This document shows positions 1 through 56,127 of a DNA stretch of 56,127 nt, in pieces. Every line of letters begins with the position of its first letter. The stretch's first letter is position 1. A model generated the notes under the pieces. That model worked only from the letters and a program-made list of their open reading frames with translations, was not told where the DNA came from and did no database searches. The stretch comes from a virus. Both the position numbers and the translations under genes were made by a program. The stretch covers positions 1 through 56,127 of the IMG/VR virus record IMGVR_UViG_3300017956_005956; one strand, written 5' to 3'.

Positions 1-2
1 AA

Positions 3-212
3 AAAACAGTTACAACTTGGCACGAACTTATAGTTGGAAATGTTGAAGAAAAATCTAATGCGTTTTTTGTAACCAACCCTTATCTAACTAAAATATTACA
101 CGAAGAATCATTCATTGAAGATATTCCTATTATTATTCGTGTAGATCAATGGCATAGTGCAGACAATTACTCAAAAAAAGATAGAGTGATTGCTGGCTTA
201 TTTATTAATTAG
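3..212 (+). CDS. C-terminal fragment of an unidentified protein, cut by the window edge
   Basis: An open frame runs from base 3 to a TAG at 210-212 and gives the last 69 residues of a protein whose start lies outside the window. The fragment has a TWHEL stretch near its beginning and ends AGLFIN. I do not recognise a family. Besides the gene at the far right it is the only plus-strand coding segment I support. It converges on the hydroxylase gene that ends at 209, and the two stop codons overlap, so there is no room for a terminator between them. Any terminator of either transcript must lie inside the opposing gene. Confidence 0.6.
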   Translation, partial: KTVTTWHELIVGNVEEKSNAFFVTNPYLTKILHEESFIEDIPIIIRVDQWHSADNYSKKDRVIAGLFIN

Positions 213-898
213 CTAAAACTTGGAAATTTATATTTTAATTTTTTCCTTTCTAATAAGTTATATGCATTAACATTCAAAGCTATAAAAAATTGATACACAT
301 TGTCAAACGCATTTCCAGTATGCATTAAACTTGTATCCATTAGATATAATCTTCCAGATTCAATATTATCAATAATTTTGTAACCTTTAGTGGTATCGTT
401 ACCGTTGTAATCATAATAATGTCTTAAATCTTGTTTAGTTGCATCAGATGTTCCCCATAGTCGTAAAATTTTGCTAGGTAACCAAGTATCAACATGTGGC
501 ATAAAATATGCGTCTTTACCCCAGTATAATACACAGGATCGTATCATATATTCTTTTAATTCGTTAATGACATCAAAACAAGAACAATCTAACAATTCTG
601 TAGGAACATTAAAGTCTTGATCACTATACTTACTATTAGGATTAGCATCACACCATTGATCTAAAGGATAACAACATGGTTCTGGATTGTTTCGTAAATC
701 GCCATTTAAATTTGTTAAAGGAATACCAAACCTAGGAACGTGCATATGCTTTTCTCCCCAACGTCTAAATGCTAATCTATAATCTTGTATTTCTTTACCA
801 AACAATTCTATATCTATTTTATAATCTAAAGGAATTATAAATTTTCCTTCGTGTAAAGTATTATATTCCTCTATACTTAAACTATCTTCCTTCTCCAT
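209..898 (-). CDS. Aspartyl/asparaginyl beta-hydroxylase-like 2OG-Fe(II) oxygenase
   Basis: The 229-residue product carries an HxD pair (H135-V-D137) and a distal histidine (H193, in LMHTGN) preceded by a RLYLMDTS strand. This matches the double-stranded beta-helix of 2-oxoglutarate/Fe(II) oxygenases, most like the aspartyl/asparaginyl hydroxylase group. Such enzymes hydroxylate protein side chains or small molecules. The C-terminal arginine that normally binds 2-oxoglutarate is not obvious, which is odd for the family. The frame is open to a GTG at 919, but the ATG at 898 reduces the overlap with the upstream PP-loop gene to 17 nt and is preferred. It is the last gene of the minus-strand cassette and one of three related hydroxylases in it. 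The substrate is unknown. Confidence 0.65.
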   Translation of the reverse strand: MEKEDSLSIEEYNTLHEGKFIIPLDYKIDIELFGKEIQDYRLAFRRWGEKHMHVPRFGIPLTNLNGDLRNNPEPCCYPLDQWCDANPNSKYSDQDFNVPTELLDCSCFDVINELKEYMIRSCVLYWGKDAYFMPHVDTWLPSKILRLWGTSDATKQDLRHYYDYNGNDTTKGYKIIDNIESGRLYLMDTSLMHTGNAFDNVYQFFIALNVNAYNLLERKKLKYKFPSFS

Positions 899-1457
899 AC
901 TCTCTTTCTTTACAAGCACCGCACTCTTTGCAAGGTTTATTTCCTGCTACAGGTTCATCACAAGTAAATGTCAAATTATATAGCTCAACCAAATTATTTT
1001 TTTTATACAAATTCACAATGTCTTTTTTGTCTATGTTTATAAAAGGAGCATATATTGATTTATTATGCATCCACACACTCTTTTTGCCTTTGCTAGACCT
1101 AGGATCATACTTAGGACCATCCCATTGCATATGAGGAGGGTTAGCATTTACCCCAAAACAAGTTACATATCCATTTTTGTATTCATTATACATAATTTCT
1201 AAATATTTTTCATTTTCATTTTTGTCTTCGATATAATTTATAATATGGTCAATATTTAAATTACTAGTTTTGTTAATACACCATTGTATAACATTGTTAA
1301 CAGGACGTAACATATGGTAATTTGTTCTTCTTTCAACAATCGTAAAAATATGTGTCTTTGTGTTTGGTTGCTGACTTAACAAAAAATATAGCAACAAAGA
1401 ACTTTCTACTCCGCCTGAAAACCATATATTCTTTGGTTCATAAAATTTTTTTATCAT
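882..1457 (-). CDS. PP-loop ATPase with QueC-like zinc-binding tail
   Basis: This 191-residue protein has an N-terminal PP-loop (SGGVESS, residues 14-20), the ATP-pyrophosphatase signature of enzymes that adenylate a carboxylate or carbonyl. It ends with four cysteines, C166, C176, C179 and C182, spaced as in the QueC zinc site (C-x9-C-x2-C-x2-C here). QueC makes preQ0, but no FolE, QueD or QueE homologue is visible nearby, so a 7-deazaguanine role is not supported. A different amide- or nitrile-forming reaction is possible. The start codon overlaps the upstream stop in a TAATG junction, so translation is probably coupled to the preceding hydroxylase gene. Confidence 0.7.
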   Translation of the reverse strand: MIKKFYEPKNIWFSGGVESSLLLYFLLSQQPNTKTHIFTIVERRTNYHMLRPVNNVIQWCINKTSNLNIDHIINYIEDKNENEKYLEIMYNEYKNGYVTCFGVNANPPHMQWDGPKYDPRSSKGKKSVWMHNKSIYAPFINIDKKDIVNLYKKNNLVELYNLTFTCDEPVAGNKPCKECGACKEREYGEGR

Positions 1458-1972
1458 TAATTATTTATATCTGTACAGCCTACCATATGAACCCTAGGGC
1501 TATGGTAAGCATTTACAAATGTATGTAATTTTGTTGTATCAACTAAATAAACTTTTCCTTCTTCTAAATGATAATGTTTTTTGTAGTCAGGAAAATAAAA
1601 AAAACAATTTTCATTTGTAAAAATTGGTATGTGCAGTCGTTTAGTCATATCTTTATGTAATTTGTAACAGGTTTTATACTCTAATCGCAGAATCCTTGTC
1701 CGATACAAATTAAAATGTTTTATAATACCTACAAATTCACTATTTACAAATTTTTCATGTAACTCAGCAAAATCCTTTTCACATGTATTATTATCATATT
1801 CTGTTAAAGATTCTAAACCGTCATAAAGCGCCCATGGATTGCACGTACCTTTCCTATGCTGTACAGAAAATCCTCCAAATCTGAATGAAATAGATTTATG
1901 AATATTAGCTTCAGTGAGTTTTTGCAACTCATGCAAATTTACATCAAAATCTAATTGCTCAACTAATTCCAT
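1457..1972 (-). CDS. Aspartyl/asparaginyl beta-hydroxylase-like oxygenase
   Basis: The product is 171 residues long and has the complete facial-triad pattern of this 2OG-Fe(II) group: H106-K-D108, distal H150 (TTKLHTF) and a following arginine, R160 (SPRVHM), expected to hold 2-oxoglutarate. The RLHIPI segment after the HxD motif and the EGKVYLVDTTKLH segment are typical of aspartyl beta-hydroxylases. It sits between a radical-SAM gene, which it overlaps by 14 nt, and the PP-loop gene. The N-terminal half is not recognisable and may recognise the substrate. The fold and cofactors are a good call; the target (virion protein, peptide or sugar) is unknown. Confidence 0.75.
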   Translation of the reverse strand: MELVEQLDFDVNLHELQKLTEANIHKSISFRFGGFSVQHRKGTCNPWALYDGLESLTEYDNNTCEKDFAELHEKFVNSEFVGIIKHFNLYRTRILRLEYKTCYKLHKDMTKRLHIPIFTNENCFFYFPDYKKHYHLEEGKVYLVDTTKLHTFVNAYHSPRVHMVGCTDINN

Positions 1973-3080
1973 TTAGCCTCATTTTAGGAATTTTACTATC
2001 AGCACTTGAAACACAACTGTCGGTAATACAAATTCCTGGTTTATCAAATAATTTAAATCCAGTTTCAATATTTCCTAAAGGAACATCATGGCAGCTATAA
2101 CTTCTCTTTACGCTTCCGTCAGGTTCCCTAATTATTATACCTTGAAACCCTGCATTACAGCTCCATCCTTTAAACTTATTAAAATTAAAAGCATTAAATC
2201 TTTCTGCTTGATCCATATACCATTTTTTTCCATCTTTATCAGTAAATTCTACTTGCATATGCCATGGAACACCTGCATCATTCTTACCCATTATTCCAGG
2301 ATTAATATCGTATGATGGCTTTGGTCGATCTTGCCACTTACGCTTAGATTCTGTGTAGGCACGCTGCGGCATTCCATTCCATAATTTTTTTAATTGTTCA
2401 TCTGTATACCCATCAACAACACGACTAGCAGTAGGATCGCTCTGTGGTTTTAGTGTTACATTTATTCCTTGTTCATGAAAAAATAACGCATTTTCCCAAT
2501 CTCTATCAAACCATTCTGGCACCATTACTTGATTAATTGTAATTTGTACATCGTTTTCTTGACAAAGTATTAGCTTATCTGCAAATTCTTGCATTTGTTC
2601 TTTTGTGCATACATGTTCAGTATGCAAACTTGCAGTAATACTTGCCCTATGGAATGGTTTTACATATTCAACGTACTGTTTAAACCATTCCATTGATCTA
2701 GAACAATTACTAGTCATGTGTATGCTTGTATAATTTGTATTAGGCACATCATCTGCGAGATATTTTAAAATATCTAAATATCCTGGATGGAATGTAGGTT
2801 CACCACCAGACAAACTAAAATGGAAACTATTAAATCCATTATTCCTAGCCTGCTTCTTTATTTCATCTATAGTTAATAGACATAATTTTGTAGGCCTGTG
2901 ATCTTTTGTATTTGATCTTGCATATGGCCAACAATAAGAACAGCGATAATTACAATACCTACCCAATAGCCACGAAACTGTAAAAAGATCTCTATATAGT
3001 AATGTTCTTTGTCCAACTTGAACTAAGTTATTAAATGGTATTTTAGTAAAATCATAGTTGGACCATTTTAAATCATTCAT
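1959..3080 (-). CDS. Radical SAM protein with cysteine-rich C-terminus
   Basis: The 373-residue product has the radical-SAM [4Fe-4S] triad C43-x3-C47-x2-C50, followed by a canonical GGEP motif at 92-95 that contacts the SAM amino group. The barrel continues to about residue 290. The last 70 residues carry further cysteines (in SCNAGF, YSCHDVPLGN and CITDSCVSSAD), which suggests a SPASM-like auxiliary cluster. It is the only radical-SAM protein in the cassette of this layout. The start ATG lies in an ATGA overlap with the upstream twitch-type gene. It should generate a 5'-deoxyadenosyl radical to modify a peptide, protein or sugar substrate. The substrate cannot be inferred. Confidence 0.85.
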   Translation of the reverse strand: MNDLKWSNYDFTKIPFNNLVQVGQRTLLYRDLFTVSWLLGRYCNYRCSYCWPYARSNTKDHRPTKLCLLTIDEIKKQARNNGFNSFHFSLSGGEPTFHPGYLDILKYLADDVPNTNYTSIHMTSNCSRSMEWFKQYVEYVKPFHRASITASLHTEHVCTKEQMQEFADKLILCQENDVQITINQVMVPEWFDRDWENALFFHEQGINVTLKPQSDPTASRVVDGYTDEQLKKLWNGMPQRAYTESKRKWQDRPKPSYDINPGIMGKNDAGVPWHMQVEFTDKDGKKWYMDQAERFNAFNFNKFKGWSCNAGFQGIIIREPDGSVKRSYSCHDVPLGNIETGFKLFDKPGICITDSCVSSADSKIPKMRLNGIS

Positions 3081-4561
3081 TCTAAGTATTTTTTAAATTT
3101 AGGCGATAAGTCTAACAAATTTGTTTCTTTAACTTTATCATAGGCTATTGTTTGCCTTTTAAAAATATCTAATAATTCTTTTCTTGTTGGCAAAGGATAA
3201 TCATCTAGTATGGGCCATTTTGTTCTATCCGTTGTTCCGGTATGTTTTATAAGTAGTTCTTTTGCTGCTGCATTTGCTGGTACTCTTGGATTATTATTAT
3301 ATCTCCAAAAACCTTCGCCTAGCGGAACATCTAACAAAACTTCAAATGGTTGTATTAATTTTTTATATGCATGTTTACTTTTCCTATTTAATTCATACCA
3401 CGGTTTTGCCTTAGGATCATGCTTATCTATTTTATAAAACTTTTTTATTTTATTTAATTCATTCCTAAACCATTCTTTATCATCGTCGTCTAGTAATGAT
3501 GGGCAAAGCCAATCTTTATTTCGTATTCGCATTACATTACACGGTCCGCTATTTCCTACATTATAATAATTATGCTGCCAGTCCTCTATAAACCAAGGTA
3601 ACCATTGATCTACAGTTAATGCATTATACATTTGAAAGACTAAATTAATGCCAATATACGATTCAGTTGGAACATTTCGTATTTGTTCTAAATTTGTTCT
3701 ACATTTTTCCCAATCGGCTGGATCTCTGATATATTCAAAAGTTTTACCAGTTCCTTCTAAAGAAATTGTTAAACTAATTTTTTTAAATTTAGATAATAAA
3801 TCAAAATATCTATCTGTAAGAGTAGCATTTGTAGTCATGTTTAATGTTACTTCTTTTGCTTTTCCGGAATCAACTAAAAATTTTAAAATTTTAACAACAC
3901 CTTTGTCGGCTAACGGTTCACCTCCTAATAATTTTATATATTTGACATGGGTTAAATCTAATCCTTCTTCTATAATTTTACTAGTCTTTTCTCCGTCGTA
4001 TGCAGGGTAGCTAGATGTTCCAAAAAATTCCATTAATTCTGGATTTTTTTCTACATCGTCATTGATTTTTGAACTGTTAACTGTTGTACACATCCTACAT
4101 GTCAAATTACATAAATTACTAGGTCGCAAATCTAAATCATATGGAGTTTCTAAATTATTGCCTTTAACTACATCTAATTCCTTATAATTATCTTTTAACC
4201 AATCATAATTCCTTTGCAGATGTGTAAATCTATCACTACGCATGCCTCTTTTTTCTCTATCTTGACATGTTTCACAACCCTTTGTAGGCCATTCATTTTT
4301 TAAAAAACTTTCTCTAATTTTTTGCCATTTATCACCCTCCCAAATTCTTTTAAGTTCTTGATTAAAATACTTAGGATTTTTAAAAAGTTCATCTTTATTT
4401 AAAGTTTCATAATCAGAAAAGACGCAGCAAGGTCTAACTTTACCATCAGAAAAATTACTGTACAAAGATGTAAACGGAACTGGACAAAAATTATATTCTT
4501 TAAGTTTTTCTGGATTTTTATCAAAATCAATCCATTCTTCTAAATCTTTAATATTTTTCAT
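3077..4561 (-). CDS. Twitch-domain radical SAM protein (N-terminal cluster domain)
   Basis: The product is 494 residues. Before the radical-SAM core lies a cysteine domain with C26 (FCPVPF), C45-C46 (VRPCC) and C96/C99 (KGCETC), read as an auxiliary Fe-S (twitch/SPASM-like) domain at the N-terminus. The core triad is C151-x3-C155-x2-C158 (CNLTCRMC), followed by LLGGEP. NCBI names such proteins twitch-domain-containing radical SAM proteins. An upstream in-frame start at 4600 would overlap the preceding gene by 43 nt; the ATG at 4561 gives the ATGA junction used across this operon and is chosen. It is one of four paralogues in the window. The reaction is unknown. Confidence 0.85.
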   Translation of the reverse strand: MKNIKDLEEWIDFDKNPEKLKEYNFCPVPFTSLYSNFSDGKVRPCCVFSDYETLNKDELFKNPKYFNQELKRIWEGDKWQKIRESFLKNEWPTKGCETCQDREKRGMRSDRFTHLQRNYDWLKDNYKELDVVKGNNLETPYDLDLRPSNLCNLTCRMCTTVNSSKINDDVEKNPELMEFFGTSSYPAYDGEKTSKIIEEGLDLTHVKYIKLLGGEPLADKGVVKILKFLVDSGKAKEVTLNMTTNATLTDRYFDLLSKFKKISLTISLEGTGKTFEYIRDPADWEKCRTNLEQIRNVPTESYIGINLVFQMYNALTVDQWLPWFIEDWQHNYYNVGNSGPCNVMRIRNKDWLCPSLLDDDDKEWFRNELNKIKKFYKIDKHDPKAKPWYELNRKSKHAYKKLIQPFEVLLDVPLGEGFWRYNNNPRVPANAAAKELLIKHTGTTDRTKWPILDDYPLPTRKELLDIFKRQTIAYDKVKETNLLDLSPKFKKYLE

Positions 4562-5661
4562 AGGTCTATAGTATTCCTTATTATTGTATGTTCGCCACAC
4601 CTACGTGTACATTCTTTTAATCTTTTATTTGTTTTAGATGTAAAATTATTATTAAAACTTTCTTCTAAATCATTTTTAAAAAACGGATGAGAAATAATTT
4701 CTTCTAGTGTGTAATAATTTAAATTATTCCAATTTTTATCATATCTACATCCAAATTTATCAACCCATTCATTCCATTTTTTACTATCGCCAAATTCAAC
4801 ATACGCACCCGAATGATGACAACACATATAAACTAAGCCATCAAAAGACAAATACATTTTTTGTTTTTTATACCATTCGCATTCAACTGCCCCATTGCTG
4901 TAATACTGATTAATGTCGCCATTATATTTGGTATCTACTAATTTTTCTAAATTAGACAATCCTTCTTTTGCCATATTTTCAAATACAGGAACAACTTTTT
5001 TATCTACATTTTTTTCATAAAGTTTTAATATCTCAACATTTAATCTTTTTGTTTTTATAAAAATTTTTTTAAATCCTAACTCTTTTGAAATTTCTTTAGC
5101 TTTTTCTACTAAATGATGGTTATGCTGAAAACTTAGATATTGCCAATGTGCATTTCCGCCTGCATTAATAAATGCTTTTGCATTTTCTATAACACGGTCA
5201 TAAACTACATTCTTTCTATATATTTCATGAGATTCATTATCTATTCCATCAATTCCAAATTCTACATAGCTATCCTTACGAAAATTATTTTTTAAATATG
5301 TTCCTAATTTACTCCACCAACTAATGTTTCTTATACCCCCATTAGTATGAATTTGTATTTGAATTTTTTCTTCTCTATTTACAGTACTGCTAATTAAATA
5401 ATCTAACAAATTAAAAAAATTAGGATATAAAATAGGATCTCCGAAATTTCCATTAAATTGTATTGTTTTAATTCCTTGCAAAACTTTATCATTAAAAAAT
5501 TTTTTAAAAATTTTTTCTGCCAAAATACCTTTTGGTCCTACAGGTAATAATGGATTTACTGTTTCGCCTTTATCATTTCTGGCACACTGCAAACACATAG
5601 AATTACAATTACTTGTAACTTCAACCATTACAGTGCTTAAATTAGATATATCTATTATCAT
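4558..5661 (-). CDS. Radical SAM/SPASM protein
   Basis: The 367-residue product starts almost directly with the radical-SAM triad (C19-x3-C23-x2-C26, in SNCNSMCLQC). Instead of the usual GGEP it has GNFGDP, a variant shared with the paralogue at 15756. The C-terminal third contains C-rich segments (VECEWYKKQ, YMCCHHSG and ECTRRCGEH) typical of a SPASM domain with auxiliary clusters. Both ends use ATGA overlaps with twitch-type radical-SAM genes, so the two types are translated together and may act as a pair. SPASM enzymes usually modify peptides or proteins, but sugar substrates are also known. Confidence 0.85.
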   Translation of the reverse strand: MIIDISNLSTVMVEVTSNCNSMCLQCARNDKGETVNPLLPVGPKGILAEKIFKKFFNDKVLQGIKTIQFNGNFGDPILYPNFFNLLDYLISSTVNREEKIQIQIHTNGGIRNISWWSKLGTYLKNNFRKDSYVEFGIDGIDNESHEIYRKNVVYDRVIENAKAFINAGGNAHWQYLSFQHNHHLVEKAKEISKELGFKKIFIKTKRLNVEILKLYEKNVDKKVVPVFENMAKEGLSNLEKLVDTKYNGDINQYYSNGAVECEWYKKQKMYLSFDGLVYMCCHHSGAYVEFGDSKKWNEWVDKFGCRYDKNWNNLNYYTLEEIISHPFFKNDLEESFNNNFTSKTNKRLKECTRRCGEHTIIRNTIDL

Positions 5662-7058
5662 TCTAAATATTTTACTAATTGTGGTACAAGTTTACGAATA
5701 TCGGTTCCTCTAATTTTATCAAGAAGTAAAGTCTTTTCTTTAAATTCGATTAAATTCTGATTTTTATTTTGTGATCTAAATTTTTTATTTAAATCTGTTT
5801 CAATGGGATAAGAATTATCTATCTCTACTTTAAATTCATCTTCGATACTGTTAAACGGCCATTGATGCTCGGTCGGAATGTTATTTTCATAAACAAACTC
5901 TTTCCATTGACTACGAATAAAATCTTTATCCTTGTCATCAAGCATACTAATACTCATATACCTAGGTTCAACAAGCCTATGAGGATGAGTAAAATTTGTT
6001 TTTATTTTACGTGGATCATTTTTATATTGATATGCAATATCATATGTAAACTTCATCCACTCTTTTATTTGGAATATATTATACATAGACAACACAGAAT
6101 TAAATCCAAACCCTATTGTATTATCCATTTTTATTAATCTATGGACAATATCAACAGTTTCGCTCCATTTTGTTCCATATCTCACATATTCTGCAAGATC
6201 TCCGACTGCGTCTATACTTAATCTCCATTCTATTCCTGCAAAATGTTGTAACACATCTTGCATTCTTGTAGGTAACTGACTACAATTTGTGATAATTTTT
6301 AAATATGTATCTTTAGCAGTATTACTTTCAACAAATTTTTGGAAAATTCTATAAACATTTTTATCAATTAAAGATTCGCCTCCGCTTATTTTAAGCCATT
6401 TTACTCCGCTTAAATCAAATGTTTTATATATATTATATTCATCCGAATCCCAGTCTGGCGGCTGACGTAAAACATTTCCACTACGACTTTCTTGGTCAAA
6501 ATAAGAACCTTGCAGTTCTGGATTTTGATCTATTTCTTTTTGCCACTGATTACTCCAAATGCTTGAACAAGTCATGCATTTAAAATTACAAGTATTTCCT
6601 GGTCGTAAATCTACATCAATAGGTTTTTTAAAATCCTTTGTGCCTTCATTAACATCCCAAGTAAGATTTCCTAATTCTTTATCTTTAAAATGATGTATAT
6701 ACTTATGGATGTACCCAATTCTAACACTATCAAACCAATTTTGGTTTTCTTCTGCAACTTTACAATAGTTACATGCTTTTGGCCACTTACCTTCTAAAAA
6801 ATCTTTTCTAATATCAACAAGTGTTTCACCTGTTCCTGGATAATGATTCCATGCTTCTAAATTACCATTCCAAAAATCTTGCTGTATTTCGGATAATTGC
6901 TTTCCGTCTTCTAATGGTTTTTTTAATCTACTAACTGCAGGAGTCATACAACAAGGCCGCAATGCCTTGTTATTCAAATTAATGTAGGCATTTAAAAAAG
7001 GTGCAGGGCAAAATATTTTGTTTTTCCATTCTTTTGCTACTTCTTCAATGTTAGCCAT
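5658..7058 (-). CDS. Twitch-domain radical SAM protein
   Basis: The 466-residue product is a paralogue of the gene at 3077. It has the N-terminal auxiliary-cluster cysteines C17 (FCPAPF), C36-C37 (RPCC) and C96/C99 (KACNYC), then the core triad C157-x3-C161-x2-C164 (CNFKCMTC) in a DLRPGN context, and ISGGES in place of GGEP. The C-terminal 170 residues lack motifs I can name and probably form the end of the barrel. The start ATG overlaps the upstream stop by 8 nt. Two genes of this type stand next to each other here (this one and 7051), which suggests local duplication and divergence. Confidence 0.85.
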   Translation of the reverse strand: MANIEEVAKEWKNKIFCPAPFLNAYINLNNKALRPCCMTPAVSRLKKPLEDGKQLSEIQQDFWNGNLEAWNHYPGTGETLVDIRKDFLEGKWPKACNYCKVAEENQNWFDSVRIGYIHKYIHHFKDKELGNLTWDVNEGTKDFKKPIDVDLRPGNTCNFKCMTCSSIWSNQWQKEIDQNPELQGSYFDQESRSGNVLRQPPDWDSDEYNIYKTFDLSGVKWLKISGGESLIDKNVYRIFQKFVESNTAKDTYLKIITNCSQLPTRMQDVLQHFAGIEWRLSIDAVGDLAEYVRYGTKWSETVDIVHRLIKMDNTIGFGFNSVLSMYNIFQIKEWMKFTYDIAYQYKNDPRKIKTNFTHPHRLVEPRYMSISMLDDKDKDFIRSQWKEFVYENNIPTEHQWPFNSIEDEFKVEIDNSYPIETDLNKKFRSQNKNQNLIEFKEKTLLLDKIRGTDIRKLVPQLVKYLE

Positions 7059-8241
7059 TTATATACCTTACTATATCTTTATGTAAAACTTTATATGTTT
7101 GCTGCCGATATTTATCTAAAATTGCAGTTGATCTTTTTAGAGCTGATAACTTAGACTCGTCTGTTTCTTTACAAATATCTAAATACTTTCTAAAATCATT
7201 TACTAAACTCTTTTCTCTTGTAATTTCTTTTTCAAATTTAGAAAAAGCAGAAAATACTAAATCATATGGTAAGTATTTAATATTATATTCACTATCCAAA
7301 GGTCTAACAAAATAGTCTATAAAAAAGCTGAATTGATGCGGATTATGCCTATAATATTGTATTTTTAAATCATTACACCATTGCCATAATTCTCCTACAT
7401 TAAAAACATTGTAAACTTGTCCTAAACAACTTACACCTATATTAATATGTTCATATGAAGCACAAAACTTTACTAAATTTTGTATTCTTTTTTCTAAAAT
7501 TTTCCACTTATAAGGAAATCTTATATAATCATATGTATTACCAATTCCATCAACACTAATTCTAATTTTAACTTTTTTAAATTTAACAATTTTATCTAAT
7601 AAAGCATCATTAAATTTTGTTCCATTAGTTGTAAAATCTAAAACAATATTTTTACATTTTCCTGATTCAACAAAATAATTGACTAAATCTAACCATCTTG
7701 TCTGCATAGTAGGTTCGCCTCCTGTTGTTTTAAATTTATAAAGATCCAACAACTTTAATTGGTTGTCAATGTCAATTGGTAATCTTGCTTTATCGTCTTC
7801 CCATAAAGACATTCCTTTCCAATGATCTGGTAACTCGCTTCCTAAAGATTTTATTGTTTCATTAATTTTATTACTACTAGTTGTGCTACACATTCTACAT
7901 TCTAAATTACATTCATTAGAAAATTTTAAGTCTACACTTTTCACTCTTGGCTTGTCTACAAAATTATCTACAAAAACTTTAAATGTTTCATTATAAGCCT
8001 GACGCTGACTACGCATTCCTTTTTCTTCTGTTATTTTACAAATATTACATTGCGAAGGCCAATTTCCTTGCCTAAATTGATCTCTTATATCTTCCATTAT
8101 GCTAGACTTCATCATATCTTCCATAGATATGTCTTTTGCATCAAGATTTAAAGGCGTATCTGAATGACAACAAAGTTTATACTTATGGTTTGGATTTATT
8201 GTTAAATGCATCCAAGGTAACACACAAAAATTATTTTTCAT
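7051..8241 (-). CDS. Twitch-domain radical SAM protein, shorter form
   Basis: This 396-residue member of the twitch-type set has N-terminal cysteines C6 (FCVLPW), C24-C25 (KLCC) and C65/C68 (SQCNIC), followed by the core triad C111-x3-C115-x2-C118 (CNLECRMC) and TTGGEP. The region between the auxiliary domain and the core is shorter than in its paralogues, which explains the smaller size. It overlaps by 11 nt the end of the first of three genes from an unrecognised family, so the two groups belong to one transcript. The radical-SAM assignment is firm. The reaction is not known. Confidence 0.85.
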   Translation of the reverse strand: MKNNFCVLPWMHLTINPNHKYKLCCHSDTPLNLDAKDISMEDMMKSSIMEDIRDQFRQGNWPSQCNICKITEEKGMRSQRQAYNETFKVFVDNFVDKPRVKSVDLKFSNECNLECRMCSTTSSNKINETIKSLGSELPDHWKGMSLWEDDKARLPIDIDNQLKLLDLYKFKTTGGEPTMQTRWLDLVNYFVESGKCKNIVLDFTTNGTKFNDALLDKIVKFKKVKIRISVDGIGNTYDYIRFPYKWKILEKRIQNLVKFCASYEHINIGVSCLGQVYNVFNVGELWQWCNDLKIQYYRHNPHQFSFFIDYFVRPLDSEYNIKYLPYDLVFSAFSKFEKEITREKSLVNDFRKYLDICKETDESKLSALKRSTAILDKYRQQTYKVLHKDIVRYING

Positions 8242-9790
8242 TATTTTTTTCTAAAAACTCATCTAAATCTAAATTAGTTAGAAATCCACTTGATTGGGTA
8301 AATAACATTCTATTTTTCCATTTACAATACGGATCATAAAAATGCACTGAGGGAATAACTCCAAAAGTTACATGTTTTGCTTTAATAAAATCTGCATAAT
8401 TTTCTTTAAATCTTTTATATAAATTATAATCTGTGTCTTCAAATAAATTTTTACTTTCGTTTCTTAATGATGAAAAATAATTTTTTGTATTATATAATAA
8501 TCTACTTGTAAAAATATTTGAAATCCATAAAAAAACAGTATCATTCTGAGATAAAAAATTAATATTTTCTACTGCTTCTTTTGAAGAAATATCAAAATTT
8601 ATAAATTTAATCTTATTATCAAAAAACCTTTTCCTTATTTTATCATAAATTTCTTGAAAACTATCAATATTATTCCAATTTTGCAATTCCTTTTTCCATA
8701 AATTAGCCTGATCTTGCCAAAAACTATTAGAATTTAATTTATCTTTAAAATTCGTTTTATTAGATTTAATGTCTTTAGTGGGCAATATACTTTCAAAATT
8801 AGATAACATTCCTATAGAAAACTCATCTTTAAAATGAGTTTTTAAAAATTTTTCAAAAGACTCATGTTTAGGACCAGGCCATTTTGATAGCAAGAAAAAT
8901 TTGAAAAACAAAGATGTTGAATTTATATCAAAAAATATTATTTCTCCATTTTGATAACTCATTTCTTTTAATATCCAAAAAGAAAAAAAGCCAGATGAAA
9001 CTAAAAAATATTTTTGAAATGCTATTTCATTGCTAATTTGATTTAAACTTAGGTGCCTATTTATCATTTTACCATTTTTGCAATAATATCCTGATCTTTC
9101 GCCTATATCGTTAATTAAAATTTCATTATTAATATATGATTCGGTATTATAAACATATACATGCCTTCCAAAACCATTTAACCATTCGTCTCCAAATTTT
9201 GTTTTATTCCAATTTCTATATATATATGGATTTGTTTTTGCTTTATCAAAATAGGCATCTATAGATTTTGAAATACAAAAATCATTAACATTATTTTCAT
9301 AATATTTTACTTCGCATAATCTTAAAAAAGATTTTCTATCTAATCTGTCTTTAAAAAAATCAACTTTTTCTAATATCTTTTTAATATTTAATACTGCAAA
9401 ATTAAATTCATCACTATCTGCCAAAATATCAGCGTCATTATTCACTGCATCTTTTATTCTATCTTTTATAAAATTCAAACTAGGAGTTACACCAACTTTA
9501 ATATAACAAAAATATGTTTCGTCTAATATTACTCTGTGCTTATATAAACTAATTATACTATGCTTTACACTTAAATAAAATGAATTAACTAAACTATCAA
9601 TATAAAATTTATAAGTTCCTTCACGCGGTCTTATATACCAGCCTATTTTTTGTGCAAAATACTCTTTGCTTAATTCAAGTAAATCATTAAAACTATTATC
9701 ATCAAAACCATCATTTTCATATCTATTAGGATCTAAACAATAAAATGTTTTATTTTTATATATCGCATCATAATTAACTTTATTCTCCAA
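8231..9790 (-). CDS. Unrecognised family, paralogue 1 of 3 (possible Rossmann/methyltransferase fold)
   Basis: I do not recognise this roughly 519-residue protein by family. It shares ordered motifs with the next two upstream genes: a YVYNTESY segment, VSSGFFSFWIL, FFDINSTS with a following KWPGPK, and LWISNIF near the C-terminus. A glycine turn, then an acidic residue ending a strand, then a later strand-loop would suit a Rossmann-like fold such as a SAM methyltransferase, but that is inference. The frame is open to a TTG at 9811. A second in-frame TTG at 9790 follows a full AAAGGAG at 9 nt spacing and leaves only an 11 nt overlap, so I prefer it. Confidence 0.55.
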   Translation of the reverse strand: MENKVNYDAIYKNKTFYCLDPNRYENDGFDDNSFNDLLELSKEYFAQKIGWYIRPREGTYKFYIDSLVNSFYLSVKHSIISLYKHRVILDETYFCYIKVGVTPSLNFIKDRIKDAVNNDADILADSDEFNFAVLNIKKILEKVDFFKDRLDRKSFLRLCEVKYYENNVNDFCISKSIDAYFDKAKTNPYIYRNWNKTKFGDEWLNGFGRHVYVYNTESYINNEILINDIGERSGYYCKNGKMINRHLSLNQISNEIAFQKYFLVSSGFFSFWILKEMSYQNGEIIFFDINSTSLFFKFFLLSKWPGPKHESFEKFLKTHFKDEFSIGMLSNFESILPTKDIKSNKTNFKDKLNSNSFWQDQANLWKKELQNWNNIDSFQEIYDKIRKRFFDNKIKFINFDISSKEAVENINFLSQNDTVFLWISNIFTSRLLYNTKNYFSSLRNESKNLFEDTDYNLYKRFKENYADFIKAKHVTFGVIPSVHFYDPYCKWKNRMLFTQSSGFLTNLDLDEFLEKNNEK

Positions 9791-11282
9791 AATAATTAAC
9801 TCCTTTATCAAAATATCCTGTAGTTTGAGTAAATTTTGATTTATGCTTCCAACCTAAATGCCTATCATACGATACTACTGGCAATGATCCTAAGATCATA
9901 GTTGGAAAATTTATATTTTCAATAAAATCAGAAAAAATCTTGTAAATTTTAAAATTAACATCATTAAATTGACTCAAATTTTTATCAGCCATTGTGTTAT
10001 CATAATCTGAAGTAAAATACAATAAATTAGAACTAAAAATATTTGAAATCCACAAAAATGTTTTTTCTTTTTTAGAAAAATAATTTATTTTTTCTATGCC
10101 TTGATTTGTTGTGATATCTGTCAACAAAAATTTAATCTTTTGTTGCCACAAAGATGTTTTAACTTTATCAAAAATACTTTGAAATTTATCTATATTTTTC
10201 CATTTTGTAAGCTCAGTTTGCCAAATTTCTTTTTCTCTAATCCATAAATCATTATTATCCATGATTTTTTGATACTCTAATTCATCATAATATCTAACAA
10301 ATTCCGGAGGCAAATCATGCTTAAAATTTTTTATTAAAATACTAGCAAAATAATTATTTGAAAAATTATTTTTTATAAATAAATCAAAATCTTCATACTT
10401 TGGTCCAGGCCATCTTGCCAAAACAAAAAATTTAAACATTAAAGATATTGCATTTATGTCATAAAACATTATTTCTTGATCATTATATTCAAGATTATCA
10501 AGAATCCAAAAAGAAAAGAACCCTGACGAAACAAAAACAAATTTATCAAACTTAATTTTTTCATTAATATTATTTAAATCTACTTCTTTTTCTAATATAG
10601 ATTTATTACTTGTAATGTAGTTATTATTTAAATTATTAATTATTTTTTGCTTACTTATGTAATCTTCAGTATTGTATACGTAAGCTTGTAACCCAAAACC
10701 ACTGATATAAACTTCTATTTGCTTTAACGAATGATATTTTGGCAATTCTTTCTTTATGTATGTATCAATATTTTTACAAATCCTATAATAATCATTATTT
10801 TTTTCCCAATAATGAACATTTATATTTTCAAATAATTCTTTTATATTAAGTTTTATATCCGGTAAAGATTTTAATTTCATGAAAATCTTTTCTAAATTAA
10901 AAATTGCAAAGTTTCCACCTTGACAAGTAGATGCAATCTCATAATCATTTTCAATCATATCTAATAAACTATCTTTAATTACCTTTAAACTTGGATAGAC
11001 TCCTATTTTAAAAAAAATCAAATAATTTTTTTTAATACTTAACTTTGAATCATCTGACAAAATCATACTATCATTATAGACATAATAAAATATATGAGAA
11101 AAACCAGCAATTTTAATTCTACTTGTCAAATCAACAGAGTTGACCTGCCTACATATTTCATATAAAAAATACTCATTACTTAAATGATTTAAAGCATGAT
11201 AATTTCTATCATCTAATCCTCCTTGCGAAGGATCTAACCCAAAATATACATTATTTTTCAATATTTTTTCAAAATCATTCAT
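9780..11282 (-). CDS. Unrecognised family, paralogue 2 of 3
   Basis: This 500-residue product is the middle member of the three-gene family. It shares YVYNTEDY, VSSGFFSFWIL, FYDINAIS, ARWPGPKYEDF, a W-x2-EL-x2-W segment and LWISNIF with its neighbours in the same order and spacing. No catalytic signature of a named family is visible, and there is no signal peptide or membrane segment. The start ATG lies in an ATGA overlap with paralogue 3 upstream, so the three are translated as a block. Tandem duplication is clear but old, because outside the shared motifs the sequences differ widely. The proteins may form a hetero-oligomer or act on different substrates. Confidence 0.55.
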   Translation of the reverse strand: MNDFEKILKNNVYFGLDPSQGGLDDRNYHALNHLSNEYFLYEICRQVNSVDLTSRIKIAGFSHIFYYVYNDSMILSDDSKLSIKKNYLIFFKIGVYPSLKVIKDSLLDMIENDYEIASTCQGGNFAIFNLEKIFMKLKSLPDIKLNIKELFENINVHYWEKNNDYYRICKNIDTYIKKELPKYHSLKQIEVYISGFGLQAYVYNTEDYISKQKIINNLNNNYITSNKSILEKEVDLNNINEKIKFDKFVFVSSGFFSFWILDNLEYNDQEIMFYDINAISLMFKFFVLARWPGPKYEDFDLFIKNNFSNNYFASILIKNFKHDLPPEFVRYYDELEYQKIMDNNDLWIREKEIWQTELTKWKNIDKFQSIFDKVKTSLWQQKIKFLLTDITTNQGIEKINYFSKKEKTFLWISNIFSSNLLYFTSDYDNTMADKNLSQFNDVNFKIYKIFSDFIENINFPTMILGSLPVVSYDRHLGWKHKSKFTQTTGYFDKGVNYFGE

Positions 11283-12781
11283 TTTTTTTCTAAATTTTTA
11301 ATATTATTATCTAAATTTATGTTTGTAACAAAGCCTCTTGTTTTATAAATCCTGGGCAAATAATTAAAATCTATATCATCTGTACACGTATAACTAAACG
11401 TTCCAAAAGACATATATTTTCCTTTAAATGATTTAATGTAATCATCCCTAAATTTTTTAAATAATGCAATATCAATATTATTTTCACAATCGTACCCTTG
11501 TCCAGATAACACATTTTGATAATTAAGATTTTCTAATAAACTTTTATAATCAAAAATATTAGAAGTCCAAATAAATGTTGTATTATCTTTTGTGTTATTA
11601 GCATAAAAATTTATTTTTTCAATGCCATCACGTGATGTTATATCACAAGTTACGTACTTTACTTTTCCTTTACCAGAAGCATACCTTACTATTTCAAAAA
11701 TTTCTTGAAAATCTTCTATACTATTCCATTTTTCTAACTCTTTCCTCCATAAAGTTGCTTGACTTTCTAAAAATTTTGTATCTAGGACATTATTTTTAAA
11801 AAAAGAATGTGAATCCTTGCCATTTTCTAAACCTAATAACGAGCTTGCAAAATAATTTTTACCTACAGAATTAAAAACAAACTGGTCAAATGGTACATAC
11901 TTAGGTCCTTTCCAATTAGCCAGCATAAAATCTCTAAAAATTACCGAAGAATTATTAATATCGTAAAATACAATTGTTTGTTTGCCTGTATACTTTAATT
12001 TTTGTAATAAATAAAAAGGATAAAAGCCAGCACTAACAAAACAAAATGAATCAAAATATAAGTCATTTTGTTTGATCATTTTTCCTAATTCTTCAAAATC
12101 AATAAAAAGATTTTTTTTGTTCCCATTAGCACATATATATTTTCCAGTGGTCAAATCATTTGTTAGATTATTTTTCGCATAATAATCTTCTGTGTTATAC
12201 AAATAGGTATTCTTACCAAATAATGACGAAAATATTTTATTAGCACCTATATAAATGCTATTAGGATCACTACTATTATACCATTCTAACCCTACTTCGT
12301 CATTGACATATTCTGTATTATGTTGAATTATATTTTTAAAAGTTAAATCATTTTCAAACAGATTTTTACTTTCTATTAATTTTTTTACATTTATTACTGC
12401 AAACCAAGGATTGTCTTTATTATCAATTAAAATAATTTTTTTACTTTTTTGTATTAATTGATAATACTTATAGATAAATTCTGTAGATGGATACGCACCT
12501 GGAAAAATAACAAATAAAAATTTTTCTTTTGCTACAATTTTATTTTTTTCTAAAACAAAAGAATTTTTAATTACACTAAGCAATGTTTTTTCAAATTGAT
12601 CATTTATATAAAAATGATTATGCATATCTCCATGATATACTAACTCATTAACTATATTATCTCTAAAAAATAATTTACTACTTTGAATTATTTCTTCTTT
12701 ATCTTCATTGTTTCCATAATTTTGTATAAAAGTAAACAAATAAAAAATTAATTTTTTATCCCGATATATACTATTAAACAT
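11279..12781 (-). CDS. Unrecognised family, paralogue 3 of 3
   Basis: The 500-residue product carries the family motifs YLYNTEDY, VSAGFYPFYLL, FYDINNSS, ANWKGPKYVPF, W-x2-EL-x2-W and IWTSNIF. It is the most divergent member, with a proline in the glycine-turn motif. The frame is open to an upstream start at 12823, but the ATG at 12781 (MFNSIYRDKK) aligns with the N-termini of the other two and overlaps the hydroxylase gene by only 8 nt, so I use it. The function is unknown. A methyltransferase-like fold is a tentative suggestion from the glycine-turn and DIN motifs. Confidence 0.55.
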   Translation of the reverse strand: MFNSIYRDKKLIFYLFTFIQNYGNNEDKEEIIQSSKLFFRDNIVNELVYHGDMHNHFYINDQFEKTLLSVIKNSFVLEKNKIVAKEKFLFVIFPGAYPSTEFIYKYYQLIQKSKKIILIDNKDNPWFAVINVKKLIESKNLFENDLTFKNIIQHNTEYVNDEVGLEWYNSSDPNSIYIGANKIFSSLFGKNTYLYNTEDYYAKNNLTNDLTTGKYICANGNKKNLFIDFEELGKMIKQNDLYFDSFCFVSAGFYPFYLLQKLKYTGKQTIVFYDINNSSVIFRDFMLANWKGPKYVPFDQFVFNSVGKNYFASSLLGLENGKDSHSFFKNNVLDTKFLESQATLWRKELEKWNSIEDFQEIFEIVRYASGKGKVKYVTCDITSRDGIEKINFYANNTKDNTTFIWTSNIFDYKSLLENLNYQNVLSGQGYDCENNIDIALFKKFRDDYIKSFKGKYMSFGTFSYTCTDDIDFNYLPRIYKTRGFVTNINLDNNIKNLEKK

Positions 12782-13433
12782 TTTGATATCTCTTGATAAA
12801 ATTATTCCATGCGTTAAGTACATGTTTTGCCCAAAAATTCATATTAATTTCTCCATGTACAATGATATGAATCCTGTCATGTTTTGAATTATTTTTTAAC
12901 TCGTGATTAAAAGCATTACAAAATAAAAAACAAGACCCGTCTTTAATAGGAATATTTCCCCAATTTTGAATATTAAAAAAACATTCTTTAGGTTGACTTA
13001 AAGAAAAATGGTAACATCCTAAATTATAATCAGACCTCAATGATCCATCTTTATTATTTGGTAAATCATTATGTAGTACAATGTGTCCTTCTGGCTTTAA
13101 TTTCATAAATCTAATCCTGTCAAAACGATTAAACAACCCAGAACTTAAAAAATTTTTTGTTACAGGACAATTTACAGCAATTTCTGTCCATTCAGGATTA
13201 GGATTATCAATGTTATATTTCGAATGATGATAAATTGATTTTTTTGCATCTCCATTGTGCCCATATAAAGAAATTACTTCCCAATTAACACAATTTCCTG
13301 TTCTATATGGCACATACTCTAACTTCTTAGCTTCGGCTAACATATCTAAATATGGAAACGTAATTGTGTCAAGCATTAACCAAGGAAGTTTAGACTCTCG
13401 TAACACCCATTGAGCTTGCTCTGCTAGGTACAT
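12774..13433 (-). CDS. Aspartyl/asparaginyl beta-hydroxylase-like oxygenase
   Basis: The 219-residue product has the facial-triad pattern H121-N-D123 (VLHNDL), distal H177 (AFNHEL) and a 2-oxoglutarate arginine R187 (HDRIHI), spaced as in aspartyl/asparaginyl beta-hydroxylases. The GCYHFSLSQP and IPIKDGSCFLF segments between the metal ligands fit the beta-helix strands of the family. A clear AAGGAGT ribosome binding site precedes the ATG. The gene sits between the SPASM half of a split radical-SAM gene (2 nt gap) and the three unrecognised paralogues. An oxygen-dependent enzyme therefore follows oxygen-sensitive radical enzymes in one operon. The substrate is unknown. Confidence 0.75.
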   Translation of the reverse strand: MYLAEQAQWVLRESKLPWLMLDTITFPYLDMLAEAKKLEYVPYRTGNCVNWEVISLYGHNGDAKKSIYHHSKYNIDNPNPEWTEIAVNCPVTKNFLSSGLFNRFDRIRFMKLKPEGHIVLHNDLPNNKDGSLRSDYNLGCYHFSLSQPKECFFNIQNWGNIPIKDGSCFLFCNAFNHELKNNSKHDRIHIIVHGEINMNFWAKHVLNAWNNFIKRYQNV

Positions 13434-13435
13434 TT

Positions 13436-13747
13436 TTACTCCTTATGGAAAATATCTACAAATTTATCTCTATCTTTAATAATACAAGTTTTTTTACATT
13501 TTTCTACAGGCTCATTTGTATTCCATGATTCTTTAATTTCAGTGAATAATGCGCCATTAATAATTTCATCTATGGTCTGTTCATATAAACTATTATTATA
13601 CAATTTATTCAATTTACCAAATTTTGTTTTTGGCAGTTGACCTGCAGCCATATTTACTGCTTCTGCATTGACATAACAACAAGGAATTAATTCTCCTAAA
13701 TGATTAATAAAAAGTCTATTTTGATTACCATATTTACAATCAATCAT
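13436..13747 (-). CDS. SPASM-like C-terminal half of a split radical SAM protein
   Basis: This 103-residue ORF has no radical-SAM core. It begins IDCKYGNQNRLFINHLGE and has PCCYVNAEAV and CKKTC. These align with the C-terminal SPASM segments of the fused paralogues at 4558 (VECEWYKKQ, YMCCHHSG) and 15756 (INCKVKNEG, LPCCWTAG). Its ATG overlaps the TGA of the preceding core ORF (ATGA) and is in the -1 frame relative to it. The junction falls exactly at the boundary between barrel and SPASM domain. It is probably the second subunit of a two-piece enzyme. A frameshift mutation or sequencing error is the alternative. Confidence 0.7.
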   Translation of the reverse strand: MIDCKYGNQNRLFINHLGELIPCCYVNAEAVNMAAGQLPKTKFGKLNKLYNNSLYEQTIDEIINGALFTEIKESWNTNEPVEKCKKTCIIKDRDKFVDIFHKE

Positions 13748-14337
13748 GCCTTAATTTCTCCATTATTTTTACGATGAGAATATATTGTTCTAAATCTAGC
13801 AAATCCTTCGTTAATTGACATTTCACGTGCTTGATTTAACAAATGCTCATTATGGTTAAAAACAATAAATTGCCAGGTTGCTCTTCCACCGGCTTTGATA
13901 AATGCACGCCAATTATTTTGTACTTTTTTAAAATTTGATTTTACCCTATATTTTTGTAATGATTCTTGGTCAATACCGTCTATACCAAAAAAAACTGATA
14001 TTTGCCTATTTCCTAACTCTTTCCAAAATTCTTCGGTTTTTGTAGATCCGTTACTTGCAACATTTACACTTGTAAAATCTCTAAAATAATCTACTATCTC
14101 TATAAATTCAGGATGAGTAGTAGGTTCATCAACCGATCCACAAAAATTAATAATTTTCAGATTAGGAAGATATCCAGGATATATCCATTTTTTTAAATCA
14201 TATAATTTTATGTAAGACTTATTTAAAATATGGCTTATCTGCTTATTCATCTCTTGCCTTAAACAGCCAGGGCATGCAATATTACAATACGAAGTTAATT
14301 CAATATCAATCCATTCTATACTTTCTTTTGTCCACAT
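13744..14337 (-). CDS. Radical SAM core half of a split radical SAM/SPASM protein
   Basis: The 197-residue product has the triad C18-x3-C22-x2-C25 (YCNIACPGC) and a degenerate GSVDEP in place of GGEP. It runs through the barrel (FFGIDGIDQES, AGGRATWQFIVFNHNEH) and stops at GEIKA. Fused paralogues in this window continue straight into a SPASM domain at this point; here that domain is the next ORF, joined by an ATGA overlap. No canonical slippery heptamer is visible at the junction, so coupled re-initiation is more likely than programmed frameshifting. Its own start overlaps the upstream stop in TAATG. Confidence 0.75.
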   Translation of the reverse strand: MWTKESIEWIDIELTSYCNIACPGCLRQEMNKQISHILNKSYIKLYDLKKWIYPGYLPNLKIINFCGSVDEPTTHPEFIEIVDYFRDFTSVNVASNGSTKTEEFWKELGNRQISVFFGIDGIDQESLQKYRVKSNFKKVQNNWRAFIKAGGRATWQFIVFNHNEHLLNQAREMSINEGFARFRTIYSHRKNNGEIKA

Positions 14338-15737
14338 TACAAAAAAATCTCTTTCATATCTGGAAAAATATCATTAAAATTTAATTTTCTTTGTACATCG
14401 CATTGTTTAATAAATTCTTGCATTTCAGGCAACCTAATACTCCAATCTTCTGATTCCATAAACTGTAACATTCCTTCTAGCCTACTAATTCCATAACTTG
14501 CATTTCTCCAATCAGTGTAAGAAATTTTATCTTTATGCCATCTAGGAATTCCTAACTTCCAATTATCCTCCCACCAAGGATAAAACTCTTCATATTTTTT
14601 GCGACATTTTTCTTTAAACCATTTTGGCAATATTTTAACGTTTAGATGTGGAGGATGATAAACAAAATGATAGTTTACACCTCCTGCACCAAACGGCCAC
14701 ATATTTACTTTGTTAAATTTTTGTTGTAATTTCCATTTTATAAAATCAGGTATGTAAAATATATTCAAGGCTTGGACTGCACAAGCTATTGTAACCTCTA
14801 CATTATTACTAGTTTCATTATCTAACAAATGAAATACTTCTTCAGTCCTATTCCATTGACTAGGATATCTAATATAATCATTCATTTCCTTAATACTATC
14901 AACACTATAATGAAATCTTACTAATTTAAATTCTTTCCATAGATCAAATAAATCATTTCTCCATTCTACACCATTAGAATTGTAACGTAATTCTAAATCT
15001 TTTGCATAACCCTGTTTTATACATTGTTCTAATATATCATAATGTTCTTCAATAATTAAGCTTTCGCCTCCTGCAAAATATATTTGCTGCATATTAGGAA
15101 TTTGTTCGTAAAACTGCTCCCAAAAAATAGGATTGTTTTTATGCCAATTATAACTACTTCCATTATAGCTACCTTTATCTTTCCATTGCATAGTTTCTTT
15201 TAAACTAGCATTTTCTATTTTTGGATATATTGCTTGCCAATCAGTTATCCAACCAGAGCTATCATGCGGGCTACACATTACACAAGCTAGTTGACATTTT
15301 GTTCCAAACCTTAAATCGATATATGTCAGTTTAGGAGGTACACTTCCGTCCTCATTTGTATCTACAATTAATTTATCAACATCGACTCTTTTGCTCCAAT
15401 ACCGTGTTTCCCACATTCTTTTACTGTTATGTCCTGCTGCTTCTTCCTTAAAACATTTTGTACAACTAGGTGGTATTTCTCCATTTAACATTTGTTTTCG
15501 TACATTTTTCATATATGTACTGTTCCAACTACTTACAAAATCACTGACATTTAAATTATTAGGTTTTCCGTCTTCAGTTTTTAAAATACCAACTTGTCCT
15601 CCATGTTCTCTGTCATTAGTAGGTCCTACAGAACTTGCATTTGCTGTGCAACAAACTCGCATACTTCCATCGGGTCTAGTGCTTAAATGAACCCAAGGTA
15701 AAATACAAAATGTAGATTTTTTATCGTCTAAATTCAT
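14337..15737 (-). CDS. Twitch-domain radical SAM protein
   Basis: The 466-residue product is the fourth twitch-type radical-SAM protein. N-terminal auxiliary-cluster cysteines are C11 (FCILPW), C29-C30 (RVCC) and C92/C95 (PSCTKC). The core triad is C148-x3-C152-x2-C155 (CQLACVMC), followed by FAGGES. It lies between a SPASM-type radical-SAM gene (15756) and the split SPASM-type gene (13744), repeating the pairing of the two types seen at 3077/4558. An 18 nt gap precedes it, one of the few gaps in the cassette. Its ribosome binding site is weak. Confidence 0.85.
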   Translation of the reverse strand: MNLDDKKSTFCILPWVHLSTRPDGSMRVCCTANASSVGPTNDREHGGQVGILKTEDGKPNNLNVSDFVSSWNSTYMKNVRKQMLNGEIPPSCTKCFKEEAAGHNSKRMWETRYWSKRVDVDKLIVDTNEDGSVPPKLTYIDLRFGTKCQLACVMCSPHDSSGWITDWQAIYPKIENASLKETMQWKDKGSYNGSSYNWHKNNPIFWEQFYEQIPNMQQIYFAGGESLIIEEHYDILEQCIKQGYAKDLELRYNSNGVEWRNDLFDLWKEFKLVRFHYSVDSIKEMNDYIRYPSQWNRTEEVFHLLDNETSNNVEVTIACAVQALNIFYIPDFIKWKLQQKFNKVNMWPFGAGGVNYHFVYHPPHLNVKILPKWFKEKCRKKYEEFYPWWEDNWKLGIPRWHKDKISYTDWRNASYGISRLEGMLQFMESEDWSIRLPEMQEFIKQCDVQRKLNFNDIFPDMKEIFL

Positions 15738-15755
15738 ACCGTATTTATTGTTTAA

Positions 15756-16823
15756 TTATGTAAATTGTGCTGAATAAGGATCAAACTCTTTGCCGCATTT
15801 AATTGCACAAACTTTTAACTTTCCATCTAGACAGCTTTTTTTTGTCCAACTATTTTCTATATCTTTAAAAATATTTGATTCAAAAACTTTTTGTAAACCA
15901 TTTTTTGCATTAATTGCGGATTTGTTTTCTATAAAATTCCAAACCTGTTCTATTTTAGGATCTTTGTGCCACCATTTATACATCCTGCCAGCTGTCCAAC
16001 AACAAGGTAGTGCTAAACCTTCTGCAGTTATAAACAAACTACCTTCGTTCTTTACTTTACAATTTATTGGAACTACATCATAATAATTGTCCATAGTGCC
16101 ATAATTTTCTAATATAGTAGGTAACTTTTTTACAGCAGTATTTTGAAATTCGTCTTTAGGTTTTGCAAGCTCTGCAGTCTTTTTACCTTTTTTATTAACT
16201 GCTTGATGTGTGTCCTTTACTTCAACATTTGCCGTTACAAATCGACCAGTTTTTTTCTTAATAAATTTTTCAAAACCCCATTCTTTACTAAGACGCTCCG
16301 CTTCTTCTACTTGATGTTGATTATGATCAAAAATTAAAAAATCCCAACGTCCTCTACCACCTGCACTTGTAAAACTACGCATTGATCTTTCTACGTTTTC
16401 CCAAACTACACCTTGTCTGTAGATATGATTAGTATCTTGCAACCCATCTACACTAAAAATTACAGCACCCATCCTGCCATAAATCTTAGCAAGCTCTTGC
16501 CACCAATTCTCATCTCTAGCACCTGCATTTGTATTCATACTTAACCACATTTTAGAATTATTCCTCCTAAAATATTCAAAAACCTCTAATGTATCACGAG
16601 CAACAATTGGATCGCCTAAATTACCGCACATATACATTGTAGATAATTGCGAAATAAAATCCGGTGTGAATATATTTTTTACATCATTAATTGTTAATTC
16701 ATCTAAGTTTATGTGAGGATTTAATGCACCCCCATTTTGATTCCTATCACACATAGGACATGAAGCTTGACAATTTTGAGTTATTTCTAAATGAATTGTT
16801 TTTATATCTCTATAATTATACAT
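15756..16823 (-). CDS. Radical SAM/SPASM protein
   Basis: The 355-residue product opens with the triad C18-x3-C22-x2-C25 (NCQASCPMC), has GNLGDP in place of GGEP, and ends with a SPASM domain (INCKVKNEG, LPCCWTAG, SCLDGKLKVCAIKC). The GNxGDP variant is shared with the protein at 4558, which marks a subfamily whose SAM-contacting loop differs from the twitch-type set. A lysine-rich insert around residues 190-225 separates barrel and SPASM domain and is not present in the split paralogue. The start overlaps the preceding 75-codon ORF by 8 nt. The substrate is unknown. Confidence 0.85.
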   Translation of the reverse strand: MYNYRDIKTIHLEITQNCQASCPMCDRNQNGGALNPHINLDELTINDVKNIFTPDFISQLSTMYMCGNLGDPIVARDTLEVFEYFRRNNSKMWLSMNTNAGARDENWWQELAKIYGRMGAVIFSVDGLQDTNHIYRQGVVWENVERSMRSFTSAGGRGRWDFLIFDHNQHQVEEAERLSKEWGFEKFIKKKTGRFVTANVEVKDTHQAVNKKGKKTAELAKPKDEFQNTAVKKLPTILENYGTMDNYYDVVPINCKVKNEGSLFITAEGLALPCCWTAGRMYKWWHKDPKIEQVWNFIENKSAINAKNGLQKVFESNIFKDIENSWTKKSCLDGKLKVCAIKCGKEFDPYSAQFT

Positions 16824-17043
16824 TTTCTGTTAGTAACTTAATGTCTTTTCCTGGTCCTACTTCGCTAGGCAATCCACCATACTCTTTCATATACCATTCT
16901 ATAACAGTTTTATACCAATTTTGACTATCGTGATGTGCTTGTTTATTAAATTGATATATATTATTATTTGTTGCTTCTATTGTAGCTAACGCACGAGAAC
17001 TTTCTTTTTGTAGCTTTCTTAGACTAAAATTTTCTAAATTCAT
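16816..17043 (-). CDS. Small conserved-context protein of unknown function
   Basis: This 75-codon ORF is linked on both sides: its ATG overlaps the stop of the GT-methyltransferase gene (ATGA), and its stop overlaps the next radical-SAM gene by 8 nt. I read it as a real gene because of that context. The product is mostly charged and polar, has no cysteine, and ends with a GPGKDIKLLTENV tail. No domain is recognised. A small ORF just before a radical-SAM/SPASM gene could be a substrate or carrier peptide, but nothing in the sequence proves it; a small accessory subunit is equally possible. Confidence 0.6.
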   Translation of the reverse strand: MNLENFSLRKLQKESSRALATIEATNNNIYQFNKQAHHDSQNWYKTVIEWYMKEYGGLPSEVGPGKDIKLLTENV

Positions 17044-19586
17044 GCATACCCTATTAGCATAACACGTTTATAGCCTTTAAGTTGTAATTCTCCTTCGTAT
17101 AATATTTTTTCCATAGGAAATACTTTTTTCATATGATCAATACTATGTACACAGTTTACATGTTCAGGTATTCCGAAAAAATTATTATTTTGGATTACAA
17201 CCAAAGGTTTTTTTGTCCATTTTTTAAAACGTATTTGATTAAACCATTCGGTTGACATGTGCTCTGAACTTGTATTGATTATTAAATCTGGTAAAAATTT
17301 TTCTATATATATTTCTGCAGTTTTAAAATTTTCAATTTCCCATTCGTAGCCATTTTCATGTAAGGTAAGATTATTAATATCTGCATTTATTGCTTTAACT
17401 TTATGATCCTCTAATCTACGTAAATTAAAATTGTAATCACTTTCTAAACAACAATCTTTGTCAAGTTCTATATTTCTAAATTTTGCAAAGGTAATTTCAT
17501 TCATGCTTTGATTTCCAAATAAATCAATTAACTGTCCATACCACCCTGCTAATAAAACTATATTATCAAAATTTTTGTTAATTTTAGATAATTCATTAAC
17601 CAACCAAATTTTACTACGCATTTGACTACGACTAAGTGCATCTGATAAAATCTTTAAATTTTTTCCTTTTTTTATAAAATCTCTCACAAATCTAAAATAT
17701 CTTGTATTTTTTCCATCATTATTAGTTAAACAATCTAAAATTAAATCGTCGATCAAAATTTCTTGCTTTTCAGAATTATACTTAGCTTTAGGCAAAAAAT
17801 GACTTATAATAGCACTTACTGGATCTTGAGCATAAGCAATATTCAACACAAAATCTATATTTTCTGCAACATTTTTTTCAGACTTATATAAGCAGTACTC
17901 GTGCAAGCCATGTAAAAATTCAATATTTTTATTTTCTATTTTAGGAAAATCTATACTATCTACTTTCACATTGTTAAATTCTTGAAATTTAATTTTTAAC
18001 CAATCAAAATCATTTATTTTTGATAACTCTTCAATATCTCCAGAATTTTTAATGCCATATTCTTTACCTTGATTAGCACCTTTAATTGCATATTCTCCAA
18101 ATAGCCTATCCTTGCCATAATCACTGCACCAACGTTCTAATCTTTCATCTGTTTCTTTTTGCTTTTGTCTATCAATTACTGCACTTGCTAACTTGCAACA
18201 CTCTCTAAACGCACTCCGCCAAGTAGTAAATTCATCTGTATTGAAACGTGTATAATTACTTACAGCGTCCATTTTCTTAAAATGTCTACTTATACTTGTA
18301 GTCATATCAGGTTTTGATAAATCCATATTACGTGTCATATCTGTAGGTAATAATTTTACACCACCATACCCATATTCTAAATCATTTATAGGATTTTTGC
18401 TACGCCAGACATGTACAAACTGTTTTTCAGTATCAGGAACTACATAATCAAAACAAAAATCTTCTACTATTTCAGCATCACCATCTACTACCCACATCAT
18501 ATCAGTTTCGCATATCTCTGCGGCTGCTATATGGGCTTGATGTATACCTTTTACTTTATGAATCCTTTTTACATTTGTAAATCTGTTTTTTAATTTATTG
18601 TAATTTTCTGCACCATTTAATTCGTTATATGTGATCATTACAATATCGTAGCTTGCTGTTTCTTTATCAGTAGCTAACCAAGGATGCTTTGGTCTAACGC
18701 TATTTGTAAATGTAGTTTTATGAAATTTACTTTGATCTATGCTTAACGGCAAGCTAGAAATAGGTATATCTAAATTTTGTTTAATTTTATCTCCAACATG
18801 TTGTGCGAGATCAACAGCATTATCTTCATCTATACCTGCTAATTCGTCATTCCATAAAGAATTTAAATAAGCAAAATCTCTAACATTTATAAAATTCCAA
18901 TCGGTACACATAGTCTTGTACAAACCCTGCCTAGCACCTAATATAGCATATATTCCATTTTTTACATCTTGTCCTGTCATACACCATATGTATAATCTAT
19001 GCAAATTTTTCCAATGTATTTTATTAAATTCTTCTATAGACGGTTTAACACCTTCTAATAAACACATTTTAACACCTTCTCTAAACCCAGCTCGCCATGC
19101 TTGTTGAGGTGTAAAGTTATTTTCTACAACACTCATAGACTTTTGCATTGTAATATATTCTATATCCCAGCAAAAATCAACTTGTGCATGTATATTATCC
19201 GGATCAGCATTCTCGTGCGTTTTTATATCAAGCAAGGTTTGCTTGTCCCAACATTTAATACCGCCGTTGCCATAAATTAAGCCATTTATAATATTCCTTC
19301 CTGGCCAACTAATTACATTTTTTGTTATATCAACATTCTTTTTAAATCTAATTTGCTCATGTAAAAATTCTATATCTACAATGTTATCGCCATCAATTAT
19401 TACTAACCTATCTGTTTCACTTATTTTAGCACATTCTTTATGAGCAGAATCTGATCCATAAACGTTATGAACTCGTTTTGCCCATGGTACTTTTAATAAT
19501 AAATCTGCATAATTTTTTTCAGCATTTGGCTCATCATATGAAAGATATATAAAATCTAATTCTGATATTTTTAAAATATTATTCAT
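17040..19586 (-). CDS. Fusion of two glycosyltransferase-like domains and a methyltransferase-like domain
   Basis: The 848-residue product contains two repeats of a GT-A-like module. Repeat 1 has YLSYDEPN, DGD at 65-67 and YGNGGIKC; repeat 2 has MITYNELN, a second DGD near residue 366 and YGYGGVKLL. Both also contain an AWRAGFRE/TWRSAFRE segment and a YAI-GA/Q segment. From about residue 550 on, a different domain has LLAGWYGQL, a RNIELD acid-ending strand, NADINNL and IINTSSEHM, the order expected of a SAM-dependent methyltransferase. It could glycosylate and methylate a virion or host-surface glycan. The DxD motifs are seen; donor and acceptor are not known. No membrane segment is apparent. 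Confidence 0.65.
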   Translation of the reverse strand: MNNILKISELDFIYLSYDEPNAEKNYADLLLKVPWAKRVHNVYGSDSAHKECAKISETDRLVIIDGDNIVDIEFLHEQIRFKKNVDITKNVISWPGRNIINGLIYGNGGIKCWDKQTLLDIKTHENADPDNIHAQVDFCWDIEYITMQKSMSVVENNFTPQQAWRAGFREGVKMCLLEGVKPSIEEFNKIHWKNLHRLYIWCMTGQDVKNGIYAILGARQGLYKTMCTDWNFINVRDFAYLNSLWNDELAGIDEDNAVDLAQHVGDKIKQNLDIPISSLPLSIDQSKFHKTTFTNSVRPKHPWLATDKETASYDIVMITYNELNGAENYNKLKNRFTNVKRIHKVKGIHQAHIAAAEICETDMMWVVDGDAEIVEDFCFDYVVPDTEKQFVHVWRSKNPINDLEYGYGGVKLLPTDMTRNMDLSKPDMTTSISRHFKKMDAVSNYTRFNTDEFTTWRSAFRECCKLASAVIDRQKQKETDERLERWCSDYGKDRLFGEYAIKGANQGKEYGIKNSGDIEELSKINDFDWLKIKFQEFNNVKVDSIDFPKIENKNIEFLHGLHEYCLYKSEKNVAENIDFVLNIAYAQDPVSAIISHFLPKAKYNSEKQEILIDDLILDCLTNNDGKNTRYFRFVRDFIKKGKNLKILSDALSRSQMRSKIWLVNELSKINKNFDNIVLLAGWYGQLIDLFGNQSMNEITFAKFRNIELDKDCCLESDYNFNLRRLEDHKVKAINADINNLTLHENGYEWEIENFKTAEIYIEKFLPDLIINTSSEHMSTEWFNQIRFKKWTKKPLVVIQNNNFFGIPEHVNCVHSIDHMKKVFPMEKILYEGELQLKGYKRVMLIGYA

Positions 19587-20115
19587 TATAAATTACGTAA
19601 TTAAATATTTGCATTGTATTTTTTATAAAAATATTAATTAAGTTTGGGTTTTTTTCTTTATCAAATAAGAAAGGTATTTCTATTTCTTTTTGTGTCTTAA
19701 CTTTAATTAAATTTATTGAAAGCAATCTTATTAAATTATTAGGATTATCTATTTCACAAATACTTATATGAGCATCTGTTGGTAATTGTTCTAATGAGAA
19801 ATCAGCATTATATTTGATAATCCATAATTTTTTTTTAAAATTGTTAATTATTGTAAAAGTAGATTTTATATCTGTTACAGGAATTTTTTTTAATCTTATA
19901 CTAGTATCGTAAAAATTTTTTTTATTAGTATTAATTACAACGTGCCTAGATAAAATTTTATCAAATATAACTTTGTAATTGCATAAATTACCTTTTGCAT
20001 TTTCTATACCATTTAAATCTTCTTTTTCTAAAACAATATAATTATTATGAGTTGGCGGAACATTACTAAATTGTGTGACAAAAAAAGTATTCTTATTATA
20101 GGAAATATAAAACAT
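19579..20115 (-). CDS. Hypothetical protein
   Basis: I do not recognise this 178-residue protein. It is rich in isoleucine, asparagine and lysine, with alternating hydrophobic residues suggesting beta strands, and has no clear signal peptide, membrane helix or catalytic motif. It sits between a glycosyltransferase-like gene (TAATG junction upstream) and the GT-methyltransferase fusion (8 nt overlap downstream), so it is part of the same translational chain and may be an accessory to glycan synthesis. Confidence 0.5.
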   Translation of the reverse strand: MFYISYNKNTFFVTQFSNVPPTHNNYIVLEKEDLNGIENAKGNLCNYKVIFDKILSRHVVINTNKKNFYDTSIRLKKIPVTDIKSTFTIINNFKKKLWIIKYNADFSLEQLPTDAHISICEIDNPNNLIRLLSINLIKVKTQKEIEIPFLFDKEKNPNLINIFIKNTMQIFNYVIYNE

Positions 20116-20930
20116 TACTGCTTACTTTCAAATTTAGCAATTAAATCGTCAGATAAAAAATCATTATTAACATAATGAAAAATTCCATGTTGTTTGTAAT
20201 TTCCAACAAAAAAATTAAAATTATTATCTAAATAAAATTCTATGTTACTCAACCACGATTCTCCATTAAAATATCTCCAGCCTTGACTTTTTGTTTTCAT
20301 GTGAACAAAATGGAAAAAATTTTTATTAAAATTTTTAATATCTAACATTTGAAATACAATTGCAGTTATAACATCCATACTAGGATTTTTAGGCTGTTTT
20401 TCTTTTAAAAATATATCATAAAAATTCTTCCAATTATTTGCTACCAAGTTAATTAAACTAAAAAAATGTTCACTTTTGTCTGTTTTTTTAAAATAATAAA
20501 TTCCAGAGTAAACATTTGGCAATTTATTTGCCTTAAATGCTTTTCTGTAAACACAATTTATTATTTTTTCTCCCCTATAGTTATATACTGACATTGGATA
20601 ATAAAAATCATATGTATCGATAAAATCCCATACATTATTTAAATTATCTAAAATAAGTGTGTCACTATCTAAAACAATTGTAGCACGATATGGAGTATAA
20701 TCATATATTCTAGCCCTATTTAGAGTATGATATCTATTTTCCGGCATAGCATCTATTGTAATTACATTTTCAAACAACTTCAAAATTTTTTGGCTTATTA
20801 AATTATTTTTTGTTGTAATTAATGAAACTGGCTGTTTATTTTTATATTTTATAGTTAATGCTGCTAGATATGCTTGTTTTATATGTTCACTTCCGTCAGC
20901 ATAAATTACAAATCCCCTATCAGTTTCCAC
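20115..20930 (-). CDS. Glycosyltransferase-like protein (DxD)
   Basis: The product is about 271 residues. ATIVLDSDTLILDN holds a DSD motif after a hydrophobic strand, the metal/nucleotide-sugar site of GT-A glycosyltransferases, in a layout similar to GT8-like enzymes. MPENRYHTLNRARIYDYTPY precedes it. It is a paralogue of the next upstream gene. The frame is open to a TTG at 20945, but the GTG at 20930 lines up with the start of that paralogue and leaves an 11 nt overlap, so I prefer it. It probably transfers a sugar to a phage or host-surface acceptor. Donor and acceptor are unknown. Confidence 0.6.
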   Translation of the reverse strand: METDRGFVIYADGSEHIKQAYLAALTIKYKNKQPVSLITTKNNLISQKILKLFENVITIDAMPENRYHTLNRARIYDYTPYRATIVLDSDTLILDNLNNVWDFIDTYDFYYPMSVYNYRGEKIINCVYRKAFKANKLPNVYSGIYYFKKTDKSEHFFSLINLVANNWKNFYDIFLKEKQPKNPSMDVITAIVFQMLDIKNFNKNFFHFVHMKTKSQGWRYFNGESWLSNIEFYLDNNFNFFVGNYKQHGIFHYVNNDFLSDDLIAKFESKQ

Positions 20931-21750
20931 AAATACATCTTTCAAGACTAAATTTATTCATAATATGAACATTTAAATTAGATACATTAGCAAAATAAAG
21001 ATTACTATTATTTTTTTCCTTTTCAATTAAAAATGTTGCGTAATTATCATTTAATTTAAAACAAAATTCTCTATCAGTTATGTAAAATAATTTTCCTGGC
21101 ATTTTGTTTACAAACGATCCTTGTTTATATCCATTTATAATATGTATTGCAATACTAAAAGCAAAATCATTTCTAAAAAATGTTTGACTTATACCAAATA
21201 AATTTTTATAATGATTCCAATATTCCTCTACATGAGCTACTAAATTAAAAAAAATTTCATTTTCAATACATTTTCTAAAAAAAATAACTGTTGCCCAATA
21301 AAATTTTATACCTTTATCATTTATATATTTGTAATCTTGATATTCTTTTAACCCACTCAAAGGAAAACATTCGTCATACATCAGTAAATTGTTTACATTA
21401 CTAAAACAATTCTTAAATACATCATTATACAAAACAACATCTGTATCAATTACAATAGTTTCATCATACGGAGTCAAAGCGTATGACTGCGATCTGCAAT
21501 AATTTTTAAATTCTAAAGATTCAAAACTTTCACCATCTCTATATGGTCGATTTTTTACTTTATGATTATAATCTAATTTAATTATTTTATCAAAAGAATT
21601 TTTGCAATTATCTAAATCTATACTGTTATCAGTTACAATAGATACTGGTAAATTTAGTTTGTCTTTTACATTTTTACTTAAAAATTTAGCTTGTTCAATA
21701 TAATTAATAGATTTATTATTAAAAGCAAAAACTAAAAAGCCTTTAGTCAT
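20920..21750 (-). CDS. Glycosyltransferase-like protein (DxD)
   Basis: The 276-residue product contains ETIVIDTDVVLYND, with a DTD motif placed like the DSD of the adjacent paralogue, and the preceding RSQSYALTPY segment also matches. It therefore looks like a GT-A type nucleotide-sugar-dependent transferase. The start overlaps the upstream stop by 4 nt (ATGA). Two related transferases followed by a GT-GT-methyltransferase fusion indicate stepwise assembly of a short modified glycan. No transmembrane region is seen, so the enzyme is probably cytoplasmic. Confidence 0.6.
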   Translation of the reverse strand: MTKGFLVFAFNNKSINYIEQAKFLSKNVKDKLNLPVSIVTDNSIDLDNCKNSFDKIIKLDYNHKVKNRPYRDGESFESLEFKNYCRSQSYALTPYDETIVIDTDVVLYNDVFKNCFSNVNNLLMYDECFPLSGLKEYQDYKYINDKGIKFYWATVIFFRKCIENEIFFNLVAHVEEYWNHYKNLFGISQTFFRNDFAFSIAIHIINGYKQGSFVNKMPGKLFYITDREFCFKLNDNYATFLIEKEKNNSNLYFANVSNLNVHIMNKFSLERCICGN

Positions 21751-22091
21751 AGATTTATTATTGATTCAATTGTTCTAGATTTAATCAATTTGTTATAATC
21801 TTCGTAATACTGTTGTACAGAACTTCTATATATGTTTTGTATGTTGTTGTAGAAATCATTTACATTTACGCACGTAGGCATTCCATTATCATCTATTAAA
21901 ATTGCAGAAACTATCTTTTCTAAATTTAAATAATTTAAATAATTTAATAAATCTAAAGTTATTGTGAATGTCCCGCCAGAAAAATAATAGACAATGCTCT
22001 CGTCAAAACTTTTCTTTAATAAATCTTTTTGATTATTAAGGGTTTGTATATAATTTGAAAAATCTAAAGCTTTCTCAAGCCTTTCATCCAT
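21747..22091 (-). CDS. Conserved small protein of marine T4-like phages, function unknown
   Basis: The 114-residue product begins MDERLEKALDFSNYIQTLNN and has a central YYFSGGTFTIT stretch followed by ILIDDNGMPT. I recall similar small proteins near tail-fibre genes in cyanophages and related phages, without a known function. No enzyme motif is visible. It stands 7 nt after the fibre-type gene at 22099 and overlaps the first glycosyltransferase gene by 4 nt, so it joins the virion genes to the modification cassette. The ribosome binding site AAGGT is present. Confidence 0.6.
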   Translation of the reverse strand: MDERLEKALDFSNYIQTLNNQKDLLKKSFDESIVYYFSGGTFTITLDLLNYLNYLNLEKIVSAILIDDNGMPTCVNVNDFYNNIQNIYRSSVQQYYEDYNKLIKSRTIESIINL

Positions 22092-22098
22092 TTATACC

Positions 22099-23076
22099 TT
22101 ATAAAGTGTTAGGATTAGTTACTGATGGTATTGCACGAGAGACCCATGAGCCAGTTGCTGTTCTTGTAGTTATATTTACACTTATTGGTAAAGTAACCGG
22201 TTCGTCAGTCGAATAGGAAAATCCATCACTAGGAGTTGTATCGTCACCTATGTCTTTATCATTTAATCTAATGTAGTATTGTATTGTTGCGCCGTTATCT
22301 ATACATCTAACTTGAATAAATCCTTCATTTTCAGCATAATCTCCGCCAGCAGTTGATGTATCATTAGTGCTCGTAAGTAATGTTATCCAATTACCCGGGT
22401 AAAGTGCATTAGCAGTGCTTGCCGTTGCTTCCCTTGATGCATGGGTTGCTGTATAGTTCATGTTTGCAATTAAATTTTTCCAATTTTGATTTTTTTGAGC
22501 ACTTGCACCAGTTCCAATAGATCCTGTTGTCCAGGTAAAGATTATTTGCCCACCACTATTGAAAAAAAATCTTCTATTCTCGTTTGATCCGAAAGCAATT
22601 GTAAAATATGCATCTCTCCATTCAGTTGTTGATTTATTTCCGCCCCACGACGATGGTGTAGAATTATTAAAATGAGAAGTATCTGTATATTGGCCATTTG
22701 CTAAATTAAGTTTATTAGTATCAATTTGATTTACATAATAAAAATATTGATTATAGGTTGCGTCTGCTGTACTTGTACCAGCTGAAATAAAATCATCAGT
22801 AGCAACTTCTCCTAAATTAAAAGTTGCTGTTGTTTGGTGCTTCCAACATTTTTCTATATCTGCTCTTAAATTTGCCATATGTTGGGCAGAAACTAAATCT
22901 CCATCTATATCATTCAAAATATCATTACCAGTAACTTGTGTACTAACTGTAGATTGACCGTACCCGTATCTGTCTTCGCCTGTTCCTAAAATTTTTACAA
23001 CTCTATCTCTTAATAAATTATAATTGTCAGCATCAATAGATCCGCCTACCGAAACACCACTTGCAAGTGTAACCAT
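22099..23076 (-). CDS. Tail-fibre/virion structural protein
   Basis: The 325-residue product starts MVTLASGVSVGGSIDADNYN, a pattern found at the start of structural proteins of T4-like cyanophages. It is rich in Thr, Ser, Asn and Gly with many short beta-like segments, as expected of a fibre or fibre-tip protein. No enzymatic motif is seen. It has its own late promoter: TATAAATA on the minus strand at 23102-23095, then AGGAG and the ATG. This is the only exact consensus promoter among the four I list. The gene is not in the three-paralogue fibre family next to it. Confidence 0.65.
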   Translation of the reverse strand: MVTLASGVSVGGSIDADNYNLLRDRVVKILGTGEDRYGYGQSTVSTQVTGNDILNDIDGDLVSAQHMANLRADIEKCWKHQTTATFNLGEVATDDFISAGTSTADATYNQYFYYVNQIDTNKLNLANGQYTDTSHFNNSTPSSWGGNKSTTEWRDAYFTIAFGSNENRRFFFNSGGQIIFTWTTGSIGTGASAQKNQNWKNLIANMNYTATHASREATASTANALYPGNWITLLTSTNDTSTAGGDYAENEGFIQVRCIDNGATIQYYIRLNDKDIGDDTTPSDGFSYSTDEPVTLPISVNITTRTATGSWVSRAIPSVTNPNTL

Positions 23077-23094
23077 ACTTAAACTCCTATCCTT

Positions 23095-23102
23095 TATTTA
23101 TA
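23095..23102 (-). promoter_or_regulatory. T4-type late promoter (TATAAATA)
   Basis: The minus strand reads TATAAATA, the exact T4 late -10 element, 19 nt from the ATG at 23076, with AGGAG between. It overlaps the stop codon of the broken fibre gene. It could drive the structural gene at 22099 and, by readthrough, the downstream cassette. Confidence 0.7.
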
Positions 23103-23922
23103 CAACAATTTCAATTAACTCAATATTATCTGAATGTTTGTTTTTTAAGACTCTTCCAATAATGCAAGCAGAATGAGGCAATGCCATTTTATCCGCAACA
23201 ACAGCAACTCCGGGTATATCTGATGTTATCAAAAAATCTCCTTTCATTGCTTTTCCTGTTACTAAACACGGAACTCTTCCCTTTACTGCTACAGGTATAC
23301 CATCTAAAACACTATTCATTAAATGAGCAGGTTGACTTGAAACTACTCCTATTACATCAACACTACAATAAGAACTACTTACTGTAACTTCTTTCTTTCC
23401 ACCAATTACCAATACTGTGCCAGGCTTATAAACTTTATCTGAAGCGTAATTTTCTGCTAAATCAGCATATTGTGCTTGGGTTGCTGTTCCACTAAAAAGA
23501 TTACCGTAGATAGTACCAGTTGCATCACGAACAACTATCGTACGAGTATTTTCAACATGATTAACATTTGCCTGTATGTATTCAACTGCTGCATCACTAT
23601 TTTCATCTATGTAAATACCTTTTAGTAAATCCGAACTATCCGCTGTACCTTTGAAATTGCTTGCAAAAACATTTACAAAACTATGGGTCGAACTACCAAT
23701 ATCAACATTTCTTGTTCCGGAAAAATTATTTAAATATCCTGGTAAAATATTTTCTGCTTCTATTCTTAATGGCATTGCAAGATTTAAATTTTGATCTTTT
23801 ACTTGAAAATACATATGAGCTCCTTGCTCATTTGCAATTACAACTTGATTTCCATTTTCTATATAAATTTTACAATCTAAATCATCCCCTATTGCAATTC
23901 CAGGATCTTTAAATCTAACCAA
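23098..23922 (-). CDS. C-terminal piece of the broken fibre gene, peptidase G2-like tip
   Basis: The 274-residue segment is open from a TTG at 23922 without a convincing ribosome binding site. Its C-terminal half has ADLAENYASDKVYKPGTVL, a GVVSSQPAHLMNS loop, VAVKGRVPC and KGDFLIT, the pattern of the peptidase G2-like (autoprocessing) beta domain at phage fibre tips. Upstream of it is a repeat-poor fibre shaft (GSSTHSFVNVFASNFKG). It would be functional only if the upstream stops are errors or are read through. Confidence 0.5.
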   Translation of the reverse strand: MVRFKDPGIAIGDDLDCKIYIENGNQVVIANEQGAHMYFQVKDQNLNLAMPLRIEAENILPGYLNNFSGTRNVDIGSSTHSFVNVFASNFKGTADSSDLLKGIYIDENSDAAVEYIQANVNHVENTRTIVVRDATGTIYGNLFSGTATQAQYADLAENYASDKVYKPGTVLVIGGKKEVTVSSSYCSVDVIGVVSSQPAHLMNSVLDGIPVAVKGRVPCLVTGKAMKGDFLITSDIPGVAVVADKMALPHSACIIGRVLKNKHSDNIELIEIVV

Positions 23923-23940
23923 AGTATCAAAACTTACATC

Positions 23941-24231
23941 TTAAGTTAGAATAAATTTATCAAGAGTAAGTCCGCTAAATCTGTCAGTATTTGTAGCTGT
24001 TCCCCACCATCTATGCTCTGTTGATGTGACACCACTTGTTGAATTTATTGTATTTTTTAATGTCAATCCTTTATGAATTTTATCAAACCCAGGATAATTT
24101 GTTTGTTGATCAGGATGTATAAAAAAGTCAACTTGACTAATTATATGAATTACTTCATCATCAATAACACTTACAATCACAGGCTGATTAATGTAAGGCG
24201 GTGCTGCATCCTTTATAAATCTACTTTGCAT
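23941..24231 (-). CDS. Middle piece of the broken fibre gene
   Basis: This 96-codon stretch, open from an internal ATG (MQSRFIKDAAPP), is in frame with the pieces on both sides. No Shine-Dalgarno precedes the ATG, so independent translation is unlikely. It has SSTEHRWWGTATNT, a segment of the fibre sequence, before the stop at 23941. Confidence 0.3.
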   Translation of the reverse strand: MQSRFIKDAAPPYINQPVIVSVIDDEVIHIISQVDFFIHPDQQTNYPGFDKIHKGLTLKNTINSTSGVTSTEHRWWGTATNTDRFSGLTLDKFILT

Positions 24232-24297
24232 TTGCGTAAGACCGTCGCCTACTCCTTGCGGTCCAACTAATATCCATTCAGTTCCATTATATGCATA

Positions 24298-24636
24298 TCA
24301 TTGTTCGTTATTTGTATCCCACCAAAAATCTCCTGCTGTTAAACCAGCAGGTGCTTCAGATGAGACTTCTGCTCCGCTTGCGACTCTCCAAATAATACCG
24401 TCGTAAAATTTAAGTTTACTATTATTTGTATCAAACCAAATTTGTCCTCTGATAGCTTTTGGCGGTTCGTTATCTCCGGCAAAATTTTCTAACAAAAAAA
24501 CAAAATTTTCATTTTGTATTTCTCCATAACCTGCATAATTTTTGCCAACTAATTTTAAATCAGTTGTCTGATCAAGTGTTCCATCTTGAACAATGGTTAT
24601 TTGTTCATTATTGTATGTATTAATAATATACGCCAT
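24298..24636 (-). CDS. N-terminal piece of the broken fibre gene (attachment module)
   Basis: The 112-residue ORF ends at the in-frame TGA. It contains the module shared with the two upstream fibre genes (KNYAGYGE, NENFVFLLENFA, GQIWFDTN, GDFWWDTN). AGGA precedes its ATG. If translated it would give a fibre-base fragment without a tip, which could still attach to the baseplate, or be non-functional. Confidence 0.6.
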   Translation of the reverse strand: MAYIINTYNNEQITIVQDGTLDQTTDLKLVGKNYAGYGEIQNENFVFLLENFAGDNEPPKAIRGQIWFDTNNSKLKFYDGIIWRVASGAEVSSEAPAGLTAGDFWWDTNNEQ

Positions 24637-24644
24637 ATTTTTTC

Positions 24645-26675
24645 CTAATTAACTGTAATTCGATTTACACCAGTGCTTACCCATGTTAAACCATTACTTT
24701 CAAATTTATATATAAATCTTTCAACCTCAATCTCTACATTAGTTGCTGCACCTTGTGCAAATGGATTAGGAACTATATCTTCAACTACCGAAACTGTTGA
24801 ACTATTATCTACATTTCTAACAGGTACAATTGATTTAAATAACACTGCTTCATAATTATCTTCATCTGCAGAAATTGTTATTCCAAAATTTGCTGTAATT
24901 AGCTTAAAACGAGTTCCTAACACTCGTACTCTTGTTCCAATTAATGCATCTTCAATTGGAAGCATATAATTTAAAACTTGTCTTACATTATCAATGCTGC
25001 CTTCATAAAATGGCGTATTATCAGGGTCCCCGTCAACAATTAAACCATTTATATCTAAAGATAACAATATTTCTTTTCCTTGAACAGCTCTATCAACATA
25101 TTCTATTGTAGCTGCATAATTACGCATATCAGGATTTGTATATGAAGCTGGCCAGACTTGCGTAGCTAGATTTGTAATATTATTTCCGCTTACATTTAAA
25201 TCACCATTAGAATTAATAGTCAATCCAGTAACATTAGAACTTATAGTTGCAGAATTAATATAGATATTATCAACTAAAAGTTCTTGTAATTGTCCTACTG
25301 TTTCTAAATTAGATTCTACAACAGAATCATATAATCGTGTAGTTGATAATATAGTAGTTCCATTTATTTTGATACTAGGATCATCGACGTCATTTACATA
25401 TCCTGAACTTATTAAATTTAAATTTTGATTTATTGTCCATGCTTTAGTTGCTAAATTCCATGTAATTTTTTTGTCACCGTCGCTGCTTTTTAATAGTATT
25501 CCTCCTCCATTTACAGCATCGTTATCATAAGATACAGTTTCACTTGATGCTAACTCGATTAGCCTATCTTCTATTTTTAAATCTTGGGAGGTAATATATG
25601 TTACCTCTCCTAAAACATTTAGAGAACCGTCAACCTCAACTGATCCTTTTACATTCAAATTTCCATACAAATCAGCAGAAGGATATGTTGATAAAATATT
25701 ATAAGGAAGTCCGGGCCATATGTTAATTTTATATAAACTTGAATCAACTTGTAAAACATCTATTGAATTATTAGGAAATTGTGAATTTTTTACTTTAATA
25801 CCAAAATCTCCATCAATTTCTAAAGTTTCAATAGATGTAGTAGTTCCTACAATTTTAAAATCAACAAATGGTTTATCTCCTTTACCAATCGTTATTCCAG
25901 CACTATTCTTAATTTTTAAACTACCTGTTGTTTCCCCATTTGCATCAGTTGGCAAAAAATTAAGACTTGTTTTTTTATTTCCTTGATCATCTATTAAATA
26001 TTTGGCATTTGCAGCAGTACCATGATACCAAAATCCTTCAATTCCTGTTTCTGTTGACTGCTTGGCCAGATTAAAACCTTTTTTTAACTTTTGTCTCTTA
26101 GGATTTTGTGAATCGTTTGGATCTGCTTCTAATCCATTTATACTATATGCAACAGGAATAGTCATTGCAGCAGGCGAATATACTCCAACTAAAACTCCAC
26201 CTAAATATAATAACAAAACTGTCCGAGATACATTATTGATATCTAATTGCGTTCGTGATTCAAATCCTGTTTTACCCTGACCTACTTCATAATTTGGTCC
26301 TACTAGAGTTAAATCAGATCCGTCAAATAGATATAATCTATTATTTTTATTATCAATCCAGATGTCTCCCTCTATAAGATCATCGGGCCTAGAACTATTT
26401 ACAACTGTTCCTGTTGCAGATCTAAAAGCAATACCATTAAAAATTTTTAATCTGCCAACTGATTTATCATACCAAAGTTGTCCAGTTAACGGATTAGAAG
26501 GTTGCGATGTAGATGCAAAATTTTCTAATAATTTTACAAAATTTTCGTTTACCCATTCACCAAAACCTTTATAATTTCTACCAATTAAGATTAAATCTGT
26601 TGCATTACTATCAATAGTTCCGTCTGTTAAATCAACTAACAGTTCTCCATCAGTCCTGTTTATCCTATAACTCAT
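24645..26675 (-). CDS. Tail fibre protein, paralogue 2
   Basis: The 676-residue product begins with the attachment module also found in its neighbours: RNYKGFGEWVNENFVKLLEN, GQLWYDKS, GDIWIDNKNNRLYLFDG and LTLVGPNY within the first 130 residues. A long beta-rich, Asn/Ser/Asp-rich shaft follows (LSSGYVN, VTGLTINSNGDLNVSGN). The C-terminus, ending WVSTGVNRITVN, lacks the collar domain of paralogue 1. It should form part of the distal tail and contact the host surface. AGGATAA serves as ribosome binding site, 6 nt after the upstream stop. The sequence divergence along the shaft fits rapid receptor-driven evolution. Confidence 0.8.
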   Translation of the reverse strand: MSYRINRTDGELLVDLTDGTIDSNATDLILIGRNYKGFGEWVNENFVKLLENFASTSQPSNPLTGQLWYDKSVGRLKIFNGIAFRSATGTVVNSSRPDDLIEGDIWIDNKNNRLYLFDGSDLTLVGPNYEVGQGKTGFESRTQLDINNVSRTVLLLYLGGVLVGVYSPAAMTIPVAYSINGLEADPNDSQNPKRQKLKKGFNLAKQSTETGIEGFWYHGTAANAKYLIDDQGNKKTSLNFLPTDANGETTGSLKIKNSAGITIGKGDKPFVDFKIVGTTTSIETLEIDGDFGIKVKNSQFPNNSIDVLQVDSSLYKINIWPGLPYNILSTYPSADLYGNLNVKGSVEVDGSLNVLGEVTYITSQDLKIEDRLIELASSETVSYDNDAVNGGGILLKSSDGDKKITWNLATKAWTINQNLNLISSGYVNDVDDPSIKINGTTILSTTRLYDSVVESNLETVGQLQELLVDNIYINSATISSNVTGLTINSNGDLNVSGNNITNLATQVWPASYTNPDMRNYAATIEYVDRAVQGKEILLSLDINGLIVDGDPDNTPFYEGSIDNVRQVLNYMLPIEDALIGTRVRVLGTRFKLITANFGITISADEDNYEAVLFKSIVPVRNVDNSSTVSVVEDIVPNPFAQGAATNVEIEVERFIYKFESNGLTWVSTGVNRITVN

Positions 26676-26681
26676 TTTAAT

Positions 26682-28823
26682 TTATCCTGCATATATAATA
26701 TAATTTAACACTAAAAATGGATTCATTACATCAAAAGGCTGACTAAAAGATGTAATAGAACCTGCATCAATTCCTCCGGTTTTCTTTAGTCCATAACCCG
26801 TTTGCTCCCCAAATTGTTCATAATGCGGAAATTCATCTACGGCGTTATCCTGCAAAGAAAATTGTTGCTCATTTGTAGCATAAAATTGATGATCTTGATA
26901 CTTTAAAGTATGGCTATGATCTGGCAAATTGTCAACGTCTAATGTTTTGGTTTCTGTTCCGCTATTCTTGCCTAATTCATTTGCAATAGGATCCGAAACC
27001 CTGGTATCGGCAGGAATTTCACCTCCCATGTTGTGCATACCTAAAGGAAATCTGCCTCGCATATCAGGAAGTGCAAATCTACCTTGTTGCACAAAATCTT
27101 TTGCCAAATACAAATAACCTATCACATTATATAAATTTAAATAATCTGCAATTAAAATTTGCATTCCGTTACATAATAACCATCCAGAAGGTGCCTGGTC
27201 TCCTGCAAAAGGAACAATTGTTCCAATTGGCATTTTTGGAACTTTATTAATTATACTTTCAATTGAAACTCTATGCAATCCTATATCTTCACGATTTCTA
27301 CTTAACAAAAGATCATCATCGTCAAATACCTCTACAAGTCCAGATCCTGGAGATAATAAATCATGATTATGATCTGCACAAGAATTAGAAATAAAACTTT
27401 GAGCTATTTTAACAGGAAAAATTACAGCCTCTCCTGTTCCTGTAAAAGGAATCGTTATTTCATTATTATTATTTTCTGCATCAATTGTAATATCCCCGAT
27501 AAAAGAGAAAGCAGATGATTTTGCTAACTTACTTGCCGAACCTGCCCTTCCGCTAATTGATCCTGTAACATTACCTTCTAAATCACCATAAAATCTTTTT
27601 GCATATATTCCATTATATCTTAGAGAATCACTTCCAATAAAAGATTCTTGAGTTCCTATTAGCTCATCAGCATCTTTAGTTGGTATAAGTTTATTTGCTT
27701 CAATATAACTTGTTTCAGTGTTAGGTAGATATAAATTTGATCCAATTGTTATGCTTTTTGCAACACCTATACCTCCTAAAGTTGTAATAGAACCATGATT
27801 AGTAAATTTATCAGACTCTTTTGTACTATCTACTAATATACCGCCTTTGTTAGCATCTGATAAAGGCACAGAAACTTTAATATCTCCTACAACTTCTAAT
27901 TCATGGTCAGGATTTACTGAATTAATACCAACTTTTTTTTGTGAATTAACAGTTAATACTGTACTAAATAATCCTCCAAATCGTGTCTGCAACTCTATCT
28001 GTGATCCTGAAACATTATTTTTTATCACAGATGATGTACCTTGAATGCCTATCGAAAGCTCATTATTTATTCCATAATTTATACCACTATTAGATAAAAC
28101 ATTCATGGGATAATTTATAGAATTAACTATATCTGTCCTTAAAAGTTTTCCAGCTGGTATAACTTCATTATTAATTATAACGTTTTCTGCTTTTTCTGCT
28201 ATACCTCTATATTTTACTGCATCTTCTCCAAATAAAGATTTATTTGTTAAGTTAATTCCAGGTCCTAAAGTAGTAAATCCATCTATTTTTGACTTAGGCG
28301 TAAAAGATTTATTTGTTACAATAGCAACCGGACTAGAATTAACATCAATTTGTAAAACGTTGTATGAAAGGTTATCTGTACCAAGAACAATTCTTGGAGT
28401 TGCTCCTGTGATTAAACCTTCACTAAACTCAGGTCCAATTAACACCCATCCACTAGCATCGGTATACATATACAACTGTAAATTTTCTTTATCAATCCAC
28501 AAATCACCTTCTTGAGCAAAATCAGGTTTGTTTATAGATTTATTAACTCCATTTGCAGGAGACCAGTTTACGCCTGTGTATACAAATAATTGTTCTACAT
28601 CTTCGGTAGAATTATACCATAATTGACCTTCAACAGGTACAGATGGAGGCGTTGTCGAAGCAAAATTTTCTAATAAATGTAAAAAATTTTCGGCAATCAA
28701 GGATCCGTATGCAGTTGTATTTTTTCCTGGTAATTTTAAAGACGTCTCGTTATTAATTGTATTATCTTCTACTACAATTTGAAGTTTATTTACATAATCT
28801 GTAAATTTTATTTCATATGGCAT
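26682..28823 (-). CDS. Tail fibre protein with C-terminal tail-collar domain, paralogue 1
   Basis: The 713-residue product has the shared N-terminal module (KNTTAYGSLIAENFLHLLEN, GQLWYNST, GDLWIDKENLQLYMYTD, VLIGPEFSEG). The C-terminal 180 residues form a phage tail-collar domain: MPIGTIVPFAGDQAPSGWLL, CNGMQILI, LPDMRGRFPLGM, NLPDHSHTL and NPFLVLNYII. Such domains cap short fibres such as T4 gp12. It is the likely receptor-binding fibre. A good AGGAG precedes its ATG, 1 nt after the previous stop. It is the first of three tandem fibre genes, so it probably is the parent of the set. Confidence 0.85.
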   Translation of the reverse strand: MPYEIKFTDYVNKLQIVVEDNTINNETSLKLPGKNTTAYGSLIAENFLHLLENFASTTPPSVPVEGQLWYNSTEDVEQLFVYTGVNWSPANGVNKSINKPDFAQEGDLWIDKENLQLYMYTDASGWVLIGPEFSEGLITGATPRIVLGTDNLSYNVLQIDVNSSPVAIVTNKSFTPKSKIDGFTTLGPGINLTNKSLFGEDAVKYRGIAEKAENVIINNEVIPAGKLLRTDIVNSINYPMNVLSNSGINYGINNELSIGIQGTSSVIKNNVSGSQIELQTRFGGLFSTVLTVNSQKKVGINSVNPDHELEVVGDIKVSVPLSDANKGGILVDSTKESDKFTNHGSITTLGGIGVAKSITIGSNLYLPNTETSYIEANKLIPTKDADELIGTQESFIGSDSLRYNGIYAKRFYGDLEGNVTGSISGRAGSASKLAKSSAFSFIGDITIDAENNNNEITIPFTGTGEAVIFPVKIAQSFISNSCADHNHDLLSPGSGLVEVFDDDDLLLSRNREDIGLHRVSIESIINKVPKMPIGTIVPFAGDQAPSGWLLCNGMQILIADYLNLYNVIGYLYLAKDFVQQGRFALPDMRGRFPLGMHNMGGEIPADTRVSDPIANELGKNSGTETKTLDVDNLPDHSHTLKYQDHQFYATNEQQFSLQDNAVDEFPHYEQFGEQTGYGLKKTGGIDAGSITSFSQPFDVMNPFLVLNYIIYAG

Positions 28824-28824
28824 A

Positions 28825-29439
28825 CTACTCTCCTAACAACCCGGATAAGCTTTGTATTCTAACAGTATAATCAATTTGAATTAACCTATTTAGACTTTTT
28901 TGTACAGGATGAAAAATTACATGAGTTATTAACATAGAATTTCCATCAGGATCATAACTTTGTAGTCCTAATTCATCAAATACGTATAAACTATCAATAT
29001 CAGCAGCAGTATCAAACGCATCTTGTCCTTCTGGCTCTCCATAATCTAATAGACAAGAAACTAATACATCTGTATAATTAGTTCCGCTAACATGTCTTAT
29101 TTCTGTTTTATTTCTAAAAGGATCTTTATTGTTAACACTACTTTCATCAACAATTTTGCTATATGTTTGATTATATAGACTTGCATTTACACCTGTGCTA
29201 TTTGGGCTTAAATATGTAATAATTCCAGTAGGGTCGACACTGGTGCCACCGTTACCAAACGCCATATTATATATAAATCCTGTTCCAGAATTTGATAAGC
29301 TTTGAGCTAATGCAATACTCATATTTTCATAGTGTATTGCATTTCTTTTATCTACATAAACTTTTTTACTATCAGGATCAAAAATTTTAATGTATCCTTC
29401 AACTAAAATTCCGTATTTTTCTTTTAACATTTCGTTCAT
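28825..29439 (-). CDS. Virion structural protein, conserved in marine T4-like phages
   Basis: The 204-residue protein has no named domain, but the GNGGTSVDPTGIITYLSPN segment and the DVLVSCLLDYGEPEGQDA and LYVFDELGLQS patterns recall small structural proteins next to fibre genes in cyanophages, where they probably connect baseplate and fibres. It has its own late box (GATAAATA at 29464-29457) and an AGGATT site before the ATG, so its dosage may be set separately from the giant upstream gene. Confidence 0.6.
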   Translation of the reverse strand: MNEMLKEKYGILVEGYIKIFDPDSKKVYVDKRNAIHYENMSIALAQSLSNSGTGFIYNMAFGNGGTSVDPTGIITYLSPNSTGVNASLYNQTYSKIVDESSVNNKDPFRNKTEIRHVSGTNYTDVLVSCLLDYGEPEGQDAFDTAADIDSLYVFDELGLQSYDPDGNSMLITHVIFHPVQKSLNRLIQIDYTVRIQSLSGLLGE

Positions 29440-29456
29440 ATTAAATCCTATGTATG

Positions 29457-29464
29457 TATTTATC
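29457..29464 (-). promoter_or_regulatory. T4-type late promoter variant (GATAAATA)
   Basis: The minus strand reads GATAAATACATACATAGGA, with the ATG of the 28825 gene 18 nt past the box. One mismatch to the T4 late consensus, at its first base. The box overlaps the last codons of the giant gene. The AGGA-to-ATG distance matches the other late promoters in the window. Confidence 0.55.
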
Positions 29465-32400
29465 TAGGCAAATCAGCTTCCACTGATCTAATAATTCTTG
29501 ACAGAGGAGTATCAGTATCAACTAATCTGTCTCCAGGTTTTGTCCACTCTAACCCTATTTTGCGTATAATCAAAATTTTAACACCTTCTTTTGGTGCTTC
29601 ATGAAATACCAATGTATTATCAACAACAGTAAATTCGGGAGGTAATGTAATATCTCCTTCAGGCGAATCTTGACTAATATATTCGTTTTCGTTACTATAT
29701 ATTTCTCTATTAATGGTATCTAATTCATAAGATTGGAGCTTTGTTTTTCTCATCCTTGTACCACCTACAAAGACTTCAAACTCATTTTCGTTATTAGCTA
29801 CAAATTCTAATGCAAATTCTTTATTAATTCCATCTCCAACAGTATTTACAACAATAATTTCATCCTTATAGGGCAATATAGTATCTACAGATTGATTATA
29901 TATTTCTGTTCCGGCTACATAAACCTGTTTAACACCTGTACCTAGCGTACCTCTTCGTATATGCTGTAATACATTACCATATCTTTGTTTATACTCTATC
30001 CTTTCCCCTTGTATAAAAATTACACCAGGAAATTTTGAATTATGATCAGGATTTGGCAATTCATCTGAATTTTCAACAACTATTATTTTATCATACCAAT
30101 TTAAATTTTCTTTTAATGTAATATTTTTTTGCCCATCTAATGTATAATAATGGGTTCTATTAAGGATGTCAGTAAACTGCCTCCAACCAAATTTTTTCTG
30201 TTGTATAGAGTTACTAAAATGAATTGTCTGAATATTATCATTCTCAACCAAATAATCTACTAATTTAATATGTTGCATATCTGCAAGTAAATAGTAGTCT
30301 ACACTTGGGGTAAGTAAAAGACCATTTTTTGCCACCCATACATATTGGTCTCCTATAGCAGGATAATTTAAAGCAATTACACCATTTTTTAATTGTCTAA
30401 ACTCATTATAATTTTTAGAATCTGAATCTATAGTATATTGAGCATTTAATTCTTCTACTTTTATTACGTCACCGCTTATAACCGACAATCCTATTTCTTG
30501 AAAATTTAAAAAATAAGTTCCATTCCCAAATGGTGTTTGGATTTCAGCTGATAAATTTGTTTGAGTATTTGTGCCGTAATATAAATCATCTACTCTAAAT
30601 CCATTTTTGAAAATTGCATACTGTTTATTACTTTCTAGAACAAAAGGTACATACATTTCACTTAGACTTGTAACAATATTAATGCCGCTACCAATGATTT
30701 TTCCTGGGCTTAATAATGTTCTCTGATCAATGTCAAAACTTTGCCAATCTATTCTTTGACTATCATGATTACTAAATTGATAAACTTTTATTACATCTCC
30801 AATATTCATTTCTTTATAAATGTGTAAATTTCCTGGTGTTGGAACATATGTTTCATTATCATAATATCCGTATTTGTAATCTCCGCCTGACTCTATTAGC
30901 TCTGTATCATTAGCATAAACATATACTTTTAATGTATCACCTACTGTGCCAACACCTTGTCTTAATATTATCAAACTTCCTTCTTGCTTATCTTCAGCTA
31001 AACCTGGATTATACTGTCCTGCTGAATTAAATATCCAATGCATATTATATTCTAACTCATTATCATTTAAAAAAACTCTTATTTGTTCAAAATTTAAAGA
31101 TCTAATAGGAACTTGATACAACCTTAATTCATATTCTCTTACATCACTTACTTCAAAAATTTCAGTATAACCAGGATTTAATAATTTATTATTAACAAAT
31201 ACTAATGTAAACCATTCAGCTGGCTCTTGTTTGTAAGGAGTAATAGACAACGGAAAACTTGTAGTACTTCCGTCAAAAACAAATTCATCTATAGTAATTT
31301 CACTAAAATTAGCAATATTTGCCTGTTCTTTATTTGTGTAGATTACATATCTTATGACGTCTCCTGGATCTAAGATTTTAGCAAAAGAAATAACTATATT
31401 ATTTTCGCTATTTTGTTTTAAGACATAATTTTCTTCTTTTGCATTTACTGAGATTTGACTTTGTAAATTTTTCTCATATCTTGCATTTACTACAAAGTCA
31501 TTTGTATTACCATTTGCTACAATAGTATCTACATCCAAAACGTTATATCCACTATAATCAAAAATTATTATGTTAATTCTTGCATTTACTTCTATTGAGT
31601 TTAAAAATGTTAAGGTTTTATTGCTGTTAACTTCATAATTTGTTACAATATTATTGTTTACTTTTACAATAATATTTTTTTCTTTCAAAGGATAAGTACC
31701 TAAGTCATACGTCACAGTACTTCCATCTGATATATAATTTTTACTTATAATATTCGACGAACCTGTAATTGGTCTTTCATATACTGTGATATCAAGCGTA
31801 TCTTGCACAAGACCTGGAACATTTTCTTCGGTGCTTTTAGATGTAGTAGGAGAAACAAAATTATCTCCATCAATATTAATTTCATCTGCATTGATGCCTA
31901 TAGCATTCGAATAATTAATGTTCCCTCCATTTATTAATGTATCATAATCTAAATCAGAAGGAATAAAACTGCCATCACTTGTTGGCTTACGTAAAATAAT
32001 TATATCTCCAGTTTCAAACTCTTTAATATAAGTTTTTATAATTATTTCTGTGGTAATTCCATTTCCTATTATTGTTTGCATCACAGCATTAGGATTACTT
32101 ACTGCTGTAGAATCATCAGCGTAATTTGGATCATCTAATCTTACATTGTTTAAATAAAAATTATATTGTTGCCCATTTACAAGTGGTTGCTGCATTATTA
32201 TTTTTACATCATTAATAACTGGATTGGTTTCAGCTATTAATGCTGTTATATTGCTTAAAGACAACTGCTGAAATAATGTAATAATTTGTGTATCTATATT
32301 ATTTGCTGCAATTTCATTTAAATCAATACTATTAATTCCGTATTTTTGCATTTGTTCAACACTTCTTACAGTAATCTTAGGAATTAATTGATATTGTATG

Positions 32401-35400
32401 TTGTCTTCTGCATCTAACAGTAAATTACCGTTTTCGTCAACTAATGCTTCGTTAACAAGTTCATCTAATACATTTAAAATAGAATTTCCATTTAAAGGAT
32501 CAGGATATGAATTTCCTAATTGATCTACGTTAAAAATAGAATAAAACAATGTATGATTATCTATTTCAACACTATCTCCTATTATTAGCGCATTTACAGC
32601 TTTGGCAAAATTTATCCAATTTATTTGAATTTTATAGTCTAACACATCTGGTTGAATTAAGTTCCTTCCAACTGTGCTAATTATATCTTCAAATGATTCA
32701 TCGTATGTGTCATAATTACTAACAAAATATCCATCATTGTCCCAACCCGACTTTACGTCAAATCCAAAAGATTTTATTTCTACACCACCATAATCAACTC
32801 CTTCCATCAATTGAGAAATATCATTTCCAAATTGACCTAAATTGTTTTTATAATAATATTTTATTCTATCAACTGCTGGTAATAAATTTATATCTTTTTT
32901 AAATTGAATTTTTACAACAGAATAATTTGCAGGAGGATTAATCAAAATTACCCTACCAAAATATCTATGATAGGTTTTTGTCGTATCTAATACATTTGTA
33001 AAAGTATATTCTCCTCGTAGTAATTTTTCATTATCAACAAATACTTGAGTATCTTTTGGTAGTAAAGATATAGGCCAGGGTAAATCAAAAATATATTTTG
33101 ATCCAGATACAATTTCTTGAAATTCTTCATCAATTTTTATATTTCCATTAATATCTTTGAATGTAAGAATAGGTGAAATTCTATCAAATTTAATTTTTGT
33201 ATAAGTAGATCTTACTAATGGCTGCCCTATAATTACACTACATAACGCCGCCTTATAATCTTCTCTTGTTTCTCCGGTTATAATTAGATTAGGAGCTGAT
33301 AAATATCCAGATCCATTATCTGTAACTTCAATTGAAACAATTTTTCCATTTTCCCCTAGCTGAGCTATTGCTTTAGCACCTCTTCCTCCTCCACCTTCAA
33401 ATGATAAAGTTGGAGAATTTATATAGCCATAACCATTGTAAGAAATTTTAACTTCTAAAACAGTATATCCTACATTATCTAACCAATTTTTATTTGGATA
33501 TTGTTCTAATTCATTTGACAATCCATATAATTGCTCATTATATGCTTTTACAGAGTACGGCAAAATTTTATTACTATCAAAATTAAAAGTTGGCGGTAAA
33601 TCAAAATCAGTAATTAATTGAGGATTGTTATCTAACTTATCATATGCACTTATATACTCTCGTATATTAGCTTTATAAGGTTTAACTTCTTTTACATATT
33701 CTTCATAACTAGGTAGATTATCATTGTTAAAAGTAACATCTTGTCTTAGTTCGCCTACATTATGTTTTATTCGGATAAAACTTGATTTAAATATCCAATC
33801 TACATTTTTTTGTTCTGATAAAATATATCTTATTTGAGCAAAAAATAAATTATTATATTCTATTGCTAAATCGTCTATCAAAATATCATCTTTAATTGCA
33901 TTTGCTATTACACGAATTTCATCTGTAGGTAAAATATCATAAAAATTTATATCAAAACTTTGTAAATCAAAATTTTTGTTTTCATACAGTAAATTAGAAA
34001 AAGAGATTGTTCCATTCTCTCTACCTACGGTTTCATAGTTTATAGAATAATCTACATTTTTTTGGTTATCAACTTTGTATAAAAGTAACCATCCTCCTGC
34101 ACCTATACTTTTTATTTTGACAATGTCACCTATATTTGCATTTAAACCTGCTAATTGATATGAGAAATCTATCAAATGCGTAACAGTTGTCCTTGAACTA
34201 TAACCTTCTGCATACCAATCAATAAAATTCCAATACAACGTTGTGTTAAATCCTTGACTTTTTATTCTCGTCCAAGAATTTGCTTGGTAATTCCTTTCAT
34301 ACAATGACCATTTATTATTAAGGTTTTCATCATATTCAACTAATGCTGTAAATTTACGTATTTCAATTTTTGCAGATTGAGTATAATTTTTTCCAGATCT
34401 TATTATATTTGCAGAAATTATTGATCCAATAGAATTTAGCTCAAATTTAATTTCTGCATCTACACCTTTATCTATTATGTTATATGTTGGTACTACTTGA
34501 TAACCTCTACCAGGATTCGTTATAGTTATATTAACAATTTCTCCGTCTATTACTTCTAATACAGCCGCTGCCTGTTCCGCTTTTGCTATTCCATAATACG
34601 CTAATTCAGCATAGGTTTGTAATTTAATATCGTATTCATTTGTAACTTCTGTTGGATACTCATCTACTGTATACAAACTTTGTAAATTTTTTGAATCTAC
34701 AATTAGATTTTTTTCTAATACCCTATTAACCCTTTGAATATATTCTTTTAAGGCTTGTTGCCGATTTACAAACCATCCTTGCCTAGGTTCATTAAGCATG
34801 CCATATCTATATTTTTCCGGCAAGGTTATATCAGGCACCGGTCTAGTAGCTAAATCAAACCCAACTAAACTATCAATCCACTTTTGTTCAAGAAAATTAG
34901 GAATTTTACTTGTTTCTAACCCAACACTAACTAACTTATATTGACTATGTAAATTAGCTGTGATATTTTTATCATTATAAATTTGAAAGCTAATAGCAAC
35001 ATCGTTATCATTAAGATATTGTAAACAATTGTAAATAGCAAATTGATCTGATCCTATTAAAGCTATAAATTCATATCCTTCTTTTATCGGATCTTTTATT
35101 AAATTTTGTAATTTATGAACACTGATTGTCCTACTGTCCTTATTTGGAATTTCTTTTTTATCTTTTACCCAGAAATAATAACGCTTTTCTAATGTATTTG
35201 TAATTTTATTTAAAATTATTTCTTCTACATAAGCATTATTTCCGTACTTAGTTTTTCCAGAAATACCTAATGCAAACCCTGCTGCTGTTTCGCTTATTTC
35301 GTCCCATTGTTCTGGCAAAATAGAACTTTGCACCCACTCATACAAATCTATGGTATTATCTATAAACACCTTATGCCAACGATTAACCGAAAAAGATATA

Positions 35401-38400
35401 TCATTTAAATGCGGATAGTAAAATTTTGCATTATTTAGATCCCATAAAACCATTCCTACATACTCAGTAGTCCATGGAAGATCTGTGTTACGTATAACAT
35501 CTAAATCAGTATCATTTACTATATTATAATTTGCAGGATCAAAATATAATTTAAAATCAATGTTTTGTTCTGCAGGTCCTGGTATTTTTCCTTGTAAAAT
35601 ATCAATATAATCTAAAGTTTTAATTAAAACATTTGTTTTTCTATTATATAATGTAATTTTTTTAATTTTTGTTGTATCAATTGGTAATTTTTTACTGCGT
35701 ATAACGTTATAAAATTTACCAGTTGTATGATATGTTCGAATATAACCTAAAGAATTATTATCATTCTTATAATTCATATCAGCAACATATAATATCCTAT
35801 TATTAAATAGAATATTACTGCCATATCTAAAATTGTTAGCATACGGATTGTCATAATGTATAAAATCTGCATAAACAAAAAATCCATTTATTTTTTCAAA
35901 AACAAATATTACCCCTTTATCGTCTTTTGAATACTGAAACGTAGTAAGCTTTGAATCAAAAATTGTTGTACCATTATCAAATGTCGTGTCTGCATAAAAA
36001 TTTGCATTTGCAGAACCTATTACAAGAATTCCATTGTTTTCTTGTATTGATATTCCAAAACTTTCTTCTATTTCGTCATACGGGCTTCCTATTATTTGTT
36101 GCAGTACAAACAAATAATCTACTACTTTATAATAATAAACTTTACCTTGATTAACTTTCGCAATTGATGTAAGAGGTGCACCTATGAATAATTCGTCTCC
36201 ATTTGCAGATAAATCAAAGCTAGTCCCAAAATCTGTATTTTCATTTTCTGCTTCAATAGTTTGCATCCATCTGTAATAACCATTATCATTTCTGTAAATT
36301 CCTAATTTATTTTTTTCATTTTCGTATTGTAAAAATACAACTAATACATCTCCGTTTGCACTTACATCAAAATTAATTCCAAAATTCGTTAAATTGCTAA
36401 TATTTAAAGTGCTTACATCTGCTGAATCTAACTGAATACTTCCTATTGTATTAGGAACAAAACCTACATAATCAATTAAATTATCTGCCAATTTCCAATA
36501 GGAAGTGTTTATTCCATTCTGTAGATTAATAACTGAAGATTTTCCATTTGTAATGGCTTCAAATAAAGTTCCATCAAAAACACCCAAATTTGAATCAAAC
36601 AAATCTTCAGTTACATTTCTAGGCACAAAAACAATATCACCTGTAAAATAGGTGTAATCGGGATTGAATACTCCTTTAAACTTTTTATTAGCAGCATATT
36701 CCCAATTGTAAATTTGATCATTATAAATTCCATTATTTACAAAATAAATCCTTTTAGGGTTTTCTGCTAAAATATAACTTCTCGAAGCATTTTCATTTCC
36801 TAGCAATTTAATATTTGCTCCAAATTTATAATTATTTTGCCTATCTGGTCCTAATAATCGTTGAACTAATGTATATCCGTTTCCGACTTTCTCAAATATA
36901 TAAACTACTCCTTCGTTATCAAAGTCAGATTTTGTTCCGTTAATATCAACTTGTAGATTATAAATTCTTTGCCAATAGATAGATCCGTTTTCTGGAGTTA
37001 TTGCCGGTGTAGGTAATCCAAGTATATCACTCTGTGTAAATAACCAATACTCTACATTTGTTAAAGTATTAATTTGTGTACCTAACACAGGATCAATTTG
37101 TATAGGAATAGGATATTGATTAAATACCACTCCAAATTTTAAACCTGTATCAGTAGCAGATTTAAAATCGTGTATTACTCCAAATGGTCTATCAAAATTA
37201 TAGATATTCAATCTACCTAATATATCTACTCCAGTTGGATGAGCATCCATTTGTAATTGTACTGTATCTTGTTCAGCCGATGCAGCAATCCAACTTCCTT
37301 GAATATTGTTAAGCCAAATAATTACTCTACTATTAGCTATTCTTTGTATGAACATAACTTCTGCAGTATTATTTGTAGGTAAACCATTTTGATTTAATTC
37401 TCTAATAGTTTGTCCAACTCTTTCAGTTCCGTCTAGATCTATCGCTGTTAGTAAACTTCCATTTTCATAAAATTTTGCGTAAGGAACAAAAGGAAGACCA
37501 TTTGCATCCACTCTATTCTCATCATAAACAATAAATCCATCCCAAACATCAAAAAAGTTAATATTGTTAATTGTATTATTATTTTCGTCATATGGATCGA
37601 TCAAACCAATTTCTTCAATATGAATTAATTCTTCCTTTATTGGCAGACTAATAGGTCTAACAAACAGTTCTCCTGTTATTGAACCTACTAATTCATCTAT
37701 AGAATTAAACGATAATCCTGTAGGCCCTTCTTTTACAAATTGAATTTCTATCTCATATACAGGATTTACTGAATTTATTGTTTCTGCACTAATACTTACG
37801 TTACTTGAAAATACTGTTGCTGTTGCTCCTGTAATCTTTTGTTTTAAAATTTCACCTGCTTGTACAACAGGCAATACATTGACAAATCTTGTACTCCTTA
37901 CTTTAAAAATTTTAACTGTTTTTTCAAAATCATTGACAAATAAATTAAATGAATTATTTGTATCAATATCTTTAGGAACATTTATTACATAATATTGTAA
38001 TAATCTGTTTGTAGGAACATAATCTCCATTTGTTTGCAAATTAAAATCAACATAACTTAAACTTTTTACAATAGCTGAATTATATTCTGCCAAATTATAA
38101 TAAACATTTGCCGGAACAGGATTTTGCGTAGTTACAACATCCTGTATAAGTAACCCACGTCCGCTATCATTTCTTTTAGAAGTTATTGTATAATTAGGTG
38201 TAGGTATACTTACAAATCCGCTATACTCAGTTGTTAACTCAGTATAATCATTTTTAGATAATGTTACAGTATAATCTCCTATTACTATAATACCAATTTT
38301 TAGTGTTCCAAATTCACCAAAATTTCCTACAACATCTTTACAATATAATAAAATATCATTTGTACCTTCAAGTTGTATAACATTGACTATATTACCAATT

Positions 38401-41400
38401 GCAAATTCAGAATTTACATCATCTCCAGCAGAAGGAATAACTCTTGCTCCTACAACTTTTAAAATATCTGTAAATTTATATTGAACAATATGTAAATTGC
38501 TTATAAAATTTGCATTAATAAGATCATATTCTCCATCAAACGGATTTCGCGAAACTAAATTAAGCTGAGTTTGATTTACGTTTGATATATCATTCCATTT
38601 AAATTTAATTTGATCATTTATTTGTATTCCAGAAAAGATTTTTTGCGGTAATCTTATAATTAGATGGTCTGTTTGTATCTCTCTTTCATTATAGGATCCA
38701 GTAAACAACATTGGATATTCAAAGGAATCTTCAGTATCTAATCCATTGTCTTTAATGAATTGTCCATAATTATAAAAACTTTTGAATTCTGTTGCTGCAG
38801 AAGAACCTCTAATATCTACATTTGCCTTAAAATACATTTTAAAGTTATTGTCATCTGTATATACAATATCATTTGCAGAATAATTTTCGTTAGAATTCCA
38901 TAATCCTTTAATTTTTGTCTGCAATCTAGATGCAGACGGAGCACCTACCATTATAAAATTTCCAGAATCGTTTATTGCTACTGATTTTCCAAATTCGTAT
39001 GGTATTGCATGCGTGTTATAATTAACCAAAATAATATCATCTTGTAAAATTTGGAAAGAAAATATTATTTTATTTTCACTTTCATTTTTTGTATATAATG
39101 AAGGATCTACAACCGCGCCATTTTTAAAAATTCTACGAATATTGTTTACACTATCCTTTGTCAACAAGTATACAAACCCTTCTTGATTATCACTATTATC
39201 ATACAATAAATCTTCAGGTTCTGGCTGATCAGGTTCTAATATTTGTAAAAGCTTGTATTCTGTTGAAATTGTTGGTCGTGTATAAACATAAACTTTACCG
39301 TCATTATCAAATGGATCGCCAACTATCATTACATTATTTCTGGCATTTGTTTTTACAATATATCCAAATGACATTGATGTTCCATTTGGATTATTAATTT
39401 GACTATAATAAGTAAAACTATTTTCTAATTGAAAAACTTTCCAAGAATTTGTATTATCGTTGTCTACCCAAACTTTGTTTCCTATCTGTAATGTAGAATT
39501 AACTAGATTTGACATACTTTCTAGATCTGGAACACGAACTGAGACAAACCTTGTAATTATTCCGGTTGTATCTCCTTCTAATTGAGTTGAGCTTATTAAA
39601 TTTATAACAGAAGCATTATCAACGCTTATACCTAAAGATAAAATATCTAATTCTACTTTTACAATTTCAAATATTCCATTTAAGTCACTATCAGTTTCAA
39701 CAGAGACAACTGTAGAGTCAATTCCTACTTTAGCAAGTTTACTTACATTTTGTATACCAACAATATCACCAACTTTAAAATCTTTTTCAATTGTGACATC
39801 AAAGTATAAATCAATTTGTCTATTATCTACCACTGCTAATTGTATAAATTTATAATCATATTTTTTATATGTTAAAACTGTCCAATCTGCATTATAAGTT
39901 CCTACCCAAATTAACTCATTTTCTTTAAAATTATCTATAGGAAAATCTAGTAATTGAGAATAGTTTGAAACAATTTTATCTACATCAGTTTCACTTACAT
40001 ATCCAGCGTGCCTCAATTCAAACTTGTCTGTATAAGTAGTTGGAAAAGGTTTATGCTGATATCCATTACCTTTTACTAAAACTTCGTTTTCTTGTATTCT
40101 ATAAATTAAATCTGTTTCTTTTCCGGTAACATTATTAGTTAGAAGTATAGGCTGTGGTGATAGTTTAAAATTTTCTTCATTAAGTATAAAATCAAATTCA
40201 TCAAAGTTTTTTACCGCACCATAATTTCCTTGTTTGACTGCGTATTCTTCATAAAATTCTAAACTATCTTTTTCTGCGCTTGCTAGCACATCAAATAATT
40301 TTGTAAGAGAATTTTTTGTACCTTTTTCTTGAATATATCCTTGATAAAACTTATATTGACTAACATCATTGTTGACAATATTTTCTAAATACTTTCTTTT
40401 TTGATATCCTATTAAATGTTGTGCAAGTTTTTGTTGATTTAAATCTAAATTATCACTATCCAAATCATAAAAATCTTTAAATTGCTCAATTTTATAATCA
40501 AAATTGCTAAACAAATTAGATGATATTTTATCATCTAATAATTTCCAATTTGTATAATTAAACTCAACAGCAGGATCAATAGTCACGATAGCAACATAAT
40601 TAAATTCTTTATATTGAACAATATCTCCTACATTATACTTTTTCCACTGCTCCCATTTTACAATTTTAACATCGTCGTAAAAAAATCCCGGTATATCAAG
40701 TCCACCTTTCCAATTATTAGTACGGTAACCTAACACTCTTATTCTTTCTTGCCTATAACCTGGAGCTAAATCAAATATTACATCATTAAATTCAGTTACA
40801 TTATCAATTAAAACAACATGTTCTTTGTATACAATAGGTATTTTTATAAAATAAATTCCATCATTATTATTAGTTTGAGCATAAAAATTATTATCATTAT
40901 CTCTTATAAAATTAATATTTCTTGGTTTTATTACTGTACCATCTGCTTTAAAAATAGAATATTTAAAAGAAGTATCAATTACATTACCAACTGTTCCATA
41001 CTCAGGTGCAAAATTTACTTTATCAGCACCTGGGCTTAACGTAATTAATGATCCAGCATCCCACTTTTGTGTAGTCCAAAATAAAAATTGCTTTATCGAT
41101 AAATTCCAATCAGCTACTTCAAATTGACTTTCTACAAATCTATCAAATGTAAATCCTACAAATTCTAACCATTTTCCATAGCCTAATAAAAAATCTACAA
41201 CATCTTGTACGGTTGGTAAAGAAGTGCCATAAGATATTTCACTTATAGAGTTATAAAATTGTTTTCTTACTTTTGCATTAACTCCGCCTATAATAGGTAA
41301 TCTAGGTAGAGAAGCAAATTTTGATATATCAAAATTCTCGCCACTTACATGAGTTTGTTTACATCTATAAAAAGTATTACTTCCAACTTTGACAATCGAA

Positions 41401-44400
41401 TCTATTGCATATGTTTTACCCGACTCCCATATAAGATATTCTTTGCTTACACCTCCTACATTAATTGTTGTATCAGCATCTCTTAGAATAGGAGGAAAAT
41501 ATTTGAATTTTGTATAGCCATCATTATAGCCACTAATTGTCCAGCCAGCCAAAGTTTTTTCAATTACAACACCACTATAAACAAATTCGTCTACAGGAAA
41601 ACTTGTATGTAAAAATATAGAATAATTTTCTGCAGGTACAAAAACATTACCTTCATTTAACGGCGTTCTACTGTCTAATATTAATTTCCATTTATCTTTA
41701 TCTGTAAACCCTCCTACTTTAAAACTAATTTGATTTTTTACAGATTTTAATTTATCTATATAATTTGTGTAACGATTTTTAAATATTCCATTTTGATATT
41801 CTGCTATATAGTTAATAAAACCACTTGTATAAAAATCATTATTGTCGATGTAAGGCGCAACTATGTTTTGTAAAGTTATATGATTTTTTGTTGTTTTATA
41901 TACAATCTGATCGGCAATATTTCTATTTTGACGTAATCTGTCAAACCCAGTTGCAAAAGCATAACCAGCTTTATTGAGTATAATAGACTTCATCAAACTA
42001 AAAACAAAATCACTTGAACGTTTCCAAATAGATTCAACCGGAGATCCATCTCCAAATACAAAACTTTCTTTAATATTATTCCTCGAGTAATAGTTAATTA
42101 AACCTGCTTTAGAAGGACTTAACAAATTACCTTTATTATCAACTGGTATAATATTTTGTAAACCTGGTCTAACAAATTTTTTATCAATTTTAAACTTTGG
42201 TTGTCTAATAATACCTTTTTCTAAATCTTCCCACATGATTAGATTATCTGATGTATATGGAAACTCTCCGTATTCTTTATCCCACCATAAAGGCTTAATT
42301 GTAAATCCTAGCATTTCCCAAGGGTGTGTATGTGGTCTATCTGTCCCATAAACATATTCATATATAGCCCTCCACCAACCGGGGCTAAATTCATTATTAC
42401 TTAATCTAGATTTTGAATAATTGTAAGTAAAACTATTTGTAATATTAAAATATACATGTGCAGAATAATCTTGATTTATAAATCTTGTAAAGGAAATAAA
42501 ATCACTTATCAGTACATTATTAAAACTTTGTCTTGATACCCCATTATTTCTAAAGAAGCCTGGTACAACTTCATTAATATCAAACATAGTTGTATCATAT
42601 TTTACTTTTAGATTATTATAAATCCTTTTTTCTAATTCAAAAATTAAATTATCTTTAAAATCTTTGAATGCAGTTGTTAAACTTCCGTCGTGGCCTTGTA
42701 TAACAAGAATACCTTCTTCCCATTCTACATAATTTACATTATCTTGAACTCCAGTATTGACATCAGTCAACGGCATATAAAAAGGCCTGTTCAGACCTGC
42801 AAATCTATGTATTGAAAACTCTCCGGTACCGTTGTTTGCTATATCTGCTTCTATTGCTGCATCAGTTGTTAAATAAACTGGATAAAACCATCCTAATTTA
42901 TCATTGTCATTTGGCTCATTTTTTTCTAAAGCATAAATCTTATAAGGTCCATCATTTTCTTTACTTTTTTCTAAAAAATAAGTTGTATCTATATAGATTT
43001 CTGGTTGGTACGAAGGATACAACCCTAGTTTTGTAGGAGTAGGAGGAATAAAACAGCCATTTGTATTTTCATATTCATAAACTTCAATGAAATCGTTTAC
43101 TTTTTTAAAGCCAAAAATTTGTACAAAACCTTCGTCATTAAATACATAATCTTTTCCATAAATTAATTGCTCACCATTTCTGTAAATATTTACAGCTTTA
43201 TTAGAAGGATAATTTAAAGAAAAACTTTCACTTAACGCATAATACTCTTGATCAACATCAACAATAATATCATTATTAACTACAGAACCTGCATACGGAA
43301 CCATATCACTTAAGAAAAACGGTTGCTTATCATTTTTATCAACAACAAAATCTGCAATAATTCTATCAACATGCTCTTTAACAGGTCCATTAAATCCTAA
43401 ATTATCAGCAATCTCAATAAATCTTCTTTTAAATTTGGTATATTCTTCTTTTGAATATTGTATAGCTGACAAAATATTAGAATCTGTGTCTAGTAAATTA
43501 AATATGGTTAAATTAAAAGGACTAGAATGTTTACAAAATTTTCTTCCGTAAGGAGCTAATTTTCCAAGATCTCTCATGTTATTTTTTCCAGGAAATACTC
43601 CAGCAAAATCATTTACTTCTTCTACTATTGTAAAACCATGATCAATTAGTTCTCCTAGCGTAAATTGTAATAAATTTTCATTAAGTGGATTCCTTTCTAA
43701 ACTTGCAGGAATTTCATAATACCCAACATTATTTTTTGCTGCAGAATATCTTGTTTTTACAATAATATTGTCTCCTGCATTTATTTTAGTTATAAATTCT
43801 ACGTATAATTGCTGATTTACATCTAATAAAATTACAAAATTTTTATTTTTTTCTTGTAACATACCGTTGCGGTAAATTCTAATCCATAACAAATCAACAT
43901 CTATTATTTCATCTTCGTACCAGTCTATTGGAAACTTATTAGAAAAATCTTCTTCAAGAACAAACTGATTTATTACTGACTGTTCGCTTAATTTATTTGT
44001 CTTTATCCAACTATTTTCTGTAACATAAGTGTCAATGTCACTATATTTTCTAAGAAAAGCAATTTCAGTGCTTTTAGATTCTAACAAATTATTTGCGTTT
44101 GTAAAAGTAAATGATTCTGAAAGGAGATTACAAGTAAATAAAATGTCCCCACTATTAACTAGATTTTGATACTGTAGCCTTAACCCAAGTTCTGTATCAA
44201 CAGGACCTGTGCCCTCCTTATAGGAAAATAATTTATTCCCAGCAAATTGCGAAAATTGGTAAGTTAACCCATCTGCTAAATTAATATCATTATCATCATA
44301 AAGATCAAAAAGAGGAGCTTGGTTAACACTATTTTTTTCTTGACACAATTTCCATTCTGTGCCAGTATAAAACAAAGATTTACTTTTATATTTTTGACCA

Positions 44401-46037
44401 TTTCTAATTAGCACAGTTTCATTTAATTTTGGCTCTGTATCAGGTTCATCTACAAGAGTTATCTGTAATCTACCGTTTATTGTTAAAAATTTAACTTTAA
44501 AAATTTTTCCTTTTACAAGTATATCATTATCAGCTAAAAAAAGAACCCGCATTCCTTCTGTTAAATCAACTTCGTCAATATTATATCCTATTGCTCCTTC
44601 AATATTAGAAAACACATCTGTTGTTATATCGTCAACAAGATCGATATCTACTTTTGCTCTTGTTCCAAAATTATATAATTTTAGCCCTTTTTCAAATTCT
44701 ATAATAGGTCGCTTTGCCCTAGAATTCTGATCCACTGATATTGGTAAATTGTTTAATTCTAAAGATTTTTCTATTACATCAATATGAAACCAACGATTAT
44801 ATTTGCTCCACAAATTACCGTCAACAGCACCTCGGCTTATAGTAATATAATCTTTATCACTTGCATATCCAAGTGCTTCACTAAACGGATAATTATCAAA
44901 GCCATCGTTATCAAAAGGAATTTCTATATCATCAACAAATAAGCTAGACAACTTTAATCTATTTGTGTTTATAAGCTCTATGCTGTCTCCAACTCCTTCA
45001 ATATAATATTCTCCGTTAGCATAACTTTCAGGATACACATTACCAGCAAACTCTATTTTCATTCCATTTGATAACGCCCATCCTTCGCTAGTAATATAAG
45101 ATTTTTTACCAATTATTTCTTTTTCAACGTCAATAAAAGTATTTTCGTTAATATCAAATATTTTAATTACTCCTGACAAATTTACATCATCTTTTGAAAT
45201 ATAAAATATATTATCAGGAGCATTATCTGGCACAGTAAATTCTATTATACCATCACTTATCCATATATCGTCAATTTCAATACCTTGTCGATCAAACTTT
45301 TTTTGATTATTATCATAAATTAATGAAGTATTATATATGTCATCATCTAAATTCCTACCTGGAGTATAGGAAATCCTAGATACAAAAGCAAAAGGATAAC
45401 TTGGTGTGTTAATATCAAACCTATAAGTTTGTCCTCTGTATAATGTTATACTAGGATTGTCTGTTAACCCATCAGGAGTAAACAAGTATGTTAAATTATT
45501 ATCATTATCTTTTAATCTAACTTTGTATTCACTTTGTATATTATTACTTTGTCCTACAACAGTTACAGTTTGAGGTCCTGTTGGTAACCAGTAATATTCT
45601 CGAAAATTAATAAACTTGTCAAAATCAATATGAGGATTCCATGCATAAGTTTCTTGTTTGTTTAAAACATCATGATTTGTGTAGTTTCCATTCCTAATTT
45701 TAACAAAATTTATATAATCATTATAATTTGCATAAAATTCTATGTTGTTAAGATTATCTTTAATAACAGAAACCGGCTCTAGTTGATAATCAACACGATC
45801 TTTACTTATATCATCTACATATATATCATTTGCAGCATAAGCTTTTGCATTTTTTCTTCCATAAAAACCATTTATTTTTTCAACAACTCCAGGCTGAACC
45901 ATTTGATCTAAAGTTGCGTTTAAAAACTTTTTATTAAAATCAGTTCTAAAAAATTTAGGTAAATGATTTACAGTTTCTCTCCTAGGAAGACCATTAGCAG
46001 GTAATGCAGGTTCTTGTTGATTATTTTTATATGCCAT
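29460..46037 (-). CDS. Giant virion protein, 5,525 residues, mosaic of adhesive beta modules
   Basis: The start MAYKNNQQEPALPANG and REYYWLPTGP in the first 200 residues match very large structural proteins of marine T4-like phages. Modules read in order (residue numbers approximate): a cupredoxin-like segment with LYRGQTYRFDIN (199-295); four segments resembling carbohydrate-binding modules 5/12 (near 1540, 1800, 2390 and 3130); FG-GAP-like repeats (FGKSVAINDSGNFIMVGAPS and others, about 2220-3420) that could build a beta-propeller; and GxGY repeats (about 3840-3890 and 4200-4260). The C-terminus has GERIEYKQRYGNVL and RRGTLGTG. It probably forms part of the baseplate periphery or a surface adhesin. 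No protease or membrane segment is evident. AAGGAT precedes the ATG. Confidence 0.8.
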   Translation of the reverse strand: MAYKNNQQEPALPANGLPRRETVNHLPKFFRTDFNKKFLNATLDQMVQPGVVEKINGFYGRKNAKAYAANDIYVDDISKDRVDYQLEPVSVIKDNLNNIEFYANYNDYINFVKIRNGNYTNHDVLNKQETYAWNPHIDFDKFINFREYYWLPTGPQTVTVVGQSNNIQSEYKVRLKDNDNNLTYLFTPDGLTDNPSITLYRGQTYRFDINTPSYPFAFVSRISYTPGRNLDDDIYNTSLIYDNNQKKFDRQGIEIDDIWISDGIIEFTVPDNAPDNIFYISKDDVNLSGVIKIFDINENTFIDVEKEIIGKKSYITSEGWALSNGMKIEFAGNVYPESYANGEYYIEGVGDSIELINTNRLKLSSLFVDDIEIPFDNDGFDNYPFSEALGYASDKDYITISRGAVDGNLWSKYNRWFHIDVIEKSLELNNLPISVDQNSRAKRPIIEFEKGLKLYNFGTRAKVDIDLVDDITTDVFSNIEGAIGYNIDEVDLTEGMRVLFLADNDILVKGKIFKVKFLTINGRLQITLVDEPDTEPKLNETVLIRNGQKYKSKSLFYTGTEWKLCQEKNSVNQAPLFDLYDDNDINLADGLTYQFSQFAGNKLFSYKEGTGPVDTELGLRLQYQNLVNSGDILFTCNLLSESFTFTNANNLLESKSTEIAFLRKYSDIDTYVTENSWIKTNKLSEQSVINQFVLEEDFSNKFPIDWYEDEIIDVDLLWIRIYRNGMLQEKNKNFVILLDVNQQLYVEFITKINAGDNIIVKTRYSAAKNNVGYYEIPASLERNPLNENLLQFTLGELIDHGFTIVEEVNDFAGVFPGKNNMRDLGKLAPYGRKFCKHSSPFNLTIFNLLDTDSNILSAIQYSKEEYTKFKRRFIEIADNLGFNGPVKEHVDRIIADFVVDKNDKQPFFLSDMVPYAGSVVNNDIIVDVDQEYYALSESFSLNYPSNKAVNIYRNGEQLIYGKDYVFNDEGFVQIFGFKKVNDFIEVYEYENTNGCFIPPTPTKLGLYPSYQPEIYIDTTYFLEKSKENDGPYKIYALEKNEPNDNDKLGWFYPVYLTTDAAIEADIANNGTGEFSIHRFAGLNRPFYMPLTDVNTGVQDNVNYVEWEEGILVIQGHDGSLTTAFKDFKDNLIFELEKRIYNNLKVKYDTTMFDINEVVPGFFRNNGVSRQSFNNVLISDFISFTRFINQDYSAHVYFNITNSFTYNYSKSRLSNNEFSPGWWRAIYEYVYGTDRPHTHPWEMLGFTIKPLWWDKEYGEFPYTSDNLIMWEDLEKGIIRQPKFKIDKKFVRPGLQNIIPVDNKGNLLSPSKAGLINYYSRNNIKESFVFGDGSPVESIWKRSSDFVFSLMKSIILNKAGYAFATGFDRLRQNRNIADQIVYKTTKNHITLQNIVAPYIDNNDFYTSGFINYIAEYQNGIFKNRYTNYIDKLKSVKNQISFKVGGFTDKDKWKLILDSRTPLNEGNVFVPAENYSIFLHTSFPVDEFVYSGVVIEKTLAGWTISGYNDGYTKFKYFPPILRDADTTINVGGVSKEYLIWESGKTYAIDSIVKVGSNTFYRCKQTHVSGENFDISKFASLPRLPIIGGVNAKVRKQFYNSISEISYGTSLPTVQDVVDFLLGYGKWLEFVGFTFDRFVESQFEVADWNLSIKQFLFWTTQKWDAGSLITLSPGADKVNFAPEYGTVGNVIDTSFKYSIFKADGTVIKPRNINFIRDNDNNFYAQTNNNDGIYFIKIPIVYKEHVVLIDNVTEFNDVIFDLAPGYRQERIRVLGYRTNNWKGGLDIPGFFYDDVKIVKWEQWKKYNVGDIVQYKEFNYVAIVTIDPAVEFNYTNWKLLDDKISSNLFSNFDYKIEQFKDFYDLDSDNLDLNQQKLAQHLIGYQKRKYLENIVNNDVSQYKFYQGYIQEKGTKNSLTKLFDVLASAEKDSLEFYEEYAVKQGNYGAVKNFDEFDFILNEENFKLSPQPILLTNNVTGKETDLIYRIQENEVLVKGNGYQHKPFPTTYTDKFELRHAGYVSETDVDKIVSNYSQLLDFPIDNFKENELIWVGTYNADWTVLTYKKYDYKFIQLAVVDNRQIDLYFDVTIEKDFKVGDIVGIQNVSKLAKVGIDSTVVSVETDSDLNGIFEIVKVELDILSLGISVDNASVINLISSTQLEGDTTGIITRFVSVRVPDLESMSNLVNSTLQIGNKVWVDNDNTNSWKVFQLENSFTYYSQINNPNGTSMSFGYIVKTNARNNVMIVGDPFDNDGKVYVYTRPTISTEYKLLQILEPDQPEPEDLLYDNSDNQEGFVYLLTKDSVNNIRRIFKNGAVVDPSLYTKNESENKIIFSFQILQDDIILVNYNTHAIPYEFGKSVAINDSGNFIMVGAPSASRLQTKIKGLWNSNENYSANDIVYTDDNNFKMYFKANVDIRGSSAATEFKSFYNYGQFIKDNGLDTEDSFEYPMLFTGSYNEREIQTDHLIIRLPQKIFSGIQINDQIKFKWNDISNVNQTQLNLVSRNPFDGEYDLINANFISNLHIVQYKFTDILKVVGARVIPSAGDDVNSEFAIGNIVNVIQLEGTNDILLYCKDVVGNFGEFGTLKIGIIVIGDYTVTLSKNDYTELTTEYSGFVSIPTPNYTITSKRNDSGRGLLIQDVVTTQNPVPANVYYNLAEYNSAIVKSLSYVDFNLQTNGDYVPTNRLLQYYVINVPKDIDTNNSFNLFVNDFEKTVKIFKVRSTRFVNVLPVVQAGEILKQKITGATATVFSSNVSISAETINSVNPVYEIEIQFVKEGPTGLSFNSIDELVGSITGELFVRPISLPIKEELIHIEEIGLIDPYDENNNTINNINFFDVWDGFIVYDENRVDANGLPFVPYAKFYENGSLLTAIDLDGTERVGQTIRELNQNGLPTNNTAEVMFIQRIANSRVIIWLNNIQGSWIAASAEQDTVQLQMDAHPTGVDILGRLNIYNFDRPFGVIHDFKSATDTGLKFGVVFNQYPIPIQIDPVLGTQINTLTNVEYWLFTQSDILGLPTPAITPENGSIYWQRIYNLQVDINGTKSDFDNEGVVYIFEKVGNGYTLVQRLLGPDRQNNYKFGANIKLLGNENASRSYILAENPKRIYFVNNGIYNDQIYNWEYAANKKFKGVFNPDYTYFTGDIVFVPRNVTEDLFDSNLGVFDGTLFEAITNGKSSVINLQNGINTSYWKLADNLIDYVGFVPNTIGSIQLDSADVSTLNISNLTNFGINFDVSANGDVLVVFLQYENEKNKLGIYRNDNGYYRWMQTIEAENENTDFGTSFDLSANGDELFIGAPLTSIAKVNQGKVYYYKVVDYLFVLQQIIGSPYDEIEESFGISIQENNGILVIGSANANFYADTTFDNGTTIFDSKLTTFQYSKDDKGVIFVFEKINGFFVYADFIHYDNPYANNFRYGSNILFNNRILYVADMNYKNDNNSLGYIRTYHTTGKFYNVIRSKKLPIDTTKIKKITLYNRKTNVLIKTLDYIDILQGKIPGPAEQNIDFKLYFDPANYNIVNDTDLDVIRNTDLPWTTEYVGMVLWDLNNAKFYYPHLNDISFSVNRWHKVFIDNTIDLYEWVQSSILPEQWDEISETAAGFALGISGKTKYGNNAYVEEIILNKITNTLEKRYYFWVKDKKEIPNKDSRTISVHKLQNLIKDPIKEGYEFIALIGSDQFAIYNCLQYLNDNDVAISFQIYNDKNITANLHSQYKLVSVGLETSKIPNFLEQKWIDSLVGFDLATRPVPDITLPEKYRYGMLNEPRQGWFVNRQQALKEYIQRVNRVLEKNLIVDSKNLQSLYTVDEYPTEVTNEYDIKLQTYAELAYYGIAKAEQAAAVLEVIDGEIVNITITNPGRGYQVVPTYNIIDKGVDAEIKFELNSIGSIISANIIRSGKNYTQSAKIEIRKFTALVEYDENLNNKWSLYERNYQANSWTRIKSQGFNTTLYWNFIDWYAEGYSSRTTVTHLIDFSYQLAGLNANIGDIVKIKSIGAGGWLLLYKVDNQKNVDYSINYETVGRENGTISFSNLLYENKNFDLQSFDINFYDILPTDEIRVIANAIKDDILIDDLAIEYNNLFFAQIRYILSEQKNVDWIFKSSFIRIKHNVGELRQDVTFNNDNLPSYEEYVKEVKPYKANIREYISAYDKLDNNPQLITDFDLPPTFNFDSNKILPYSVKAYNEQLYGLSNELEQYPNKNWLDNVGYTVLEVKISYNGYGYINSPTLSFEGGGGRGAKAIAQLGENGKIVSIEVTDNGSGYLSAPNLIITGETREDYKAALCSVIIGQPLVRSTYTKIKFDRISPILTFKDINGNIKIDEEFQEIVSGSKYIFDLPWPISLLPKDTQVFVDNEKLLRGEYTFTNVLDTTKTYHRYFGRVILINPPANYSVVKIQFKKDINLLPAVDRIKYYYKNNLGQFGNDISQLMEGVDYGGVEIKSFGFDVKSGWDNDGYFVSNYDTYDESFEDIISTVGRNLIQPDVLDYKIQINWINFAKAVNALIIGDSVEIDNHTLFYSIFNVDQLGNSYPDPLNGNSILNVLDELVNEALVDENGNLLLDAEDNIQYQLIPKITVRSVEQMQKYGINSIDLNEIAANNIDTQIITLFQQLSLSNITALIAETNPVINDVKIIMQQPLVNGQQYNFYLNNVRLDDPNYADDSTAVSNPNAVMQTIIGNGITTEIIIKTYIKEFETGDIIILRKPTSDGSFIPSDLDYDTLINGGNINYSNAIGINADEINIDGDNFVSPTTSKSTEENVPGLVQDTLDITVYERPITGSSNIISKNYISDGSTVTYDLGTYPLKEKNIIVKVNNNIVTNYEVNSNKTLTFLNSIEVNARINIIIFDYSGYNVLDVDTIVANGNTNDFVVNARYEKNLQSQISVNAKEENYVLKQNSENNIVISFAKILDPGDVIRYVIYTNKEQANIANFSEITIDEFVFDGSTTSFPLSITPYKQEPAEWFTLVFVNNKLLNPGYTEIFEVSDVREYELRLYQVPIRSLNFEQIRVFLNDNELEYNMHWIFNSAGQYNPGLAEDKQEGSLIILRQGVGTVGDTLKVYVYANDTELIESGGDYKYGYYDNETYVPTPGNLHIYKEMNIGDVIKVYQFSNHDSQRIDWQSFDIDQRTLLSPGKIIGSGINIVTSLSEMYVPFVLESNKQYAIFKNGFRVDDLYYGTNTQTNLSAEIQTPFGNGTYFLNFQEIGLSVISGDVIKVEELNAQYTIDSDSKNYNEFRQLKNGVIALNYPAIGDQYVWVAKNGLLLTPSVDYYLLADMQHIKLVDYLVENDNIQTIHFSNSIQQKKFGWRQFTDILNRTHYYTLDGQKNITLKENLNWYDKIIVVENSDELPNPDHNSKFPGVIFIQGERIEYKQRYGNVLQHIRRGTLGTGVKQVYVAGTEIYNQSVDTILPYKDEIIVVNTVGDGINKEFALEFVANNENEFEVFVGGTRMRKTKLQSYELDTINREIYSNENEYISQDSPEGDITLPPEFTVVDNTLVFHEAPKEGVKILIIRKIGLEWTKPGDRLVDTDTPLSRIIRSVEADLPR

Positions 46038-46049
46038 TTAATATCCTTA

Positions 46050-49000
46050 TTAAGTCGATTGTATTCCTATATTTGTGTTGCTTGTGCTTATAACCACTTT
46101 ACCGTATGCTTGTAACTTTTCAGCACTAATATCATCTATTATTTCTACATCGTTTACAGTTGCTCCGCTTATTAAAATTTCGTCATCTTCGCATTTTATT
46201 TGATGTAAACTTCCAAATGTCTGATCTTGGGCAATAGGAACAATAACAAATGTAGTAATATCCGGAGCCATTTCTTTTACTACATACGCTGCTAATTCTG
46301 AAAAATAAAAAGTTTCTCCAAAATCCCAATTTTCTAATGAAAAAAATTGATTAATGAAAAAAATTATTCTTGATTTTAATTCATTATCATTTAAAACAAT
46401 ATCATCATTTTTAATAACTTTAAATACTCCCTGTAGAATAGGATCTGCTTTATTACCAAAAATAATTCTGTATTTTGCAGGATGATATATTAATTCATCT
46501 GTAATTGATTTATTTTTTTCTAAATTTTGAGAATAATTTATAAACAATTGATCAGATGATAAAGGTAACGGTTTAACTTCAGTTGTATTGTTAAGATATA
46601 ACCTAAATTTTGTATCATAGTCTGATGTAAGTAAATATACATCAATTATATTTGTCTGACTAGGATCAATCCTAGACGAACCATCTGCTGCATGACTATA
46701 ACTAAACTTTAAATTATCTCTACCTACAAAACCTTTGTAATCTGTGGTTGTAGTTAATAAATTTGTACTTTTTGAATATATTTGAAATAGATCAACATCA
46801 ACAAAGTAAAAAACCTGGTTATTTTTATATTGACTTAATGGCCCTAAATTATTTTTACTTTGCAAAGTTATAATTTCTTTACTTTGCTTATTGTCAAAAT
46901 ATGAAAACCTTTCAACACCATTTGATGCAATATATTTTTTCTGAAAAATAAAAGCAGATAACGGATTTTCCTCTGGATTAACAAGAACTTCAAAAGTACT
47001 TTCATCGTCGCTTATACCATCATCGTCACTGTCAAAAAAATCAACAGTAACTTTATCACTTGTAACATAACCTAAATCATCCCTATACTCTTCTGTAATT
47101 TCGAAACTATAGTCTACTGTAAAATTTTGCAAACTTTCTACTCCATTTACAGCAGGTAATGTATTAATTGACAGAAAAGTTATGTTATCTTTAATAATTT
47201 TTCCAGTTTGATTATCATATATTTTATCTGTTTTATCAAAATAAAAATCAACCTCATTTTTACTTTCAACTATATATCTTGCTGCTCTATATTCAACAGT
47301 ATACTTTTCCTTATTTGTTGTAAACTTTATTATCCAAGACGAGTCTAATTTTTGTCCTGATACATCACCAGTTTTTCCTTCATTGTATGGATCTACTACG
47401 TTTAAATTTTCTTCATTTATTATTTGCCAAGAGGTTTTATTTCTATCAAATCGCAATCCAAATGTTTGATATGCTACAATCAATTCTATCATTTCTTTTT
47501 TAATATCACTGGTAAGCACATTAGAAACAAATGGTCGAATTTCTGCTAAAATCGCTCCTGTTGGTAAGTAATCATTTACTATAACAGGTCCTTCGCCGTT
47601 GCTTGTTAATTCTGTTCCGTTATTTCTAGTGTTAATAATTTTTACCCATTTATAATTTACAGCACCTTTATAATTTGCATCTCCTGCAACTAAATTACCA
47701 TCAGGTCCAAAATGATAATTTGTAGGCGCTGTAAATTTTACAAGTGTATTATTTTGAATAAATTTTAACAAAGAATCTGTATATGTTCCTAATATCTGTA
47801 TGATTTCACTTTCATTTTGTAAGTACCCGGTGTAATAATTAGTATCACTATAAACCGATACCCATGAAAGGCCTTGATCAACATATGGTATTTGCTGAGT
47901 AACGTGAAAATAATAATTTTTTGTTTCAACATGCTTTAAAATTGGATCAATTTGATTTATAATAATTTTTTCAACATCTAACTCAGATTCAAATGAAAAT
48001 TGTAATTTTTTTGTAAGAATTTCTTTAAAAAGTATTCCGTCACTAGCAAATAAATTAGTTGAACTATACTTTCCTGTTGCATCTTTTAAATCTAAATATC
48101 GTGAAATTCCAGAAGAAATCCTGTTAACACTCTTAGCTTTTATTATCTCAGCATTAGCTATTAATGGTCCTATTTGATAATCTTCAGCGGTAATTAACCT
48201 GTTCTGCGTATAATAATTCATTGGTGCTTTTTGCCTAATAGAATTATTACTTTCTGATACCGATGAGTTATTAACGGTGTATTGTAATTCTAAAACTATT
48301 GAAAGAGTTTCGACTTTTCCAGACTGAGATTCATAATCAATATCAATTGCAATTCCTATCATGTCTGCTGGATCAATTACAATCTTTGCATTTCTACTTG
48401 TCCTATAATAAACTCTAAAATTCCCTTGCGGTAATTCTCCAAATACACCATCTGAAAATATTAAACTAATCCTATCATTTACTCGTGTCAACACAGAATA
48501 TATAGACCTAATATTTTTATCTACATTATTATAAATTATATTATTTCCTTCAATTGCATCAACTTTTGTCCATAATTTATCAGTTGTATCATTTGCGTTT
48601 AAACTATACAACCATACATCATCATTATTAATATTAATTGCATCAACTGATACCAACTGATTTGCACTAGGATTAGTTATATTAAAGTTACCTTGATCGA
48701 TAGATCCTTGCTTAAAAAACATAAAAAAACCGGTATTTTCACTTGCAGGACCTATTCCGTCTTCCCTGTATAAAATACTAAATTTATTTCCTGGCAACGG
48801 AGGTTCTTCATAGATTGTATCATCAAAATCAACTGGAACAATTTCAAAACGCAAAGACTGACCATCAATTACTTTAGTAAATGAAATAATAGGAATATCA
48901 TCCAAAAAAGAATTTATTTTATATTTTTCAGTAGTAATATTTGCTAAGGTTGATTTTTTATAAGCTTTTCCAAATTTGTTAGTACTGTCAAATGCTTTAT

Positions 49001-49481
49001 TCAAAACAAAAATAAATTGTTCATACCAATTTGGATTACTTGGATCATTCCAAATTATGTTTTGCCCAACAAGATTTAGATTATTTGAATCAACTAAAGC
49101 TTCAGTTGTTCTTACACTTGTTATTTTTAACAAACCGTTTGCACCAGTATTTCTTTTTGGACTATAACTTAATAATCTAGCTAATCTTAAAATGCTTTCT
49201 CTGCGTTCAGCAAGTTCAATAAAATTTTCTCTAGCGTTAAGATCAATTCTAAAAGATAAATTTTGCCCTAAAAAAGCAATTAGATCAATTAATGCAATGT
49301 ATTCGGAACTTTCGATGTAATCATTGAAATCTTCTGGATATTTTTCTCTAAGATAGTTTATCATAACTCTGCGTAAACTATCAAAATCGTAGCTTTGAAA
49401 TTCGGCGTTAGAATATGTTTGATAAATTCTTTTCCAATCTTCGGCTACTAATAATCTATTTTGTCTATCGGTTAATGCCAT
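46050..49481 (-). CDS. 6: Baseplate wedge protein gp6, enlarged
   Basis: The product is 1,143 residues; T4 gp6 is 660. The N-terminal 150 residues are closely gp6-like (DFDSLRRVMINYLREKYPEDFNDY, SSEYIALIDLIAFLGQNLSFRIDLNAR, RESILRLARLLSYSPKRN). In T4, gp6 dimers form the inner ring of wedge proteins that tie wedges together. The remaining length is added in the middle and C-terminal parts, where no further domain is recognised. A late box (AATAAATA at 49505-49498) and AGGAT precede the ATG, and a 53 nt gap separates it from gp25, so it can be transcribed separately. Confidence 0.9.
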   Translation of the reverse strand: MALTDRQNRLLVAEDWKRIYQTYSNAEFQSYDFDSLRRVMINYLREKYPEDFNDYIESSEYIALIDLIAFLGQNLSFRIDLNARENFIELAERRESILRLARLLSYSPKRNTGANGLLKITSVRTTEALVDSNNLNLVGQNIIWNDPSNPNWYEQFIFVLNKAFDSTNKFGKAYKKSTLANITTEKYKINSFLDDIPIISFTKVIDGQSLRFEIVPVDFDDTIYEEPPLPGNKFSILYREDGIGPASENTGFFMFFKQGSIDQGNFNITNPSANQLVSVDAININNDDVWLYSLNANDTTDKLWTKVDAIEGNNIIYNNVDKNIRSIYSVLTRVNDRISLIFSDGVFGELPQGNFRVYYRTSRNAKIVIDPADMIGIAIDIDYESQSGKVETLSIVLELQYTVNNSSVSESNNSIRQKAPMNYYTQNRLITAEDYQIGPLIANAEIIKAKSVNRISSGISRYLDLKDATGKYSSTNLFASDGILFKEILTKKLQFSFESELDVEKIIINQIDPILKHVETKNYYFHVTQQIPYVDQGLSWVSVYSDTNYYTGYLQNESEIIQILGTYTDSLLKFIQNNTLVKFTAPTNYHFGPDGNLVAGDANYKGAVNYKWVKIINTRNNGTELTSNGEGPVIVNDYLPTGAILAEIRPFVSNVLTSDIKKEMIELIVAYQTFGLRFDRNKTSWQIINEENLNVVDPYNEGKTGDVSGQKLDSSWIIKFTTNKEKYTVEYRAARYIVESKNEVDFYFDKTDKIYDNQTGKIIKDNITFLSINTLPAVNGVESLQNFTVDYSFEITEEYRDDLGYVTSDKVTVDFFDSDDDGISDDESTFEVLVNPEENPLSAFIFQKKYIASNGVERFSYFDNKQSKEIITLQSKNNLGPLSQYKNNQVFYFVDVDLFQIYSKSTNLLTTTTDYKGFVGRDNLKFSYSHAADGSSRIDPSQTNIIDVYLLTSDYDTKFRLYLNNTTEVKPLPLSSDQLFINYSQNLEKNKSITDELIYHPAKYRIIFGNKADPILQGVFKVIKNDDIVLNDNELKSRIIFFINQFFSLENWDFGETFYFSELAAYVVKEMAPDITTFVIVPIAQDQTFGSLHQIKCEDDEILISGATVNDVEIIDDISAEKLQAYGKVVISTSNTNIGIQST

Positions 49482-49497
49482 AACAAATCCTTTTTTG

Positions 49498-49505
49498 TAT
49501 TTATT
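49498..49505 (-). promoter_or_regulatory. T4-type late promoter variant (AATAAATA)
   Basis: The minus strand reads AATAAATACAAAAAAGGAT, 17 nt before the gp6 ATG. It lies in a 53 nt gap between gp25 and gp6, one of the larger intergenic stretches. A weak A/T palindrome (AAAATATATGCATTTT) also lies in the gap, but it is not a convincing terminator. Confidence 0.6.
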
Positions 49506-49534
49506 TTCTAATAAAATGCATATATTTTAAATTT

Positions 49535-49972
49535 TTAAGTAAGAAGCCCTGCATTTCTATCAAAACGCAAACGCATTTTATCTTGAATATTATAAGGAAG
49601 GTAAATTAATTCACATTCAACTTGTATTCCACTCTCATATTCATCTACAACAACTTTTGCTATTTTAACTCGTGTGTCACTTCTAATAATTCTATTAACG
49701 TTATCAATAATAAGATTTCTTAATTGCGCCGTCATAGGTTCAAATAATATATCCCATAAAATTGTTCCAAATGTAGGATCTGATAATTTTTCTCCTTGCC
49801 TTATATGAAAATGATTTATTATATCTTGTTTTATTAATTGTAAATCATACAATTTGTAAGTATTATTATTAGTAAATACTGTGCTAATTCCTCTATAAGT
49901 TTTTGATCCTGGTTTGAACTTTGTACTTTCATTTTTATTTTTAACAACAATTTCTTTATATAATGTACTCAT
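49535..49972 (-). CDS. 25: Baseplate wedge protein gp25
   Basis: The 145-residue product fits gp25 in length and content: KTYRGISTVFTNN, DLQLIKQDIINHFHIRQGEK and LSDPTFGTILWDILFEPMT, the last containing the EP core typical of gp25-like baseplate lysozyme-fold proteins. It then has IIRSDTRVKIAKVVV and VECELIYLPYN. gp25 sits in the core wedge bundle and in contractile systems helps start sheath assembly. The ATG overlaps the gp5 stop by 4 nt, with AGGAAAGGAAA upstream. Confidence 0.9.
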   Translation of the reverse strand: MSTLYKEIVVKNKNESTKFKPGSKTYRGISTVFTNNNTYKLYDLQLIKQDIINHFHIRQGEKLSDPTFGTILWDILFEPMTAQLRNLIIDNVNRIIRSDTRVKIAKVVVDEYESGIQVECELIYLPYNIQDKMRLRFDRNAGLLT

Positions 49973-51975
49973 TTTCCTTTCCTAAATGTATCATCCTGAG
50001 CCCCTCCTTTAAAAATTAAAGGCGTTTTAATTTCTTCTTGTTCATACTTAATTGCAAAATCACATGAGTCATTAATAGATATTGTACTATCTGTTTTATC
50101 AGGATAAAAAGTTTCCGGTTTCAAGTTTTCATGGCTAAAATACGGTTCATGAGTTGGTATTCTAATAGGTATGAAAGCATGACGGGCACATTCTGGCAAT
50201 TTTGCATCAATTGCTGGTTGTGCATTATCTGCTGTAATACCATTAGATCCTTTAGCTGAACCACTACCAAAATATTGAATTTTGCTCATATTGTTTACAG
50301 GCGCATTATATTCATTACTTGCGCCTGCTGTTACATAATTTATATTACCAGATTTTATATGATTAGCATTCATAGCTGTGACATAATTAACTTTACTTTT
50401 TATAACCGCAGTAGTATCTGCATATAAACGTAAATTTAATCCAGCTCTTATATGCATATTTTTTCCTGTCAATTGCCTAAAATCTTCTAGTGACTTTTGA
50501 TCAAAAGTTGTATCTGCTAAATGTAACGTAGCCTTGTTAGAATGCTGATGGATATTTTCTTTTGCAAGCAAAAAGAAATCTCTATCAAATGTTGCATGTC
50601 CGTCTTGAGATACTTCTAATTTAAAATCTCCTAATTTAGGATGGGTACCTACCTTCCAATAAACATCTCTACTTACATCAATATACAAATTATCTCCCGG
50701 TTGTTCAACTGTAGGTAAATCTTCAAAGCTATTCCATTTCCATGTTCCGTCTTCGTTTTTAATACCTAATTCTGGACGTAACGCAGGATCTTTCTTAACT
50801 TCTGCTGTACCAACTTTCCAATGAGTTGCGTTACCAGATTCTAAACGCATTTGTTCTCTGGCTTTAATATTAACATTACCAGAAGCTTCTAAATTTATAT
50901 CACGATTTGCTTTTAAGTTAAAATCAGTTTCAGAATGTATGCTTACACTATCATCAGAATATATATCAATTTTACCATTACTTGTTAATTCTATCCATGT
51001 ATTACCCTGTGAATTAATTATGTAAATTAAATCCTCTGTGTTGTGCATAACAATTTGATGACCAGTTCGAGTGCGCCATCTCGTAAGTTCATTATGTGGT
51101 AAAGCAACATCTCCGTCTGTTTCTCTTTTTTCTACGTAAGCATATTCAGGCGGATCAGTGTTTGCTGGTTTTTTCCTGAGAATTTTTTCATCTCCGTCAT
51201 CCATTACAAAACTAGTTCCGCCTAGCCTGCTAAAAGGAATATTTGTTTCACCAAATTTTTCCCCATATCTTACTTTTGGCTTACCAGGACGTCTATCAAA
51301 ATGTCCAGGACTGCTTAGTCCTAACACCATACTCGGAACTTCGCGTCTGGCGCTTGACGTTGTTGTTCCTCTTGTTTGATCCACAATATTATCTTGATAT
51401 TTTAACAAACCTTGTTTTTCTAAAATTTCTACTCTATCAGTATCTACAAATTTATAATATTGAGTAGGATCGTTTCCTTTTCCTGTTTCTAAAGCCTTAT
51501 TATATTCTCCTACAGGAACTATTTTATTACTAAACTTACCACTTGGATCTTCACTATATGATGTAGATGCATTTCCAGGCATCATGAAATTCATATATTT
51601 GTCTTGTAAACATCCTATCCAAAACCCATATCCAAAATTATTTTCTGCCATTAAAACTAAAACTTTAACATCAATATCAGGAGGAACTGCCCAAAATCCA
51701 TAACTTTTCTGAGTTGCATCAAATCCATAACGTTGGTTAACTCCTTTCCTTGGTGTATTTCCTGCAAAAGGCGAAACATATGTACAAGGAATGTAATAAC
51801 CACTACTTTCTCCTGGACTTCCTGCTTCAGTTGTTTTTAAAATTTCTACTTCAATAGATCCCATAAATTCAGTATCTAAATGATTACTCACTCTGCCAAT
51901 ATAAGGTCCTACACCTGTCATCCATGTAGGTTTTGACCCTCTACTGTATTGAGTCCTTGATTCTTGAGTTGGCAT
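49969..51975 (-). CDS. 5: Baseplate hub/spike protein gp5-like, without visible lysozyme domain
   Basis: The 668-residue product has an N-terminal OB-fold-like segment (GVGPYIGRVSNHLDTEFMGSIE, SPFAGNTPRKG, FWAVPPDIDVKVLVLMAEN) and a C-terminal VgrG/gp5-type repeat region (GNTWIELTSNGKIDIYSDDS, NLKANRDINLEASGNVNIKA). I see no T4 lysozyme catalytic domain between them. It should build the central spike that pierces the host envelope. An unusually strong GGAGGAGGT ribosome binding site precedes the ATG. The gene overlaps the upstream hub gene by one base and gp25 by four, so hub and wedge are coupled. Confidence 0.85.
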   Translation of the reverse strand: MPTQESRTQYSRGSKPTWMTGVGPYIGRVSNHLDTEFMGSIEVEILKTTEAGSPGESSGYYIPCTYVSPFAGNTPRKGVNQRYGFDATQKSYGFWAVPPDIDVKVLVLMAENNFGYGFWIGCLQDKYMNFMMPGNASTSYSEDPSGKFSNKIVPVGEYNKALETGKGNDPTQYYKFVDTDRVEILEKQGLLKYQDNIVDQTRGTTTSSARREVPSMVLGLSSPGHFDRRPGKPKVRYGEKFGETNIPFSRLGGTSFVMDDGDEKILRKKPANTDPPEYAYVEKRETDGDVALPHNELTRWRTRTGHQIVMHNTEDLIYIINSQGNTWIELTSNGKIDIYSDDSVSIHSETDFNLKANRDINLEASGNVNIKAREQMRLESGNATHWKVGTAEVKKDPALRPELGIKNEDGTWKWNSFEDLPTVEQPGDNLYIDVSRDVYWKVGTHPKLGDFKLEVSQDGHATFDRDFFLLAKENIHQHSNKATLHLADTTFDQKSLEDFRQLTGKNMHIRAGLNLRLYADTTAVIKSKVNYVTAMNANHIKSGNINYVTAGASNEYNAPVNNMSKIQYFGSGSAKGSNGITADNAQPAIDAKLPECARHAFIPIRIPTHEPYFSHENLKPETFYPDKTDSTISINDSCDFAIKYEQEEIKTPLIFKGGAQDDTFRKGK

Positions 51976-54257
51976 TATATACCTCCTCCGGCATTACCTG
52001 CTGCAGTATTCAGCACATCGGCACTTATTCTTGCAACTCCTTTTTCTGGATCTGCTTTTTGTTTTGTATCAAGACCTTCTTGATTTCTAATTCTGATCAT
52101 CTTTAAAGTTTGCTTAAACACTCCTTCTGCAAAATTATTACGAACCGATATAACTTGATATATACCGCTATATGCAGTTGTATCATTTAATCCTACATTA
52201 TTAAAATCCATAAACCCATTATCTGCATTTGTATCAAACGGTGTTCTAAAATTTACTAAAACGTGTACTTCGCTGTCTTGATAATTCATAGTACCGTCCT
52301 CATTTAAATTGATAAATTCTTGACTAGGAATTGCATGATAATTACCATATCCACTATCTGCGATATAGTAAGGATCTCCCCAAATTGTCATTGTTGTGTT
52401 TACTAAATCAACCGGACTGTTCAAAAGTGCATCGTTAAAATCTCTTGCAACTCCTGTTGATATTTTATCAGGTTGTCCGCCACCTACAGATCCAGTCTGA
52501 GGTTTTGAATTTTCTTCTCCTGTTTTTGATCCACTACTTGAATCTGTTGCTGAATTACCCGGAGTAGGCGGCCTGTATTTTTGATTGCTTGCTCCAGCCC
52601 TTGCATCTTGCTCATAAGATTTAACACTTCCTTTATCTGCTCCTCCAAATGGTTGCGCTGCTAAATAGAATGCCTTATTAAAATTTATATCAAACTCTAA
52701 TACATTGTCATTGACACCAGTATAAATGTAATTGTATTCTTTAGCACACTGTTTTCTTAATTGCGCCGAAACCGCCGGTTCAGACGACGATTGATATCTA
52801 CTTATATGTGTTTTATATTCAACTACTCTGTACACATATAATCTAGGAGGTTTACCAGTGGCAACTTCTTGCGCATCATCTTTTAAATTGTACACTTCAA
52901 GATCTACTCTAAACCACGGAATCATGCCATTGATATCAGGATAAGCAGATGAGACATTCCTTCCATATGTGCTTTGAATTATAACTTCCTCTATTATTTC
53001 TTGAATTGTAGTTCCATTCTTGAAAGTAAAAACACTTATATTATCACTTACTTGTATTTTTTTTCTATCAAACACACCATCTTTATCATCTAACTCTGAA
53101 AATCGAGGTCTAGCAAAAGGTTTTTTATTTCCGTCTAAAAAACTATCAACAAGCAAAGATTTTCCAATAGCATTATCATTTTTTTTATCTTCTGCAAAAT
53201 TCCTTGCTATTTCGCCTAAATTACTTCTTTTTACCATTATTCCTAGTAAACTTTTTTCTGGATTTGTTAAATCATCTGTAAATTCACTTAATCCTGCAGT
53301 ATCTTTATCATAAATTCCTGATTGATACAATTCTGTTACATCTACTGCGCCTGTTCCTCTCCAACTTAAAGCAGAACTTTGAGTTCCAGAGTTATCAATT
53401 ACTTCGCCATTAGTAAATGTAGAATCTACCGAGGTTTTTGGAAAAGCAATAATATATTCGTTTGCTGTTGTACATTCTCCTTTTTTTCTACGAAGTTGTT
53501 CCCGACTATTTAAAATATTGTGTAAACTATACGCTCCAGTTTGCAATATTTCTTTAACATTTCTGCCATAAATTTTAATATCTGCTTTTAATGCTTGTAC
53601 TTCTTCAGTTTGTCCTTGTTCAGTCCATGGCAATGCACTCACATTGTAAATAGATCCTCCTTCTGTCACATTAAAATTTATATCTACAAGTTTTAACGGA
53701 AACATTCTACGTAAATGCTTTTTTTCTAAATACACACCGTCATTATCCCAACCTTTGAACTCAACTGTTAATAAAAAAGGTGCTTCTAAATAATTAGATT
53801 TTTCACCCCTAGCTTTTTTTGCAGCAACTCTAAGTTCTTGTAAAAATAAACCCATACTATAAGGTTCTGTAACAGTAAATCGGATTGAAGTTGCGTTAGA
53901 TTGTTTAGTTTTCCTATTATGAGTTATTAAACTATTAATTTCTACATCATCTATAAAATATTCTACTGCACCTAATGCTGTCTCTGCTGGAATATCAACC
54001 CCATCAGCTCCTCCTCCAGAACGTATCAATACAATTTGTGGATCATTTTTTTTATACGTTGATTTAGGATTAGCAGTTTCTTCATCAGTTAATGCACTTA
54101 ATGTAAAAATATAATTATAACTCGAAAAATCTTCTAATTCATTTGCAAATGGTAACAACGACGCACCATCTTCATTATCATTGCTAATATCAGTAGTTGC
54201 ACTATTGCCGCTAGAAGATTGATTGTTATTAATAACTTGAATATCACTATCTGCCAT
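51975..54257 (-). CDS. Baseplate hub protein, possibly gp27-like
   Basis: The 760-residue product has an N-terminal Ser/Asn-rich stretch, then FIDDVEINSLI, RFTVTEPYSMGLFLQELR and APFLLTVEFKGWDNDG, which resemble hub/late-control proteins of the gp27/D family. Its C-terminus has TIWGDPYYIADSGYGNYH and YSGIYQVISVRNNF. The position directly upstream of gp5 supports a hub role: in T4, gp27 binds the gp5 trimer. T4 gp27 is 391 residues, so this protein is nearly twice as long. The gp27 identity is tentative. ATTTAGGATAGCAT gives the ribosome binding site. Confidence 0.55.
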   Translation of the reverse strand: MADSDIQVINNNQSSSGNSATTDISNDNEDGASLLPFANELEDFSSYNYIFTLSALTDEETANPKSTYKKNDPQIVLIRSGGGADGVDIPAETALGAVEYFIDDVEINSLITHNRKTKQSNATSIRFTVTEPYSMGLFLQELRVAAKKARGEKSNYLEAPFLLTVEFKGWDNDGVYLEKKHLRRMFPLKLVDINFNVTEGGSIYNVSALPWTEQGQTEEVQALKADIKIYGRNVKEILQTGAYSLHNILNSREQLRRKKGECTTANEYIIAFPKTSVDSTFTNGEVIDNSGTQSSALSWRGTGAVDVTELYQSGIYDKDTAGLSEFTDDLTNPEKSLLGIMVKRSNLGEIARNFAEDKKNDNAIGKSLLVDSFLDGNKKPFARPRFSELDDKDGVFDRKKIQVSDNISVFTFKNGTTIQEIIEEVIIQSTYGRNVSSAYPDINGMIPWFRVDLEVYNLKDDAQEVATGKPPRLYVYRVVEYKTHISRYQSSSEPAVSAQLRKQCAKEYNYIYTGVNDNVLEFDINFNKAFYLAAQPFGGADKGSVKSYEQDARAGASNQKYRPPTPGNSATDSSSGSKTGEENSKPQTGSVGGGQPDKISTGVARDFNDALLNSPVDLVNTTMTIWGDPYYIADSGYGNYHAIPSQEFINLNEDGTMNYQDSEVHVLVNFRTPFDTNADNGFMDFNNVGLNDTTAYSGIYQVISVRNNFAEGVFKQTLKMIRIRNQEGLDTKQKADPEKGVARISADVLNTAAGNAGGGI

Positions 54258-54260
54258 ATG

Positions 54261-54560
54261 CTATCCTAAATATTTTGCTAAATTTGAAGATTTAGGCAAA
54301 ATTATTTCTACACCAGCTTCAATATCGTATACAGGATCTTGTATTATATCCATATTGCGCTGAGCAAAAACCCACCATAGCCCTTGATCTCCATACAGAT
54401 CATAAGCTAACAAATCTGGACGATGAGTATACTGGGGTTGAATAGTATATCTTACATCATTAGGTTCTGCCGGAATTGATCTAATATTTAAGATATCTAG
54501 ATAGGAATTATTTATAATTTCTGTTTTCTCCCAAGGACTATTATTTCTATATTTTGCCAT
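54261..54560 (-). CDS. 53: Baseplate wedge protein gp53-like
   Basis: The 99-residue product holds the compact gp53 core: TIQPQYTHRPDLLAYDLYGD, LWWVFAQRNMDIIQDPVYD and AGVEIILP. T4 gp53 is 196 residues; this is the shorter marine form, where only the LysM-like core is kept. gp53 locks wedges around the hub during baseplate assembly. The start overlaps the upstream stop by one base. The ribosome binding site is weak, which fits translational coupling. Confidence 0.85.
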   Translation of the reverse strand: MAKYRNNSPWEKTEIINNSYLDILNIRSIPAEPNDVRYTIQPQYTHRPDLLAYDLYGDQGLWWVFAQRNMDIIQDPVYDIEAGVEIILPKSSNLAKYLG

Positions 54561-55465
54561 TATATAAATCCATAAGTACTGCGTGTTAAACTTCCGCTTA
54601 TAAAACTTTTTAGACTAAATCTTTTTATATTTCTCCTACTGTAAGAAGGAATTAAAGTAACAGACAGTGTGCTTTTTGTTGGAACATGAGTTCCTACTTT
54701 TCCAACTCTTTTTACAAAAATATAATCAACATCTGTTGGTAATTCAACTGTAAAATTACTTACAACAACCGGAACATCATGAAAAACATATTCTCCATAA
54801 CCATTTAATTTAATAACAGGAGGCGGTGCACCTACATTAGGTGTATAACCATATGCCATTTTTGTTACACTTCGTAAATAATGTACCATAGCTATCCAAT
54901 ATTTTCCATCATCCATAGTTTCTACAGAAAAATCTCCTGTAATAGTGATATTATCTACCTGCGAATTTTGATATGCATAAAAAGGATAATTACTATGTAC
55001 GGGTTTAATTGGAGTGTAAGATGCAGAATTAGATAATATAATAGACGGAGTATACGGAAAAACTAAATGATTATCAGTTAATGTAAATGGTCTCATAATC
55101 ATTGATTCGCCAAATCCAGGAGCAATACTAAGCCTTACTCTCCAATCTGATTTTTGACTATCGGTTGCACCCCATGTTGCAGAATCTTCTCCACCGTCAT
55201 CTTGCGGTTCACCTCCAATTGGAAGTCCTGCAGATCGTAAAAATTTTCCAAATGACGATTCGGAAACCGAATCAATAATACCATTTCCTATATTGGTTGC
55301 TGTGTCTGATACTGAATCATACGCAGATCCAAGTAATTCAGTTCCGGAATCAAAAGCACTTGATATTGCATCACCTGCTGCATCTGCATATGGATCTAAA
55401 TCAATTTCATAAGGATTTGACGAACTACCATTAGTAGGAACATTTTCTGCATCTAATACGCCCAT
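54560..55465 (-). CDS. Baseplate tail-tube cap/initiator protein, gp48/gp54-like
   Basis: The product, 301 residues from the chosen start, has a low-complexity Asp/Ser/Gly-rich first 120 residues. It then has RVRLSIAPGFGES, HYLRSVTKMAYG, APPPVIKLNGYGEY and VVVSNFTVELPTDVDYI, and ends in a Ser/Arg-rich tail. Cyanophage homologues are annotated as gp48-like tail-tube caps; the exact T4 counterpart (48 or 54) is uncertain. The frame is open to 55510, but the ATG at 55465 (MGVLDAENV) follows an AAAGGAGT, so it is used. It is the first gene of the virion operon in this window and is preceded by a late box. Confidence 0.6.
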   Translation of the reverse strand: MGVLDAENVPTNGSSSNPYEIDLDPYADAAGDAISSAFDSGTELLGSAYDSVSDTATNIGNGIIDSVSESSFGKFLRSAGLPIGGEPQDDGGEDSATWGATDSQKSDWRVRLSIAPGFGESMIMRPFTLTDNHLVFPYTPSIILSNSASYTPIKPVHSNYPFYAYQNSQVDNITITGDFSVETMDDGKYWIAMVHYLRSVTKMAYGYTPNVGAPPPVIKLNGYGEYVFHDVPVVVSNFTVELPTDVDYIFVKRVGKVGTHVPTKSTLSVTLIPSYSRRNIKRFSLKSFISGSLTRSTYGFI

Positions 55466-55485
55466 AATTACTAACTCCTTTAAAG

Positions 55486-55493
55486 TATTTATT
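55486..55493 (-). promoter_or_regulatory. T4-type late promoter variant (AATAAATA)
   Basis: The minus strand reads AATAAATACTTTAAAGGAGT, with the ATG at 55465 21 nt past the box. It resembles the other late boxes in the window. It overlaps the plus-strand sigma70 -35 element by 2 nt, so the divergent transcripts share this region. Confidence 0.65.
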
Positions 55494-55520
55494 GACTTTA
55501 TAAACTGCATATATTATAAT
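55492..55520 (+). promoter_or_regulatory. Sigma70-type promoter for the gp55-like gene
   Basis: TTGACT at 55492-55497 and TATAAT at 55515-55520 are separated by 17 nt, an almost perfect sigma70 promoter. The start site would be near 55527. GGAG at 55534-55537 precedes the ATG at 55543. Such host-type promoters drive early or middle phage genes. Confidence 0.75.
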
Positions 55521-55542
55521 AAAATTTAAATTTGGAGATATA

Positions 55543-56127
55543 ATGAGAAAAACAAATTATCTTAATAACAAAGATATATTACTTGAAATTCACAAAAGCA
55601 AAAATTCTTTTTGCACATATTTAGATTCCGCATATAATCAATTTGACATTATTGTTACTGACAAAAATCAAATTACAAACAATCTTATTCAAACAGCAAA
55701 AACAAATCGTTCTAAAAGATTAGGAAATGTAGATCTAGAATCAATACCTAAAACTGATCTTATTTTTAGAATTATGACATTTGATCATATACCCGACCAA
55801 CCTGGTAGGAAAAAAAATCCAAAAACTGTTGCCGATCGTAAAATCAAATTAAATTTTCCTCCTTTTCAACATTGGAAATTTAACGAAAATAATGAATTAA
55901 TTTGTATTGGAAAAAGTCATTGGACAGGAGATCTAGAGCATGGTCAATTTTCTATGTCACATGGTATTGCTACAGATAAACTTGCATTAATGTGGATGAA
56001 ATTATGCGAAAGATATGCTACACGTGGTAATGTAAGAGGATATACTTACAATGATGAAATGAGAGGGCAAGCAATATTACAACTTGCACAGATTGGTTTA
56101 CAATTTGACGAATCAAAAAGTCAAAAT
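55543..56127 (+). CDS. 55: Late-transcription sigma factor gp55-like, cut by the window edge
   Basis: The 195 visible codons begin MRKTNYLNNKDILLEIHKSK, like the NYVNNKELLQAI start of T4 gp55, and end with GYTYNDEMRGQALLQLA, LQFDESKSQN, matching T4 gp55 GYTQSWKQEMIADGI and NFDETKYKN. Between them lies an insert of about 100 residues (VFR-like LIFRIMTFDHIPDQPGRKK, LNFPPFQHW) which I recall from cyanophage gp55. gp55 is the sigma subunit that recognises TATAAATA late promoters together with gp33 and the sliding clamp. It is divergent from the virion operon it would activate. The C-terminus lies outside the window. Confidence 0.85.
   Translation, partial: MRKTNYLNNKDILLEIHKSKNSFCTYLDSAYNQFDIIVTDKNQITNNLIQTAKTNRSKRLGNVDLESIPKTDLIFRIMTFDHIPDQPGRKKNPKTVADRKIKLNFPPFQHWKFNENNELICIGKSHWTGDLEHGQFSMSHGIATDKLALMWMKLCERYATRGNVRGYTYNDEMRGQAILQLAQIGLQFDESKSQN

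Follow-up and report, generated by a model that had tools for sequence, protein, structure and literature searches.

What are the three tandem, overlapping open reading frames on the minus strand at positions 8231–12823 of the window (the whole 56,127-nucleotide stretch of viral DNA analyzed here), and what might they do in the company of the genes around them? The three frames, designated A, B and C, lie with their immediate neighbors as follows.

7051..8241, minus strand: radical SAM protein of the Twitch type, sharing 11 nt with the end of A
8231..9811, minus strand: paralogue A, 519–526 aa, predicted degenerate GT-A-like N-domain and class I methyltransferase-like C-domain
9780..11282, minus strand: paralogue B, 500 aa, same predicted architecture
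11279..12823, minus strand: paralogue C, 500–514 aa, same predicted architecture
12774..13433, minus strand: PF05118 Asp/Asn beta-hydroxylase homologue, directly upstream of C and overlapping its start

Two of the lengths depend on the choice of start codon. For A, the first TTG gives 526 aa and a TTG seven codons inward, preceded by AAAGGAG, gives 519 aa; for C, the full frame encodes 514 aa and the ATG at 12781 gives 500 aa. Because the genes overlap or abut (hydroxylase–C by 50 nt, C–B by 4 nt, B–A by ~30 nt or less depending on the A start, and A–radical SAM by 11 nt), the series hydroxylase–C–B–A–radical SAM looks like one transcription unit. Pairwise identity within the trio is 36/29%; B is 36% identical to A (E = 8.5e-91) and 34% identical to C over ~408 residues (E = 1.4e-44), and the three form a single clade (100/100). 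The initial annotation had described three paralogues sharing ordered motifs, and this description is confirmed: YNTE(D/S)Y, FVS(S/A)GF, (F/Y)DIN, a KWPGPK-type motif, W-x2-EL-x2-W and (L/I)W(I/T)SNIF occur in identical order in A, B and C.

Direct searches with the trio were empty because A, B and C are too diverged. Scanning IMG/VR and GTDB contigs with single proteins and with the A1 alignment gave no matches, nor did tblastn against INPHARED and PLSDB or phmmer and hmmsearch against the PDB, and nothing exceeded the thresholds used to define a match (the curated cut-off for Pfam and NCBIfam, E < 1e-3 for PHROGs). The best Pfam match, THSD1_N (0.00085), scored 19.5 bits against a cut-off of 27 and was taken as chance. 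Profile–profile comparison did link the trio with further proteins of the island (P = 96.9, E = 1.3e-10), and an iterated HMM search seeded without A, B or C recovered all three (C, 2.9e-18; B, 6.7e-13; A, 1e-11). A family profile built without the copies in the window did the same (C, 1.6e-16; B, 2.2e-12; A, 3.2e-11), with scores of 43–60 bits as compared with 19 bits for the best unrelated ORF in a control of reversed ORFs and 600 shuffled copies; C is the closest of the three to this profile. The family has at least 552 matches in IMG/VR, from which 118 distinct members were fetched. No member was found in Pfam, NCBIfam, PHROGs, the PDB or INPHARED, and 28 diverse relatives likewise fell into no Pfam or PHROGs family. 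The sharing of the motifs is far beyond what chance would give. The initial view that the family is unrecognized stands, whereas the picture of a stand-alone trio does not: judged by these profile comparisons, A, B and C are a divergent, expanded branch of a widespread unnamed marine-phage family rather than a private novelty. Two further candidate relationships were rejected. Cluster 8 (L013 and others, P = 41%) reads as SGNH-hydrolase-like and failed with a deeper profile, and the resemblance between the C-domain and the final portion of an 848-aa island protein (w17040) consisted of sub-threshold matches with no hhalign support.

The fold of the family was approached through a canonical relative, L023, for which a good-quality model could be obtained (AF2 with a 69-sequence alignment; pLDDT 91.7, pTM 0.89). 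The model consists of an N-terminal GT-A-like domain followed by a C-terminal class I SAM-methyltransferase-like Rossmann domain, in which the VSSGF, DIN and SNIF motifs form strands 1, 2 and 4. Foldseek against the PDB identified GT-A proteins (LH3, 2e-4; LARGE1, 6e-4; a PBCV-1 glycosyltransferase, 2e-2) as well as the methyltransferases XrdM, ToxA and CmoA (probabilities 0.97–1.00, E of 4e-3 to 6e-2); the PDB E-values are modest (2e-4 to 4e-2), with TM-scores of ~0.45 or below per target. In BFVD, the matches were GT-A proteins and full-length uncharacterized phage homologues, among them the Caudovirales proteins A0A6J7WK42, A0A6J7WH01 and A0A6J5KYS8 (TM 0.69–0.80, E of 7e-29 to 2e-22), which belong to the same family and carry neither a function nor a family name in BFVD/UniProt. 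A shallow AF2 model of B (three sequences, pLDDT 42.7), taken as a hint only, places a beta-alpha-beta-alpha...beta-alpha-beta core at residues 247–412 with the C-domain order of L023, and provides no confident model of the N-domain; the GT-A fold was found for L023. The initial annotation had taken a glycine turn and an acid-ending strand to suggest a Rossmann fold, which a methyltransferase match would support. The idea holds for the C-terminal half, which has a methyltransferase-type core and matches SAM methyltransferases in the search with L023, but does not cover the N-terminal half, which is GT-A-like in relatives and degenerate in the trio. On the strength of this model, the family would combine a GT-A-like N-domain with a class I methyltransferase-like C-domain.

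The two halves of A, B and C have fared differently. The N-domain motifs GH, HxQ, RSx2NxHDxYTP and RxxK are lost in all three; a plain string search finds neither GH nor HDxYTP in B and C, and HDxYTP is absent from A by inspection. The N-domain of the family has 13 near-invariant positions, of which only G82 and N157 survive in A, G82, D160 and Y162 in B, and G82 and D160 in C, although this region aligns weakly to the family and some apparent losses could be misalignment. Given the loss of these motifs, A, B and C are better described as descended from the family than as having its activity. The DxD metal site is absent from the trio and also from canonical members (x-x-G at the usual place), so even the canonical glycosyltransferase activity is only putative. 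It is possible to regard A, B and C as glycosyltransferases nonetheless, with an unusual metal-independent or His/Asp-based GT-A-like site that has diverged in these copies and a Rossmann domain that binds a nucleotide-sugar or dinucleotide. Such a reading would fit the GT-A folds at the top of the Foldseek E-values, the conserved His and Asp residues of the canonical N-domain, the abundance of glycosyltransferases in phage islands of this kind (PMC7029224) and the NAD(P)-Rossmann proteins among the mixed NAD and SAM Rossmann matches of the low-confidence model of B (E at least 0.1). We consider it unlikely, since A, B and C lack those His/Asp residues and the confident C-domain matches of the L023 model are SAM methyltransferases.

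The C-domain is much better preserved. Y211, D280, D353 and N377 are present in A, B and C (3/3), D280 being found in 65/65 family members, and the family motifs (the conserved Tyr, FYD, a D/N after beta3 and SN-I/V-F) all occur in the trio. The SSGF/SAGF turn and the strand-3 D are kept in every copy, and D280 and N377 are the positions expected to touch a cofactor. The glycine loop has a single G in 51/65 members, with SSGF/SAGF in place of the GxGxG of motif I, so SAM binding is not certain. We describe A, B and C as methyltransferase-like proteins with putative activity and do not file them as methyltransferases. The C-domain resembles XrdM, ToxA and CmoA in its fold, in the acid at the end of beta2 and in the polar-N motif after beta4; it differs in the reduction of the GxGxG loop to one G, in a helical beta2–beta3 insert that is longer in A, B and C, and in its position behind a GT-A-like domain.

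A further possibility is that both domains of A, B and C are dead, and that the three proteins act as a hetero-oligomeric scaffold or as specificity subunits through which the hydroxylase and the radical SAM enzymes are presented with their substrates. The N-domain losses, the minimal glycine loop and the absence from A and B of Y381 (SNIFxY), retained by C only, would be compatible with this, as would the retention of three very divergent copies side by side. Tandem or paired copies also recur elsewhere in the family (L113, L119, L199, L207, L208, L210, L211 and L218), with one intact and one degenerate copy in L119/L121. We are nevertheless doubtful of two dead domains, given the conservation of D280, N377, SSGF/SAGF and the strand-3 D in all three copies. 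Radical SAM islands do not carry the triplet as a rule: of 50 whole related records that were compared, the only one to contain it is a fragment of the same virus.

Two questions about the surroundings of the trio are (i) which neighbor tracks the family and (ii) what kind of region this is. For the first question, the initial annotation had placed the trio with radical SAM genes, but it is the PF05118 hydroxylase, and not the radical SAM genes in themselves, that tracks the family: the former lies near 53/60 non-redundant family loci and the latter near 34/60. The hydroxylase is within 100 bp of 67/118 members and within 5 kb in 97/98 members with both genes on the same contig, and it occurs in 7/7 family-bearing radical SAM loci as compared with 4/73 other radical SAM loci. 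Three of the loci, L063, L064 and L065, are identical. In one MAG, the hydroxylase and the family protein are fused in a single ORF (L247:9794-11836). The hydroxylase upstream of C has intact Fe ligands (H121/D123/H177) and 2OG-binding R187, with several other family-invariant residues altered. Since PMC7029224 reports the hydroxylase to be a core gene of pelagimyophages, some of the co-occurrence could reflect shared ancestry of one island. These counts bear on the idea that the trio consists of ordinary SAM methyltransferases with no relation to the hydroxylase, present in triplicate to serve several substrates of the radical SAM cassette in parallel. A Rossmann methyltransferase-like core flanked by radical SAM genes would suit it, but the stronger linkage to PF05118, the fusion and the second, N-terminal domain of the L023 model make it quite improbable.

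For the second question, the wider surroundings contain the following features.

1457..8241, minus strand: downstream tailoring cassette, five radical SAM genes (1959–8241) and a second PF05118 protein (1457–1972)
14337..15737, minus strand: N_Twi_rSAM radical SAM protein, island anchor (NF033640, 1e-123)
15756..16823, minus strand: second conserved radical SAM protein, island anchor
17040..19586, minus strand: 848-aa island anchor protein, with a repeated GT-A-like segment (read by eye)

Radical SAM genes flank the triplet on both sides (five downstream, two plus a split one upstream). The initial annotation had undercounted the neighbors: a QueC-like gene and two PF05118 hydroxylases, perhaps three, also belong to the cassette. 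The first anchor is 66–100% identical in 80 IMG/VR loci and the 848-aa anchor is present in 76/80; the anchors are conserved while the island content changes. In other contigs, gp13/gp14-type connectors adjoin the family. In the window, positions 22099–23922 encode tail-fiber products. The host-recognition cluster of pelagimyophages and cyanomyophages is described in PMC7029224 as a hypervariable island in the structural region, with tail fibers, glycosyltransferases and radical SAM cassettes, and the likeness lies in a hypervariable island with fixed anchors and changing content. The best reading of the cassette is that it lies within such an island of a T4-like phage. Neither the two-domain family nor its pairing with a hydroxylase appears in the passages of that account covered here.

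The closest analogy to this pairing is human LH3 (PLOD3), the best PDB match to L023, which joins a GT-A glycosyltransferase, an accessory dead GT-A domain and a 2OG/Fe lysyl hydroxylase and couples hydroxylation with glycosylation. LH3 differs in that it has a DxxD metal site and lacks a methyltransferase domain, and the match (rmsd ~15 Å across domains) is one of analogy, not membership. The LH3 hydroxylase is not known to be a PF05118 protein. The LH3 accessory domain is a GT-fold that has apparently lost its activity (PMC6082870). By analogy, the hydroxylase and the two-domain protein may divide their labor as LH3 does.

Our preferred explanation, to which we assign a probability of about one half, is that A, B and C are a hydroxylase-linked two-domain branch in which the GT-A-like site has been erased and the methyltransferase half kept, serving tailoring in the host-recognition island. 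In canonical members, the neighboring PF05118 2-oxoglutarate/Fe(II) hydroxylase would most likely install a hydroxyl, which the two-domain protein would then elaborate by glycosyl and/or methyl transfer. With the one site erased and the other half retained, A, B and C would most likely be methyltransferases, or SAM-binding partners, acting on the products of the upstream hydroxylase, their dead GT-A domain perhaps reduced to substrate binding. The location in a host-recognition island suggests that the target is probably a surface glycan or lipid or a phage tail-fiber protein. More tentatively, marine T4-like phages might possess an LH3-like hydroxylate-then-glycosylate/methylate system, with PF05118 paired or fused with a GT-A plus methyltransferase protein, that tailors tail fibers or the envelope of the infected cell; the present locus would then be a three-protein version with dead glycosyltransferase halves, using methylation or scaffolding instead.

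What looked like three orphan ORFs can thereby be placed at the degenerate margin of a large marine-phage family that has no name. The family gains a fold, a genetic partner and a predicted chemistry in two steps, and the natural L247 fusion offers a directly expressible protein. If the proposed chemistry is true, it would bear on the standing puzzle of why T4-like marine phages have, beside their tail fibers, hypervariable islands rich in radical SAM enzymes, oxygenases and glycosyltransferases.

The 56-kb IMG/VR virus record comes from a large T4-like phage. Its right half is occupied by genes for the baseplate wedge (phrog_10646, 2e-281), the hub/lysozyme and tail fibres. On the left, radical SAM genes are grouped in a cassette with genes for PF05118 oxygenases and glycosyltransferase-like proteins; a published T4-like genome carries 12 radical SAM genes (PMC5332604). 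Within the cassette, genes A, B and C each share a few to 50 nt with the adjacent genes, and a radical SAM gene lies nearby in two pieces:

8231-9811, minus strand, A
9780-11282, minus strand, B
11279-12823, minus strand, C
13436-13747, SPASM-only ORF of the split gene
13744-14337, radical SAM ORF of the split gene

The initial annotation described three tandem paralogues, correctly so: they share 36 and 29% identity (tblastn 8.5e-91 and 1.4e-44), and every motif that it listed is found in A, B and C in the same order. The split gene (13436-14337, 4-nt overlap) is identically split in L004, a contig of another sample, and is a single ORF of ~315-325 aa in its relatives (L018, L024, L050).

Sequence searches with A/B/C against Pfam, NCBIfam, PHROGs and the PDB gave nothing above cut-off, tblastn found no relative of B or C in INPHARED or of B in PLSDB, and direct scans of IMG/VR and GTDB contigs found none. 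Among 50 whole related records reached through a radical SAM gene of this island, L004 alone contained the triplet, and this contig is a fragment of the window's own virus. We used the radical SAM anchor (14337-15737) to collect 80 loci from other marine viruses; these share the anchors at 17040, 16816, 15756, 14337 and 1959, with variable content between them. When all of their proteins were clustered and the profiles compared with A/B/C, a single clear relative emerged, a ~450-aa cluster (L063, L023, L008, L075; P=96.9, E=1.3e-10) with the motifs YNTE, SAGL, FYD, WxG, DI and SNIF aligned in register. IMG/VR scans with this cluster confirmed 87 relatives, later at least 552; in GTDB, a relative occurs in only five MAG contigs. 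An iterated HMM search seeded without A/B/C recruits C (2.9e-18), B (6.7e-13) and A (1e-11), and the final profile, also built without them, scores C, B and A at 60, 47 and 43 bits against 19 for the best unrelated ORF, with no reversed or shuffled control among the best 15 matches. The family first glimpsed in the triplet is real, but is not confined to it. Twenty-eight diverse members matched no Pfam or PHROG family. In a tree of 69 members A/B/C form a single clade (100/100) on a long stem, and the triplication therefore arose within this lineage.

Other proteins recur in these islands. The 848-aa anchor (17040-19586, in 76 of the 80 loci) has two GT-A-like segments (VIIDGDNIVD, WVVDGDAEIV), a Rossmann-like C-terminus and no Pfam match. 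SGNH-hydrolase-like proteins (GCSWTHG ... HFGxxG; L013:12233-12907 and relatives, 18 proteins) also recur; the one checked had no match in Pfam.

An AF2 model of B from a three-sequence alignment was poor (pLDDT 42.7); its more confident core (245-412) begins beta-alpha-beta-alpha and, after a helical insert, continues beta-alpha-beta, strands 1-4 being FVSSGF, FYDIN, LLTDIT and LWISNIF. The relative L023, modelled with 69 sequences, reached pLDDT 91.7 and pTM 0.89. In Foldseek, the N-terminal half of this model aligned with GT-A glycosyltransferases (LH3, LARGE1, a PBCV-1 enzyme, LgtC) and the C-terminal half with class I SAM methyltransferases (XrdM, ToxA, CmoA; prob 0.97-1.00); which half a hit falls in was judged from the length of its alignment and the succession of predicted elements. 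Against BFVD, the first matches are three phage homologues, full-length and uncharacterised (TM 0.69-0.80), followed by GT-A proteins. The E-values against the PDB are modest, so the predicted two-domain assignment is good but not final. The Rossmann fold originally proposed fits the methyltransferase-like C-terminal half of the model, but not the GT-A-like N-terminal half.

Of 13 N-domain positions conserved in at least 58 of 65 relatives (G82, H108, H120, Q122, R153, N157, H159, D160, Y162, T163, P164, R204, K207), A retains G82 and N157, B G82, D160 and Y162, and C G82 and D160; the alignment is weak here, and individual positions could be out of register. B and C have neither GH nor HDxYTP, and inspection shows no HDxYTP in A. 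C-domain residues Y211, D280 and N377 are present in all three, and Y381 in C only. Judged from these alignments, the asymmetry between N-domain loss and C-domain retention is plain. On contigs L119 and L121 (both 11445-12596), an opposite-strand second family copy without GH and HDxYTP sits next to an intact one, a second, independent degeneration of the same kind. No DxD motif occurs in canonical members, which leaves their GT activity putative.

In 53 of 60 non-redundant loci, the PF05118 hydroxylase gene at 12774-13433 has a homologue no more than six genes away from the family, most often adjacent to it; radical SAM genes from the largest cluster occur in 34. Hydroxylase and family share a contig for 98 of 118 distinct members (67 within 100 bp, 97 within 5 kb), and many of the remainder lie near contig ends. 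Among the 80 radical SAM-chosen loci, the window standing in for the fragment of the same virus, the hydroxylase is found in 7/7 with the family versus 4/73 without (Fisher 1e-7, with L063-L065 identical). In a Bacteriovoracaceae MAG, a single 681-aa ORF (L247:9794-11836) joins the family (28-433) to a PF05118 hydroxylase (467-675); that contig also bears several radical SAM genes. The window hydroxylase retains H121, D123, H177 and R187 and is changed at several other invariant positions, so both partners have diverged in this phage.

An unassigned 236-aa protein (209-919), whose homologue L246:7669-8316 fits the hydroxylase profile (8e-8), may be a third PF05118-like oxygenase. At 882-1457 lies a short QueC-like protein (191 aa; PF06508, phrog_1550), about half the PHROG profile length. 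In the baseplate/tail-fibre region, 29460-46037 is one ORF of 5525 aa, whose position suggests a VrlC-type structural protein; a 1000-aa stretch (29463-32462) had no tblastn match in INPHARED.

In other contigs, gp13/gp14-type connector genes adjoin the family. This placement agrees with the 'host recognition cluster' (PMC7029224), a hypervariable island that lies between VrlC and gp14 and contains radical SAM cassettes alongside tail fibres and glycosyltransferases. The likeliest role is a two-step tailoring analogous to LH3, in which the PF05118 enzyme would hydroxylate a substrate and the two-domain protein would elaborate the product; we infer SAM binding, this reaction order and the target, tail fibre or host envelope. 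LH3 has an accessory GT-fold domain whose activity is apparently lost (PMC6082870), a parallel to the sugar-transfer half of A/B/C. These three are a degenerate, expanded edge of the family, and in this phage the putative methyl-transfer half would survive where the sugar-transfer half does not.
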